A stretch of DNA of 52,824 nucleotides, from positions 1 to 52,824 of the IMG/VR virus record IMGVR_UViG_3300003937_000084; one strand, 5' to 3'. The DNA is from a virus. Position 1 is the first letter of the stretch, and the number at the start of each line of letters is the position of its first letter. Below the pieces are notes generated by a model. It saw nothing but the letters and a program-made list of their open reading frames with translations, was not told the origin of the DNA and made no database searches. Below are positions 1 through 52,824 of this stretch, in pieces. A program made the position numbers and the translations under genes.

Positions 1-372
1 AAAAGCGTAATGAATAATCTGAGTGAAATACGCAAAGGGATTCTGGGATTTCTCTGGGTTAAAGTTATGTATGTACTGAACACAGTTCTCAATTCCGTCA
101 GAGATCATGTCTTCTTTGAACATGTAGTTGACGAAGTTTGGTTTAAATGATAGATGGTTTGCAATCTTCAAGAAACACTCCCCAATGTAGCGAGGGATGG
201 GAGGTTTAGTGTCCCAACGTGTTCCTCTATCTTGTTTCGTGGGTTCTCTACCATACTTTACCAAGAAAGTTCTTTCAACTTCACTACGATAACTAACGAG
301 AGCAGCAAGCAATTCTTTATTGTTCACATAATGCTCAGATCTTTTTCTTCTGGCCATACCTGGTTGTATCAT
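1..372 (-). CDS. 55: Late-transcription sigma factor gp55 (partial, C-terminus beyond window)
   Basis: The reading frame is open from the start codon to the window edge, giving about 124 residues of an incomplete protein. The N-terminal part has YVNNKELLAAL, and further on EDMISDGIENCVQYIHNF followed by an NPFAYFTQI segment. These match the region of T4 gp55 that resembles sigma70 region 2, which binds core RNA polymerase and recognises the TATAAATA late promoter element. In T4, gp55 works with the gp33 co-activator and the gp45 sliding clamp. Two in-frame ATGs exist, at 372 and 357. I chose 372 because a GAG lies about 9 nt upstream and a sigma70-like promoter sits at 397-425; 357 is a possible alternative. 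The gene closes the recombination/transcription block downstream of uvsW and the 133-aa gene. Identity is from recalled family sequence, not a search. Confidence 0.9.
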   Translation of the reverse strand, partial: MIQPGMARRKRSEHYVNNKELLAALVSYRSEVERTFLVKYGREPTKQDRGTRWDTKPPIPRYIGECFLKIANHLSFKPNFVNYMFKEDMISDGIENCVQYIHNFNPEKSQNPFAYFTQIIHYAF

Positions 373-396
373 AAGTTTATCTCATATTATGTATAG

Positions 397-425
397 ATTA
401 TATCATCTTACTGAGAACTTGACAA
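397..425 (-). promoter_or_regulatory. Sigma70-like promoter for gp55
   Basis: On the minus strand TTGTCA (420-425) and TATAAT (397-402) are separated by exactly 17 bp, close to the bacterial consensus. It lies in the only sizeable gap between the 133-aa gene and gp55, about 25 bp upstream of the ATG at 372. A host-type promoter in front of the late sigma factor fits early or middle expression of gp55 before the late genes. Confidence 0.75.
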
Positions 426-476
426 GGTGTCTAATATTGTGTACAATTACCTTTGTGAGGGTTGATAGGGATTGTA

Positions 477-878
477 TTAGCTACTCTTGAATATCTTTTC
501 TAAGATTTCTTTAACGTCTCTTGTGTTTCCTAGATATCCCATTCTCCTATTAAGTTTAGAATTATTTTCTATATTTCCACCACCTTTATTTGATTTACGT
601 ACATAGTCCTGGTACATCATAATCATTTCAATGTCAGATGATTCAGACATTGTAAGAATATTATCTAAATTTATAATAAACATATCTTCAGTTGTAGTTT
701 TTAGCCAGGGTTCTACGCGATATCCCGTTATTCCCGACTTACCTTTAACTTCAGACACAACGATTGGATTAGACACCAATAACATTGTTCTATTATCTTC
801 ATCAGATGCAGCAACTTTAGCAAAGATTTCTTCACCTGATTTTAATTTAAGTGTACAGTAAAAATCGTCTTCTATCAT
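477..878 (-). CDS. Conserved cyanophage-type protein, possible Sm-like N-terminal fold
   Basis: This is a 133-aa protein of unknown function. The first 50 residues (YCTLKLKSGEEIFAKVAA followed by LLVSNPIVV) have the alternating hydrophobic pattern and LKSGE turn seen at the start of Sm/LSm-type beta barrels. The middle (KTTTEDMFIINLDNIL) would supply further strands. The C-terminal 50 residues are polar with a GGGN linker and end in a predicted helix rich in Lys and Glu. The ATG overlaps the uvsW stop as ATGA, so the two genes are translationally coupled and probably share the uvsW promoter. No catalytic motif is visible. The Sm-like idea is an inference from pattern only. Confidence 0.75.
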   Translation of the reverse strand: MIEDDFYCTLKLKSGEEIFAKVAASDEDNRTMLLVSNPIVVSEVKGKSGITGYRVEPWLKTTTEDMFIINLDNILTMSESSDIEMIMMYQDYVRKSNKGGGNIENNSKLNRRMGYLGNTRDVKEILEKIFKSS

Positions 879-2350
879 ACTTTTAATTGAATAGTGATTA
901 TCTCATAGTTAAAATTTTCTTCATTATACGTCTTGATTCTTTCTATGAAATGATTAAGTGTGTAATTACGTCTTGACTTAGTGGAGCAATCATCGGAGAT
1001 ATCATACAAAGTTGCCTTTACTTTGTCCTTTCCCTTTCTAAGAACTCGTCCAATACTTTGAAGATTACGGACTCTTGATTTACTTGGAGAGGCAAAGATA
1101 ACATTATGGAGTTTTTTAATATTGATACCTGTACTAAAAGTTCCATAAGAAGCAACAATGATAGCGTTGTTTTCTTGTTCGGTTATTTCTCGTACTTGCT
1201 CTCTTTCTTCTGCATCTACTCCACCATGTACAAAAAATACCTTACGGTCTTCACTCTTGTTTTTATTTATCTCATCGTAGAGTATGGCACCATGTGCTTC
1301 AACTCTTGCAAAAAGAACAAGAGTATTTCCCTTAAGATCTAAAGCAAGATTTTTGATGAATCTATTACGTTGTTCGTGACTGATTAAATATTGTATCTCA
1401 TCCTCATATACTTCAAAGTTTTGAGGTGAGTGTTTAAGTACAAGGCATTGAATATCAAGTTGAGAGAGATGTCCTTGTCTCATTAATTCATCAGTTCTTG
1501 TTACTTTATATGATGGTCCAAATAATCCCTCAAGAACCCATTTATGTGTCTGAGTACCATCCAAGGTTCCAGTAAATCCAAAACGATACTTTGCATGATG
1601 AAGCTTTGTCATAATCTGAATTAAAGATTTAGACTTGAATAAATGTGCCTCATCACCTATAATGACACCATACTCCTCAAAGAAAGATCTATCTAATTTA
1701 TAGACAGATTGCCACGTTGTAATCGTTACTGGAGCTTCATTACTTTTCTCTCTACCCGAATAGATACGGTGGCAATATGAATCAGCATCCCAACCATAAT
1801 CAAGAAAATCTTTATACATCTGTTCTACAAGAGATGTCGTTGGAACAACTAAGAGAATTTTTTCCCCTCTCTCAACGTAATATCTTACGAGAGAATAAAT
1901 CATCAACGATTTGCCAGAAGCAGTGGGAGATATCAATAGTTTTCTATTATGCTTTAGGGCACCGTATACTCCCTCAACTTGATACTTCCTGGGAGTATGG
2001 GCACAAATGGAATGCATATAATCCTTGACACCCTCTAACGATATACCATCGTTCTCTTCATATGGGGTGCCATAAAACTTGTTATCTTCAAACCTATAGG
2101 TGTATCCGTAGTTCTTACAGAAAGATACTATCTTATCTAACAGACCAACATAGATCTGTTTAGAACGCATATCATATAAGTGAATTTCTCCGTTCCAATT
2201 CCTACCACGATACTGTGGCATAAATTTTGCATTTGGAACTTCAAACTTAAAATGATCTCTTAACTCATATTCAATATGAGGTTCTGTATTAATTTTTAAA
2301 AATACTTCGTTTGACTTAGATATAACAAGATTGGCTGATGTATCAATCAC
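875..2350 (-). CDS. uvsW: UvsW-type helicase (recombination, origin shut-off)
   Basis: The protein is 491 aa, a superfamily 2 helicase. Walker A is SPTASGKS (141-148), the DEAH box is at 233-236, a TGT-like motif III is FGFTGTLDG (near 257-265), and motif VI is QSIGRVLRKG (431-440). The N-terminal segment with NWNGEIHLYD matches the small N-terminal domain of T4 UvsW. In T4 UvsW unwinds R-loops and branched DNA, shutting off origin replication and favouring recombination-dependent replication late in infection. The start is GTG at 2350: no ATG lies in frame between it and the upstream stop, and the family N-terminus aligns well here. An AATAAATA element 22 bp upstream suggests late expression, as known for T4 uvsW. 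Confidence 0.95.
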   Translation of the reverse strand: MIDTSANLVISKSNEVFLKINTEPHIEYELRDHFKFEVPNAKFMPQYRGRNWNGEIHLYDMRSKQIYVGLLDKIVSFCKNYGYTYRFEDNKFYGTPYEENDGISLEGVKDYMHSICAHTPRKYQVEGVYGALKHNRKLLISPTASGKSLMIYSLVRYYVERGEKILLVVPTTSLVEQMYKDFLDYGWDADSYCHRIYSGREKSNEAPVTITTWQSVYKLDRSFFEEYGVIIGDEAHLFKSKSLIQIMTKLHHAKYRFGFTGTLDGTQTHKWVLEGLFGPSYKVTRTDELMRQGHLSQLDIQCLVLKHSPQNFEVYEDEIQYLISHEQRNRFIKNLALDLKGNTLVLFARVEAHGAILYDEINKNKSEDRKVFFVHGGVDAEEREQVREITEQENNAIIVASYGTFSTGINIKKLHNVIFASPSKSRVRNLQSIGRVLRKGKDKVKATLYDISDDCSTKSRRNYTLNHFIERIKTYNEENFNYEIITIQLKV

Positions 2351-2371
2351 ATAAGTCCATTCATCTGCTAA

Positions 2372-2379
2372 TATTTATT
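2372..2379 (-). promoter_or_regulatory. Putative late promoter octamer (AATAAATA) for uvsW
   Basis: AATAAATA on the minus strand, 22 bp upstream of the uvsW GTG and overlapping the stop codon of the 69-aa gene. The distance is like that of the structural-gene elements. T4 uvsW is known to be expressed from a late promoter. Confidence 0.5.
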
Positions 2380-2587
2380 ACAAATTTTCAAACTTATATT
2401 CTAATATCATTCTATACAACGAATCTCTTAAGTACCAAAGATGTTCTTGTTCCGTTGGATGTCTGGCAGGAGAACCTTCCCAATTTTCAATTCTTTTCAA
2501 AACACAGTGATGTAAGAGACGAATATCCTCTATAGTTAAATTGACTGAGTAGTCATATTCTTGACTTGGCTCGAATTCTTCATCCAT
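2378..2587 (-). CDS. Small conserved hypothetical protein between uvsY and uvsW
   Basis: A 69-aa acidic N-terminus (DEEFEPSQEYDYSV) is followed by a helix-rich part (LTIEDIRLLHHCVLKRIENW) and a second helix (EQEHLWYLRDSLYRMILEYKF). I do not recognise a named family. The ATG overlaps the uvsY stop (TAATG), so it is coupled to uvsY. Its position between two recombination genes suggests co-expression but does not assign a role. The length and two-helix layout would suit a small adaptor or regulator. Confidence 0.75.
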   Translation of the reverse strand: MDEEFEPSQEYDYSVNLTIEDIRLLHHCVLKRIENWEGSPARHPTEQEHLWYLRDSLYRMILEYKFENL

Positions 2588-3021
2588 TATCCTAGTCCCG
2601 AATTAAACCTCATAAATTCTATTGCGTTTTTGATTTGATAAGTTCTATTAGTTATCTGCTTTAAGATACTTTCAATATAAACAAGCATCGTATCATAGTA
2701 ATCAATCTTTAAACATACTGTAGAGAGTTTGTCGTCTGCATCAAGATACTTTTGCATTGTATCTTTATCCCTAATTTTTTTAGGAAAAGGATTTTTTATG
2801 TATACATCAGGATCAGATTTACCGCTGAAGTATTCATATCTTTCATGTCTTATATTTTTTCTTTGTTGCTCTGCTTTCTTTCTTAGTAGGAAGAGTGTAT
2901 TATAAAGTTCAAAGTATTTTGCATGTAGAGAGGGGATATTTAGTGATTCATCATGTAGATTGTCTCTATCAATTTTTGAATCTGTCTCCCACATCTCTTG
3001 AAGTTTATCAAGATCGATCAT
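2587..3021 (-). CDS. uvsY: UvsY recombination mediator
   Basis: A 144-aa, strongly helical and charged protein. It matches T4 UvsY (137 aa) in layout: LDKLQEMWETDSKID at the N-terminus, RKKAEQQRKNIRHERYEYFSGK in the middle (T4 has a similar DYYSGRGD turn), and a C-terminal IKNAIEFMRF helix. UvsY loads the UvsX recombinase onto gp32-coated single-stranded DNA during recombination-dependent replication and repair. The ATG overlaps the gp3 stop (ATGA), so this recombination gene is translated from the tail of a structural transcript. uvsX itself is not in the window. Confidence 0.88.
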   Translation of the reverse strand: MIDLDKLQEMWETDSKIDRDNLHDESLNIPSLHAKYFELYNTLFLLRKKAEQQRKNIRHERYEYFSGKSDPDVYIKNPFPKKIRDKDTMQKYLDADDKLSTVCLKIDYYDTMLVYIESILKQITNRTYQIKNAIEFMRFNSGLG

Positions 3022-3587
3022 AAAGAATTATTGTTCAAATCAGTGAGGTTGTATATAGTATACTTGAAAGTTGCTTCTGCTGTAAAGTAATCAATGTCTG
3101 TGTCAGTGGCATCAAACGTAATAGTAGATAACGAAACTGGGAACAAATCTTTAAAGTTTACATTAAACTTTGCCACAAGATTACTACTTAAAACTTGCAA
3201 TGTTCCATCTGAGTAGATGTTATCACCATCTTCATACATTGATCCAACTGCTTCACTTTCCAGATCATTAAATTCTTTTAACGATTCTGGATATCCAAGA
3301 CCACGTATCCAATTCTGAAGTTCCATATAATTTACAAGATCCTCATCAACCAAGAATCTAATATTTAAATCTCCGAATTGAATTTTATCTCCAGGTATAT
3401 CAATATCTTTTAAATATGATGGTTGAGTTGCAACTCCAAGATCTAAAGACGGAATATTAGCTTGGTTGCAAAAGAATGCAGCGCCAGGACTTCTTTTCAA
3501 AGAAAATTTAAATCCTGTTGGTGAAAGAAAATTTCTGTTTTCTAATGGAGTTCCTGTTCTTTCTTTAGCCTTCTTTCTGGTCGCCAT
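3018..3587 (-). CDS. 3: Tail tube terminator / tail completion protein (gp3-like)
   Basis: A 189-aa protein with the fold signature of the gp19 tube family: PTGFKFSLKRSPGAAFFCNQANIPSL, then a PGDKIQFGDLNIRFLVDEDLVNYMELQNWIRGLG segment. This resembles the strand-loop-strand and helix of the tube protein at 9495-10127. T4 gp3 belongs to the same superfamily, caps the tail tube and ends its growth. Gene 3 lying between gp23 and uvsY is the arrangement I recall from cyanophages. A terminator and a GATAAATA element separate it from gp23, so it starts its own transcript. An alternative is a divergent second tube-family protein; the gp3 assignment rests on context plus family resemblance. Confidence 0.78.
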   Translation of the reverse strand: MATRKKAKERTGTPLENRNFLSPTGFKFSLKRSPGAAFFCNQANIPSLDLGVATQPSYLKDIDIPGDKIQFGDLNIRFLVDEDLVNYMELQNWIRGLGYPESLKEFNDLESEAVGSMYEDGDNIYSDGTLQVLSSNLVAKFNVNFKDLFPVSLSTITFDATDTDIDYFTAEATFKYTIYNLTDLNNNSL

Positions 3588-3606
3588 TACTAATACAGTT
3601 TTTTAC

Positions 3607-3614
3607 TATTTATC
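3607..3614 (-). promoter_or_regulatory. Putative late promoter octamer (GATAAATA) for gp3-uvsY
   Basis: GATAAATA lies 20 bp upstream of the gp3 ATG and just downstream of the gp23 terminator, so the gp3 transcript can start anew after termination. Confidence 0.6.
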
Positions 3615-3622
3615 CACATAAT

Positions 3623-3650
3623 AAAAAAAGACCCCCCGAAGGAGGTCTTT
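3623..3650 (-). terminator. Intrinsic terminator after gp23
   Basis: Read on the minus strand, AAAGACCTCC and GGGGGGTCTTT form a GC-rich stem with a very short loop, followed directly by a run of T. It starts about 20 bp after the gp23 stop. This is the clearest intrinsic terminator in the window and sits after the gene expected to be the most highly expressed. Confidence 0.88.
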
Positions 3651-3668
3651 GACTGATTGTGAATCAAA

Positions 3669-5072
3669 TCACATGAGGTTCTTAACTGCAACTCTTCTGT
3701 AGTAGCGGTTGCTGTTAACTCTGAGGCGACCTGCGCCAACGGTGGTTCCTTCAGCGAATGGGTTTGCGACCATGCCGTAGCGGGTCTTAAAGCCAATCTT
3801 GGGCTGGAAGGTGTTCTCTCCAACTGCACGAACCATCTGAAGAGGAACGTATGGGCAGTAGAATAGACCTGCGTCATAAGGTGAAGTACCCTTATAACCA
3901 ACAACGTAATACTGGTTGCCGCCTGCTGCGTTAGCAGAGGTGAGGTTTGCAGAATAAGGATCGATGTATACACGATACTTACCTTGCAGAACACCAGCGA
4001 AGGTGTTACCAGTGTCGTCAACGTTCAGGTTAGCGTTGAGTGCGGGGGTGTAATCAAGTACACCGGCCATGGTGAGTGCGGAAGCAACGTCTGCGGAACA
4101 CAGAATCATGTTGCCCTTTCCTCTACGAGTGCGTTGTGCAATTGCGTTTGCATCGCGCTCGATTTGGAACAGAAGTCCTTTGAACTTCTCAACAGACCAA
4201 CGACCATTGGAGTCGATGTCCAGGTCGAAGATACCAGCAGTAGCGGTGTTAGAAACAGCGCCTTGCTCAGCAACCTTATAGACGGTTCTGATGACTTCAC
4301 GGTTGATCTCAGCCAGGATCTCAGAAGAGAGGATGTTGGCGAGTTCCGCTTCAGCATTCAGACCATGGATTGCCTTAAGGTCTTGTGCCAGTTCTAAAGA
4401 GTACTCTGCTTTCAGTGCTCTGGACTTAGCGGTGACGGTGACTTTCTCGATCGAGAATGCCATTTCGTTGAAGTTGTCACCAGCGGTGCCAAGATCTTCA
4501 GCTTCGTCAGTACGCATGCCCTGACCGACATCATATCCCGTAGAGGATGCTGTGCCAACAGGGTTCAGTGCAGCAGGGTTGCTACCTGATTGTGCGGTAG
4601 TACCCAAACCAGCGGCAACATCGGACATGCCGTTGGTGAGGTCAAATCCTTCGTTCTGACCTGCGAATGCGGTATCTGCTTCGTTGAACAGTGCCTCTGT
4701 ACCAGCCTGAGTGCTGTACTTAGAGCGCATTGCAAAGATCAGTCCGGTAGGACCAGACATTGGTTGAACGCCAGCGAGGTCATAAGCGACCAGGTTAGGC
4801 ATTGAGCGGCGGATCAGGGAGATCAGTACAGGGTCGAAACCTGCAACTGTCTGACCACCAGCGGAAGTATATCCGCCGTTACCAACAGCGTTGGTGGGTT
4901 GCTCAGTAAGCATACCACCGCCCTCGAAGGCGGCTTGCTCTTGAGCGAATTTTTCTTGGTTTTCTAACAGGACTGCGGTTACAGCTCTACGATGGGGATC
5001 AGAGATCTTATCGCATCCCTCATGATTGAGGAGAGGTGCCCACTTTTCCTGCAGATGCTCGGATTGGAACAT
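3669..5072 (-). CDS. 23: Major capsid protein gp23
   Basis: A 467-aa precursor of the T4-type HK97-fold capsid protein. Recognisable segments are LISLIRRSMPNLVAYDLAGVQPM near residues 84-106, FSIEKVTVTAKSRALKAEYSLELAQDL, INREVIRTVY, RTRRGKGN and the C-terminal PKIGFKTRYGMVANPF. The N-terminal ~57 residues look like the delta domain removed by the gp21 protease; LTE at 55-57 fits the family (L/I)xE cleavage rule and is the likely site. The ATG has AAAGGAA just upstream. No late octamer sits directly in front, so it is probably read from the gp22 promoter, and it ends at a strong hairpin terminator. Codon use is more GC-rich than in the tail genes, consistent with high expression. Confidence 0.97.
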   Translation of the reverse strand: MFQSEHLQEKWAPLLNHEGCDKISDPHRRAVTAVLLENQEKFAQEQAAFEGGGMLTEQPTNAVGNGGYTSAGGQTVAGFDPVLISLIRRSMPNLVAYDLAGVQPMSGPTGLIFAMRSKYSTQAGTEALFNEADTAFAGQNEGFDLTNGMSDVAAGLGTTAQSGSNPAALNPVGTASSTGYDVGQGMRTDEAEDLGTAGDNFNEMAFSIEKVTVTAKSRALKAEYSLELAQDLKAIHGLNAEAELANILSSEILAEINREVIRTVYKVAEQGAVSNTATAGIFDLDIDSNGRWSVEKFKGLLFQIERDANAIAQRTRRGKGNMILCSADVASALTMAGVLDYTPALNANLNVDDTGNTFAGVLQGKYRVYIDPYSANLTSANAAGGNQYYVVGYKGTSPYDAGLFYCPYVPLQMVRAVGENTFQPKIGFKTRYGMVANPFAEGTTVGAGRLRVNSNRYYRRVAVKNLM

Positions 5073-5113
5073 TTGCTTTTCCTTTAAAGTTTAGGGGTTT
5101 GAGTTTAATATAT

Positions 5114-6247
5114 TCAGTTTGCTAAGGTCGAACCCAGCATTTTCAGGTATGCAGCCATCTGACCTGAGTGTTGCTCACCAGGTGCTGCGTTGTCTACACC
5201 CTCAGAAAGGGTTTCGGTTTTAGCAGCTGCAGACTCTTTCTTAGAGTTGAAATACGACTCTTTAAGAGTATTCAGCTTTTCACGATATGTTTCCTCACTT
5301 TCAAACTCTACACTCTCGGCAAGTGAAGCGAGCTTCTCCTTTTGGGTCTGTGCAAGACCTTCAGATACTTGATCTAGAACTCCATCAGCAACCGACTCAG
5401 AAAGACGGGAGTTGAGTGAAATATTTTTCTCGATTTGCTCGTTGAGTTTTGTCTCCATGTCATCAAGTTTTTCTACCATGCTCTCAAGAACATCATACTT
5501 CTCTTCAGGGATTTGTACATAATGTTCTTCAAATAGACCCTTCATTCCTTTCAGGAAAGATTCGGTCATTTCAGTCTTGAGTGCATGCTCAATAACAAGT
5601 GCGTTCTCAGTGAACCACTCGTCTGAAACATACTCTAGATAGGAATCAACTCGCTCTGCGAGTTCTCCTTTTGCTTCAGCAACTTCTTCATCCAGTTTCG
5701 CATTATATTGCGATTCCAGAACTTCGGTTACTTCAGCAATCTTGGACTTAAGTGCGGCCTCGAAAATTGTTCTAGCCTTCTCTTTGAATTCTTCAGAGAG
5801 ATCTTCACCGCCAAGAAGTGCATTGACATCTTCTTCGATGTCAATTTCAGTCAGTTGAGGTGCCTCGGCATAAGTTGCCTCGTCCTCTTCTACTACTTCT
5901 TCTTCTGTTGCTTCTTCTTCAGATACTACCTCGTCTACGATCTCTTGATCTTCTTCGATAGTTTCTTCGGTTTCCAGGTCCTCTTCCTCCTTCATGCCCT
6001 TCATAGGCTCAGCAGGTTTTGCACCTTTGTTTACTACATCCTTAACACCCTTAAGAGTAGAACCAGGAGTCTTCAGCTTTGCCGAATCATCGTCTGGTTT
6101 GTAATTCTCGGGAGAAGGACCCCCAAGATCTTCGTAAGGAGTGGCGATGGAAGTATCCATCCCCTCTGCTGGTTTCGCTCCGGCATTGACAGCAGTCTTG
6201 GATTGCTTTGTGCCTACTTCCATTTCTTGTAAATCTCCACGAGACAT
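5114..6247 (-). CDS. 22: Prohead core scaffold protein gp22
   Basis: A 377-aa, highly acidic and helical protein. Residues about 85-125 are an almost unbroken Glu/Asp/Val/Thr stretch. They are followed by a long helical region (FKEKARTIFEAALKSKIAEVTEVLE onward) and coiled-coil-like segments ending near residue 345. This fits T4 gp22, the main internal scaffold of the prohead that is degraded by gp21 during maturation. The position directly upstream of gp23 and downstream of the protease matches the T4 order 21-22-23. The ATG is preceded by GGAG, and overlapping TATAAATA/AATAAATA elements lie about 37 bp upstream. It is longer than T4 gp22 mainly because of the acidic N-terminal part. Confidence 0.93.
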   Translation of the reverse strand: MSRGDLQEMEVGTKQSKTAVNAGAKPAEGMDTSIATPYEDLGGPSPENYKPDDDSAKLKTPGSTLKGVKDVVNKGAKPAEPMKGMKEEEDLETEETIEEDQEIVDEVVSEEEATEEEVVEEDEATYAEAPQLTEIDIEEDVNALLGGEDLSEEFKEKARTIFEAALKSKIAEVTEVLESQYNAKLDEEVAEAKGELAERVDSYLEYVSDEWFTENALVIEHALKTEMTESFLKGMKGLFEEHYVQIPEEKYDVLESMVEKLDDMETKLNEQIEKNISLNSRLSESVADGVLDQVSEGLAQTQKEKLASLAESVEFESEETYREKLNTLKESYFNSKKESAAAKTETLSEGVDNAAPGEQHSGQMAAYLKMLGSTLAN

Positions 6248-6279
6248 GTGAACGCTCCGATTATCCTGGATAAAATCTA

Positions 6280-6291
6280 TATTTATTTATA
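6280..6291 (-). promoter_or_regulatory. Late promoter (TATAAATA overlapping AATAAATA) for gp22-gp23
   Basis: The minus strand reads TATAAATAAATA, two overlapping late octamers, with the proximal end 33-37 bp from the gp22 ATG. It matches the T4 late consensus and heads the scaffold-capsid transcript. Confidence 0.75.
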
Positions 6292-6315
6292 AATAATAAT
6301 ATTTTATGTATCAGA

Positions 6316-6969
6316 TTAGATACTATTAAGAAAATCATTGAACAAATTCAGTTTTTGTTCGTCTAATTTTCTTTCAGCTGTAAGTTTATTAATAGAAATT
6401 CTAGTTTCTTCTGCTTTTCTTTCACGCAGAAGACTTCCTTCCCAAACCCATTCTTTACCTTCCATAATACCCTCAACAAATGCATCGGGAGCAGAAGGAT
6501 CGGCAACAATATCAGCAGCTGTTGCTAACATAAAGTCGTCACCGACAATATTAACACCCTCACGGGTCTGCTTTAATGATCCAATACCACGAGAAGAAAC
6601 ACCGAGTTTTACGCCTTCATCAATAAGTGAAGATGCAATATTACCCATTGGGGTATTGAGAATTTTTGCTTTACCAATAAAATTAGAACCGTGCTCTCTT
6701 AAAGAGACGATTTTATGAGAAACTCTATCAAGATTAACGGTAGGACCGTCTGGATGACCAAGTTCGCCAAGTGCTCTTCCTGATACAATATTACTTTCAT
6801 TGTAACGAGAAACTTCCTTGCGAAGAGTTTCCATAGGATACATACGACCATTACGGTTTTTGATGTTACCCTGAAGGAAAACTCCCTCAATGTACATAGA
6901 TTTCTTGCCAGACTTTGTAGTCTCTACAAGAAACTTGACTGATTCGATCTCTTCTCTAATAAGTTTCAT
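6316..6969 (-). CDS. 21: Prohead core maturation protease gp21
   Basis: A 217-aa serine protease of the T4 prohead protease family. The motif GRALGELGHPDG gives His72 and KLGVSSRGIG gives Ser125/126, the expected catalytic pair. The N-terminal YIEGVFLQGNIKNRNGRMYP is also a family hallmark. It acts inside the prohead, cutting gp23, gp22, gp67 and itself after (I/L)xE-type sites. The ATG overlaps the stop of the 188-aa gene upstream (ATGA), so the two are translationally coupled. The C-terminus is polar and helical (RKAEETRISINKL onward) and may be removed by self-cleavage. Confidence 0.95.
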   Translation of the reverse strand: MKLIREEIESVKFLVETTKSGKKSMYIEGVFLQGNIKNRNGRMYPMETLRKEVSRYNESNIVSGRALGELGHPDGPTVNLDRVSHKIVSLREHGSNFIGKAKILNTPMGNIASSLIDEGVKLGVSSRGIGSLKQTREGVNIVGDDFMLATAADIVADPSAPDAFVEGIMEGKEWVWEGSLLRERKAEETRISINKLTAERKLDEQKLNLFNDFLNSI

Positions 6970-7535
6970 CAGGATGGTCCTCCAGCAGATTGAATTTGTT
7001 GATAATGAAGAGTTCCAGTTCCATCACCATAAGCAGCGACCATAAATGATCCTCTTAGTTCTGCATACGATGTAGATAGAAGTGCGGCAGGGTTTCCTGC
7101 AGATGAATTGTGATCAACCACGATTCTTGTGCCATGATAACCATCTTTACCAGCGGTATTATCAACGGTCTTTACAATCTTATGAGTGAAATTATAATCA
7201 GTCTGACCAGTTACAGTAAGACTAACAGCATCACCAACTCCAAATGGAGATCCAGTTCCTTCAGCAAAATCAATAGTTGTTGTTGCTCCGGTTGTGATAC
7301 CAGACACTCTATTTGATTGAGGTTTTCCAAGACTAATTATCTCCGATTCACCAGTGTGAACAAAGTAATTAGTTACTGCAGCAGTTGGAAGAGTTCCAAT
7401 GGCGACATGTGCTCCGGCACCTTTTGCCACAACTCTTAGGTATTCTGACTGGTGTACGGTTTGGTCAACACCCCTCCTATTAGCTCCACTAGCAATAGGT
7501 AAGGCGGAATTAATTCCTACTGGGTTATGCGCCAT
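6969..7535 (-). CDS. Predicted virion protein between gp67 and gp21
   Basis: A 188-aa protein rich in Gly, Thr, Val and Ala with alternating hydrophobic patterns typical of beta structure, for example FVHTGESEIISLGKP and GDAVSLTVTGQTDYNF. It lies where T4 has gene 68, but gp68 is short, charged and helical, so this is not an obvious gp68 homologue. A head surface or decoration protein, or another virion component, is plausible from position and composition. It is coupled to gp21 by an ATGA overlap and has its own TATAAATA element 25 bp upstream. I do not recognise a named family. Confidence 0.8.
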   Translation of the reverse strand: MAHNPVGINSALPIASGANRRGVDQTVHQSEYLRVVAKGAGAHVAIGTLPTAAVTNYFVHTGESEIISLGKPQSNRVSGITTGATTTIDFAEGTGSPFGVGDAVSLTVTGQTDYNFTHKIVKTVDNTAGKDGYHGTRIVVDHNSSAGNPAALLSTSYAELRGSFMVAAYGDGTGTLHYQQIQSAGGPS

Positions 7536-7559
7536 TATCCTTAAAGTTCATTTAACAGT

Positions 7560-7567
7560 TATTTATA
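7560..7567 (-). promoter_or_regulatory. Late promoter (TATAAATA) for the 188-aa gene and gp21
   Basis: A perfect TATAAATA octamer on the minus strand, 25 bp upstream of the ATG at 7535, in the short gap after gp67. Confidence 0.75.
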
Positions 7568-7568
7568 A

Positions 7569-7760
7569 TCACTCTTCGTCAGGAGTGATATCCTCTTCTA
7601 CATCATCTACAGATTCTTCAGTACCAAACATTGAATCTGATACCGAAGGACGGTATGCATCAATTTTTTCTGCAGATTTTGCAAATAGAAGTTCTTTAAT
7701 TTTGTCACTGACTTGAGAGGGTGACTCATCAGTTGTGATCATATCTAAAAGGTCATCCAT
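7569..7760 (-). CDS. 67: Prohead core protein gp67-like
   Basis: A 63-aa protein with a helical N-terminal half (LLDMITTDESPSQVSDKIKELLF) and an acidic C-terminal tail (GTEESVDDVEEDITPDEE). T4 gp67 is 80 aa, with a similar amphipathic start and a very acidic tail, and sits at the same place directly downstream of gene 20. It would be an internal scaffold component cleaved by gp21 during maturation. The assignment relies on size, charge layout and synteny more than on residue identity. Confidence 0.75.
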   Translation of the reverse strand: MDDLLDMITTDESPSQVSDKIKELLFAKSAEKIDAYRPSVSDSMFGTEESVDDVEEDITPDEE

Positions 7761-7787
7761 TTAAGTGTATTATATACGACTAATGAG

Positions 7788-7795
7788 TATTTATA
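7788..7795 (-). promoter_or_regulatory. Late promoter (TATAAATA) for gp67
   Basis: A perfect TATAAATA octamer 28 bp upstream of the gp67 ATG; it overlaps the last codons and stop of gp20 (GAG ATA TAA). Confidence 0.72.
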
Positions 7796-9461
7796 TCTCA
7801 CCACCTTTAGGCATCTCTGGTGCCTCGGTTGATGATCCATCAATGTCTGGTTCCATTTGAGGTTTTCCCAAATCATTACCTACAGCATCGTCAGGTGCAA
7901 AAGGTAATCCAGTTGAAGGATCAATTGTTGCAGGATCAGGAATTATACCATCTTTAATTTCCTTATCAATAAGTTTATCTTGCTCAATAATATCCATATC
8001 AGTTTGACGTAAAATCTTACGTCTTACATAATCTTGAGAGTAATACTTGCCAACATATGGTTCTGCAGTTGCAACAAGAGCAAGTCTCTCGTTCATTAAT
8101 TCTGCTTCTTTCAGTTCAGAGAAGTGGTTATCATAGAGGAAGTCATACTGAATATGCTCACTCATTGACTCCCAATCTTCAGGAGTAATTATATTTTTCA
8201 AGAGCAATTGAGTCTTCAGCATGTCATTAAACATGTTAGAAAATCTCTTTCTCAAACGACCAACAAACTTGGTAAATTTGAGTTCATCTCTTAAGATCTC
8301 AGAAGATCTCCCCAAGTTAAACCCACCTTCTCCATCCATTCTCGATGGAGGGACGTTAAGCGAACGGTAGAGTTTCTTTTTAAAATACTCAATATCAGTG
8401 ATTTCACCCAAGTTTTGTCCGCCAGGGAGAGTGGTAATTTCAGTTCCTCTTCCACCCTCACGCCTGGGAAGCCAGAAGTCCTCAAGCATTGCCATGTACT
8501 TTTTGTCATCACGGATTTCTCCTGTATCAGCATTGTATACTAATTTGTTGCGATAGCGCATCATAACATCACGAAGATATTGTTCTGCCTTTTGTTTGGG
8601 AAGATTACCAACATCAATGTAGAAAATTCTACGTTCAGGTGCTCTTGACAAACGATAGATGACAAGAGAGTCCTCAATCATTCTTAACTGATTAAGTGAC
8701 TTGATTGCTTTATGAAGATATGAAAGAGTTGACCCTTTGTTACGGTCTACGAGACCAGATGTGCAATATGTAATTGAATCTTTTGCAATCTTAATTCCAC
8801 CGCTTCCACTTGATGATGATGGATTACTAATTGGATATTGTGATTTTGGATTGTAAATGAAGTATTCTTCAATCTCTGGGAAATTATAATCCATAGGATT
8901 ATTACTTCTAAGAGTTACTAATTGATTATTTCTACCATCGTTTGGTTTTTTCTTTTCTTGTCTGATATAACGCATTTTCATTGCGTCAATATAACGCAAC
9001 TCCTGAATACCAGCGGTTGGATCTTTCAGGTCAATAATTTTGTGATAGTAAATACGACCATCAATATACCAGTTACGATATATTTCGTGTGCCTTCTTAT
9101 CAAAATCTAACAGGTCAAGAATATATTTAAACTCTTTACGGATTATATTTTTAATGCCATCACTGGCACTGAGGTTTGATAACTCAATTTCTACAGGACT
9201 ATCATTACTATCAGAAACAATTGCTTCATTTACAATATCTTCAATGGCACTATCACATTCAGGGTGAAGTGACATCTCACGATATCTTTTAATTAGATCA
9301 AATTCAGTCCTGAATACACCTTCAATATCTACATAAGAACCAAAAAAACCACTACTCGCATAGTGGTCAGCCCCGTCCTCATTGTTAGGAGGAACGGGGG
9401 AGACCGCTGAAGGAGATAGTGGTTCTGTGTCCTCAATAGAGAACCCAAATAACTTGGACAT
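7791..9461 (-). CDS. 20: Portal vertex protein gp20
   Basis: A 556-aa T4-type portal protein. Family segments include FRTEFDLIKRYREMSLHPECDSAIEDIVNEAI near the N-terminus, YYHKIIDLKDPTAGIQELRYIDAMKMRYIRQ, RAPERRIFYIDVGNLPKQKAEQYLRDVM, and the TTLPGGQNLGEITDIEYFKKKLYRSLNVPPSRM stretch used for cyanophage g20 diversity work. The protein forms the dodecameric ring at one capsid vertex, starts prohead assembly, docks the terminase and later joins the neck. The C-terminal ~45 residues are Pro/Asp/Gly-rich and probably disordered. An AATAAATA element lies 28 bp upstream. Confidence 0.97.
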   Translation of the reverse strand: MSKLFGFSIEDTEPLSPSAVSPVPPNNEDGADHYASSGFFGSYVDIEGVFRTEFDLIKRYREMSLHPECDSAIEDIVNEAIVSDSNDSPVEIELSNLSASDGIKNIIRKEFKYILDLLDFDKKAHEIYRNWYIDGRIYYHKIIDLKDPTAGIQELRYIDAMKMRYIRQEKKKPNDGRNNQLVTLRSNNPMDYNFPEIEEYFIYNPKSQYPISNPSSSSGSGGIKIAKDSITYCTSGLVDRNKGSTLSYLHKAIKSLNQLRMIEDSLVIYRLSRAPERRIFYIDVGNLPKQKAEQYLRDVMMRYRNKLVYNADTGEIRDDKKYMAMLEDFWLPRREGGRGTEITTLPGGQNLGEITDIEYFKKKLYRSLNVPPSRMDGEGGFNLGRSSEILRDELKFTKFVGRLRKRFSNMFNDMLKTQLLLKNIITPEDWESMSEHIQYDFLYDNHFSELKEAELMNERLALVATAEPYVGKYYSQDYVRRKILRQTDMDIIEQDKLIDKEIKDGIIPDPATIDPSTGLPFAPDDAVGNDLGKPQMEPDIDGSSTEAPEMPKGGEI

Positions 9462-9488
9462 GATTTATGTTTTAAACTTTCCTGTGAC

Positions 9489-9496
9489 TATTTATT
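9489..9496 (-). promoter_or_regulatory. Late promoter octamer (AATAAATA) for gp20
   Basis: AATAAATA on the minus strand, 28 bp upstream of the gp20 ATG, overlapping the last codons of gp19. Confidence 0.62.
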
Positions 9497-10127
9497 AGCC
9501 ATTAACTGGAGGTGCTGCGGAAGCACTAACTCCAGGTGCCAGGATATTTATAGATTGAACTTGGAATTCTACGGTGAATTCTTCAATCGTATCTGAACTA
9601 TCATATGAAACATCAATTTGTGAAACGTTTGTTGGGAAAATATCAACAAACTCATACTGTGCAAGAACGGAATTTGCAGTGCCGTCATTGTTCTTGCTTG
9701 ATGCAGTAGAACCACGACCCAGTTGATAAACAACTGCATTAGTCATATAAGAACCTGGACTCGTAGCTCCAAGGTTATTATCCAACTTAGCAATTTGCTC
9801 TGTCCACTCTTCCATCGCTCTTCTTAAGTTGAACGATTCGTCATTAATAATCGTGACTGTCCAGGTATCAATAGTTCTATCACCAGCAACTTTAAAGGTT
9901 CTACCTCTAAAGGGAACATCGATTGCAGCAATATTCTGTGCAGGCAGTGCTGCTGCCTTACACATAAATTTAAAATCATCTGCTGCCCATGTTCCAGTAA
10001 ATGCTTCTGGAAGTGTTGCCAACTCAACCTCAAATAGATTGGGGCGGGCCCCGCCGCCAATCAGTTTAGATTTAAAGGTAGAGATTGATGTATTGGGTCT
10101 AGTACCCGTTCTCTTGTTGTCTGCCAT
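9495..10127 (-). CDS. 19: Tail tube protein gp19
   Basis: A 210-aa tube protein. FKSKLIGGGARPNLFEVELATLPEAF is followed by FMCKAAALPAQNIAAIDVPFRGRTFKVAGDRTIDTWTVTIINDESFNLRRAMEEW, the central signature of the family. Hexameric rings of this protein stack into the inner tube through which DNA passes. T4 gp19 is 163 aa; here extra residues sit around 140-165 and at the C-terminus. The ATG has a strong AGGAGGA upstream. It lies between sheath gp18 and portal gp20 exactly as in T4. A TCTAAATA element is 20 bp upstream. Confidence 0.95.
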   Translation of the reverse strand: MADNKRTGTRPNTSISTFKSKLIGGGARPNLFEVELATLPEAFTGTWAADDFKFMCKAAALPAQNIAAIDVPFRGRTFKVAGDRTIDTWTVTIINDESFNLRRAMEEWTEQIAKLDNNLGATSPGSYMTNAVVYQLGRGSTASSKNNDGTANSVLAQYEFVDIFPTNVSQIDVSYDSSDTIEEFTVEFQVQSINILAPGVSASAAPPVNG

Positions 10128-10146
10128 TAGTGTATCCTCCTAGTGT

Positions 10147-10154
10147 TATTTAGA
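10147..10154 (-). promoter_or_regulatory. Variant late octamer (TCTAAATA) for gp19
   Basis: TCTAAATA differs from the TATAAATA consensus at position 2 but occupies the same place, 20 bp upstream of the gp19 ATG. Support is positional. Confidence 0.42.
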
Positions 10155-10162
10155 TAATGTTA

Positions 10163-12406
10163 TTAAACTCTACCAGCTACTTCTTCAAAACTGACCCCTG
10201 TACGGGTAGCAACGAAGGAGAGTGTGATGAAGTTAATAGACTTCGCTGGTTTCAGGAAGATATCTGCCCTGAACTCATTGTTATCAATAACATCAGGTGT
10301 GTTGTTTGATGTATCACAAACAACCAGGAATCCAAAGAGACCTCTCTTTGCCTGAACATCGCGGAGATAAGGTTCGACAATGTTTCTGAAGTTTGCTCTC
10401 GTCAACTCATCGTTGAGTTCAAAGAGTTGTGCTTCTGCTGCTCTTTCAAGTGCTTGCTCAACTGTTAGGAACAGGCGGCGAACATTGATTCTGTCGAATG
10501 CAGATGAATAAGACAGTGCAGTCTTATCACCAAAGAGGAGAGTTCCAATACCTGGTTTGGTTACCAGAGAATTAATTCTCAGAGGATACAGTTTGTCTCT
10601 CTGTGCTTTGGTTGGATTGTATGCAAGTTTAATTGCATTGTTGATGATTCCACGTTGCTCACCTGCGGGCGAGAACCATGGATATGCCTCAAGCGCAGTT
10701 CTTGCCATCAGTCCAGCAACGTCAGCGTTGGTTGGAATATAGCGGAACTTGTTGTTGAAGCGATCATAAGTGAACTTATAACCAGTATCAAATGTTGCAT
10801 AAGAAGAAGAATTCAGAACGGAATAGTACTGAATCAGGTTATTAGTCTGAGTTGCGGTATTAGTTACATTAACTAAGTTTGCTCTATGTGGTCCAATAAC
10901 GGCCATACAATCTTTTCTTCCTTCTGCAAGAGAGATTAGATAGTTTGCTTTTGCTTGTGATTCTTGCTCATTGGTCATACCAGGACCCATGATCAAATAG
11001 TCAACTTCAATCTCATCTTTATTCTCAAAGAGTTGATATGAATTTTGCAAGTTGCCCAGTGAGGTGGACATACCACCATTATCTCCTGTAGCAGGAATTC
11101 CACCAGAGTAATCCGTACCACCACCAAGGGTGTAAGATACGTTACCGAGAGCACTAAACGTTATATCTTGTGCATTTTGTCCCCAAAGACCACCACCTGT
11201 GCTTACAGGAGTGAAGGATGCTGCCTTAGTTCCAGAAACAGAGGTAAAACCAACTGCTCTAGGTGTAGTATTATGGAAAGCATCGTATGCGTTAGAAGGA
11301 TTGCCAGCAGCAAACAGATTTGGTGAGAAATCTGCCAGATAATCTTGATAATAGACTTTCTGTGGTGCATTTACGTTAGAAATTGCATCAATTGCTTTAG
11401 AAAGACTAACGTGCTTCTCAAGGATGTTACCCTGAATTCCACTGATTGTTCCCTCGTCATCAACAACTACAACGTGAATCGCATCACCATAACCATTTCT
11501 AGAACTAGAATAGTTGTTAGCAATTGGTTTTGGTGCCAGTGACTTCCAGAATACTGTACTGTTAGTCAGGCTTAGTGTTTGTTGATCATACCAGTCAGTA
11601 ACAGTGCTTGCCGTTACATTGTATCCAAGACCAGTACTGTTAATACCAGAGGAATTGACAAAGTGCAGTGCTTGTCCTGCAGCAAATGAAGCTCCAGTAT
11701 TTGCTTCTGCGTAGTTAATTCTAGTTTCGGTTGCACCACCACCAACAGTTTCTACACGAGAAAGAACCTTAACATCTAATGTACTTGCTCCACCATTAGC
11801 ATCAGTGTTAATGCCGGTGATAATACCTTTTAAGTATCCTACAAAAGCAGTAGTTTGTCCAAGTCCAGCAATTGTAGTGCTGATTGGACCGGTAACACCG
11901 AAACCAATAGTAGCACCTGATAAATCTGGTGCAGTGGTTGCAACACCAACTCTTTGGTCTGCAAGGTTATCAATCGTGCAAACTTTTAAACCATTTGCCC
12001 AAGAACCTGGGTTCTTTGCAGCATAGTTGTAATTTGTTGCTTCGTCGTAGTTGTTAATATAATCGTCGTAGTTTTTAATCTTAAGAGTTGTAGTGCTGCC
12101 AATTCCAACACCAGCATTTGCATTCTTAAGGTTAGCACCATCCGTTCTAACTACCTTCAGAACTCCACCATACGAGAGATAAGATGAAGCACTCATCCAA
12201 TACTCATATTGCGAATCCGTTGGAAGTGGCTTACCGAAAACTCCGATAAGGTCTTGTTCAGTAGTTACATCAATAGGATCGTCTACAGGTCCAATTGGGA
12301 AGGGTCCGGCAATAGCACCAATGTTATCCAGTACATTACTAGCTCTCCCTACTGTTAAGTCAACCTCCCTGACTAATACACCGGGAGATAGTTGAGGAGT
12401 CGCCAT
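10163..12406 (-). CDS. 18: Contractile tail sheath protein gp18
   Basis: A 747-aa T4-type sheath protein (T4 gp18 is 659 aa). The N-terminus QLSPGVLVREVDLTVGRASNVLDNIGAIAGPFPIGPVDDPIDVTTEQDL is diagnostic. The C-terminal half has the conserved core: GIINNAIKLAYNPTKAQRDKLYPLRINSLV, ALSYSSAFDRINVRRLFLTVEQALERAA and a C-terminal TRTGVSFEEVAGRV. The middle (about 120-400) is Gly/Ser/Thr-rich and probably forms the variable surface-exposed protrusion domains. The start has GGAG upstream. Sheath contraction drives the tube through the host envelope. An AATAAATA element 37 bp upstream starts the transcript after the purM cassette. Confidence 0.97.
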   Translation of the reverse strand: MATPQLSPGVLVREVDLTVGRASNVLDNIGAIAGPFPIGPVDDPIDVTTEQDLIGVFGKPLPTDSQYEYWMSASSYLSYGGVLKVVRTDGANLKNANAGVGIGSTTTLKIKNYDDYINNYDEATNYNYAAKNPGSWANGLKVCTIDNLADQRVGVATTAPDLSGATIGFGVTGPISTTIAGLGQTTAFVGYLKGIITGINTDANGGASTLDVKVLSRVETVGGGATETRINYAEANTGASFAAGQALHFVNSSGINSTGLGYNVTASTVTDWYDQQTLSLTNSTVFWKSLAPKPIANNYSSSRNGYGDAIHVVVVDDEGTISGIQGNILEKHVSLSKAIDAISNVNAPQKVYYQDYLADFSPNLFAAGNPSNAYDAFHNTTPRAVGFTSVSGTKAASFTPVSTGGGLWGQNAQDITFSALGNVSYTLGGGTDYSGGIPATGDNGGMSTSLGNLQNSYQLFENKDEIEVDYLIMGPGMTNEQESQAKANYLISLAEGRKDCMAVIGPHRANLVNVTNTATQTNNLIQYYSVLNSSSYATFDTGYKFTYDRFNNKFRYIPTNADVAGLMARTALEAYPWFSPAGEQRGIINNAIKLAYNPTKAQRDKLYPLRINSLVTKPGIGTLLFGDKTALSYSSAFDRINVRRLFLTVEQALERAAEAQLFELNDELTRANFRNIVEPYLRDVQAKRGLFGFLVVCDTSNNTPDVIDNNEFRADIFLKPAKSINFITLSFVATRTGVSFEEVAGRV

Positions 12407-12442
12407 GTTTTGATTCTCCGTTAATCTCAGTTTGTCTAAGAA

Positions 12443-12450
12443 TATTTATT
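12443..12450 (-). promoter_or_regulatory. Late promoter octamer (AATAAATA) for gp18
   Basis: AATAAATA on the minus strand, 37 bp upstream of the gp18 ATG and just after a T-run that ends the purM-zinc-ribbon cassette. Confidence 0.62.
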
Positions 12451-12486
12451 AAAAAAAGTGTTTTCACAGGGGAATCACGACGTGAA

Positions 12487-12699
12487 CTACCAATCTGGAT
12501 ATTCCCATTTACCAGAAACTTTTTTTACTCTTTTTTTACAGCATTCTTTGCATTCGTATGAATATGATGAAGCAACTGCACCTCTATCTTTTCTTGTTCG
12601 ATAAAACCCATCAACTAAATTTTTAATTTTTCCACATGTTCTACATTTTCTATCCTGTAAAAGAAGGTGTCCTAGTTTAATTTGGCCGTCTAGATCCAT
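12487..12699 (-). CDS. Small zinc-ribbon protein downstream of purM
   Basis: A 70-aa basic protein with two CxxC knuckles, Cys19/Cys22 (CRTCGK) and Cys50/Cys53 (CKECCKK), separated by about 27 residues including FYRTRKDRG. The spacing and the basic loop fit a zinc ribbon of the kind found at the N-terminus of phage HNH or endonuclease VII-like proteins, but no nuclease domain follows. It could bind nucleic acid as a stand-alone ribbon, or be a remnant of a larger nuclease. The first 23 bases overlap the purM 3' end in another frame, so the two were probably acquired or are expressed together. Confidence 0.72.
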   Translation of the reverse strand: MDLDGQIKLGHLLLQDRKCRTCGKIKNLVDGFYRTRKDRGAVASSYSYECKECCKKRVKKVSGKWEYPDW

Positions 12700-13627
12700 T
12701 ATTTACTTCTCCAATAATCCATGATCTCATACCAAATGGGGTATCAGCAATCAAAGTTTGAGTTTGTTCTGCTACTTCTTGCGGTACAACCAAACAGAAT
12801 CCAATGCCAAGATTGAATACATTACGCATCTCTTTCTCAGTAATGTTACCTGCTTCCTGGATTTTGTTGAAGAGTTCTGGTCTCTCCCAAGCAGAATAGT
12901 CAACGCCAACTGTGAGACCCATTGGAAGGCATCGTGGGAGGTTCTCAGGCAGTCCTCCACCTGTGATGTGTGCCATGCCTAAGATAGGAACTTCATCCAA
13001 CAGGTATTGAATAAGACGAGCATAGATGGTGGTAGGTCTCAGCAACTCTGGCATCTCTTTATAGTAGATGTAATTTCTCCACAGCATATCATTGATCAGT
13101 GTGTATCCATTACTATGAATACCATTGCTCTCAATACCAATAACTACATCGCCAGGTCGAATGTTACTACCATCAACAATGTCATTCTTCTCTACAATAC
13201 CAGTACAGAAACCAGCAAGGTCATAGTCAGTTGCTCTATAATGTTCGGCAGTTTCTCCACCTAACAATTCCATTCCTGCCATTGTACATCCAACATTGAT
13301 GCCATACACAATGTCACTCACATTAGCATCTAATGTTTTGGCAGAGACATAATCTAGAAAATATAATGGTTTAGCGCCAGAACATATAACGTCATTGACG
13401 CACATAGCAACGAGATCCTGACCAATAGTGGAGTAATCACCAGCAATCCTACAGATGTTAATTTTAGTTCCGACACCATCGGCACCAGATATTAATACAG
13501 GTTTCTCATATCCTGATGGGATCTCCATCATTCCACTGAACCCACCAATACTAGGTGCCAATACTTTTAGATACTCTACAAAGGAACGTCCTTTGATAAT
13601 ATCAACGCCAGAAGTTTTGTAGTCCAT
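12677..13627 (-). CDS. purM: Phosphoribosylformylglycinamidine cyclo-ligase (AIR synthase) PurM
   Basis: A 316-aa enzyme converting FGAM plus ATP to AIR in purine biosynthesis. It matches bacterial PurM along its length: KTSGVDIIKG at the start, GADGVGTK (48-55), DLVAMCVND (71-79), SGAKPLYFLDY, GGETAE (123-128), YDLAGFCTGIVEK, GIHSNGYTLI, HITGGGLPENLPR and FNLGIGF. The glycine-rich and acidic ATP-site residues are present, so it should be active. It is somewhat shorter than E. coli PurM (345 aa), mostly at the C-terminus. It is an auxiliary metabolic gene, presumably raising nucleotide supply for phage DNA synthesis. The ATG overlaps the stop of the small gene before it (TAATG). Confidence 0.96.
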   Translation of the reverse strand: MDYKTSGVDIIKGRSFVEYLKVLAPSIGGFSGMMEIPSGYEKPVLISGADGVGTKINICRIAGDYSTIGQDLVAMCVNDVICSGAKPLYFLDYVSAKTLDANVSDIVYGINVGCTMAGMELLGGETAEHYRATDYDLAGFCTGIVEKNDIVDGSNIRPGDVVIGIESNGIHSNGYTLINDMLWRNYIYYKEMPELLRPTTIYARLIQYLLDEVPILGMAHITGGGLPENLPRCLPMGLTVGVDYSAWERPELFNKIQEAGNITEKEMRNVFNLGIGFCLVVPQEVAEQTQTLIADTPFGMRSWIIGEVNNGSRRPN

Positions 13628-13797
13628 TAGTCTCTTCCTAAACGAATGTATAATGTAATGAGTGATTGTGAGATTAAATCACAAGAATATGTGAATCCAA
13701 TTTGGTCTTCCTTATCCCAGTGTTCCCTTTGACTTCTAAGAAGTGCAGAAAACTCTTTGATCTTAGATCTCATCTCTTCTTTAGATAACTTATCCAA
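13627..13797 (-). CDS. Small hypothetical protein upstream of purM (TTG start)
   Basis: A 56-aa mainly helical protein containing KEEMRSKIKEFSALLRSQREHW and DLISQSLITLYIRLGRD. I do not recognise a family. The best start is TTG at 13797, with AAGGGAG six bases upstream and a short overlap with the stop of the preceding gene. An ATG at 13773 with weak AAGAAGAG upstream is the alternative and gives 48 aa. Its stop overlaps the purM ATG, so it is coupled to purM. The tight packing argues that it is a real gene, although the start is uncertain. Confidence 0.62.
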   Translation of the reverse strand: MDKLSKEEMRSKIKEFSALLRSQREHWDKEDQIGFTYSCDLISQSLITLYIRLGRD

Positions 13798-14062
13798 TGA
13801 TTTCTCCCTTAATAATACCGTCAAGGCGTTTTAGTTTCCATACAATGTACTCCATGGTGGGCACACACTGAGGATTCCATCCAGCAAAAGTAGAGTGTTC
13901 TCCACTTGGAATCTGCCAACAGGAAGCATCATCGTTGTCAAGGTCTAATGATTCTCTATAAGCATCATCACCAAGTAGAACACATGCTCTCTCTGCTTGA
14001 TTCAAACTACCGAAGCAAGCAAATCCATTCTTCTTAATCTCCTCAGGAATTTCATGTTTCAT
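13790..14062 (-). CDS. Small hypothetical protein directly after gp17
   Basis: A 90-aa protein whose ATG immediately follows the gp17 stop with no spacer. It contains ACFGSLNQAERACVLLGDDAYRE and later CWQIPSGEHSTFAGWNPQCVPTMEYIVWKLKRLDGII. Three Cys and several Trp suggest a compact fold; no motif identifies a function. It opens the four-gene cassette (this gene, the 56-aa gene, purM and the zinc ribbon) inserted between terminase and sheath genes that are neighbours in T4. Confidence 0.72.
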   Translation of the reverse strand: MKHEIPEEIKKNGFACFGSLNQAERACVLLGDDAYRESLDLDNDDASCWQIPSGEHSTFAGWNPQCVPTMEYIVWKLKRLDGIIKGEIIG

Positions 14063-15718
14063 TTATCTATACTCCCACATATAAGATCTATCACCATACT
14101 CATCCGTAGCCGCATTAAACCATCTATCACCATCACCATCAACAAAACTACTATCGTCTAAACCATCACTCATAAACCCAAATGGTGCCATGTCTTGTTC
14201 AATTTGATTTTTTTGCTCTTCATATAATCTTTTTCTAACATCCTGATCGGTTAATTCTTTAAAGTAATCTTGTGCCACCAACCATGCATATATGACTAAA
14301 CACATTGCTAAGTCATCATTACAACCTTCTTCAGCCTCAAATGAATTATGCTTTGATATGAATGTAGTTAATTCGGAGATAATCTCATAATCATTAAAAA
14401 TAACTTTATCACTCTCAATCATTGCCTTTAGATTGAGTGATCCAACTTTTTTAACAGTCTTACTCATCTTGACACCAAGTTGAGTTTTCTTTCCAGAAAA
14501 TCCTTGACCAACAATTTGACCTGCTCTACCTCTCATTGAACACATCAATAGGTTTTGATATTCTAGATCATACTGTATAATACTTGCAACCTGATCACCA
14601 ATATCATTTACCTCACATAATATAAAAGCACTGTTATAGTTTTTACATACATCATAAATGATGTTTGGGAAAAGCATTGGTTTGATATCGTTATTCCTAT
14701 ACTTTGCAACTATTTTATGAGGAAACTCTGTAATATCAACTACAACAAAAGCAGAGTAGTCTTCACCAACACCTCTTGCTACGTCAACAGTACAAACATA
14801 ATCATGGTTTTCTACTGGAAATTCGTATACATCTAATCCTGCACTCTGTTTTACCGGAGCATCATATACTAAAGTTCTTAACTTACTTGGTGCAATTAGT
14901 GTATCAACTGATCCTAAAAACTCACACTCAAACTCAACTTTAAATTGTTGTTCTGATGTGTTGGCAATAGTCTGTTCTTTCCAAACATCATCTCTGCCAG
15001 GAACTTCAGACCAATGAACATCTGTAGGAATATATTCGTTTTTACTTCTTTCCGCATCATGCCACATGCGGTAGAAGTGATTCATTCCGTGTGGAGTAGA
15101 TACAATAATTACTTTGGTGTTTTTACCAGAAGTAATAGTAGGATAAACAGATGCAAAGAACGAGTCTGCAACATGGTTTGGAACGAATGCGAACTCATCG
15201 AGGAAGAGGATATTAAACGACATGCCTCGGACAGCACTTGCGGAAGTTGAAGCAGCAAGAATTTTAGACCCATTTTCCAACTCCAATGAACCTCTGTTCC
15301 ATACTAACACACCCTGTTGCATCCACTTGGGTAAGTTTTCGTATGCAGTTTGTAATCTATTTAAAAGTTCTCTTGCTGTAGCTGCCTTGTTTGCTAGGAT
15401 GCCAATATTAACACTATCATTGAAGACAGCATAATGCAATAGATATGACACAACAGTGGTAGACTTACCAGTCTGTCGTGGCATCTTACAGATATTAAAT
15501 CTATTCTCATGGAAATTGTTAATTAATTTCTCTTGAAAATCATAAGGATGAAACTGAGTTAATCCTTCATCAAGAGAAACAATCTTGATATAGTTATTTG
15601 CAAAATAAACAGGATCTTCCTTACACCGCATAAATTCAAGGATTTGCTCCTGTGTGAATTCTATCGGTGTATTTGCTTTCTTTAGATTTGGATTGCCAAG
15701 GTATACATTATCAGACAT
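14063..15718 (-). CDS. 17: Terminase large subunit gp17
   Basis: A 551-aa packaging ATPase-nuclease. Walker A is MPRQTGKS (79-86), Walker B with the catalytic Glu is ILFLDEF (170-176), and the coupling motif is STPHGMNHFY (207-216). The RNase H-like nuclease domain shows CTVDVARGVGEDYSAF with Asp312 and Asp320, and the later acidic site is CNDDLAMCLVIYAW. It pumps DNA into the prohead through the gp20 portal and cuts the concatemer headful by headful. T4 gp17 is 610 aa; the shorter form here is trimmed mainly at the ends. It lies in a transcript starting before the 561-aa mosaic gene. Confidence 0.97.
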   Translation of the reverse strand: MSDNVYLGNPNLKKANTPIEFTQEQILEFMRCKEDPVYFANNYIKIVSLDEGLTQFHPYDFQEKLINNFHENRFNICKMPRQTGKSTTVVSYLLHYAVFNDSVNIGILANKAATARELLNRLQTAYENLPKWMQQGVLVWNRGSLELENGSKILAASTSASAVRGMSFNILFLDEFAFVPNHVADSFFASVYPTITSGKNTKVIIVSTPHGMNHFYRMWHDAERSKNEYIPTDVHWSEVPGRDDVWKEQTIANTSEQQFKVEFECEFLGSVDTLIAPSKLRTLVYDAPVKQSAGLDVYEFPVENHDYVCTVDVARGVGEDYSAFVVVDITEFPHKIVAKYRNNDIKPMLFPNIIYDVCKNYNSAFILCEVNDIGDQVASIIQYDLEYQNLLMCSMRGRAGQIVGQGFSGKKTQLGVKMSKTVKKVGSLNLKAMIESDKVIFNDYEIISELTTFISKHNSFEAEEGCNDDLAMCLVIYAWLVAQDYFKELTDQDVRKRLYEEQKNQIEQDMAPFGFMSDGLDDSSFVDGDGDRWFNAATDEYGDRSYMWEYR

Positions 15719-15725
15719 AACTTAC

Positions 15726-17411
15726 TCAGCAATTCCACTTTCTAAGAGACTTATTGATTCTACTATCTGGATCGTTTGCTGTCTTTGAAGATGTTAATTT
15801 TTTCTTCATTCCTTTCATTCTAGCGCAGAAGGATGCCCTCCTGGGATTTCCAACCTTCTTGCTTGGTGCTTTAAGGTCAGATCCTGGATTTTGCGCTTCA
15901 TAAGACTTTCGTCCTTTTTCGTTGAGTCCACCTTCTTTGTTTTTTCCTGCTTTCTTTGTCCACGCTGCTGCTTCTGCGTGTAGGACTGGTTGTCCTGGTT
16001 CATAGTCGGAAACTGTGTGTGTTAATAGTTTCGCGCCAGGATATATTTTATCAATTTGATCTTGAATATCAGATCTAGTTGGTAAAGATACTTGAGGAAA
16101 GAACATCTTTAACATAATGGTCTGACTTCTAAATCTGAAGACAACGTTAACAATATTGCCAGTTCTTGCTGGCATTCTCACTGCTTCTTCAACTGGTCCA
16201 GGACATTCTTTTATGCCATGAACTGGACACTCTTCACCTTTATGATTGTGTATACAACCTTTCTTTTCATCTAAAGGAGTTTTTGATATCAGTTGAATTT
16301 CTTCTTTCTTTGTCTTCTTAACACAGTTTGGATATCTCTTTCCAAACATAGTTTTCATACCTTTCTTCTCATAACCTTTCCAGCATGCTTCATCAAGCAT
16401 ATCGCTACCAATACCTTTTGTAGCGGTTAAAGGTTCTGGTGTTATGATATCTACAGATTCATAATCTGTTGCAATGTAATTATCTCTCCAATTAGAGAAT
16501 TCTTCTTTCTTGGTGCTATTGCCCCAATTCTTTGCACCTTTTTTACGACATTTGACAAGTGCTCCTGACGCATATGCACTTGGCCAAACTTTGTAGCGTG
16601 ACTTGACTTTATGATAGCAAGCGTCTTTTTCTCCCGCTGCCTCATCAATTTCAATTTCATCACCTACTTCAACATTATTTTCTGCGAACCATCCACGATT
16701 TACTTCTAAAGCACACAGAACTTCTCCTTCGGAAGTTACTGGTATTTCGTCATACGGTTCTAATTGTTTGATGCTTTCGACTATTCCATCCTCTGTGATG
16801 AAAGCAATGTCAAGAGGAATTTTTGTTTCTTTCATATAGAAGGATTGCTGCTCAACTTCTTCAAAGATGAATAGCATTCCACTGTTAATATCCAAACTTT
16901 CACGGAACATAAGTCCCAAGTTAAAATCTCTAATATCACTAGGGATTTCTATATTGAGTGGTAGAGTTATAAATTCTTCAGTTTTCACGTTGATTGCCTT
17001 CCCTGAACGATTTGGGTTTGGATCTTTTTTGTTCTTTCTACGAAAAGCTGCTTGCTCCTCATCTTTAGAAAGATTGCGCTTCATTTTACTGGAACCACAT
17101 TTTGGTTTTGTAGTTTGTCCTGGTTGTTTAGCACAGGGTTTTCCTGCATATTTACCGCCCAATTGAACCCAACCAGGCTTCCCATCAGAAGACTTACTCT
17201 TGCCAAACCAGTCACGCAAAGAACTATCACCACTTTTCGATTCACTCACTTCTCCATTACCATTACCGTTTTTATTATCATCAACGGAATGTCCATTTTC
17301 TTTACGAAGCATTCCCTCTGGGTCTACCATAAAACCCTTAGGAATTGCTTTACATACTTTATCAGTATAGCAGTAATATTGTCCTGCTTTACATTTACCG
17401 TTCTTAGCCAT
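15726..17411 (-). CDS. Mosaic DUF192-containing protein with Cys-rich segments
   Basis: A 561-aa protein made of several pieces. Residues 1-25 are Cys-rich (CKAGQYYCYTDKVC). Residues 81-145 hold GGKYAGKPC and a basic Lys/Arg stretch. Residues about 160-256 match the DUF192 family (GLMFRESL, GMLFIFEE, FYMKETKIPLDIAFI, LEVNRGWF, VGDEI). Residues 264-300 contain CYHKVKSRYKVWPSAYASG. Residues 341-365 contain CWKGYEKKGMKTMFGKRYPNC. A CxHxH/CPxHG cluster lies at 386-403. The C-terminus, 479-561, ends with SFCARMKGMKKK and NDPDSRINKSLRKWNC, a tail domain recurrent in cyanophage proteins. It lies upstream of gp17 in the late region with its own GATAAATA, so a virion or assembly role is possible; function is unknown. 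Confidence 0.85.
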   Translation of the reverse strand: MAKNGKCKAGQYYCYTDKVCKAIPKGFMVDPEGMLRKENGHSVDDNKNGNGNGEVSESKSGDSSLRDWFGKSKSSDGKPGWVQLGGKYAGKPCAKQPGQTTKPKCGSSKMKRNLSKDEEQAAFRRKNKKDPNPNRSGKAINVKTEEFITLPLNIEIPSDIRDFNLGLMFRESLDINSGMLFIFEEVEQQSFYMKETKIPLDIAFITEDGIVESIKQLEPYDEIPVTSEGEVLCALEVNRGWFAENNVEVGDEIEIDEAAGEKDACYHKVKSRYKVWPSAYASGALVKCRKKGAKNWGNSTKKEEFSNWRDNYIATDYESVDIITPEPLTATKGIGSDMLDEACWKGYEKKGMKTMFGKRYPNCVKKTKKEEIQLISKTPLDEKKGCIHNHKGEECPVHGIKECPGPVEEAVRMPARTGNIVNVVFRFRSQTIMLKMFFPQVSLPTRSDIQDQIDKIYPGAKLLTHTVSDYEPGQPVLHAEAAAWTKKAGKNKEGGLNEKGRKSYEAQNPGSDLKAPSKKVGNPRRASFCARMKGMKKKLTSSKTANDPDSRINKSLRKWNC

Positions 17412-17438
17412 TCAACTAAAAGAGTGCCTACTCCTTGT

Positions 17439-17446
17439 TATTTATC
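17439..17446 (-). promoter_or_regulatory. Late promoter octamer (GATAAATA) for the 561-aa gene, gp17 and the purM cassette
   Basis: GATAAATA on the minus strand, 28 bp upstream of the ATG at 17411, in a gap after the 726-aa gene. No further octamer is seen until gp18, so gp17 and purM probably share this start. Confidence 0.6.
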
Positions 17447-17476
17447 ACTCCAACCTTCTTTAATTTTTTAAACGTT

Positions 17477-19657
17477 TTATGCTTCCAATGCAGTAAAAAC
17501 TACTTTAAAAGTTGTCTCTGATGAGAATGTTGGATGACCAATTAATCTAAGTGCTCCACCACTAATATCAGATGAGAATGTAGCAACTCCAATTGGTTGA
17601 TTTATTATGCCATACTCAGCCTGATATGTATTAGTTCCATCGTGAATAATATTAATAGTTGACATATTATAATTACTTCCTCTTGTAACCTGAACCTGAT
17701 AGTTTGCAGATCTATATGTAGATGCACTTATAGACATAACCACAGCAGCACTGGTACTGGTTGTAGTAAGAATACCTGATTGTATATCTCCAGCAATTAA
17801 TTCAAGATTAGTAGCCGATACTGGTGCAAATGTAAACTCTTGAGCAGAAGCATCATACCTTAAAAATCTACCATCACCAACATTACTAGCATCAACATCA
17901 GTTAAATCTACAAGTTTGCTTTGTCCACTAATTGATGTGCTTGCAATACCAACCCATTTCGCTCCATTGTAAATGAGTAATTGATTAGTTCCTGTGGTTT
18001 GGTCAAAGGTAACATCATCCAGATCCTTGATGAATCCAGCACCGCCACCGCCAATGGTAGCAATTTGTTGCTGAATTCGGTTTATGAATAGTTTATAGTG
18101 ATTTTGTAATTGATCAATAGTTACAAAATTTTGATCCAGAGGAGTTAATGGATCTGCAGAATTTTTTGTTGATGCATCTCCTGGCAGAGTTGGATTATCC
18201 TCTTTTAATAATGCTTTCTCATTAAACTCTGTGAGAATTTTTTCAATATAAACTACTTTTTCTGATAAAGATTTATTCTTTTCCTCAATAGAATTAATTT
18301 GAAGTCTCTCTATAACATCTTTTACTTCTTCTTTAATACTCTCAATATTTTCATTTTGTTTTTTAATATGCTTCTCATTAACAACTAAATTAAGTTCCAA
18401 GTCCTTAATTTGATTGGACATATTTTCTTCAAATTCCCCTACTTCATTTTTGAGAATGTCATAGTATTTTGTTGTACTAATGTCTAGAACATTTTGCAGT
18501 TCTCTTACATCTTCTGCGATAGTTTCTTCAAAGAACGAAAATTTCTTAGAGAACTTATCAAGTTCTCCAGAGTATTCCTCTAATTTTTTGTTTTCATGAA
18601 TTTCTCTATTTTTAAAATCTTTGTAGAGAGAAGTATATACATTAGATATCTCTCCTATTTTTTGTTTAGAATCATCAATAGTAGATTGCAATTCCTGAAC
18701 CTTCGATTCAACTAATGAATCAATATCAGAGGTTTTTTCTGTAACGTCATTGGACAGAAGTTCAATTTTTTCTTTGATAAACTCAACTTCTTCTAATACA
18801 TTTTTTTCTAATTGCTTTACTTCCTTTTCGGATTTAAGTTTAGTTTCTACTAATAGATTGCTATACTTTGGAATTTCATTTTCGGTGAATTCTTTCACCA
18901 TTAAGTTTAATTTATTAATCGCCTCATCGTAAGCAGAAACTCTCTGCTCAGTCTTTAGTTCAGTTTCTGCAAAAAGTTTTTTGTACTTTGGAAACTCTTC
19001 ATTAACAAGATTACTTACAGTCTCATTGACATCTTTTGTTGTCCGCTTTAAGTCTTTCTTTAAGTCTGATACTATATTTTTATTAACTGTCTTAACATCT
19101 GCTAAGGCACTGTTTACTTCTCTATTGACATCTTCTCTAATACCATCAAGGTCTTCTTCTACTAGACCCTTAAAATTTGAAAATCTAGTATCAAATCTAA
19201 TTTCGGATTCTGATACTAATTTCTTATAACTTGGAATATCAACATCTACAAAATTTTCTACAGTCTGGGAAAGGTTTGTAAAATCTTCCTTTATTTTATC
19301 AATGGTGTCACCATTAACACTCTTTATTCTTCCTTCAATTTTTTTGATGGATTCTTCAACAAAAAGAAGATGAGCAACCATTGCTTCATCTAGATCATCT
19401 TTATTGATCAGTCCTCTAATATCTTCTTTTACTTCTGATATTTCTTTGGAAATACTTTCAACTCGATCAACATTTTCCTTAAAGTTCTCAACCGTAAGCG
19501 AAAAGTCTGATATAGATTGTATATGATTTAAGTTAGTTTTAAAAGCACTAAAGGCCTCAGATACTGTTTCAATTTTTTCCAAAGAAACATTATCCTTGAT
19601 CTTGTCAAAGTCGTTCTTATTCTTACCAAAAAAATCTGCAGGCTTCTTTAATGCCAC
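17477..19657 (-). CDS. Long coiled-coil fibre-like virion protein
   Basis: A 726-aa protein with two halves. Residues about 20-460 are dominated by heptad-like Lys/Glu/Leu/Ile patterns and predict a long parallel coiled coil. Within it a repeat with core (D/E)(I/F)PxYxxLxxExxx occurs at about 137-160, 218-240 and 258-280. Residues about 540-726 are beta-rich, beginning with a GGGGAGF hinge and LDDVTFDQTTGTNQLLIYNGAKWVGI, a head-domain motif common in cyanophage fibres. This is the organisation of a trimeric fibre or whisker, recalling T4 fibritin in general form but with no clear identity. The start is GTG at 19657 with GGAG upstream. It lies between gp16 and the DUF192 protein. Confidence 0.85.
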   Translation of the reverse strand: MALKKPADFFGKNKNDFDKIKDNVSLEKIETVSEAFSAFKTNLNHIQSISDFSLTVENFKENVDRVESISKEISEVKEDIRGLINKDDLDEAMVAHLLFVEESIKKIEGRIKSVNGDTIDKIKEDFTNLSQTVENFVDVDIPSYKKLVSESEIRFDTRFSNFKGLVEEDLDGIREDVNREVNSALADVKTVNKNIVSDLKKDLKRTTKDVNETVSNLVNEEFPKYKKLFAETELKTEQRVSAYDEAINKLNLMVKEFTENEIPKYSNLLVETKLKSEKEVKQLEKNVLEEVEFIKEKIELLSNDVTEKTSDIDSLVESKVQELQSTIDDSKQKIGEISNVYTSLYKDFKNREIHENKKLEEYSGELDKFSKKFSFFEETIAEDVRELQNVLDISTTKYYDILKNEVGEFEENMSNQIKDLELNLVVNEKHIKKQNENIESIKEEVKDVIERLQINSIEEKNKSLSEKVVYIEKILTEFNEKALLKEDNPTLPGDASTKNSADPLTPLDQNFVTIDQLQNHYKLFINRIQQQIATIGGGGAGFIKDLDDVTFDQTTGTNQLLIYNGAKWVGIASTSISGQSKLVDLTDVDASNVGDGRFLRYDASAQEFTFAPVSATNLELIAGDIQSGILTTTSTSAAVVMSISASTYRSANYQVQVTRGSNYNMSTINIIHDGTNTYQAEYGIINQPIGVATFSSDISGGALRLIGHPTFSSETTFKVVFTALEA

Positions 19658-19679
19658 GTTTAATATAACTCCGTCTCTA

Positions 19680-20102
19680 TTATTTATTCTCTTCTTTTGC
19701 CCCCTGTTTTAACATCTTCGCAAGTTCTGCAGTAGATCCAACGAAGAGTGCATTATTAACAGTAGAAGGCCCGCGAGATTGTTTTTCTTCTTCAACATCC
19801 TTCAGTTTTTTCTGAAGATCCATTAACTTATCTGTGGCATCAGCAACGTTTTTAATTAATTGACCTGCAACTTCATATGCTCTAGGCATTTCACTTTCTT
19901 GTGCAAGTTCTAAAATACCATTGATTGCTTCTTGTCCCTTTTCAATTATACTGTAAAGATTACCCCGTGTATAATTATAGTCTTTTTTAATATCATCTGA
20001 AGTTTCTTTCACTTTTTCAATTTTAGCACTAACAACTTCAGATTGCACAATGTCTCCTTTAACATTGAATTCATCATTTAAAGTATCAAATTTGCTTGTC
20101 AT
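19680..20102 (-). CDS. 16: Terminase small subunit gp16
   Basis: A 140-aa helical protein. The central part (KKDYNYTRGNLYSIIEKGQEAINGILELAQESEMPRAYEVAGQLI) matches the T4 gp16 core, where a DDYGVVRRNM start leads into two long antiparallel helices. The end has the family pattern VNNALFVGSTAELAKMLKQ, similar to T4's NATVFMGSPTELMD. It forms oligomeric rings that recognise DNA and regulate the gp17 ATPase and nuclease. The ATG overlaps the gp15 stop (ATGA). In T4, genes 16 and 17 adjoin; here two large structural genes lie between them. Confidence 0.9.
   Translation of the reverse strand: MTSKFDTLNDEFNVKGDIVQSEVVSAKIEKVKETSDDIKKDYNYTRGNLYSIIEKGQEAINGILELAQESEMPRAYEVAGQLIKNVADATDKLMDLQKKLKDVEEEKQSRGPSTVNNALFVGSTAELAKMLKQGAKEENK
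19681..19688 (-). promoter_or_regulatory. Late promoter octamer (AATAAATA) for the coiled-coil protein
   Basis: AATAAATA on the minus strand, 24 bp upstream of the GTG at 19657, overlapping the end of gp16. Confidence 0.58.
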
Positions 20103-21100
20103 GTTATTGTTCCACTAAATCCAAAATCATCACCCTCTTCAATTAATGCATTATCAGCAGCATTGATAACATGTATTTCTGCCCCTCTAAGATGTTCAGT
20201 TGCAGTTGTCTTATCTTGTGCTCGCAAGACAGTGAGTTTATTGCCAGTGATTGATTTAATGAATAGTTCTTCATCATCAATAGCAATATAGGATTTGGCA
20301 GTCAGACCACTTATACTCTCAACTTCAATTATTTTATTAGTTTTGGTAATATCCACAGATACGGTAGTGGCAGCATCCCCAGTATAACTTTTAATTGCCC
20401 TTGGAACAGAAGAGTAACTGAGTTCTCTTGTTGCATTCGATACATCAGTTCCAGTAAGATAACTGACGGTAGATCTCTTGATAATATCCTTGGTTGCAGA
20501 GGTAGCGGGACCAAACAGATATGTTTTTGCAGTAAATCTTAAGGTATAAAGAAGAACTCTTCTTGTTGTAAAATCTCCATCATAATCATCTTGCATGGTG
20601 ATATTCTCAAGAATTACTGGAATATCACGTTTCTCCTGTATTGAATCAACTAATTCAACGGTTAAATTATATGCTGGTTGAAAGTATGGTAAAATTTGTT
20701 CCACAATTTGTAGAGCATCATCATTTAGTTTTGTCATAATACTCAGTTCAAATTGCATATTATATGGAACTGGCATATATATTTTTTTAGACTCAGATCC
20801 ATCATCTGGGTCTTTTACTGTATATTGTTGTGTTGTTGTTACTTTTCTTGCTGAATCATAGGTCATTCCAGTAAACTCAAATGCCATCCTTGGTAATGTA
20901 ATTGCAGTCGCTTTATTGAGATCTGACTGCTGTTCAATTCTTGCAAGAAACTTTTGAGTTGGTCCATACGACAAAGGAACCCTGATAGTGTTGATCACAT
21001 TATCGGAGGAATTAGTTTGTTTGATGGTTAATGAATTAAAAAGAGTACCGAAAGATACAATGGTTCTCCTCAAAATTTCGTTATAAAAATATTCAAACAT
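20099..21100 (-). CDS. 15: Tail sheath terminator gp15 with an added C-terminal module
   Basis: A 333-aa protein (T4 gp15 is 272 aa). The N-terminal 230 residues match the family: MFEYFYNEILRRTIVSFGTLFNSL, VPLSYGPTQKFLARIEQQ, LPRMAFEF and the PVPYNMQFELSIMTKLNDDALQIVEQILPYF strand-helix. It caps the sheath and tube hexamer and joins the tail to the neck. From about residue 245 a further ~75-residue unit follows, with IEVESISGLTAKSYIAIDDEELFIKSI and later RAQDKTTATEHLRGAEI. The same unit occurs in the gp7-like protein and the 2525-aa protein. The gene starts a unit with CATAAATA 41 bp upstream. Confidence 0.93.
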   Translation of the reverse strand: MFEYFYNEILRRTIVSFGTLFNSLTIKQTNSSDNVINTIRVPLSYGPTQKFLARIEQQSDLNKATAITLPRMAFEFTGMTYDSARKVTTTQQYTVKDPDDGSESKKIYMPVPYNMQFELSIMTKLNDDALQIVEQILPYFQPAYNLTVELVDSIQEKRDIPVILENITMQDDYDGDFTTRRVLLYTLRFTAKTYLFGPATSATKDIIKRSTVSYLTGTDVSNATRELSYSSVPRAIKSYTGDAATTVSVDITKTNKIIEVESISGLTAKSYIAIDDEELFIKSITGNKLTVLRAQDKTTATEHLRGAEIHVINAADNALIEEGDDFGFSGTIT

Positions 21101-21140
21101 TGTTTGTCCTTATGGAATTACGATATACTAAGAGTGATAT

Positions 21141-21148
21141 TATTTATG
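21141..21148 (-). promoter_or_regulatory. Late promoter octamer (CATAAATA) for gp15-gp16
   Basis: CATAAATA on the minus strand, 41 bp upstream of the gp15 ATG, overlapping the end of gp14. Confidence 0.52.
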
Positions 21149-23702
21149 GCATTCCAAATGGGTTTTGCTCACTAAAGTCTATAATAGAATCTGCTTCAAT
21201 TTCTATATTAATATTATCTGCAAAACCATCGTCAGTTGGATTGATATTAAGACTTCTAAGTTCGTGTGAAGCACCTGACGTAGATCCTGTAATAGTTTCT
21301 CCTGGAATAAATTCTCCCGTTACAGACGCAACTTCAAGGACACTATCATCAGAATTCCAAACTCTAACTGTTGCAGTAGAAGCACTTACTGATCCAGTAA
21401 CAGTTTCATTAAACACAAAGTTTCCAGACCCAGATCCTTCAGCAGCTGAAATAGTTATTTCTGGTTCGATTATATATCCATAACCAGCATCAAGAATATT
21501 TACATTTGATATAGTTCCAGCGGTGCTTACTGTTGCAATTCCCGTAGCAGTAGTAATACCAGAAATCTGCTCAATATAATTTTTCTCAGATACTTCGTTA
21601 GAAATAGTTATCGTGGGAGCTGACAAATATCCACCACCACCAAAAGTAACTGCGATTCCAGTTACAATACCGCAGTTTTCTCTACCAAATTCAAATACAG
21701 AGGTTGCAATGCCAACATTTGTGGCAGACTCTGACATAGTTAGAGAATTAGATCCAATGGATTGTACAAAGATATCTGCAGGTATGAAGTTGTATGGTTT
21801 GTTATATCCAACACTCATTCTCACTCTATCTCCTACAACAATATTAGTTGTAGTAATTCCAGTGATAACACTAGATCCTATACCAACTGTTCCTCCAGTC
21901 TTGACTGATGTAGATCTAATCGTTGCAATTCCAAGTGCTCTAAATTGCTCATCAGCACCTCCAGATCCTGCTATAGTGACTGTTGGAGTAGTTAAGTATC
22001 CAAATCCACTATTACCTATGCTAATAGTGTTAACAGTGCCTGCAACAGATACTGTTACTGTAGCAGTTGCTTGTACTGGAGATGGATTTCCCGAGAAAGA
22101 AATACTAGGTGCTACTGTATATCCAAGACCAATAGTTGCTCCAGTACCAACACACCATGGATCGGTAGTGCTATTAAATCCAACTGATGTAATAATACCG
22201 GTTATTGGATGAATCGTTGCAATACCAACGGCAACTTGAGTCGGGGCATCCATGACTCCAGACGTGGAGATTGCAACCGTAGGTGCAGTTGTATATGCTC
22301 TACCAGTAGTACTAAATGCAACAGAACTTGGATTTACAGAAGAACCAGCAATACCTATTGTTGCAGATGCAAAACTAAATCCTGGATGAGCAATGAATAC
22401 TGATGGAGCACTTGTATAGAATTTACCTCCAGTAGTAATTGCAAGAGTTTCTACTGTACCTCCAGTTTGTGATAATTGATCTAAAGTTGCAGTTGCTTGT
22501 GCAGCGTTTCCTGTTCCTGTAGGTAGTGAAAACACAACCAAAGGTGCTGTTTTGTAGAATACTCCACCAGTTGTTCCTCCTGGAAACAGAAATTCTGATG
22601 CACCAATACTTACAGTTGCAGAAACAACACTAACACCACCACCAACTACAGGAGAATCTAGGGTTGCTGTTGCATTTGCACCGACATGTTTTGGTCCAGA
22701 TAATGTAACTGTTGGTGCAGTTGTATAACCAGATCCTCCTGAAGTTAGTGTAACTATTCCAACACCACCTGTTGTGGAAATACCTACTGTTGCACCAGCA
22801 CCAGCACCACTATTTGAAATAAATCTAACACCTGGTGGGCTTGTATATCCACTACCAGAATTTAAAATTTGAACTTGTTGAACTGATCTTGCTCCTGGAT
22901 TAGCACTTTGATTGCAGACATTAATTCCTCCAATCATAATAGCAGTTGCGATACCAGTAACTCCATTTGTTGGAGCAGACGATATTGCTACTCTTGGTGG
23001 GGAAAGGTATCCACCACCTCTATTGGTCAATCTAATAAATCTAATAGCACCATTTAAAATACCAGCAGTTCCAGTTGCAGTTGAGGCTGCTCCAACCAAA
23101 GTAAGTCTTTGGGTAGATCCAATAATTGTGGATATTCCATCTTCATTTAATCCATCAGATTCTCCACCAGTTAAAATATCATCAATATCTTCTATACCAG
23201 TATCAATGACTTCATCACCATACCTAAAGAGTTCACATCTCAACTCATAAACATAATTTTTTTGTAGTTGATAAAATGGTTTTTCGTGCTCAACAAATTT
23301 AATTTCAAATAAACGATCCCCTAGAGGAAAATAAATTAAGTCTCCTTCTTTTGGTCTCGTGGATAATTTTACATTTTCCTCATTCTTTATTAAAGGAGAA
23401 ATATAATTCTCAAATCTCTCCTTTGAAATAACTAAATTTAATTCCTGCTCTTGTTGGATACCAAATTTTGATAGTATTGTAGTATTGTCATTATATCCTT
23501 CAAAATTGTCTATATACGCTTCTATTGGATATGCGTCATCAAATCTAGATTGTATTACTTCTCTGATAATTGTATTTTCAGTTAAATATTTTCTTGGAAG
23601 ATAATGTACTTCTACACCATACATCCTCAACTGTTCATTGATAAGATCTTGAATTAAATTTTGCTCAGATCTGGCCCCTTGTTGGAAATATGGATTAAGC
23701 AT
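21144..23702 (-). CDS. 14: Neck protein gp14 with a large beta-repeat insert
   Basis: An 852-aa protein whose ends match gp14 (T4 gp14 is about 256 aa). Residues 1-180 hold MLNPYFQQGARSEQNLIQDLINEQLRMYGVEVHYLPRKYL, a KFGIQQEQELNLVISKERFENY segment and GDLIYFPLGDRLFEIKFVEHEKPFYQL. The last ~25 residues (IEIEADSIIDFSEQNPFG) also look like a gp14 end. Between them, about 195-825, lies a repeat array of Gly, Ala, Thr, Val and Ile with at least nine GxGYxxxP(x)V-type units such as GSGYTSPPGV, GSGYTTAPTV, GFGYLTTPTV and GGGYLSAPTI. gp14 with gp13 forms the neck that seals the filled head. The insert probably decorates the neck surface. Confidence 0.92.
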   Translation of the reverse strand: MLNPYFQQGARSEQNLIQDLINEQLRMYGVEVHYLPRKYLTENTIIREVIQSRFDDAYPIEAYIDNFEGYNDNTTILSKFGIQQEQELNLVISKERFENYISPLIKNEENVKLSTRPKEGDLIYFPLGDRLFEIKFVEHEKPFYQLQKNYVYELRCELFRYGDEVIDTGIEDIDDILTGGESDGLNEDGISTIIGSTQRLTLVGAASTATGTAGILNGAIRFIRLTNRGGGYLSPPRVAISSAPTNGVTGIATAIMIGGINVCNQSANPGARSVQQVQILNSGSGYTSPPGVRFISNSGAGAGATVGISTTGGVGIVTLTSGGSGYTTAPTVTLSGPKHVGANATATLDSPVVGGGVSVVSATVSIGASEFLFPGGTTGGVFYKTAPLVVFSLPTGTGNAAQATATLDQLSQTGGTVETLAITTGGKFYTSAPSVFIAHPGFSFASATIGIAGSSVNPSSVAFSTTGRAYTTAPTVAISTSGVMDAPTQVAVGIATIHPITGIITSVGFNSTTDPWCVGTGATIGLGYTVAPSISFSGNPSPVQATATVTVSVAGTVNTISIGNSGFGYLTTPTVTIAGSGGADEQFRALGIATIRSTSVKTGGTVGIGSSVITGITTTNIVVGDRVRMSVGYNKPYNFIPADIFVQSIGSNSLTMSESATNVGIATSVFEFGRENCGIVTGIAVTFGGGGYLSAPTITISNEVSEKNYIEQISGITTATGIATVSTAGTISNVNILDAGYGYIIEPEITISAAEGSGSGNFVFNETVTGSVSASTATVRVWNSDDSVLEVASVTGEFIPGETITGSTSGASHELRSLNINPTDDGFADNINIEIEADSIIDFSEQNPFGMP
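21230..23120 (-). repeat. Degenerate tandem beta repeats inside gp14
   Basis: The insert of gp14 contains roughly 9-10 divergent units of about 40-70 residues, each with an A-T-V strand, a G(G/S)GY turn, a (S/T)xP step and a V-x-I/F strand. The DNA copies are diverged but share cca-cca and gta-tat-cca type words, so the antisense strand stays open over long stretches. Confidence 0.75.
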
Positions 23703-23706
23703 ATGA

Positions 23707-24552
23707 TTAACCGATCATGTCCAATGGTGGAAGTTCATAAGTGTTGGACATAACCTCTCTGATTGCATCTAACTCCTTTTGAGCATCATCATATATTTGT
23801 CTACCATTTAATTCTATACCACCTGGAAGTTTTACTCCTTGGAACTTCAGGAGGTTTTGTCCCCACTGTCTTTTGATAAGTTGAGTTACATATCTCTTAA
23901 GAAATGAGTCATTCCAAACTCTACTAAAATTATTTGGGTCTAAAAGTCTATAACAATCAAGGATAAGATAATCATCTTTAGATACTTCTCCCCAATCAAC
24001 ATCTAAGTAAAGTCTATCCTGTCTTTGATTAAATCTTATCTGCTTCTCTGTATTTAATGCAAAGTCCATATCTTCAAGATATCTTTTTGTCATTGCATAT
24101 GATAATATTTCAGTAGAACTAAAATTATAAATGTCATTCAAGAACATTTGATATTTTACACTGAACATATTATTAGTCACTGTTTGTGACCCGTCATATC
24201 TAAATATTTTGTTTATTCCAATAACTTGTGGAGGAACTTGTACATAATTACTATTTTCCTCAAAAGAAAAAGTTACAGATGAACCATCTATAGTTGAAGA
24301 TGCGGTTGTAGTAACTAGTCCTACAGGATTACTCCCTCCTCTTCCTCGTCCTCTATCAACATCTCCTTGCGTAATTTTATACTTTAAATATGTTTGAACA
24401 ACACCATCAAAATGTCTTTCATGAAAGTATTGCAAAGCATCATCTATTAGATCATCAATTTGCTCATCAGCAACGTTGATTTCTAAAACTGGTGCTCCCA
24501 GTTGCCTTTTACAGTAATTTATTAGGTCCGACCTACTTGCTGGTTGAGCCAT
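23707..24552 (-). CDS. 13: Neck protein gp13
   Basis: A 281-aa protein (T4 gp13 is 309 aa). SRSDLINYCKRQLGAPVLEINVADEQIDDLIDDALQYFHERHFDGV at the start, IFRYDG, FSVKYQMFLNDIYNF, DMDFALNTEKQIRFNQRQDRLYLDVDW and the C-terminal VTQLIKRQWGQNLLKFQGVKLPGGIELNGRQIYDDA are family hallmarks. It binds the portal after packaging and, with gp14, makes the head-completion complex to which the tail attaches. It is only 4 bp from gp14, so the two are co-translated. A CCTAAATA element lies 23 bp upstream. Confidence 0.95.
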   Translation of the reverse strand: MAQPASRSDLINYCKRQLGAPVLEINVADEQIDDLIDDALQYFHERHFDGVVQTYLKYKITQGDVDRGRGRGGSNPVGLVTTTASSTIDGSSVTFSFEENSNYVQVPPQVIGINKIFRYDGSQTVTNNMFSVKYQMFLNDIYNFSSTEILSYAMTKRYLEDMDFALNTEKQIRFNQRQDRLYLDVDWGEVSKDDYLILDCYRLLDPNNFSRVWNDSFLKRYVTQLIKRQWGQNLLKFQGVKLPGGIELNGRQIYDDAQKELDAIREVMSNTYELPPLDMIG

Positions 24553-24574
24553 ATACGCAATAATTCCTTAATTG

Positions 24575-24582
24575 TATTTAGG
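24575..24582 (-). promoter_or_regulatory. Variant late octamer (CCTAAATA) for gp13-gp14
   Basis: CCTAAATA lies 23 bp upstream of the gp13 ATG. It differs at one core position from NATAAATA; support is mainly positional. Confidence 0.4.
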
Positions 24583-24583
24583 T

Positions 24584-24964
24584 TTAAGAAGAAATAGTAT
24601 TATAGACATTTGCATTTCCCCGAACCAAAGGATAAGTTGATGACCCAACAGTTACCAAAACATCATAAACATATCTACCTTCAGTTAAATTACTGGTTTG
24701 AGTATCTGTTAATGAAAGTTTCATAACTCCACCATATGCACTAGTTATTCCAACTGAGAATGAAACTGTAGATCCAAGAGTAGCACCAATAGCAACACTT
24801 TTTGCTAAAGCACTTGCACCAGAATATCCTGTTAAATTAAAAGCAGTATTTGAGGTTGTCTTTATATTAAAAATTGTTGAAAAATCTGTTCCACCATAAA
24901 TGCTTAGATTTGCACCATATGGAACTCCAGAATCAGGATCAAAAGTTATGTTCTTAGATGCCAT
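24584..24964 (-). CDS. Small virion protein, BppU-like beta fold suspected
   Basis: A 126-aa beta-rich protein. A GGTDFSTIFNIKTTSNTAFNLTGYSGASALAKS start, a GGVMKLSLTDTQTSNLTEGRYVYDVLV middle and a final G-N-A-N-V-Y strand make the pattern of small phage virion proteins resembling the N-terminal domain of baseplate protein BppU. Such proteins often serve as fibre connectors. It sits between gp13 and the large 2525-aa protein, where T4 has wac and fibre genes. Its first bases overlap the stop of the 60-aa gene. Function beyond structural is inferred. Confidence 0.8.
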   Translation of the reverse strand: MASKNITFDPDSGVPYGANLSIYGGTDFSTIFNIKTTSNTAFNLTGYSGASALAKSVAIGATLGSTVSFSVGITSAYGGVMKLSLTDTQTSNLTEGRYVYDVLVTVGSSTYPLVRGNANVYNTISS

Positions 24965-25136
24965 TTGGTATACCTATTGCATGCATAGTTTCCTGTTGTT
25001 TATAGTAAAGTTTACAGAAACACTTAGCAATATTTCTAAGTTCTTCTCTATCATCACAACTATCTATTTGACTAGATAATTTTGCATATTCAAAACTCTT
25101 AGTTAAATTATCTAAACTTATATCATTTGGATCCAT
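24954..25136 (-). CDS. Small hypothetical protein in the baseplate-neck interval
   Basis: A 60-aa protein with three Cys residues (SCDDREELRNIAKCFCKLYY) and helical character throughout. It overlaps both neighbours by 11-14 bp in different frames, the packing expected of a real phage operon gene. I do not recognise a family. It may be an assembly factor for the adjacent large structural protein. Confidence 0.65.
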   Translation of the reverse strand: MDPNDISLDNLTKSFEYAKLSSQIDSCDDREELRNIAKCFCKLYYKQQETMHAIGIPNGI

Positions 25137-25344
25137 TTATCAACTCCTTTAATAGTAACTTGATTTCTGTAATGTCATCTTTAAGGTTAGCAACTTCTTC
25201 CTCAATAGTCTGTACCTTTTGATGCTCTTTATTTTTCACTTTACGTCTCTCAACGTATTTTTCATGATCTAAAGAGTTTAGATTCAATATGGCACCTGTA
25301 TGTGGATCCCTTACGAGATCCACATAATCTTTTACTTTATGCAT
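25123..25344 (-). CDS. Small coiled-coil hypothetical protein
   Basis: A 73-aa protein. The first 30 residues contain DLVRDPHTGAILNLNSLDHEKYVERRK, and the rest is a coiled-coil heptad (VQTIEEEVANLKDDITEIKLLLKEL). The ATG overlaps the stop of the 2525-aa gene (TAATG), so it is coupled to it. Small coiled-coil proteins with this N-terminal DxxTGAI motif accompany tail genes in many T4-like marine phages, but I cannot name a function. A chaperone or connector for the preceding protein is possible. Confidence 0.72.
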   Translation of the reverse strand: MHKVKDYVDLVRDPHTGAILNLNSLDHEKYVERRKVKNKEHQKVQTIEEEVANLKDDITEIKLLLKELINGSK

Positions 25345-28300
25345 TATGCTAGGGCAATAACTCTTAGGTTTCGGGCTCTTGGTACATATGTTTGATTTGT
25401 ACCCGTCAACAGAATTTTAATTCTGTAGACTTTAAATGACGGCAATTCGTCAATGCTAAAAGTATGTTCTTTAAATTCGATAGAACTACTATCAAAACCA
25501 TATGTAGGAGTTTTAGATACAAATGAATCCGATTCGCCGTTATTGTTTGCAATATCAATAATTTGACCTTTAGAATCAAGGTTCTTATATCCGGGGAAAG
25601 GAATAAAGATTGGATCAAATCCGTCTTTATTACTGATAGCATATAATACTCTAGCATCACAGAAATCATTAACGTGAGCATCAAAGATAACTTTTAAAGA
25701 AGTTGCTGCATTTTCCAGTCTAATTTCTTTAGAAATATACTGACAAGCAGTTGGATCTGTCAAAATTCCTTTAACTCTAGAATCATTTGCAATATCCGTA
25801 ATTTGACTATCAATTCTGTTAGAAGTGAGAATAGTACTAACTCTTTGACCATCAATTACTGGAGAAATATGGGAATCTGTAGTTACCATATTAACTCTCA
25901 TTTGCATAGATTTAGCACCTTCAATGTTTGTTAACTTAGCATCTTCATTAACCTTAGAACAAATTAATCTTGTACTGCTAAGATAATTTGGCGTATTTGG
26001 AACAATTGGTTCAAACCCAGCATCAAGATAAGCAATCTCGTTGCCACTTAAACTTTGACCAGTTACTGTTCTAACTTCCGCGCTAATAGAAGTTCCTCTT
26101 GTAGTAACATTTTGAATGATTGGAGTGATAATTTCAAATGGCATGTTTTGAGTTGCCTTAACGTTTTGTCCTCCAGTAGATCCAGTAATTCCCATATAAA
26201 GTTTAGGGAATCCAAGTGCATCTTCACTTCTATCATCATTATCAACGTTAAATTTCTCAGACATATCAAGTTTGATGTTATAGGAATCGAAGGTAATCGA
26301 ACTTCCTATAGAAACGTCGCTTAAGGTATGAGTTTTATTAACTCTATGGAGGCAAACTCCACCAAGTTCATATTTGTAAACAGGAGTTCCGGTTGAGTAA
26401 GTAATAGGATTACTTCCTCTAGAAATACTTCCACCAATAGTGTTTCCATCTACACTACTGTATTCTATGACTTCTTCTCCAATCAAGAGGTATCCTCTAT
26501 TCGTAGATCCAACACTGACATTTTCAAAGTTAGAGAATGCTGTTGCACTTTCAACAGAAAGACCTGATGTAGAATTGGAAGAATATGCACTAGTCAATTT
26601 GGTTGGTTTAACATCTGGAAGAACTCCAGAAATAATTACTCTATTATCTGTAAAGTACATTCCATGATTTTGATGGTTAACCTTAATGTGAAGTCCATCA
26701 GTAACTTCATTGATTGAAGCAATTTGAACATTTCCACCAGGTGCAGCGGGTAAATTGTTATTCAAAGTTTGAGCAACACCCACACTATTAAAGTAATTCA
26801 ACTGTGGACCACCAACAGTAAAATCTCCCTGAACATTATCTAGAATCAGTTCACTAGTTTTACCAATTCCAGAAACAGTAAGTCTTACATTTTTACCAAC
26901 AGATCCAGCACCAATAGTATTAATTCCGACAACATCACCAGTTTGATATCCATTACCACCAGATCCAGTGATGGTTGCGGAAGTAACTTGTCCATTGGTA
27001 ACAGCAACAGTTGCTTGAGCACCTCTACCACTTCCTGACAATGTTACTAGATTGACTCCAGTAAATGTATGAGATCCATCAGTTGGTGTTAAACCAATAC
27101 CTGCATTAGAGATTGCCAATGCTGTTCTTGGAATAGTTCCAGCAACACCAATTAAAGTACCTGTAGCATTTGTTTTGTTAACATGACTTGCTCCCTGGAA
27201 GAAAGTATTACCAAGTTGATATCCAGAATCTTGTACAGTAGTTCCAAGTCCAACTCTAATAGTTCTGGAAGAAACTTCAAGACAATCAGGTTGAAGAACA
27301 GGTATTTGTCTGTTACCTTCAGTTAACTTTGGACTATAGAAATCAATAGTACCAGACTCAAGGAAATCTGCCCTATACATAACAAATTTAAGATCTTCCC
27401 ACTGACTTGCTTCCCATGTAGAAGCATTCTGAGATTTGAATAGTGATCCTAGATATGGTTGGTTTGAGATAAACGCATCACTTAGAAGATCATTCTCACC
27501 AATTCTAGAAATATAAACACTATACTTGGTAGAGTTTGACGCTAAAGCAATTGCATACTCTGATCCTCCTTCCAAGAACACAGGAGCTTTAAATTCAATT
27601 GTTGTTGCCACTGATCCATCAGGCGAAATTTCAATATCTGCAGGATCAAGAACAATCTCAGAGAATGGAAGAATTTTCTGTGTTGGGAAACCATTTTGCA
27701 TGGTTCTAAGTTGGAAGACACATGGAATATCCATATCATCTTTTGTTCTAAAGTAAATATCGCACTTAGTGACAAATACTCCAGATTCTTCCTCAACTAA
27801 GAATGATTGTGCAAGTGGGTCATACCAACCAACTGTATTCTCTGTGCTTGTCTGACCTACAACCTGAGATCCAACAACCTGAGTTCCAAGATTCGTATTT
27901 ACATTTCTTTCTTGGAATTCTTGTCTTCTTTCAATTCTAGCATTTCTAACTGAGATGATATTTTCCTGAACTGTTTCAAGTGTTCCCGAGGCAGCAAATG
28001 CTTCTTCGGCAATTGTTGTTGCAACATCTGGATCATTATCCTCATCATTAGTAAGAGTGAAAGTTTTAGTTCCTGTTTCAAATCTTGGGTGATTGACTGA
28101 GTTGGGGTTTGGAATGAAGAAACTACCTATTAGATTTGCAGAAAGATCTGATACAAGTCTATGTCCTGTTATGACTGCTTCTGCGCCACTTGTGGTGCCT
28201 TTTAGAATCATTTCCTCAGCAATACGACCAGAATATTCACCTTGAGCTTCATTTGATAATGAGAATGTATCAACATTCAAGATCGTTGATGTTGCAGAAT

Positions 28301-31300
28301 ATACTGCAGGTAGAGATGTTCCGTTATAAGGATCTTCTCTAAACACTTGATCGGGTGCGTTATATTCACCTTCTCTATGATTTGATTGAGCAACTCTAAA
28401 GGTAATTTTTGCTTCTTCTCCAATCAATTGTCTTGTGACAGGTCCAAGTCCTGGTCTAGACATCCTACCAATAACAGTTTCGCCAACCTGGAATGATCCA
28501 GATGTCATTAAAATTTCAAGGAGTTTTGGAACACAATACTTGTCAACTTGTTCTCCATCGAAAAATGCATGCATTCTCGTAAGAGGTTTCATTTTCTTAG
28601 AAACAAATTCAACATTTCTTGATCTCATAAACGGAATGAGATCTCTACTTACAGTTCTGTCTCCTACAGATTCACGATCAAATTGTTCATGAACAAATAA
28701 CTGAGAACCCGTCCTTGATTGTTGTTCAGTTCTAATTGTCTCTCTAACAGTGTCCTCAATGGTTGTTGTGGTTGTATCTTCGACCCATCTTGCAGTTCCA
28801 CTACCACCATTGATCCAACCACCAACGCCTCTTCTACCACCGGTAGAGACTGTTGTCCTTCTTGTGGTTGTATCATTAAATTCAAATCCAGTCCAATTAG
28901 TCTCCCAAGAATTCCAAACAACAGGAGCAAATCCAGTTTGAGGATCAAGACCTTCTGTTTGTTCAAGAAGTGCAACTTGAGAAGCATAATCACCTTCAAC
29001 ATCAATGACCTTAGGTTCAATCCTTACAGTGTCTACCCAAGTATCAGATGCAGGGTTCAATTCCATTGTTCCCTGCCAAAAACTAATTAAGAATGGCGTT
29101 ACACTTTCTGTTCTAGTTGCAAATGGTTGATTAATATACTCAACTTCACTGTAATCCAGTGTGATTACATCATTTGCTTTTCTTATATTATTTCCCTCAA
29201 CAACTGCAAAATTTAGGTCTGCTGTTGGATCTACATTTACAACTGGTCCAAAAATAAGATCAATAGAGTTTGTATAATGTCTGGGTCTTATTTCTTTGTG
29301 AGCCCTATCAATACTATTCTTGATTGGTGCGCTTGTTTCTTGAGTATTAAATCCAGTAAAATTATCAACAAAGAAACCAGATTTAAATCTATTCAATCCC
29401 TCGCCATCTGGAACAAACAGATTTGCTGTATTTGCTTCAAGTAAAGATAAAGATGTATAATATTCAAGACTTGAGATTCTATTCTCAAGCTTCTTAATAT
29501 CTTTCATCTGATATCTCTTATGCTCTAAGAATCTTAAAGACGCCTGACTGACTTTATAGAGATATGGTGGAAGAGTAACTGTAGCAACTTCCAAAGCATT
29601 GTCAATTGGATTTGGAGGTTGTGGAATTTCTGATGGTGTTCCATATAAAATTTGGAACTTACCTTTTTTATCTAAGAAAACTCTATCAATTCTTCCAAGA
29701 TAATGACTAAATGTTGTTAAGATTGATTCATCAGATGCTAAAGCATTTGATGCTGAATTTCCATCAGCATTAAATGATCTTCCAAAAAATTCAAGAGGAG
29801 ATCTTGCCCCTTCAACAACCGTATATTCAGAAACTCTTGGTCTAATGTCAAGTATATCAGTATTAGCATCACCATTTATACCTTTAATTTCTGTACTATA
29901 ATCAAAGTTTTTGTAAGATTCTACACTAGTAAGGTCTCCATTATCAGTTGAATCAAAAGATGCACTCTTATAATAAATTTTCAGTTTCTTAGCAGGAGCA
30001 GATTTATTTTCTTTTCTTATAATTCTTCCCTGATCATAGAATGTATCCTCTTGACCAGTTCTAAATTTATAGTTTTCTGAAATATCAAAACTATCAGAGG
30101 TAATAACGGATACAGTTGCTTGAATTGCCGTCTCCTGGAAAATTACAGTTTCTCCTTCAACAAATTTACTATCATTTTTGGATATATATGAAATTTGTGC
30201 AGATGTAAGGGTTTCTGCAATAATTCCATTTGCTCCAGACGTTTGTCCTATAAAAGATTCTCCAACTGTTAGTTCCCCAGTTGTAGTTGATGTACTATTA
30301 ATATTAATTAAAGAAATTTTTGGTGCTGTAGCATTGTTAGTATCAGAAGATTCAAAAACACCATGAACATCAATGACATCTGGAACATTCAGAGAGATAG
30401 TAGCATCTTGAACTCTGGTTCCATATGGATAATTGCCCCCACCATAGACCAATCCATCATTTAAGGTTGTTGATCCAATACCAGAAGATGCACTATTTGA
30501 TTTATCCACAATAATAGATTTGACTCTATTTTTAATTTTAATTTTTGATGTGGGTTTAACCTTCTTCAAGGAAACAATTAAAGAAGCACCCGTATCATTA
30601 GACCCAAGACCAAAAATGTTTAGTGCTGTCCCCCCACTAGCAATAGTGAGTTTATCGGCAGACAATGCTTCAGTTGTACCATCTGATCTAATTAGAGCAT
30701 ATCTTTCTTCATCAAATGGCAAGAATGTTTCATTTGGACCTGCAGATATATTAGAAGAGAGTTGTCCACTAGCAATATCAACACTCAGAACTTTTCTTAT
30801 AGTTAAACTTGCATTAGTAAAATCTACAGATTCGATATCAGTTCTTGGTAATCTAGTATAAAGAGTGCTATCCGAGGAAGGATCAAGTTTTGTAGTTACT
30901 AATCTAAAGTCATTAACGTCAACTGATCTAGTTGGAAGAGATCCTCTAACAATTCCGGGAACAGGAGTAACTGAAGCAATTTGAATAGAATCAGTATCAA
31001 CACTTGTAACTCTTCCCATAGTGGGATCAGTGATGGTTGCTGATGGGTTTGTATATTCTACAAGATTTCCAACCTTAAATAATCCTGGAAGAACGTCATT
31101 AGTGCTTTTTACCGTGCTGATTCCACCAGAAGCTTTAGTAATTGTTGCTACTCCAACCGCGATTATTGGAGTCTGAACAACATCAGCAGCAAAAGTGGAG
31201 ACACCGGTCAATCTGTTATTACTTCCAAAAACAGATTTTACATCTGATAATGTATAAGATGTTACTGCTGTAGCAATTCTACCATCATTAATACCATTAA

Positions 31301-32921
31301 ATACTAAAGGTTCATTGGGGATAAAATCTCCCTCAACTTCATAAACTGATACTGCATTTGAGTTTGAAATTGCATCTTTAAGGAATGCAGTTGCACCACT
31401 CCTACTACCTTGTATAAAAGTAGGAACAGAGAGACTTGTTGCTTGATTGAGAACTAAATCTACGGTTGTTTGAACGTCAAACAACGAAAGGTTCCACTCA
31501 TTAATGGTATCATTAGATGTGTTGTAAGATCCAGATTCTAATCTATAATCATATACTCTAGCAACACCAATCTCTCTACCTGCTGGTGCAGGAGTACCAC
31601 CAGTTCCATCTGTTGCAAGACCAACTCTTTGATCCCTTAAACTAAGAATATATGTATTACCAACTCCAACATCAGGTGATCTCCAAGTTCTATTAACTCT
31701 TAAAGTTGGACCAGTATTATAAATTATTGATTGATCTTCAATAGTTGCAGTTGTTCTTGGCTTAGGAACATCAATAAAAGTTACACTACTAATATCAATA
31801 TCATAACCTCGCACAAATGCTCTACCTGGAGAGAATTTGTATAGCATGAGGTCATCAGATGGAGTTTGTCCTCCAAACGTTAATTGACCTGCGCTATATA
31901 TTCCTCTATTTCCAACTCCATTGTTAAGCGATTCATGTACAGATAAATCAAATGCTTTTACATAATAATCACCAGATTCTGCATATGTTCTACTTGCAAG
32001 AATATCTGTCCAATCTTTATATCCTACTCCACCACCAAGATCTCCTCTTTTGGTTTGAGATTTGATATTTCCCGATTCAATAATAGATAATTCAACAAAT
32101 TGATCATCATTGTAGTCAGTTAATGGTTTTTTAAATAAACTTAACGAAATCTTAAGTCTATCTGCACCTGGTGCCGAGTAGTTATTAAATCCTTGAGAAT
32201 TATCATTTAATGCCTCATCTTCATCAGCATTTACAATTTCTTCGCTTACAAACAGACCAATTCTATAATTAGGATTATTTCCATATTGATCAAGAATTAA
32301 AGTTTCTGTATTAACATTAACAAAATGCCCATGAACGAAATACACTCCTTCTTGAATTTGGAAAGCAGATCCAGTAGCAGCTGCCTCGTCGGGAATTGTT
32401 GTTGCAAAAGGAGCTCCAATAGCAATACTAGTATTCCCAAGAAGACCAGAAGAAATAATCTGATTGCACGTTAAATTTTCGCCATCAGAGAAAGTTTGAG
32501 TTGCATTATTTGCGGTGCTTGAATTTAAATAGTTAATGTATAGAGTAAGATTTCCTCTCTCAGAATCTTCTGGAAGAAGGACTTTATCTACAACAGCACT
32601 TACTCCAGAAGATTCTCCCGTAATTTTAGTTCCAACTAATTGTTCAGCATATGCTGCTACAGGAACTCCTAGATAAGTATTTTGTAATTGAACACAGTAA
32701 TATAATTGAGTATATCCTGTATTGCCAGGAATTACTTTTGCACCTTCTTTGAAAAAATGCTGACCAAATTTTTCAATCTGATTTTGAAGAATCGATTGTA
32801 AAGTAGTTAATTCTCTTGCCTGAACTGGATATCCAGGTTTAAATAACACCTTATGGTAGTCATCTACCGGATCAAAGTCATCAAAATATGGTGCTACATT
32901 AAGGTTCGTTTGCTGTGGCAT
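25344..32921 (-). CDS. Giant baseplate/tail protein (2525 aa), DUF4815-like N-terminus, in place of gp9-gp12
   Basis: A 2525-aa single reading frame. The N-terminus (VAPYFDDFDPVDDYHKVLFKPGYPVQARELTTLQSILQNQIEKFGQHFFKEGAKVIPG) resembles DUF4815-type tail proteins. The middle has long helices (KRYQMKDIKKLENRISSLEYYTSLSLLEANTANLF) before a Gly/Thr/Arg-rich part. A later part (VGWYDPLAQSFLV, CDIYFRTKDD, GFPTQKILPFSEI, FKAPVFLEGGSEYAI) is a conserved tail domain. Near the C-terminus are a GRGAQATV beta repeat and a GYLLIGEEVIEY module shared with gp7 and gp15. It occupies the place of T4 genes 9-12 after gp8, so it may supply gp10-like wedge and fibre functions; identity to gp10 is not proven. Confidence 0.85.
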   Translation of the reverse strand: MPQQTNLNVAPYFDDFDPVDDYHKVLFKPGYPVQARELTTLQSILQNQIEKFGQHFFKEGAKVIPGNTGYTQLYYCVQLQNTYLGVPVAAYAEQLVGTKITGESSGVSAVVDKVLLPEDSERGNLTLYINYLNSSTANNATQTFSDGENLTCNQIISSGLLGNTSIAIGAPFATTIPDEAAATGSAFQIQEGVYFVHGHFVNVNTETLILDQYGNNPNYRIGLFVSEEIVNADEDEALNDNSQGFNNYSAPGADRLKISLSLFKKPLTDYNDDQFVELSIIESGNIKSQTKRGDLGGGVGYKDWTDILASRTYAESGDYYVKAFDLSVHESLNNGVGNRGIYSAGQLTFGGQTPSDDLMLYKFSPGRAFVRGYDIDISSVTFIDVPKPRTTATIEDQSIIYNTGPTLRVNRTWRSPDVGVGNTYILSLRDQRVGLATDGTGGTPAPAGREIGVARVYDYRLESGSYNTSNDTINEWNLSLFDVQTTVDLVLNQATSLSVPTFIQGSRSGATAFLKDAISNSNAVSVYEVEGDFIPNEPLVFNGINDGRIATAVTSYTLSDVKSVFGSNNRLTGVSTFAADVVQTPIIAVGVATITKASGGISTVKSTNDVLPGLFKVGNLVEYTNPSATITDPTMGRVTSVDTDSIQIASVTPVPGIVRGSLPTRSVDVNDFRLVTTKLDPSSDSTLYTRLPRTDIESVDFTNASLTIRKVLSVDIASGQLSSNISAGPNETFLPFDEERYALIRSDGTTEALSADKLTIASGGTALNIFGLGSNDTGASLIVSLKKVKPTSKIKIKNRVKSIIVDKSNSASSGIGSTTLNDGLVYGGGNYPYGTRVQDATISLNVPDVIDVHGVFESSDTNNATAPKISLININSTSTTTGELTVGESFIGQTSGANGIIAETLTSAQISYISKNDSKFVEGETVIFQETAIQATVSVITSDSFDISENYKFRTGQEDTFYDQGRIIRKENKSAPAKKLKIYYKSASFDSTDNGDLTSVESYKNFDYSTEIKGINGDANTDILDIRPRVSEYTVVEGARSPLEFFGRSFNADGNSASNALASDESILTTFSHYLGRIDRVFLDKKGKFQILYGTPSEIPQPPNPIDNALEVATVTLPPYLYKVSQASLRFLEHKRYQMKDIKKLENRISSLEYYTSLSLLEANTANLFVPDGEGLNRFKSGFFVDNFTGFNTQETSAPIKNSIDRAHKEIRPRHYTNSIDLIFGPVVNVDPTADLNFAVVEGNNIRKANDVITLDYSEVEYINQPFATRTESVTPFLISFWQGTMELNPASDTWVDTVRIEPKVIDVEGDYASQVALLEQTEGLDPQTGFAPVVWNSWETNWTGFEFNDTTTRRTTVSTGGRRGVGGWINGGSGTARWVEDTTTTTIEDTVRETIRTEQQSRTGSQLFVHEQFDRESVGDRTVSRDLIPFMRSRNVEFVSKKMKPLTRMHAFFDGEQVDKYCVPKLLEILMTSGSFQVGETVIGRMSRPGLGPVTRQLIGEEAKITFRVAQSNHREGEYNAPDQVFREDPYNGTSLPAVYSATSTILNVDTFSLSNEAQGEYSGRIAEEMILKGTTSGAEAVITGHRLVSDLSANLIGSFFIPNPNSVNHPRFETGTKTFTLTNDEDNDPDVATTIAEEAFAASGTLETVQENIISVRNARIERRQEFQERNVNTNLGTQVVGSQVVGQTSTENTVGWYDPLAQSFLVEEESGVFVTKCDIYFRTKDDMDIPCVFQLRTMQNGFPTQKILPFSEIVLDPADIEISPDGSVATTIEFKAPVFLEGGSEYAIALASNSTKYSVYISRIGENDLLSDAFISNQPYLGSLFKSQNASTWEASQWEDLKFVMYRADFLESGTIDFYSPKLTEGNRQIPVLQPDCLEVSSRTIRVGLGTTVQDSGYQLGNTFFQGASHVNKTNATGTLIGVAGTIPRTALAISNAGIGLTPTDGSHTFTGVNLVTLSGSGRGAQATVAVTNGQVTSATITGSGGNGYQTGDVVGINTIGAGSVGKNVRLTVSGIGKTSELILDNVQGDFTVGGPQLNYFNSVGVAQTLNNNLPAAPGGNVQIASINEVTDGLHIKVNHQNHGMYFTDNRVIISGVLPDVKPTKLTSAYSSNSTSGLSVESATAFSNFENVSVGSTNRGYLLIGEEVIEYSSVDGNTIGGSISRGSNPITYSTGTPVYKYELGGVCLHRVNKTHTLSDVSIGSSITFDSYNIKLDMSEKFNVDNDDRSEDALGFPKLYMGITGSTGGQNVKATQNMPFEIITPIIQNVTTRGTSISAEVRTVTGQSLSGNEIAYLDAGFEPIVPNTPNYLSSTRLICSKVNEDAKLTNIEGAKSMQMRVNMVTTDSHISPVIDGQRVSTILTSNRIDSQITDIANDSRVKGILTDPTACQYISKEIRLENAATSLKVIFDAHVNDFCDARVLYAISNKDGFDPIFIPFPGYKNLDSKGQIIDIANNNGESDSFVSKTPTYGFDSSSIEFKEHTFSIDELPSFKVYRIKILLTGTNQTYVPRARNLRVIALA

Positions 32922-32927
32922 AATTCT

Positions 32928-34478
32928 TTAGAACTGCAAAATAATTTTGATATCTTCTTTTTGGTTAGATGATCTAGTAATTGAAGGTCTGTTATCAACG
33001 TAAATAATATTTCCTGCGTGTTTTTTAACCTCAGGACCTGCAATTCCACTTGTAAATGACTGACCAAGATAATATGTACGACTATTTATTACGGTTGTGA
33101 TACCAGTAAAGTTCGCATCAATCTCCAAAATAGATCCAGTTGAGGGTGTAATTTGAATATTTCCTCCAGTATCTGGAGAAGATGTAAATTCATTTACATT
33201 AAATCCATAGGTTGGGTTTGTAATTCCAACTCCTGCAGTTGTAAACCCAAAAGAAGTTTTATCCTGCCAATACTTAAGAACACCCGTAGTTTGATTGTAA
33301 CTAACAACTCTACCAACAGCAGTTGATGCTGTCGCAACAGTTTGAGTAAATGTTGAGTCCGCATCAAAAAGAGCAGAACTATATCCAATTCCAGTCAGTT
33401 TAATTGCATTAAGAACACTTGCTTTATCGGAGGTCAATACATTTCCAGTTGAAACTTCTGGATTTTCAATAACACCTACTCTTGCAATTTGGTTTCCCGT
33501 AATAAAATCAGGATTTTCGTTATCATTTTCAATTCTAGAATATAATAAAACATTGTATGCACCCAACTCTCTATAGATGTCTTTTCCATGGCCACCTTGA
33601 GGAGGCACAATAACATCAAATCTTGGAATTGTAGTTCCAGTTGGAACATTACCACTAGATAGATTTACATTCCCATAACTGTAATTAGATCCTTGATTGG
33701 AAATAGTAACCCCACTAATCTTAGAATCTGCTCCAACTGTTATCGTACACTCTGCACCAGATCCATCACCTTCAATCGGAACTCTCGTATAAGTTGAGTT
33801 AGCAGTTCCAATACCAACTCCAGCATTAGTAACTGTTACGATCTTAATTGATCCATCCACAGCATTATCTCTAACAGGAGCATTATCTCCACTAGATCCC
33901 CAGTTAGCAGGAACTGGCATAAAATCTGTAGACTCAAATTTTACAACTTCATTTGCTTTGATAGTATAAAGATACTTCCAAATATATCCATCACCACTTG
34001 ATCCAGCAGATCTTGGTTCTAAATCAGTGAATGTTGGTTCATCTAGAGATGGTCTTCCATTTGGATTATCTGGATCGGTTCCGTTCTGAAGGCAAATATA
34101 AACTCTAAAATCACTATTCAACACATAATAAAATGCGGAATATAAATTAGTTGCACCAGATACGGATGCAGTGTTACTAACACTGTAATCATGCCTATAC
34201 ATGTCATATGTTGTACCCGATGTCCAAGTTCTTTTAGGAATTACTTGCCTAACATCAGAAGAATTAATTTTCTTCACAGCGATCATTGTATCCCAATAAT
34301 CATTCTCCTCAGCAAAATTATCTTTTGGTGCAGGGGGTGATGCATCCCAGTCACTTTGATAATCTGATGGATTTGGTAATCCAATAAAAGAATAATATGC
34401 GTTGGAACTGGAACTAACTCCAGATATAAAATTTTTCGCATTCAAAATTCTAATTTGATCAGTTATAATTGCAGCCAT
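32928..34478 (-). CDS. 8: Baseplate wedge protein gp8
   Basis: A 516-aa protein (T4 gp8 is 334 aa). Family segments are YYSFIGLPNPSD near the start, ENDYWDTMIAVKKINSSDVRQVIPKRTWTSGTTYDMYRHD, DFRVYICLQNG, EPTFTDLEPRSAG and SGDGYIWKYLYTI, which align with T4 gp8 segments around VIPRRDW and GDGYVWEYLF. It forms part of the wedge that holds the gp7/gp10 arm. After about residue 195 an insert with NAGVGIGTAN and a GDGSGAECTI/GSNYSYG beta repeat of the kind found in gp14 explains much of the extra length. An AATAAATA element lies 28 bp upstream. Confidence 0.92.
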   Translation of the reverse strand: MAAIITDQIRILNAKNFISGVSSSSNAYYSFIGLPNPSDYQSDWDASPPAPKDNFAEENDYWDTMIAVKKINSSDVRQVIPKRTWTSGTTYDMYRHDYSVSNTASVSGATNLYSAFYYVLNSDFRVYICLQNGTDPDNPNGRPSLDEPTFTDLEPRSAGSSGDGYIWKYLYTIKANEVVKFESTDFMPVPANWGSSGDNAPVRDNAVDGSIKIVTVTNAGVGIGTANSTYTRVPIEGDGSGAECTITVGADSKISGVTISNQGSNYSYGNVNLSSGNVPTGTTIPRFDVIVPPQGGHGKDIYRELGAYNVLLYSRIENDNENPDFITGNQIARVGVIENPEVSTGNVLTSDKASVLNAIKLTGIGYSSALFDADSTFTQTVATASTAVGRVVSYNQTTGVLKYWQDKTSFGFTTAGVGITNPTYGFNVNEFTSSPDTGGNIQITPSTGSILEIDANFTGITTVINSRTYYLGQSFTSGIAGPEVKKHAGNIIYVDNRPSITRSSNQKEDIKIILQF

Positions 34479-34505
34479 TTTGTCCCAGTTTAATGGAGTT
34501 TTTTT

Positions 34506-34513
34506 TATTTATT
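34506..34513 (-). promoter_or_regulatory. Late promoter octamer (AATAAATA) for gp8 and the 2525-aa gene
   Basis: AATAAATA on the minus strand, 28 bp upstream of the gp8 ATG, in the short gap after gp7. Confidence 0.58.
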
Positions 34514-34518
34514 AAACA

Positions 34519-37500
34519 TTAAATGGCGTAGTTCTTGAATTTCAATGGAGCAGATCTCTCTACTCTTGTCGATGTAGTAATTCCAAGAATGCCATTTTCA
34601 GTATATGCAGTGTAGCTATTTAATCCCGCTCTTGATGTTAGTGTAATTTTGCCCCAACTATAATCACCATATCCAGCGACAGTTGATGTAGATTGTGTTC
34701 CAATACCACTAGTATCAAATTTTGGTTGAGTTACATTAGTAAATACCCTTCTACAAACAGTTGTTCCAATTCCAACACCAGCAGCATCTAAGCGAATTGT
34801 TCTGATGATGTTCTCAGAGTGTGCAACAACATATACATTATCAACAAAAGATTTACCAACACCTGCAGTCCCACCAGATTGATTAAGTGATGTAATCGAT
34901 GTTGTTGCAGATCCAACATTAGAATTAGAAACAATGAAGAAATCTCCTTGCTCCAGTCCACTCAAGGTTACTGCTGTTCCAACTATGGATTCATCTCTTA
35001 ACTTAGAATCAAGTGGGATATGTAAGTCAAAGACGAATTGTGTAGTAAGTCCACTGGTTGTAGTGGTTCCAAATCCAACAATTATTCCAGAGTCACCTGC
35101 ATAATTTGCAGACGAGTTCTCTTCTTCACTATAACTTGGTTCACTTACGAGAACAACGGGTGGATTTGTATTTGTATACCCAGTTCCGGCATTTGTAATC
35201 GTAATAGAAGAAATTGTTTCTCCTACACCAATTACTGGATTTGCTGTTGCTGTTACAAATCCAACAGATGGAGACCCAACAGTAATTGTAGCAGTGCTGT
35301 ATCCAACACCACCATCGGATAGAACGATAGATGAAATAGTACCAGTATCACTTACAACAGCAGTTGCTGCCGCTCCAGAAGTCACTGTCTGAGTTGCAAA
35401 CTTAAACTTATTCTGGAAGGTCAATGCAGTATCATTTTCATTTTGTGCGTTAAATACGGGTCTTAGTCTATCAACATAGATTGTTGTAGATCCAATACCA
35501 ACTGACTTAGTAATATATGCATATGGATGAATTTGTGGCTCATAAAGTTCCCTATCTTTTCCTACACGTTTTTCATTAATAAGTTTATCTTCAGTTTGTC
35601 TGCACCACTTAACTCTTCTTGATAGAGTTTCATCTTCAGTATTTCCTGGACCAAAATATGCAAATGTTTCAACTTGGTCTGTGGAATTAATATTAGTTAC
35701 TGTTCTTGCCTCTTCTTGGAGATTAGTAGACTGACCAGCAGCATTATCATATCCAAGAGTTAATGTATCTCCTGTTTTAACAGTTTCAATAACCTCTCTA
35801 AAGATAACATCAGTGTCATCTCCGGTTCCCTTATAGAAAATGATCTTACAACTATCACCTGGCTTTGGTGGTTCTGCAAATTTAATTACACTACCACCTG
35901 GGAACTCATAACCTTTGCCTGGTTCTTGAAGAATATCATTAATAGTGATAATAAGAACTTTTTCAACATCAACTTTAGATCCTCTTGGAGACCTAATAGA
36001 AATTTGATTACCTGCTAAGGAAAGATTAAAAGATCTAGTTGCTCCATCAAAAAGAACTGATGGATCATCAAGTGGTTGAAGAACGCCAACACTCCATCCA
36101 GTAAACTCATCAGAGAATACTTTTTGAACCGTTAACTCAAAGTTTCTAAAGTTACTAGTTGTTCCTGTTGTAGGAATTCCAGTAAGTCCACCAGTTGAAA
36201 TAGTAAGAACCTCTCCCTCTTTATATCCAACGCCTTTATTATTGATAGAGAAATCAACTATACTAGAACCATTACCAACAACAATATCAACCGTTCCATT
36301 TAATCCAGAGTTTGCTGCACCAACATAATTAATAGGAATGTTTGTATATGACAATGGATCATCAACAAACAGAGACAGAGGTCTATTGACCTTACCGCAT
36401 CTATTGTAGAAGTGAGGACATGTTGAGATTCCAGTATTAACTACAAATGATGTGGGTGAGAGAACTGCTATAACTGAGGAACCGCCAGATGCAAAGTCAT
36501 TTCCACTAGCAGATTTATTCTTCTTCCTTGGTGCATTGATAATTGCACCTTGGATTGTTCCACCACTCTGATAAAATGTTGGAACTGTAGATGGACCAGT
36601 GTTAACAACAAATTTGGTGGAATTGACAATTTCAATAACTGAAACTCCACAATATGCAGGATCAGTTGTTCTTGGATATGTGTGAGTAGAACTACCATTA
36701 TCAAGACCACAAGTGAATGCAATACCCGTTAAAACAACTCCCTTTCCTACTTGTAAGAGGTGTGGTGTTGCAGTAGTGATAGTAGTAACACCAGTTAGAT
36801 TATTATAATCGGCATCAGAGACATTAATAGGTGGTGCATATGTACAGGTAAATGCAATACCAGACAACTGAATTGCTTCACCCTCACTTAATCCGTGAGC
36901 AGTGGATGTTGTAACAGTTGTTATTCCTGTAATGGAACTATATCCAACGTTAGTGATCGATTTTGCAGAATAGAACCTTGGAGTTGAGTTGTTAGTTACA
37001 GAAATAGCAGTGGAGACGTTTCCATTAATAATGGTTGCAAATCCAACGTGATATTTTGAAGTTTCAATGCCAACACTTGTAGAAGCAGCACTGACATTAA
37101 CAAATCCAATTGGAGGATTTGATACAATAACGCGAGCTCTGGTTCCTGTGGGAATTCCTACAGATAATGAATCATCTATATGGAATCTCACAAAAGTTGA
37201 TGCAGATGATACAATAGTTCCAGAAATATAAGAGTCAGCAACTCTTCCAAATTGGATTTCGCAGTTAGACCCGGTATTCAATTGAGGGAGAAGATCAAGA
37301 ACACTTCCTGTATTAGGGATAAACACGTTAGTAGAACCAATTCCTACAAACTCATTGGTATTAACAAGAAATTCATACTTTTCAGCAACTCTGTATCCAG
37401 ATCCAGTGTTGCCAATTGCAACGTCAGTAAGAACTCCTACATTAGTAACCTTAGCAGTTGCACCTGCAGAAACTAAAGGTTGATAACCAAATCCCTCTGT

Positions 37501-40500
37501 TGATCCAAGTGAAAGAAGAACACCACCAACAGGTAATCCAGAAGTATTGGCATCTGTAGTTGTAGATGAAGCAGTTCCAGTGAAAGCAATGGTTGTAATA
37601 CCAGTATTCTCGCCTAGTGTAAAGTCTCTACCAAGTCCAGGACCCTGTAGAATATCATTTACAAGAATGATTGCATTTCCAGTTGAAATTCCACTAATAT
37701 CTGATGATCCAATAGAAGTTAGTGGGTATACTGAGGTATTACCATCAAATTTATTTGAAAGACTATCAAAGAGATAATTTGTATGATAAGTATCATCTGT
37801 AGTATCTTCAACACCAGATCTCATAAACATTCTTCCTTGGAAAGAAGAACTTGCTGAAATACCTTCCCAATCTCTTTCATCTGGTGGATTTGTGGTACTA
37901 CCAATTGGAACGAGACCATAAGGTGCTGCGGCAAAGTGAAGAACACTATCGGTAATATTGTAATTTCCAACAACTTTGGTAATTGGTTCTCCAGTGTTTC
38001 CAGTGCCAATTTTTGTTCCAAGTTGCCCCCTTCTAACTCGGACAGCATTTGTACTTCCTACACCAACGGAAGTAATTTTCATAATCTCATTGCCCATTTT
38101 AATGAGATCTGATCCAAAGTATGATTGAATACCGCTTATTTTTATAACATTATCAACTGTGCTTACATTAGTAGAAAGACCAGTTGTTTGTGATGTAGAA
38201 ACAATTGGGGACTGAATTAAATTATCAAGTGCAATTAGACATCTTGAATTTTGATTAGTTGCACTAAATCTATGTGAAGTTCCAATTCCAACACTTGTAA
38301 GTTCCATAGGAATTGCAATCTTCTTTAGGGCATTTTCTGCAGTAGATGCAAGTTGGATCTTATCGTCACCAACTTTAATTGCATACAGATCAATATCAAT
38401 TGGTAAGAATTCAGTATTACCAACTCCAGGAATATTTGTTAATCCAATGCCAATGGAGGAAGTAATACCACCATTTCTGTCATAACGAATCCTTTCTCCA
38501 GAAACAAAGAAGTGATTCGGAATAGTGATAGTATTTGCACTAACACTAATAATGTCAGAATCATTTCCTAAGAAATATTTTTCAAATATAGGTGCAGACC
38601 TATGCTCTAATGTAAAAGTTTTCTTAACTGCATTTTCTGTTCCTTCATATCTCGCATAATTTGTAACAAATAATCCATTACCAAAGCTTCTTTGATCTCT
38701 ACTATCATCCTCAATTTTTAATGCTTGGGTATAAGATTTAACGTCAACAGCAATATTTGCCTGTGGAGTAAAGGTTAGTGAAATTCCACCACCAGAATTA
38801 ACTCTGGCACCAAAAGTTCCAAGTCCTGTTATGTATGGAAGATTTGTATCGGTTTCAACAATACCAAATTCCTGAACTTCTACCTCTCCTGTTCCATCTT
38901 CATTACTATCAGTATCAATAAGAACAAGTTCTCTCATTTCGTAGGTATTATTTGTTTTATCAGTAATTGATACCATAAAATATGCAGAATCGTAATCACT
39001 AATATAATCCGCAACAGTGGTTATACCAGGAGTTCCAGAAGCAGGAATCGCTGTTGATCCACCCTCAAGAATAGTATGCTTCATTTGATCTGTGCTAAGA
39101 CCAGTTATACCATCAGTACCAAAACCAATCTGCATGGTGTTACATGTCATTGCAGCACTAACACTTGGTATAAAATCAACCTTCAGTAAATTACTATCAA
39201 TGTGTGGATAATAAGTACCAAATCCTGTGCCACTGAATGATGTACTATTATCAGTAGTCATTAATCTACCAAATTCAGTTACACTAACTTCACTGTCATC
39301 ATGAATTATGTTTAGTTCATTATATTCATGATCGTTAGTTGCTGGATCTGAAATAAGAGACATCACCTTAAGTGATCTGGTTGTTGCGGCAGTTGATACA
39401 ATTGTTGTTCTAACCCCACCACCTGAAGGAAGAGCAACACTACTTGTGCGAATATCCACAGATCCATTTCCTAGAACTATGGAAGTTCCGATACCCACAA
39501 CCCTATCATCCAAATGATAGGCAAGACTGACAATTTGATAATCATTGATTGCAAATTTTCTAGGGAAGAACTGTAGAGATCCTTGCGTTCCAGAGATTTT
39601 AAAATCAAAATCTGCAAGTTCATCTTGACTATACATTCTTCCATATTGATTGAAATATGCAAATCTTCCATCCTGAATCATATTGACAATTCCAAATTGT
39701 CTTTCACTTTCAAATCTTTCATCCTTAAAGTAGATAAAATATTTCAAGAATCTGCTGTTGGTGACATTAAATTCGTCTATCAATTGGAATCTAGTTGCCC
39801 TTGGATTGCTATTAAACAGATGACTGACATCATCAAAATCAACGGCTCTGTTTCCAAATGACTCGAAAAAGTCGGTTAGAATTCTACTTGCAAAGATAAT
39901 CTCATCAGAGAATATACTACCGGAAGCATTAAGTGAATTTTCTAGAGCAAGATCAAAATCTTGAGTACAATTCAAGTTTCCGATACTATAAAGATCATTA
40001 ACAACAGTGAAATATGAAAGTTCTGTAGACAACCCCACTCTCATAGAGTTTGCTTGAACTTCACTAAACTCTGCTGGAGTTTCTAATTGATAATCGGAGA
40101 ATTTTTTGAATCCTGCTGTGTGATTTGTTGTACTTACAACATCATTCCAAGTATCAAAATCAACTCTTGATCTTAATGAATATGAGAAGTTTTGGTAATA
40201 AAAACTATCTTGAACTCTCTGCATGTTAGCATTAAGGAATCCAGAATTAGTAGTAGATCCTTTAACAACTCTAGATGAAGCATCAGTGTTGAGAATTGAT
40301 TCATATGTTTCCACACGATCAGCAATTCCTTGAGTCTTAGAAGCAAGACCTTCAATTACTTCACCTAATATAAAGTTTTCGGATGTAGAAACTCTAAGAG
40401 TTCCAGTTTTTCTATCCCAGCTCTCAACAGTTCCTGAAGTTGTAAGAGATTTAACTTCTTCTCCATCAAGGAATTCATTATCCTTAAGTGAGATGTTAAA

Positions 40501-43500
40501 AATGGGGAAATGTCTTTCTGCAATAACTCTTCCTGAAGAATTAAATTTATTAAACTCGCCAATAAATTCTCCTTTAGACTCATCAAATAAACCTTCCATA
40601 CTGTAACTAAAGGTAGCACCAACTCCACCTAAATTTTTATCTACAGCAATAACAGGGAACAACTTGTAATTGTGCTCAGATGAATTATATCCTATTCCAG
40701 TAGATCCAATACCAATACTGATGTTTTCAATCATCACTTTATCACCAACTTCAACTGGAAAATCATCTGATGCACTATACCCAACAGATAATTCAGCAGT
40801 AACTTCTTTAGTTACTGTGTTGAATCCAATTGTACTAATTCCACATCCATTAGTATTATAAATTGGTAGAATAGTAGGAATAGTGTTACTCATTCCCTTT
40901 GTATTCTTTCGGATAGTTACTTGATTATCACCAAGATCATAGTCAAGGTCTACGTCATTGAGAAGTTGATTTGATTTTCCATCAAACGCCAACAATCTAG
41001 GTGCAGAAGAATAACCTCTTCCACCTGAAGATATTCCAATAATATCAAATGACTTTAATGATTTGATTTTAACAATATTTGGTAATGTAATTGATGGCCT
41101 AAGTGTTCTATCTGATGGAAAATCAAATCCAATGCTCTTAAGATTAGTTTTGGTTATTTTACCAATTTCATTACTCTGTGCTTCTAAAATTACACCTGTA
41201 CCTCTAGCAGTAGAAACTGTAGTAATACCAGGTAGAGATTGATAACCCTGCCCACCATTAACAATTTCAAGTTTTCTTATTGAACCCTCGGTATGAGTAC
41301 AATCCGTTTCATAGATAATCTCTGCAGAAGAAGTTGATGAAATGTAAGCAGCTTTTTCTGGGGTTGGACCCATAGTAAAGCTAAATGAATTTGGTGCCGT
41401 AGTAGAAATTTTATACTTACCATTGTAAATGCTTCTTACAACTAATGCTGTATTATTTTCAAAAACTTCATTGTCAATATTAATTTCTGCTTTTGTTGCA
41501 GGAACATTACCACTCTCATATGTTGGATCAAGTCTATAGTAAAGTTTATCTGGTGTATTTTCGTTAACAACTAAAGTAACTTTTGCAATTCCGTCAACAC
41601 CAACTGTTCCCGATCTTTGAATATCATAATCTTTGCCATTGCTAATTTTTCCAACATATTTGTTAGTGAAATTTTTGTCGGCATATAAATTAAATTCAAA
41701 CGAGGGGTAGTTTGTAGATTGAATTTCGTGAGAAAGAGATGAGTTTGTTAAATTAAATGTAACTGTAGAATTTTTATATAATTTTAACGGAGGGTTAATT
41801 GGATTAATTACTCCACCACTACCAGTACTTGCTAACCCAACAGTAGTTGGAATTGCCCTGGTAGAATTTTCAAATGTGTCGGAAAATCTAAAAGAGTTTC
41901 CATCAATTATAGAAAGATAATAAATTCCATTATCTACAAGACCTTGTGTGGGATTAGATTGATCTTCGGTATAAACAATCTTCTGACCACGTACAAATCC
42001 ATGATTTTCAATAGTAACTACACCAGTGGAGGTGTTTATTCCCGTAGATGTATATGATTTTGGATTTACAATCAGTTTTCTATTATAATCATTATAAGAG
42101 ATATTAAAAGATGAAGTGATTCCTGGGTTAACATCTAATACAATATCATGACCAATATGAATCCCATGAGTTTCTCCTGTTGAAACTGTAACAGTATTTT
42201 TATTCATAGTTCCTGTTACAACACTATGATTAGTCTTAAGACTATGATAAACACCTGATCCAATTCCAATGAATGATAATGTAGTAATTTTAGTTGAACC
42301 GACTACACCCTCAAATATCCCAGTGCTTCCAAGACTAACTCTTGCAGTTGCTAATCCAATTAAATTGTTTGCAACTTTAGCAACAAACAAATTAGTTCCA
42401 TCAGCAATTGTCGTACCAATTCCAGCAGATACATGATTATCAGAGATTACAATACCTTTTCCTGCATTTCCATGAGTATCTTGATTTGATGAATATGTGA
42501 CTATATCACCAGTCTCAAGTCCATGGTCTTTGATGAAAATAGTTTTAGTTGGTATTACAATAGAAGTTGCCCCAATTCCTGGATTTTCAAAGAAAATCGT
42601 AGTTCCGATACCAACTCCACCTGTACTACCTAATCCAACAACTTCTATTGGATTAAAGTATATTTGTTTGTTAACTTTATAATCAAAATCAGTTTTAAAT
42701 CCAGCAGAAATGCTTAGTTTTCTTTGGGTTATAGTTGCTGCTGTCCCAACAGTATGAGAGACTCCAATAACACCATTTACTGATCTAAGAACTCTAACTC
42801 TTGATAAACGATTATCAACGTTTAGAACTTTTACTCGTTCTGTTCCAATTTGAATTATATCATTTTCTCTAATATCTGGATAATTTAGATTTCCAGTTAA
42901 ATTAAAGTATGTGACTAATCCAGTATATGTAACTGAACCAATTCCATTAGTCGAGATGCCTGTACCAGTAACCTTGTATACATTTGTACCAATTCCTGCA
43001 TTGTAAAATCCTTCAAGATCTGATGCAGTTGTCGATACTCCAGTTATTGATATTGTTTCTTGATTTTGAACATTATGAGGGTCATTAGAAAACAGTAAGT
43101 ATTTTCCTTTCCCACTTGGATAAAATTCTATATTTGATATAGAACTAGTGGCTAAACTTACACTATCAACTGGTTTTCCTAAGACGTGTGAGACCCTTGC
43201 AGAAACGCCTGTACCGCCTGTTTCGGTGTTATTAAATACAACGGGGTCACCTACTTTATAATTGATTCCACCGGTTATAATGCCGACGCCATCTATACTA
43301 CCTCTTGCTGCATTTTTAATTTCAACTTCTTGGGATAATTCTGCCGGTAAAGAGAGATACTTATATTGAACATCCTTATCATCAAATAAATTAAATGGTC
43401 TGGTATTTTTTATATAATCTGATGTATTGATATTATAATCATCTTGATTCGATACCTTTTGGAAGTTAAATTCATTTGGTTTTGCGTGGAAATTTTCTCC

Positions 43501-46500
43501 AATTAAATATGGGAATTTGGGTCTTCTAAAATTAGTGAACGGAGATTGTGTATCCGCTTCGTCAGATGCTATAGTAGTAAAATATGCATAAGTTCCTCCA
43601 GGGAAATCTGGAGTAACACAATGTCTTCCATTATTTTCATCAAGAACAGACTCGGAAGTTTGATTTTGGTAAACAAAATCATTAATAAAGAAACCAGATG
43701 GCCACAACGTTAATGGAGGTCTTTGTGGTGCATCTGCTTTCTCTACATACCCGGTTTCCATAATGGTAACAGACCCACCAGATCTTGTTGAATATCCATA
43801 TGGTCCATAGATTGGGTGGCCATCATAAGACCATCCAATAATTGGAGAGTGATTTGTAGAAACGTTTTCTTGCTTCGTGTTAACGTTTATTTCTAAATCA
43901 AACTCTCCATACTGTCGATTACCATCACCATCAACAGAGTACGACGATTGTCTTAATTTTCTTGGAGCATATATGTGACAATATTGGATACCAAAGTTTT
44001 CATTAGATCCATTCTCAACGACTCCATCATCATCAGAGAGTGCATAAAGATATTTCTGAAATAAATTAACTCTCCATGTTTGTATTTTTGCTTTTAATAC
44101 TTCACCTTCTCCTGGATGAATTACATTAACAGTGGTTGTATTTTGATTATATCCTGCACCAGGTTCAAGAACTTTAATTGCAGATAACGTTCCATTGGTT
44201 AATACCGGAGTTATTACAGCACCAATTCCATCTCCATTAATTACAAGATCTGGTGGAGAAATATATTGTCTTCCAGGATTTAATACCAGAATTTCTTCTA
44301 TTCTTCCTTGGTTGATAATTGGTTGACATTGTGCGTCCTGGCCAGGAACTGCTATAGTTAAAGGAGATCTATCTAAGTTTAATACTTCAGAGGCACCATA
44401 TCCAACACCATTATTTGTTAAATTGACTGATGTAATCTCTCCTCTAAAAATTGGTTGTAGTTGTGCTTGAAATGTTTCCAGACCAATCGAAGATATCCCA
44501 ATTTGTCCAGAAATTGCAACAGAAATATCTGGGTAATTAAAAGAGTGCGTTCCGGCACCTACAGAAGTTAGATTGACATATTGATTAGTTTCATAAAAAT
44601 ATCTCTGTGTTGATGTTGTAAGACCAACATTTGCTAATTTAAACTTGTCATTATCTATTTTGATAACATAATATTCGCTTTCATCAGTCAAACCACTTAT
44701 AGGTGAAGATCCTGCAGTGTATTTTACTGTCTCTCCAGACTTGTAATCATGATTTTTAATTTCAATATAATTAAGAGATGTACTTACACCAGTTATTCCA
44801 CAAGATCTCTTTTTGTTTTCATACCCATCACCACTACTAATGACTGATATTGATTCAACAACTGATTTTTTATTTACGGTTTCGAGGTTATGTGAACCAT
44901 TACCATATGATGTTAGTAATACAGTATTGATTCCTGCAATAACATCTGCAAGATTATTGTGAAGTGTTACTGTAACATTATTGGTTGTCCTTGCAAAATA
45001 CTTTGCATCAGTTGTCAATCCACCAACAGCGGTTTGACCATTGGTTCTATAGATGACATGTTCACCATTTCTCAGTTTATGATAAGTTGAAAATCCAATA
45101 GTAGATGCAGTGGCACCTAATGTAATTTTATTTGATGCTACTTCAGAGAAGAATGGAACCGAATGCCCAATTAACTTCATATTTGGTTGAGCAACTGCCC
45201 CAGATCCATTACCACCAGTGATGGTGATTACTGGAGTTTCGTCATAATCAAATCCAGGATCAAAAACTCTAATAGATTCTAGCGATCCAGAAACTGCAAT
45301 ATTTCCGGTTGCACCAGTTCCAACACTATCATTAATATGTAATAGTGGTGGATCGATGATATCGAAGTTTTCTCCGGCCGATATGACTTCAATCTCTTCA
45401 ATCTTACCATAATAAACAACATCTGGTGATTTATAATTTAATATTTCAACACCATTGACAAGAATTCCATTAAATCCTGGTTGTGTGGGTGTTAACTGTC
45501 CAGTATGTTGAGCAGTTTTTGGAATTTCTCTTAAAAGTTTTTGTGAAGTTAATTCTTTACCTTGAAATTGAAATGGTCTTAATGTATTATCATCTACTGT
45601 AACCGAACTTTCTACAGATACAAATTTTTCATTATATACATCATTTCTGCTTTTTGCTAATTTAACACTTGTATCAGATAATCTCTTAACATAATATAAA
45701 CCCTCTGGAAAATTAGCGCCTAAGGATTGTTTTTTAACTTCTCTTACGCCGACTTTTCCCCTAAAATCAACAAATGCTTCTGTTGTAATTCCTACAGAGT
45801 AGTAAACTGGATCTCCAGAATATAAATTATGCTTTGTTCCCGGAGATATTAATAATTCTTCCCCTAAAAATGTTCCGGAAAAAGTTACCGACCTATCACT
45901 AGCATTAAGTCTTGATCCAAAATATGAAGGTATGGATGAAGATGCCACAAGAAAATTGTCATCATTGTCAAAAATACCTTGAATATCCGTTTGATATAAT
46001 TGAGCTGAACCAAAGTTAGCAGCATCTCCCTTCAATATCTGCCTTGTGAGTGTATAAGTTTTGTTAATATCTAAAGGGCCAGATCCTTTTATAGAAATTG
46101 ATCTGACAGAATTAACTCCATATACTGTTCCTCCAAGTTTAGCAGATCCTTTAAGTTCAGCTACACTAAGTTTGTCGCCATTTTTAAAGAAATGATCTTT
46201 ATTTAAGGTCAGTTTATAACTATTATCCGAAGAATCTACCAATTCTATTGAATTTACCAGATGATCTGACGAATAGTTATAAAACCAAGTATTATAAATT
46301 GCAGAATTTTTATTATTACCAAGAGTTTTAATTCTTGCAATGTCTCCATTTTGGAAATTTTTTGTATTTTCTGGGTATACAAAATCACTCAGAACTGCAT
46401 TAATTCTAACTTTAACAGTTTGGTTGGGATCTTTAAAAGATCTTCCATATGCAAAGGTGTTAATACCAACAGTTTCTCCATCAACAATAATTCCCGTTAC

Positions 46501-47637
46501 ATTAGAACATCCAAAGAATTGTGTAAAGTTCTTTGAGGTATAAGATACAACTCCAGTAGTAGTATCATTATAAGTTACGGATAGTTCTCCTATTGTTCCA
46601 AAACCAACAGTCGAATCAACAAAAAGAATACTTGCACCGGATCCTACTTGTCCAATTACTCTAGTTTTAGGATGAATTCCAAATGCTCCTCGAATTGCAC
46701 CTTGAACTTCAACGTCTCTATCATATCCTCCATCAAGACTCAATTTATAAAAACTTTTTGCTGTTCCTACTTGAAATACTTGAAGTTTTTCTACTGATGT
46801 AATTGGAGCATATGCTTTTACTAAACCAGCATCTGGAAAATTATCTTGAAAAAGAGTTGCTTGATCCAAATCAAGAGGATCTCCATCTACAGATTCTACA
46901 ACTAAATCGTTTGTAATCCTAAAATCTGAGTTTGACGGTGTAAAAAGAAAATCTCTTGGCTTAACTACAGATACATCTTGATTATATAATGCTCGGAATA
47001 AAATTTCAAAAGATCTATCTGTTCCTCTACTCAGATAAAAATCCTTAGATTGTTTGATGAATAAATTTTCGTTTAAACCTTCAGTAAGAGGTCTTTCGTC
47101 AAGAAGAGGTAAAAATTGATGTTTTGTTTTTACTAAAAATTCTTTTAAGAATAAGATGCTTAAATTTTCAATTAAAGCACCTGATTCATGAAGTGTCTGG
47201 CTAGATGAAGTAAATATTAAATTTTCTGGATTTGCTTCTTTCTTATACGCAGTAGTTCCAGAAAATCCTCTAATACATCCAGTAAAAGAGTTACTAGTCT
47301 TTCCAGTATAGGTTATAATTTCATCATCAATTTTAAGTAATCCATAAGATTCAGGAAATCCGTCAGTTCCTGTTATAGAATTTCTAAAATCAACAGTTAT
47401 TGTTGTATCAGATGCAGATATTTCATCTAATAGAACAACGGAATCACCTAATCCGGTTGTTTCATCAATTTTAATATAACGATCAATATTTTGAATCAAA
47501 TCAATAGGAGCACCTTTAAATTCAAGTGCTTGATAATATGATTTTAAAAACTCAGAAATAAGTGGGAACTCATCTCTAACATAAGAGGGGAGCTGGTTCT
47601 GAACGATGTTATTAAACTGTACTCTTTTTTCTGACAT
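34519..47637 (-). CDS. 7: Giant baseplate wedge protein gp7-like (4372 aa)
   Basis: A 4372-aa continuous frame, four times T4 gp7 (1032 aa). The N-terminal 240 residues hold the conserved core: LPSYVRDEFPLISEFLKSYYQALEF, then FIKQSKDFYLSRGTDRSFEILFRALYNQDV, which align with the C-terminal part of T4 gp7. The rest is modular. A ~65-residue IDDEIITYTG...RGFSGTT unit lies near 62-130, with further copies. GxGY beta repeats are scattered throughout. A YHYH-type domain (DGHPIYGPYGY to FPYLIG) lies near 1262-1377, a cupredoxin-like stretch near 1945-2035, and a QDSFYYQNFSYSLRS unit near 2480. It follows gp6 by 14 bp. It should form the wedge arm and much of the baseplate periphery. Confidence 0.92.
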   Translation of the reverse strand: MSEKRVQFNNIVQNQLPSYVRDEFPLISEFLKSYYQALEFKGAPIDLIQNIDRYIKIDETTGLGDSVVLLDEISASDTTITVDFRNSITGTDGFPESYGLLKIDDEIITYTGKTSNSFTGCIRGFSGTTAYKKEANPENLIFTSSSQTLHESGALIENLSILFLKEFLVKTKHQFLPLLDERPLTEGLNENLFIKQSKDFYLSRGTDRSFEILFRALYNQDVSVVKPRDFLFTPSNSDFRITNDLVVESVDGDPLDLDQATLFQDNFPDAGLVKAYAPITSVEKLQVFQVGTAKSFYKLSLDGGYDRDVEVQGAIRGAFGIHPKTRVIGQVGSGASILFVDSTVGFGTIGELSVTYNDTTTGVVSYTSKNFTQFFGCSNVTGIIVDGETVGINTFAYGRSFKDPNQTVKVRINAVLSDFVYPENTKNFQNGDIARIKTLGNNKNSAIYNTWFYNYSSDHLVNSIELVDSSDNSYKLTLNKDHFFKNGDKLSVAELKGSAKLGGTVYGVNSVRSISIKGSGPLDINKTYTLTRQILKGDAANFGSAQLYQTDIQGIFDNDDNFLVASSSIPSYFGSRLNASDRSVTFSGTFLGEELLISPGTKHNLYSGDPVYYSVGITTEAFVDFRGKVGVREVKKQSLGANFPEGLYYVKRLSDTSVKLAKSRNDVYNEKFVSVESSVTVDDNTLRPFQFQGKELTSQKLLREIPKTAQHTGQLTPTQPGFNGILVNGVEILNYKSPDVVYYGKIEEIEVISAGENFDIIDPPLLHINDSVGTGATGNIAVSGSLESIRVFDPGFDYDETPVITITGGNGSGAVAQPNMKLIGHSVPFFSEVASNKITLGATASTIGFSTYHKLRNGEHVIYRTNGQTAVGGLTTDAKYFARTTNNVTVTLHNNLADVIAGINTVLLTSYGNGSHNLETVNKKSVVESISVISSGDGYENKKRSCGITGVSTSLNYIEIKNHDYKSGETVKYTAGSSPISGLTDESEYYVIKIDNDKFKLANVGLTTSTQRYFYETNQYVNLTSVGAGTHSFNYPDISVAISGQIGISSIGLETFQAQLQPIFRGEITSVNLTNNGVGYGASEVLNLDRSPLTIAVPGQDAQCQPIINQGRIEEILVLNPGRQYISPPDLVINGDGIGAVITPVLTNGTLSAIKVLEPGAGYNQNTTTVNVIHPGEGEVLKAKIQTWRVNLFQKYLYALSDDDGVVENGSNENFGIQYCHIYAPRKLRQSSYSVDGDGNRQYGEFDLEINVNTKQENVSTNHSPIIGWSYDGHPIYGPYGYSTRSGGSVTIMETGYVEKADAPQRPPLTLWPSGFFINDFVYQNQTSESVLDENNGRHCVTPDFPGGTYAYFTTIASDEADTQSPFTNFRRPKFPYLIGENFHAKPNEFNFQKVSNQDDYNINTSDYIKNTRPFNLFDDKDVQYKYLSLPAELSQEVEIKNAARGSIDGVGIITGGINYKVGDPVVFNNTETGGTGVSARVSHVLGKPVDSVSLATSSISNIEFYPSGKGKYLLFSNDPHNVQNQETISITGVSTTASDLEGFYNAGIGTNVYKVTGTGISTNGIGSVTYTGLVTYFNLTGNLNYPDIRENDIIQIGTERVKVLNVDNRLSRVRVLRSVNGVIGVSHTVGTAATITQRKLSISAGFKTDFDYKVNKQIYFNPIEVVGLGSTGGVGIGTTIFFENPGIGATSIVIPTKTIFIKDHGLETGDIVTYSSNQDTHGNAGKGIVISDNHVSAGIGTTIADGTNLFVAKVANNLIGLATARVSLGSTGIFEGVVGSTKITTLSFIGIGSGVYHSLKTNHSVVTGTMNKNTVTVSTGETHGIHIGHDIVLDVNPGITSSFNISYNDYNRKLIVNPKSYTSTGINTSTGVVTIENHGFVRGQKIVYTEDQSNPTQGLVDNGIYYLSIIDGNSFRFSDTFENSTRAIPTTVGLASTGSGGVINPINPPLKLYKNSTVTFNLTNSSLSHEIQSTNYPSFEFNLYADKNFTNKYVGKISNGKDYDIQRSGTVGVDGIAKVTLVVNENTPDKLYYRLDPTYESGNVPATKAEINIDNEVFENNTALVVRSIYNGKYKISTTAPNSFSFTMGPTPEKAAYISSTSSAEIIYETDCTHTEGSIRKLEIVNGGQGYQSLPGITTVSTARGTGVILEAQSNEIGKITKTNLKSIGFDFPSDRTLRPSITLPNIVKIKSLKSFDIIGISSGGRGYSSAPRLLAFDGKSNQLLNDVDLDYDLGDNQVTIRKNTKGMSNTIPTILPIYNTNGCGISTIGFNTVTKEVTAELSVGYSASDDFPVEVGDKVMIENISIGIGSTGIGYNSSEHNYKLFPVIAVDKNLGGVGATFSYSMEGLFDESKGEFIGEFNKFNSSGRVIAERHFPIFNISLKDNEFLDGEEVKSLTTSGTVESWDRKTGTLRVSTSENFILGEVIEGLASKTQGIADRVETYESILNTDASSRVVKGSTTNSGFLNANMQRVQDSFYYQNFSYSLRSRVDFDTWNDVVSTTNHTAGFKKFSDYQLETPAEFSEVQANSMRVGLSTELSYFTVVNDLYSIGNLNCTQDFDLALENSLNASGSIFSDEIIFASRILTDFFESFGNRAVDFDDVSHLFNSNPRATRFQLIDEFNVTNSRFLKYFIYFKDERFESERQFGIVNMIQDGRFAYFNQYGRMYSQDELADFDFKISGTQGSLQFFPRKFAINDYQIVSLAYHLDDRVVGIGTSIVLGNGSVDIRTSSVALPSGGGVRTTIVSTAATTRSLKVMSLISDPATNDHEYNELNIIHDDSEVSVTEFGRLMTTDNSTSFSGTGFGTYYPHIDSNLLKVDFIPSVSAAMTCNTMQIGFGTDGITGLSTDQMKHTILEGGSTAIPASGTPGITTVADYISDYDSAYFMVSITDKTNNTYEMRELVLIDTDSNEDGTGEVEVQEFGIVETDTNLPYITGLGTFGARVNSGGGISLTFTPQANIAVDVKSYTQALKIEDDSRDQRSFGNGLFVTNYARYEGTENAVKKTFTLEHRSAPIFEKYFLGNDSDIISVSANTITIPNHFFVSGERIRYDRNGGITSSIGIGLTNIPGVGNTEFLPIDIDLYAIKVGDDKIQLASTAENALKKIAIPMELTSVGIGTSHRFSATNQNSRCLIALDNLIQSPIVSTSQTTGLSTNVSTVDNVIKISGIQSYFGSDLIKMGNEIMKITSVGVGSTNAVRVRRGQLGTKIGTGNTGEPITKVVGNYNITDSVLHFAAAPYGLVPIGSTTNPPDERDWEGISASSSFQGRMFMRSGVEDTTDDTYHTNYLFDSLSNKFDGNTSVYPLTSIGSSDISGISTGNAIILVNDILQGPGLGRDFTLGENTGITTIAFTGTASSTTTDANTSGLPVGGVLLSLGSTEGFGYQPLVSAGATAKVTNVGVLTDVAIGNTGSGYRVAEKYEFLVNTNEFVGIGSTNVFIPNTGSVLDLLPQLNTGSNCEIQFGRVADSYISGTIVSSASTFVRFHIDDSLSVGIPTGTRARVIVSNPPIGFVNVSAASTSVGIETSKYHVGFATIINGNVSTAISVTNNSTPRFYSAKSITNVGYSSITGITTVTTSTAHGLSEGEAIQLSGIAFTCTYAPPINVSDADYNNLTGVTTITTATPHLLQVGKGVVLTGIAFTCGLDNGSSTHTYPRTTDPAYCGVSVIEIVNSTKFVVNTGPSTVPTFYQSGGTIQGAIINAPRKKNKSASGNDFASGGSSVIAVLSPTSFVVNTGISTCPHFYNRCGKVNRPLSLFVDDPLSYTNIPINYVGAANSGLNGTVDIVVGNGSSIVDFSINNKGVGYKEGEVLTISTGGLTGIPTTGTTSNFRNFELTVQKVFSDEFTGWSVGVLQPLDDPSVLFDGATRSFNLSLAGNQISIRSPRGSKVDVEKVLIITINDILQEPGKGYEFPGGSVIKFAEPPKPGDSCKIIFYKGTGDDTDVIFREVIETVKTGDTLTLGYDNAAGQSTNLQEEARTVTNINSTDQVETFAYFGPGNTEDETLSRRVKWCRQTEDKLINEKRVGKDRELYEPQIHPYAYITKSVGIGSTTIYVDRLRPVFNAQNENDTALTFQNKFKFATQTVTSGAAATAVVSDTGTISSIVLSDGGVGYSTATITVGSPSVGFVTATANPVIGVGETISSITITNAGTGYTNTNPPVVLVSEPSYSEEENSSANYAGDSGIIVGFGTTTTSGLTTQFVFDLHIPLDSKLRDESIVGTAVTLSGLEQGDFFIVSNSNVGSATTSITSLNQSGGTAGVGKSFVDNVYVVAHSENIIRTIRLDAAGVGIGTTVCRRVFTNVTQPKFDTSGIGTQSTSTVAGYGDYSWGKITLTSRAGLNSYTAYTENGILGITTSTRVERSAPLKFKNYAI

Positions 47638-47651
47638 TTTCTATGATTCTA

Positions 47652-49763
47652 TTAGTAACCTGAGGAGTAACTGCTGCCGCCACCACCGCCGGAAGATGGA
47701 GTGCTTGTAGGTGTAGATGATGATGTTGTAGATGTACTAGATGTACCATATGTACTACCAGATACTGTTGCAAGAGTTGTATTTCCAGTTGTGGTAGTAG
47801 TAGCGGTTGTTGCGGAAACAGGAACACTACCTCTACCACCAGGACGTACTAAAACGCCATTTGCATAACTTGAAGATACAATGTAGTTAGATGCTGAAGG
47901 GTCAACACCGGAAGCAATTTCATCTGTTACTGTTTCAAAATTACTACTTGTAATATCTAACTGTAAATAGAGATCTTGCAATCCAACGACATCATTTGAA
48001 ACTGGAGAACCAGAGATTTCAATAATTGTTTGTCCGGTTTTTGTTTTTCCAGATAAAACATTTATTGGATTTAGTGTCAATACACCCCTCTCATAATCAA
48101 TTGTTCCAATATTCCTCTTGACAATAGTAGGACTTGAGGAATTTATAGATGGAACAGAAAATAAGAATAATTCACCGGTTTCTCTATTTGAGTTGGGTAA
48201 ATCTGAGATATAAACATCGGTTCCAATACCATCAACCCTGAATGCAGAAGTTTTAATATTGTAACCACTCATTTTCTTAATATAGAAAGAATTACCGAAA
48301 CCAATTTGATATTCAACTAAAGCATTCAATGTTACTCTTAAATCTCGTCTCATCTGAATAGTTGTAATATTCGACGTTACAGATTCATGACTATCATCAA
48401 TCACCTTTAAAAATTTACTATACTTGAACCTTGCTCCATACTTATTTAACTCAGTTGATTCTGCGTATTTTGTGACATTATTTTGAACTAACGTTGAAAC
48501 TAATTCGGAACTATTTGCTGCATTTGTGTTATAATATATCTTACTATCAGTTTCAAGATACAAATATTTTAAATCAAGTATCTCTGGAACAATACCCGCA
48601 ACAGCATATTTTTTCAATCTCATCTTTATATTTTCTTTAATCAAGTTTGGTAGATAATCACCAAATGTTGGCTTAATGCTAATGAAAACCTTACCATATT
48701 GGGGTGGAACTAACTCTTCTCCACCAAAAACAGAGATGGATTCAGTTTCTGGGTAAATTTTTGCTGGAATAATTGTTTCATAATCATTGGAAGTCAGTGC
48801 TCTATTTTGTGTGGCATATATTCTTGGGGCAAACTTTTTAATTGACTCCACAGTTTCAATATTTTGACCTCCAGAAGTAATTATACCTGGAGTCAGTAAA
48901 GATACTCCTGAAGTTACATTATATTCAATTCCATTTCTTGTATATGTCAATCTTCCTGAAAAATTAAAATTTGATATACCATTTGCAGCATCACCATTAC
49001 TTACAATATAGTTTGCAGTAATATAATTGCCTTCTTCTAATGCTTTTCCAAAAATATCGTCTCCAAAAATTAATTCATACCTTTCATCTGAAATTTCTTG
49101 TAAATAATAGACTTTTGATTCTGGATTGATATCAAAAAGACTATCTTGGAGAGCATATTTGGTAGAAGATGTAGAAAATTCGTTACTTCTAACTGTAACA
49201 CGAATTAAATCAGTATCAATGCCGGAATTTGGTAAAATATACTTTTGATTTAGATTTCTGGTAGATCTAGTAAAGTTTGATTCTAAAAGAACACCTTCGT
49301 AAATTTGTAATTCGTTAAAAGTTGCAATTCCATTAAAAACAGGAATTGTAACATCTTCTAAAATTGAAAATATAAACGATTGAGAAGCAAAAGTTCCTGA
49401 ACTTGATGCAACAACTCCTTTTTTAAGTGTAATGGTCGATGGAGTTGGAGATATGTCCGCAGTGTCTACATCAAAAGTAACTGTTGCTAATGCTGCCTTT
49501 CTAGATTTAGGAACATAACCAATATTTCTTGCAAGTGCTACAACATTCTCTCTTAATGTTGAACTATCAATAAAAACCTCATTTGCAACCATGTTTGCAT
49601 TATATGAGGTAATATATGTGTTATATGCCAACACATCAATAATAGATGAAAGATTGGATCCTTCAAAATCATAGTCCGTAAAATTGGAGTTTGATTTTAA
49701 ATACTCTTTAAGTGATGTTTTAACCTGTTCAAAGTCCAGGTTAGAGAAATTGACTAATGGCAT
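47652..49763 (-). CDS. 6: Baseplate wedge protein gp6
   Basis: A 703-aa protein (T4 gp6 is 660 aa). LDFEQVKTSLKEYLKSNSNFTDYDFEGSNLSSIIDVLAYNTYITSYNANMVANEVFIDSSTLRENVVALARNIGYVPKS is the diagnostic N-terminus of the gp6/baseplate J-like family. APRIYATQNRALTSNDYETIIPAKIYPETESISVFGGEELVPPQYGKVFI is the central part. Dimers of gp6 form the iris ring that controls baseplate opening. The last 60 residues (643-703) are unusual: an almost pure Ser/Thr/Gly low-complexity tail ending in GGGGGSSYSSGY. It starts 1 bp after the gp25 stop, so gp25-gp6-gp7 form one operon. Confidence 0.96.
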   Translation of the reverse strand: MPLVNFSNLDFEQVKTSLKEYLKSNSNFTDYDFEGSNLSSIIDVLAYNTYITSYNANMVANEVFIDSSTLRENVVALARNIGYVPKSRKAALATVTFDVDTADISPTPSTITLKKGVVASSSGTFASQSFIFSILEDVTIPVFNGIATFNELQIYEGVLLESNFTRSTRNLNQKYILPNSGIDTDLIRVTVRSNEFSTSSTKYALQDSLFDINPESKVYYLQEISDERYELIFGDDIFGKALEEGNYITANYIVSNGDAANGISNFNFSGRLTYTRNGIEYNVTSGVSLLTPGIITSGGQNIETVESIKKFAPRIYATQNRALTSNDYETIIPAKIYPETESISVFGGEELVPPQYGKVFISIKPTFGDYLPNLIKENIKMRLKKYAVAGIVPEILDLKYLYLETDSKIYYNTNAANSSELVSTLVQNNVTKYAESTELNKYGARFKYSKFLKVIDDSHESVTSNITTIQMRRDLRVTLNALVEYQIGFGNSFYIKKMSGYNIKTSAFRVDGIGTDVYISDLPNSNRETGELFLFSVPSINSSSPTIVKRNIGTIDYERGVLTLNPINVLSGKTKTGQTIIEISGSPVSNDVVGLQDLYLQLDITSSNFETVTDEIASGVDPSASNYIVSSSYANGVLVRPGGRGSVPVSATTATTTTTGNTTLATVSGSTYGTSSTSTTSSSTPTSTPSSGGGGGSSYSSGY

Positions 49764-49764
49764 G

Positions 49765-50166
49765 TTACCTTGTTGGCTGCAAGACGAATTCTAATTGTTG
49801 TGCAGGTACATCTGCACCTATAATATCATATATGATTTGTACATCAAAAGCATTACCTGCAAAATCAGGTGTTGTTTGAACAGACCTTAATCTCACTCTT
49901 GGTTCAAATCTACGAATTGATGATTCAATTTCATCTTTGATATTAGATGCTGTTAAATCATCAAAATTATCAAATAATAACCTTGATATTCTTGAACCAA
50001 AGCTTTCATTAAAAGGTTTCTCTCCGGGAAATGTAAATACAATATTTTTTATTGATCTAGCAATTGCGTTTGCATTTTTAAGACCAATTAAATCGTCATT
50101 CAAGGGATTTTTCTTGAATGACATACTTACATCTTTAAAACCTTGACTTACCCTTTCTAAAGGCAC
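49765..50166 (-). CDS. 25: Baseplate wedge protein gp25
   Basis: A 133-aa protein (T4 gp25 is 132 aa) of the gp25/lysozyme-like wedge family shared with contractile injection systems. It contains FKDVSMSFKKNPLNDDLIGLKNANAIARSIKNIVFTFPGEKPFNESFGSRISRLLFDNFD, ESSIRRFEPRVRLRSV and IGADVPAQQLEFVL. It nucleates sheath assembly by linking wedge proteins to the first sheath ring. The start is GTG at 50166, chosen because the family N-terminus (PLERVSQGF) begins there; no strong Shine-Dalgarno is visible. A GATAAATA element is 22 bp upstream and heads the wedge operon. Confidence 0.95.
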   Translation of the reverse strand: MPLERVSQGFKDVSMSFKKNPLNDDLIGLKNANAIARSIKNIVFTFPGEKPFNESFGSRISRLLFDNFDDLTASNIKDEIESSIRRFEPRVRLRSVQTTPDFAGNAFDVQIIYDIIGADVPAQQLEFVLQPTR

Positions 50167-50187
50167 AATTATATGGCAAATATAAGT

Positions 50188-50195
50188 TATTTATC
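50188..50195 (-). promoter_or_regulatory. Late promoter octamer (GATAAATA) for gp25-gp6-gp7
   Basis: GATAAATA on the minus strand, 22 bp upstream of the gp25 GTG. No other octamer was noticed directly before gp6 or gp7, so over 15 kb may be read from here. Confidence 0.6.
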
Positions 50196-50225
50196 AACGA
50201 ATTCGTTAATTATATTTTCGTAGTT

Positions 50226-50387
50226 CTATTCATAAAGTGGTGCAGCTGGGATTTCATTTTCAAAAATCTCCGTTTCTTGCTTCTTATCACGTTTTTTTGG
50301 TGTTAAGTCATCATTTGCAATTTCACGAAGCATTTTTTCGTGTTGATCTGCTGCTAGGTTGTCTAAAAAATCGTTACTTGGAGTCAT
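50226..50387 (-). CDS. Small hypothetical protein upstream of gp25
   Basis: A 53-aa acidic and basic-patched protein: NDFLDNLAADQHEKMLREIANDDL followed by KKRDKKQE and an IFENEIPAAPLYE end. The frame stays open further upstream, but ATG at 50387 is preferred because it gives a compact 14-bp overlap with the stop of the 227-aa gene and a plausible helical N-terminus. I do not recognise a family. It would be co-transcribed with the 227-aa gene. Confidence 0.65.
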   Translation of the reverse strand: MTPSNDFLDNLAADQHEKMLREIANDDLTPKKRDKKQETEIFENEIPAAPLYE

Positions 50388-51057
50388 TTTCTTCTTCCTC
50401 AGGTAAATTTTCGCGTTCTTGTGCTGTTTTCCAGAAATATTCGTCCTCACGACCCATTCCAAGTCGCTCAAAACCATTTTCAACTTGATAATAACGAGTT
50501 GAAACCTTAAAATCTGGCATCTTAGGTTCAACAGGTGTTAAACTATTGTCAAAAATACGCATTCTATTGTTTGGATAGAGTGCATACTGACCATTTTCTA
50601 ATTCAATCAGGTTATGAGACTTATGTTCAGCAGGATTTTCACTTGTTGCATAGTCAACTACCTCAGGATCTTGATGATAGTTGTCTATTGTGCAAATATA
50701 AGTTCCTTTTTGAATACCATAGTCTCTGGTATACAATTCATAGTCCATTGAACCAATGAATTGCTTTGTAATTGATACTACACCATAATCCATACAGTTC
50801 CAAAACTGTAGATTCGGTAGATTCATATCAGGTGATGGTGTCTCAGGATCGCTTACAAATGCACTGATAGGTAATTTATCGTACATTGCGGCGTATTCTG
50901 GTAAATAGGTCTCAAAATAAAAAGTGCGCCCAGGTATCGATTTGCACGATACCCAAACGCCTTTGACAAATTCACCATGACCACTTTGATGATCAGTTAG
51001 ATACTCTTTACGAACCCATACTTCTACCGAGGGGAGGTTACAAATAAGTGCTGCCAT
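50374..51057 (-). CDS. Conserved cyanophage-type hypothetical protein (227 aa)
   Basis: A 227-aa protein, beta-rich with several aromatic motifs: LPSVEVWVRKEYLTDHQSGHGEFVKGVWVSCKSIPGRTFYFETYLPEYAAMYDKLP near the start, WNCMDYGVVSITKQFIG, YICTIDNYHQDP, and LENGQYALYPNNRMRIFDNSL. The C-terminal 30 residues are acidic and polar. There is no signal peptide or membrane segment. No enzyme motif is visible, though a conserved fold is likely given the lack of low complexity. It lies between the accessory genes and the wedge operon, with a GGTAAATA-like element 24 bp upstream. Confidence 0.8.
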   Translation of the reverse strand: MAALICNLPSVEVWVRKEYLTDHQSGHGEFVKGVWVSCKSIPGRTFYFETYLPEYAAMYDKLPISAFVSDPETPSPDMNLPNLQFWNCMDYGVVSITKQFIGSMDYELYTRDYGIQKGTYICTIDNYHQDPEVVDYATSENPAEHKSHNLIELENGQYALYPNNRMRIFDNSLTPVEPKMPDFKVSTRYYQVENGFERLGMGREDEYFWKTAQERENLPEEEENDSK

Positions 51058-51079
51058 AATGAATGTTGGTTAACTTATT

Positions 51080-51211
51080 CTATTTACCTTGTCCCCGATA
51101 TCTTTTCTTACGTCCATTGCGAGAAGTCGCGGATAACAATGTATACTGCGAGTTTCCTTGCCGAGTTTTCTTCGGCTTACCCTTGACATAAGTGCCGCCT
51201 TTCATCATCAT
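51080..51211 (-). CDS. 43-aa very basic small protein
   Basis: A short gene with ATG at 51211 (a triple ATG) and TAG at 51080. AGAGGT lies about 8 nt upstream, 13 bp after the glycosyltransferase stop. The product is Lys/Arg/Gly-rich: GGTYVKGKPKKTRQGNSQYT then LSATSRNGRKKRYRGQGK, about one third basic, with few hydrophobic residues. Tiny proteins with this KPKKTRQGNS...RNGRKRYRGQGK pattern recur in T4-like cyanophages as I recall them. It is likely a nucleic-acid-binding or ribosome-like small protein; the role is unknown. The good Shine-Dalgarno and tight spacing support expression. Confidence 0.75.
   Translation of the reverse strand: MMMKGGTYVKGKPKKTRQGNSQYTLLSATSRNGRKKRYRGQGK
51081..51088 (-). 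promoter_or_regulatory. Weak late-type octamer (GGTAAATA) before the 227-aa gene
   Basis: GGTAAATA is at the usual distance (24 bp) from the ATG at 51057 but lies within the last codons of the 43-aa gene and departs from the consensus. Low confidence. Confidence 0.28.
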
Positions 51212-51224
51212 AATTCAGTACCTC

Positions 51225-51992
51225 TTAAATAACGCGAGTTTTTTCGTGACCAACTCTGATACGTGGATCGCACCAGATCTCAAATCCTTCTTCCTTTGCA
51301 TCAAGACAGAATGAGACATCCTCACCACACATGTCTTGTACATCACCACTCTCAAAGACTTGCATCTTAGGAGCAAACCATGGATACTCTAATCTCTCAA
51401 AAACACCTTTCTTGATTAATACCCATCCAAAACCTGTATAATCTACGGTGAATGGTTTACGACGCTTACTAATGCCCTCTACATTCTCATGATTCATTAC
51501 TCCGCCATTCTTACGGAAATCATCCTCCTCTAACCAATGTGCGACAGAAGTTGTGTGGCCATCCTCTGTAGCATACCATCCTGCAACAATCTCCTTCTCT
51601 TCTCCCTCTGCAGGAATTGCCATATCACATAGTTGCCAGAACTTCTCTGTATTAAACACAATATCACTATCAATCCATAACTGATAGTCATACTCTAGTT
51701 TACCATCCCACGGTACTTGCTTAGGTCCACGAAGTACATTCGCACCTAGAACCTTACAACGGGCAAAATTAACCATTGATGAATAATCTTGACTGATCTG
51801 AATACTCATTCCACTCTGTACCATATCAAAGCACAGTTGTACAAAGTTCTTTAAAAATGTAAAAGAACACCCACGTCCAGGAAGACAGAATACAATCGTC
51901 TTACCTCTCATACGCTCTTTGATCGCAGGAATATCCCACTCTACTTCTTTCTTCTTAGGCGCGTTGGCCTTTACAGTAAATCCTTTTGCCAT
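51225..51992 (-). CDS. GT-A-like glycosyltransferase
   Basis: A 255-aa protein. The fold pattern fits a GT-A transferase: KTIVFCLPGRGCSFTFLKNFVQL (strand-loop-helix), ISQDYSSMVNFARCKVLGANVLRG, then YDYQLWIDSDIVF with the DxD motif at Asp108-Asp110 for metal-nucleotide-sugar binding, and later CGEDVSFCLDAKEEGFEIWCDPRIRVGHEK with the second acidic motif and a conserved His. It probably transfers a sugar to a phage or host target, unknown from sequence. The start is ATG at 51992; an in-frame TTG at 52016 overlaps the -10 box at 52016-52021 and so is unlikely to be transcribed. Confidence 0.88.
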   Translation of the reverse strand: MAKGFTVKANAPKKKEVEWDIPAIKERMRGKTIVFCLPGRGCSFTFLKNFVQLCFDMVQSGMSIQISQDYSSMVNFARCKVLGANVLRGPKQVPWDGKLEYDYQLWIDSDIVFNTEKFWQLCDMAIPAEGEEKEIVAGWYATEDGHTTSVAHWLEEDDFRKNGGVMNHENVEGISKRRKPFTVDYTGFGWVLIKKGVFERLEYPWFAPKMQVFESGDVQDMCGEDVSFCLDAKEEGFEIWCDPRIRVGHEKTRVI

Positions 51993-52015
51993 AACGTGTT
52001 GATTACTTCGTTTCA

Positions 52016-52044
52016 ATTATAACAGTTATTATGTAGTAAGTCAA
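52016..52044 (-). promoter_or_regulatory. Sigma70-like promoter for the glycosyltransferase
   Basis: TTGACT (52039-52044) and TATAAT (52016-52021) on the minus strand are separated by 17 bp. The predicted start point leaves a leader of about 16 nt before the ATG at 51992. It is the best host-type promoter in the window. Confidence 0.82.
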
Positions 52045-52058
52045 TAAAAGACTTTGAC

Positions 52059-52256
52059 TTAACAACTGTGCTCTGTGTTTGTTGGAAGACCATAGACTTC
52101 CTCATATGTTAAATCCTCAAGTTGATAATCAGTCTGCATAAGACCAACCATCCCCTTGAGGGTATTCCATGTTTTATTGAATTGTTGTTCTGTTAGATTA
52201 TTATATAAACACTCGTCTTTTGCATAGATGTGATAAACTTTACTTCGACTATCCAT
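52059..52256 (-). CDS. Small conserved hypothetical protein (65 aa)
   Basis: A 65-aa protein: DSRSKVYHIYAKDECLYNNLTEQQFNKTWNTLKGMVGLMQTDY followed by LEDLTYEEVYGLP. ATG at 52256 is preferred over an upstream in-frame GTG at 52334 because GGAGGT lies 9 nt in front of it and the intervening codons are low-complexity Lys/Pro. Such short YHIYAKDECLY-type proteins are widespread in cyanophages but have no assigned function as far as I know. The next gene downstream is the glycosyltransferase, which has its own promoter. Confidence 0.75.
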   Translation of the reverse strand: MDSRSKVYHIYAKDECLYNNLTEQQFNKTWNTLKGMVGLMQTDYQLEDLTYEEVYGLPTNTEHSC

Positions 52257-52270
52257 TGGTTTTTTACCTC

Positions 52271-52304
52271 CGGGAATTTTTTTTCTGGACGGGAATTTTT
52301 TTTT
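52271..52304 (-). repeat. Tandem 19-bp unit before the 65-aa gene
   Basis: The + strand reads CGGGAATTTTTTTT at 52271-52284 and again at 52290-52304, period 19. On the coding strand each is a poly-A run followed by TTCCCG. The second unit ends next to the GGAGGT ribosome-binding site of the 65-aa gene. Confidence 0.7.
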
Positions 52305-52426
52305 GCTTTTGATATCTATAGGTCGATTTGTCACCTCTGTAGGTTAGGGTAGTTAGACGTTTTTATCACGCCCCCCATAACGCAACAACGCCGCCATCAA
52401 AACACTGCCATTTCACTGATACTCCC

Positions 52427-52455
52427 AGTCTACCATATACGGGGCAGAGTGTCAA
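52427..52455 (-). promoter_or_regulatory. Sigma70-like promoter upstream of the 65-aa gene
   Basis: TTGACA (52450-52455) and TAGACT (52427-52432) with a 17-bp spacer on the minus strand. The -35 box lies in the loop of the inverted repeat at 52441-52465. Transcripts would have a leader of about 165 nt before the ATG at 52256. Confidence 0.55.
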
Positions 52456-52465
52456 CAACTGCCCC
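52441..52465. repeat. Inverted repeat GGGGCAG/CTGCCCC over a -35 box
   Basis: Perfect 7-bp arms with an 11-nt spacer. It follows the stop of the 91-aa gene at 52476 and lacks a T-run on the minus strand, so it is a poor intrinsic terminator. It could protect a 3' end or act as a protein-binding site. Confidence 0.6.
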
Positions 52466-52475
52466 TCACTAAGTA

Positions 52476-52751
52476 TCAGACACCGAAGTAACAATCAGAA
52501 TTGATCTCAACGGTGTTCACTTTAGGGTCTCTGTAGTTAACACCGTCAGGAGTCGATAAGTCATTGAGATCACACCCTTCGAGTGCATCTACAAATTCTT
52601 CGTAGTTACCTGCGGCACCTGCTAGTTCATACAAACCCTCATCATTACCCAACCAAAGTGCAACATTCCAGGTCTCATAATTCGTCCAACCGTTATACGT
52701 GGTATCAGTGAGATTTGTCTGGAAAGTTGTGGTCATAGAGGTTCGAGTCAT
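52476..52751 (-). CDS. GWTNYETWN-type small conserved protein
   Basis: A 91-aa acidic protein with the motif YNGWTNYETWNVALWLGNDEGLYELA (residues 19-44), which defines a small domain common in cyanophages and in other phages and bacteria, and which I know only as a domain of unknown function. Acidic residues dominate the second half (DALEGCDLNDLSTPDG). ATG at 52751 is used; a second ATG at 52736 is possible and neither has a clear Shine-Dalgarno. A TTGACA-15-TATACT promoter lies about 38 bp upstream. Confidence 0.82.
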   Translation of the reverse strand: MTRTSMTTTFQTNLTDTTYNGWTNYETWNVALWLGNDEGLYELAGAAGNYEEFVDALEGCDLNDLSTPDGVNYRDPKVNTVEINSDCYFGV

Positions 52752-52788
52752 GCTTACACTATAGGGACACTTTACGCGACCCCCCTTT

Positions 52789-52815
52789 AGTATACCCAGA
52801 GAGAATGACTGTCAA
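52789..52815 (-). promoter_or_regulatory. Sigma70-like promoter at the window edge
   Basis: A perfect TTGACA (52810-52815) and TATACT (52789-52794) on the minus strand, spacer 15 bp, which is short. It would give a leader of about 30 nt before the ATG at 52751. No gene was recognised between it and the window end. Confidence 0.55.
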
Positions 52816-52824
52816 ATAGCACCC

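Follow-up and report, generated by a model that had tools for sequence, protein, structure and literature searches.

Neck protein gp14, by its sequence that of a marine T4-like cyanophage, is encoded in the 52,824-nucleotide stretch of viral DNA analysed here (the window), and an insert of GxGYxxxP repeats, which appears from sequence comparisons to be transferred between phage lineages by recombination, separates its conserved N-terminal and C-terminal parts. We propose, in what we regard as an evenly balanced judgement, that the insert is an exchangeable collar appendage, present in six copies per virion and most likely serving as an accessory glycan adhesin.

gp14 is divided by a repeat insert

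The 852-aa ORF (Table 1) has no internal stops. Its first 178 residues score 111.3 bits against the Pfam T4_neck-protein family (PF11649; cut-off 25), the protein matches PHROG 460 (head closure Hc2) at E 6e-139, and residues 2-170 match the solved T4 gp14. According to PHROG, gp13 lies upstream and gp15 and gp16 lie downstream, an order identical to that in S-SM2 and T4. Between the conserved ends, the motif [GST]x[GAFVR][FY]xxxP occurs 10 times (at residues 229, 283, 323, 380, 426, 467, 525, 566, 689 and 740), against a mean of 0.32 and a maximum of 2 in 200 shuffles, and every other window ORF tested holds three copies or fewer. An HMM of the unit, approximately G.v..ItitngGsGYttaPtVtIs.p.g.Ga.atat, recovers 10 units in gp14, each with an i-E of 1.4e-9 or better. 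The sequences behind this HMM come from relatives and include one identical to the window protein, so independent evidence comes from the shuffle test. The sequence-only reading had placed a large array of repeats between two conserved ends of gp14, which is borne out. It had also set the array at 21230-23120 (residues ~195-824). The degenerate repeats are indeed there, but the bounds are narrower: the array proper covers residues ~217-757, including a non-repeat island of ~90 residues (591-680), and residues 758-822 are free of repeats. Units are spaced 40-58 residues apart, except for one gap of 123 residues that holds the island.

Table 1. Features of gp14 and of its neck neighbours in the window
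Feature	Position	Strand	Basis
gp14 (neck protein / head closure Hc2), 852 aa, stop included	21144..23702	-	Pfam, PHROG
gp14 residues 1-178, conserved N-terminal stopper domain, homologous to solved T4 gp14	23169..23702	-	PF11649 E 7e-32; PDB 9mkb/9lu4 E 3e-26; VIA Z 9.4 to 9lu4
gp14 residues 179-206, linker and first strand, tentatively of a base beta module split by the insert	23085..23168	-	few VIA rows
gp14 residues 207-333, GxGYxxxP units 1-3 of the insert, common to short and long forms	22704..23084	-	motif, unit HMM
gp14 residues 334-590, GxGYxxxP units 4-8, main part of the long-form cassette, missing in short forms	21933..22703	-	motif, unit HMM, comparison with relatives
gp14 residues 591-680, non-repeat island, predicted small beta barrel	21663..21932	-	VIA Z 6-7.7
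gp14 residues 681-757, GxGYxxxP units 9-10	21432..21662	-	motif, unit HMM
gp14 residues 758-822, conserved base beta module (FxxGE..TG), without GxGY repeats	21237..21431	-	alignment to P-RSM6, S-CAM1
gp14 residues 823-852, C-terminal tail with DF.E.NPFG motif	21147..21236	-	motif in relatives
gp13 (head-tail adaptor), 281 aa, without T4 gp13 domain III (fibritin-binding)	23707..24552	-	PHROG, alignment
gp15 (tail sheath stabilizer), 333 aa, expected partner of the gp14 C-terminal region	20099..21100	-	Pfam, PHROG

The ends of the protein had been read as an ordinary gp14, which holds for the N-terminal domain (1-178); the ~25 residues assigned to the C-terminal end proved too few, as ~95 are conserved in cyanophages. 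The counterpart of residues 758-852 is residues 189-282 in P-RSM6 gp14 (39%, E 6e-20); S-CAM1 gp14 also aligns with this end (E 1e-17). Both of these proteins lack the array and carry the conserved end almost directly after the N-domain, an arrangement that is, judged by alignment, the empty site of insertion. Since the conserved end nearly abuts the N-domain in these array-less phages, the insert of the window protein comprises residues ~207-757, about 550 aa. Only the last ~25-30 residues (EADSIIDFSEQNPFG) resemble gp14s beyond cyanophages, for example that of Sinorhizobium phage phiN3 (weakly, E 0.002); the strict DF.E.NPFG motif is present in 280 of the 289 distinct relatives listed, and 8 of the remaining 9 have close variants of it. 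The strand before the insert may tentatively belong to the base module after it, on the strength of a few VIA rows, one of which (Z 8.2) pairs residues 192..824 with 88 uninterrupted residues of the solved phage protein 9f4a; eIF2gamma rows reach Z ~5.6. In S-RIM8 (L087:2426-3598) and S-CAM4 (L094:2480-3604), the GxGY units seem to split the base module elsewhere than in the P-SSM2/window type, which suggests a second insertion site.

In the AF2 model of gp14, most of the insert has a pLDDT of 70-88 and the N-domain and tail are poor. For the island, VIA gave matches to phage tail and Uba1 FCCH-type domains, at Z values that may reflect chance arrangements. A sequence search of the array against solved structures returned no match to E 10, and a fold search of the GxGY units gave nothing convincing; the model was searched whole, so a new fold is not proven thereby. 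In Pfam, the window gp14 matches the neck domain only, and no recognised carbohydrate-binding domain was found in its array. According to PHROG, the units resemble tail-fibre and baseplate protein families.

Independent contigs rule out an assembly chimera: one (L001) encodes an 852-aa gp14 with N-domain and cassette identical to those of the window, and three more (L097-L099) match the window cassette at 100%. No strong unit array was found outside gp14 elsewhere in the window. The window also has two giant structural ORFs on the minus strand, one of 2525 aa (25344-32921; PHROG 358, DUF4815) and one of 4372 aa (34519-47637) with a few weak GxGY-like stretches; exchange between the array and these ORFs was considered and rejected, since matches were limited to weak ones in the 4372-aa ORF (E ~3e-4 to 5e-4). 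Nor was the cassette found in other kinds of protein: all cassette ORFs with an available 5' end are gp14, in a search with exact 8-residue patterns that distant copies would escape. Among cellular sequences, a search limited to close relatives of units 1-3 gave a single locus (L400:4001-4396, 53% identical), on a contig of the Euryarchaeota MAG TMED129 that is possibly a misbinned phage contig. Two further minus-strand genes of the window may be recorded here: a phosphoribosylaminoimidazole synthetase gene (12677-13627; PHROG 1207), which lies inside the structural cluster and adjoins the tail sheath and large terminase genes, and a 726-aa ORF (17477-19657), located between the small terminase gene and the region of the large terminase, whose PHROG matches to tail fibres are weak.

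The insert varies in length and is exchanged

Comparison of gp14 lengths and mapping of the repeats, the check proposed with the sequence-only reading, gave a range of 217 to 952 aa among relatives and no gp14 of the same length with a single domain. Among the named phages, the shortest proteins are those of phiN3 (217 aa), T4 (256), HTVC008M (290), P-RSM6 (291) and S-CAM1 (292); these are followed by S-H9-2 (372), S-CAM4 (374), S-RIM8 (390), P-SSM2 (470), S-SM2 (481) and ACG-2014f (492), and by S-PRM1 (656), S-CAM9 (657), S-SSM7 (762) and Sf-FS3 (763). Lengths are discrete by clade among the 289 distinct IMG/VR gp14s listed, whose loci come from best-80 lists, so that class frequencies are not population frequencies. 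One shortened allele is among them (L390:547-1653, 369 aa), which stops within the array, lacks the base module and C-terminal tail and may be a truncation or an assembly error.

In pairs of close relatives, the DNA flanking the insert is collinear on either side, whereas that of the insert itself cannot be aligned; the breakpoints fall near residues 333 and 760. L010 and L011, for example, are 99.1% identical up to residue 333 and 94.6% identical beyond the swap. On a tree of N-domain DNA built by a quick method, a two-state label (long or short) requires 12 changes, and well-supported branches force 5 changes (short group) and 7 changes (long group). Distances in the N-domain and the cassette are weakly correlated (r 0.34), with extreme pairs in both directions, such as L007/L103 (0.34 in the N-domain, 0.05 in the cassette). 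Taking the sharp breakpoints, the changes on the tree and the weak correlation together, the cassette is apparently transferred between lineages by recombination. Across 39 long forms, pairwise identity averages 0.75 for the cassette and 0.74 for the N-domain.

In one clade the insert contains an additional domain. The Sf-FS3 insert has a LamG domain (31.2 bits, cut-off 27.6) and S-SSM7 has a match below the cut-off; in all, LamG was found in 5 of 34 diverse gp14 members, all of the S-SSM7/Sf-FS3 type, and the window gp14 gave no Laminin_G match at E 0.01. The model of the LamG segment is of low confidence (mean pLDDT 55; five models, 35 to 55). It matches jelly rolls of the concanavalin-like kind, among which carbohydrate-binding domains are frequent, with Z up to 13.4, although such a predicted fold is not proof of a common function.

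The neck around gp14

In T4, fibritin binds domain III of gp13 (PMC12270204, partial text). In an alignment, neither the window gp13 nor any of nine further non-T4 gp13s has a segment corresponding to this domain (T4 gp13 190-239). The fibritin PHROG (phrog_1056) was found in T4 only among 15 phage records, and thus in none of the 14 non-T4 records, a set outside which the window record falls; likewise, among three records that also did not include the window's, Fibritin_C was found in T4 and not in S-SM2 or S-SKS1. Earlier work had reported wac to be absent from cyanomyoviruses (PMC2984593, partial text). The array-less cyanophages P-RSM6 and S-CAM1 are also without detectable fibritin, so we regard its absence as context and not as proof of replacement. 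Moreover, phiN3 has neither the array nor domain III, so losing the dock and gaining the array do not go together. A link to the whiskered St Kilda cyanomyovirus mentioned in PMC2984593 (partial text) was considered and dropped, since S-SKS1, which has a gp14 of array-bearing size and no Fibritin_C, could not be equated with that isolate.

The residues of T4 gp14 past its core are flexible before tail attachment and afterwards touch gp15 (PMC12270204, partial text), and by analogy the C-terminal region of the window gp14 would contact gp15. The window gp15 has an extra beta-like module of ~65 residues (residues ~244-308; 20177-20371, minus strand) between its Pfam core and its conserved GDDFGF end, which gp15 of the P-SSM2 type (280 aa) lacks; within the window's clade, whether the module is present is unrelated to the length of the gp14 array. 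The named phages hinted that gp15 length tracks array length, but this was rejected, since gp15 is ~333 aa beside both short and long gp14s in the window's clade.

Discussion

We suggest a plausible arrangement of gp14 for phages without detectable T4-type whiskers. The N-domain would keep its usual role in the head-closure ring and the C-terminal part would dock on gp15, while the insert between them would form an elongated beta-repeat appendage projecting from the neck. T4 gp14 is a hexameric ring in the assembled neck (PMC12270204, partial text); by analogy, each virion would bear six appendages, which would stand on the outside of the gp14-gp15 joint and could be exchanged from phage to phage. 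Such a collar decoration would most likely be an accessory adhesin, binding host surface glycans weakly and multivalently. The discrete lengths, the cassette swapping, LamG in one clade and the lack of detected fibritin or dock in the phages tested are what an added decoration would show, and a role in binding is favoured by the LamG clade, the likeness of the units to fibre and baseplate families and the precedent of the lactococcal 936 phages, whose neck CBM was shown to bind host cells (PMC6669499, partial text). A decoration-like insert fits the suggestion of the sequence-only reading that the collar carries large structures, possibly for attachment. For its other suggestion, protection of the DNA channel, we found nothing that specifically favours it, since the T4 channel is gated by a loop of the gp14 N-domain (PMC12270204, partial text) and the insert follows this domain, within the part of the protein that contacts gp15.

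Several observations argue against an adhesin. A receptor-binding region would be expected to evolve fast, yet the cassette equals the N-domain in conservation; neither LamG nor a recognised carbohydrate-binding domain was found in the array of the window, and the LamG model is of low confidence. In addition, the neck-fibre CBM of cyanophage A-1(L) failed to bind its host (PMC10966104, partial text). The same conservation would suit an array that stabilises the gp13-gp14-gp15 joint mechanically, by wrapping or bracing it, and has no role in host binding, as would the contact of the counterpart region of T4 gp14 with gp15 in the virion (PMC12270204, partial text), the extra beta module in gp15 of the window's clade, and the beta-rich neck sheath proposed to give phage Milano its robustness (PMC10491603, partial text). 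However, arrays of 481 and 562 aa in very close relatives, and of ~850-950 aa in others, are hard to reconcile with a fitted brace, in which a LamG domain would also be unexpected, and gp15 length is independent of array length in the window's clade. We consider a purely structural collar unlikely.

It is quite improbable, in our view, that the array replaces T4 fibritin, keeping hold of tail fibres in their retracted state or sensing them and regulating how they are deployed, with no host binding. The restriction of detected fibritin to T4, the missing gp13 dock and the reported absence of wac (PMC2984593, partial text) would agree with such a substitution, but in P-RSM6 and S-CAM1 the function would then be without a carrier, dock loss and array gain are separated in phiN3, and no partner on the fibres was identified. 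Finally, nearly neutral padding, in which a loosely constrained site gathers repeat modules by recombination with little functional effect, is very improbable: units of this kind do occur in other families of virion proteins, the constraint on array length is loose among relatives and the base module appears to be interrupted at two points (S-RIM8/S-CAM4 type and P-SSM2/window type), but the ~370-aa cassette is intact and conserved across divergent phages, lengths are discrete and not continuous, and a single shortened allele is found among the gp14s listed.

The proposed collar appendage can be compared with known systems. T4 gp14 (9LU4-9LU7, 9MKB) shares with the window protein the homologous stopper domain, the gp13-gp14-gp15-gp16 order and a C-terminal region past the core, but it has 256 aa with neither base beta module nor repeats, and the collar fibres of T4 are fibritin on gp13. 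The gp14s of S-SM2, P-SSM2, S-CAM9, S-SSM7 and others, already annotated as neck protein or head closure Hc2, belong to the same family and have the N-domain, GxGY units, base module and DF.E.NPFG tail; they differ in their shorter or different inserts (470-763 aa in total) and, in the S-SSM7 clade, in LamG. The neck passage structure CBMs of the 936 phages, and "evolved" Dit and MTP-TpeX extensions, are likewise modules added to conserved neck or tail proteins (PMC6669499, partial text). They belong, however, to siphophages with unrelated proteins and a trimeric fibre with a CBM tip, and binding was assayed there, whereas the window is known from sequence. The neck fibres of T4 (fibritin) and A-1(L) (gp82-gp81-gp80) have the same location in the virion but are separate proteins docked on gp13 and gp5, respectively, whereas the gp14 appendage would be built in. 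The collar protein gp13 of the Agrobacterium phage Milano is also a beta-rich structure of the neck surface, with a decorating domain that resembles glycan-interacting proteins (PMC10491603, partial text); in contrast to the gp14 insert, it is a separate, pentadecameric, disulfide cross-linked sheath protein and not an insert in the head-closure ring.

Our literature search, which leaves out most subscription journals, found no title or abstract describing an insert in gp14, no modular, recombining decoration within the head-closure protein of T4-like cyanophages, and no virion structure or proteome of an array-bearing phage. The virion proteome of S-SZBM1 contains both neck proteins, one of 291 aa (PMC9146016, partial text); the gp14 of this phage is of the short size and is uninformative on the array.

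The gp14 residues ~207-757 and their counterparts in cultured phages such as S-SM2, S-CAM9 and S-SSM7 are a defined target for study. It is known that conserved structural proteins of phages can carry decorating domains, and neck proteins are usually viewed as conserved internal plumbing. More tentatively, and as a doubtful extension of the collar appendage proposed here, the head-closure ring of marine T4-like cyanophages without detectable fibritin whiskers might be a platform for six exchangeable, receptor-engaging collar arms, whose cassettes, traded between lineages, would form a second host-binding layer apart from the tail fibres. If our proposal is correct, abundant ocean phages would have a modular, swappable head-closure platform that provides a second layer of adsorption or stability.
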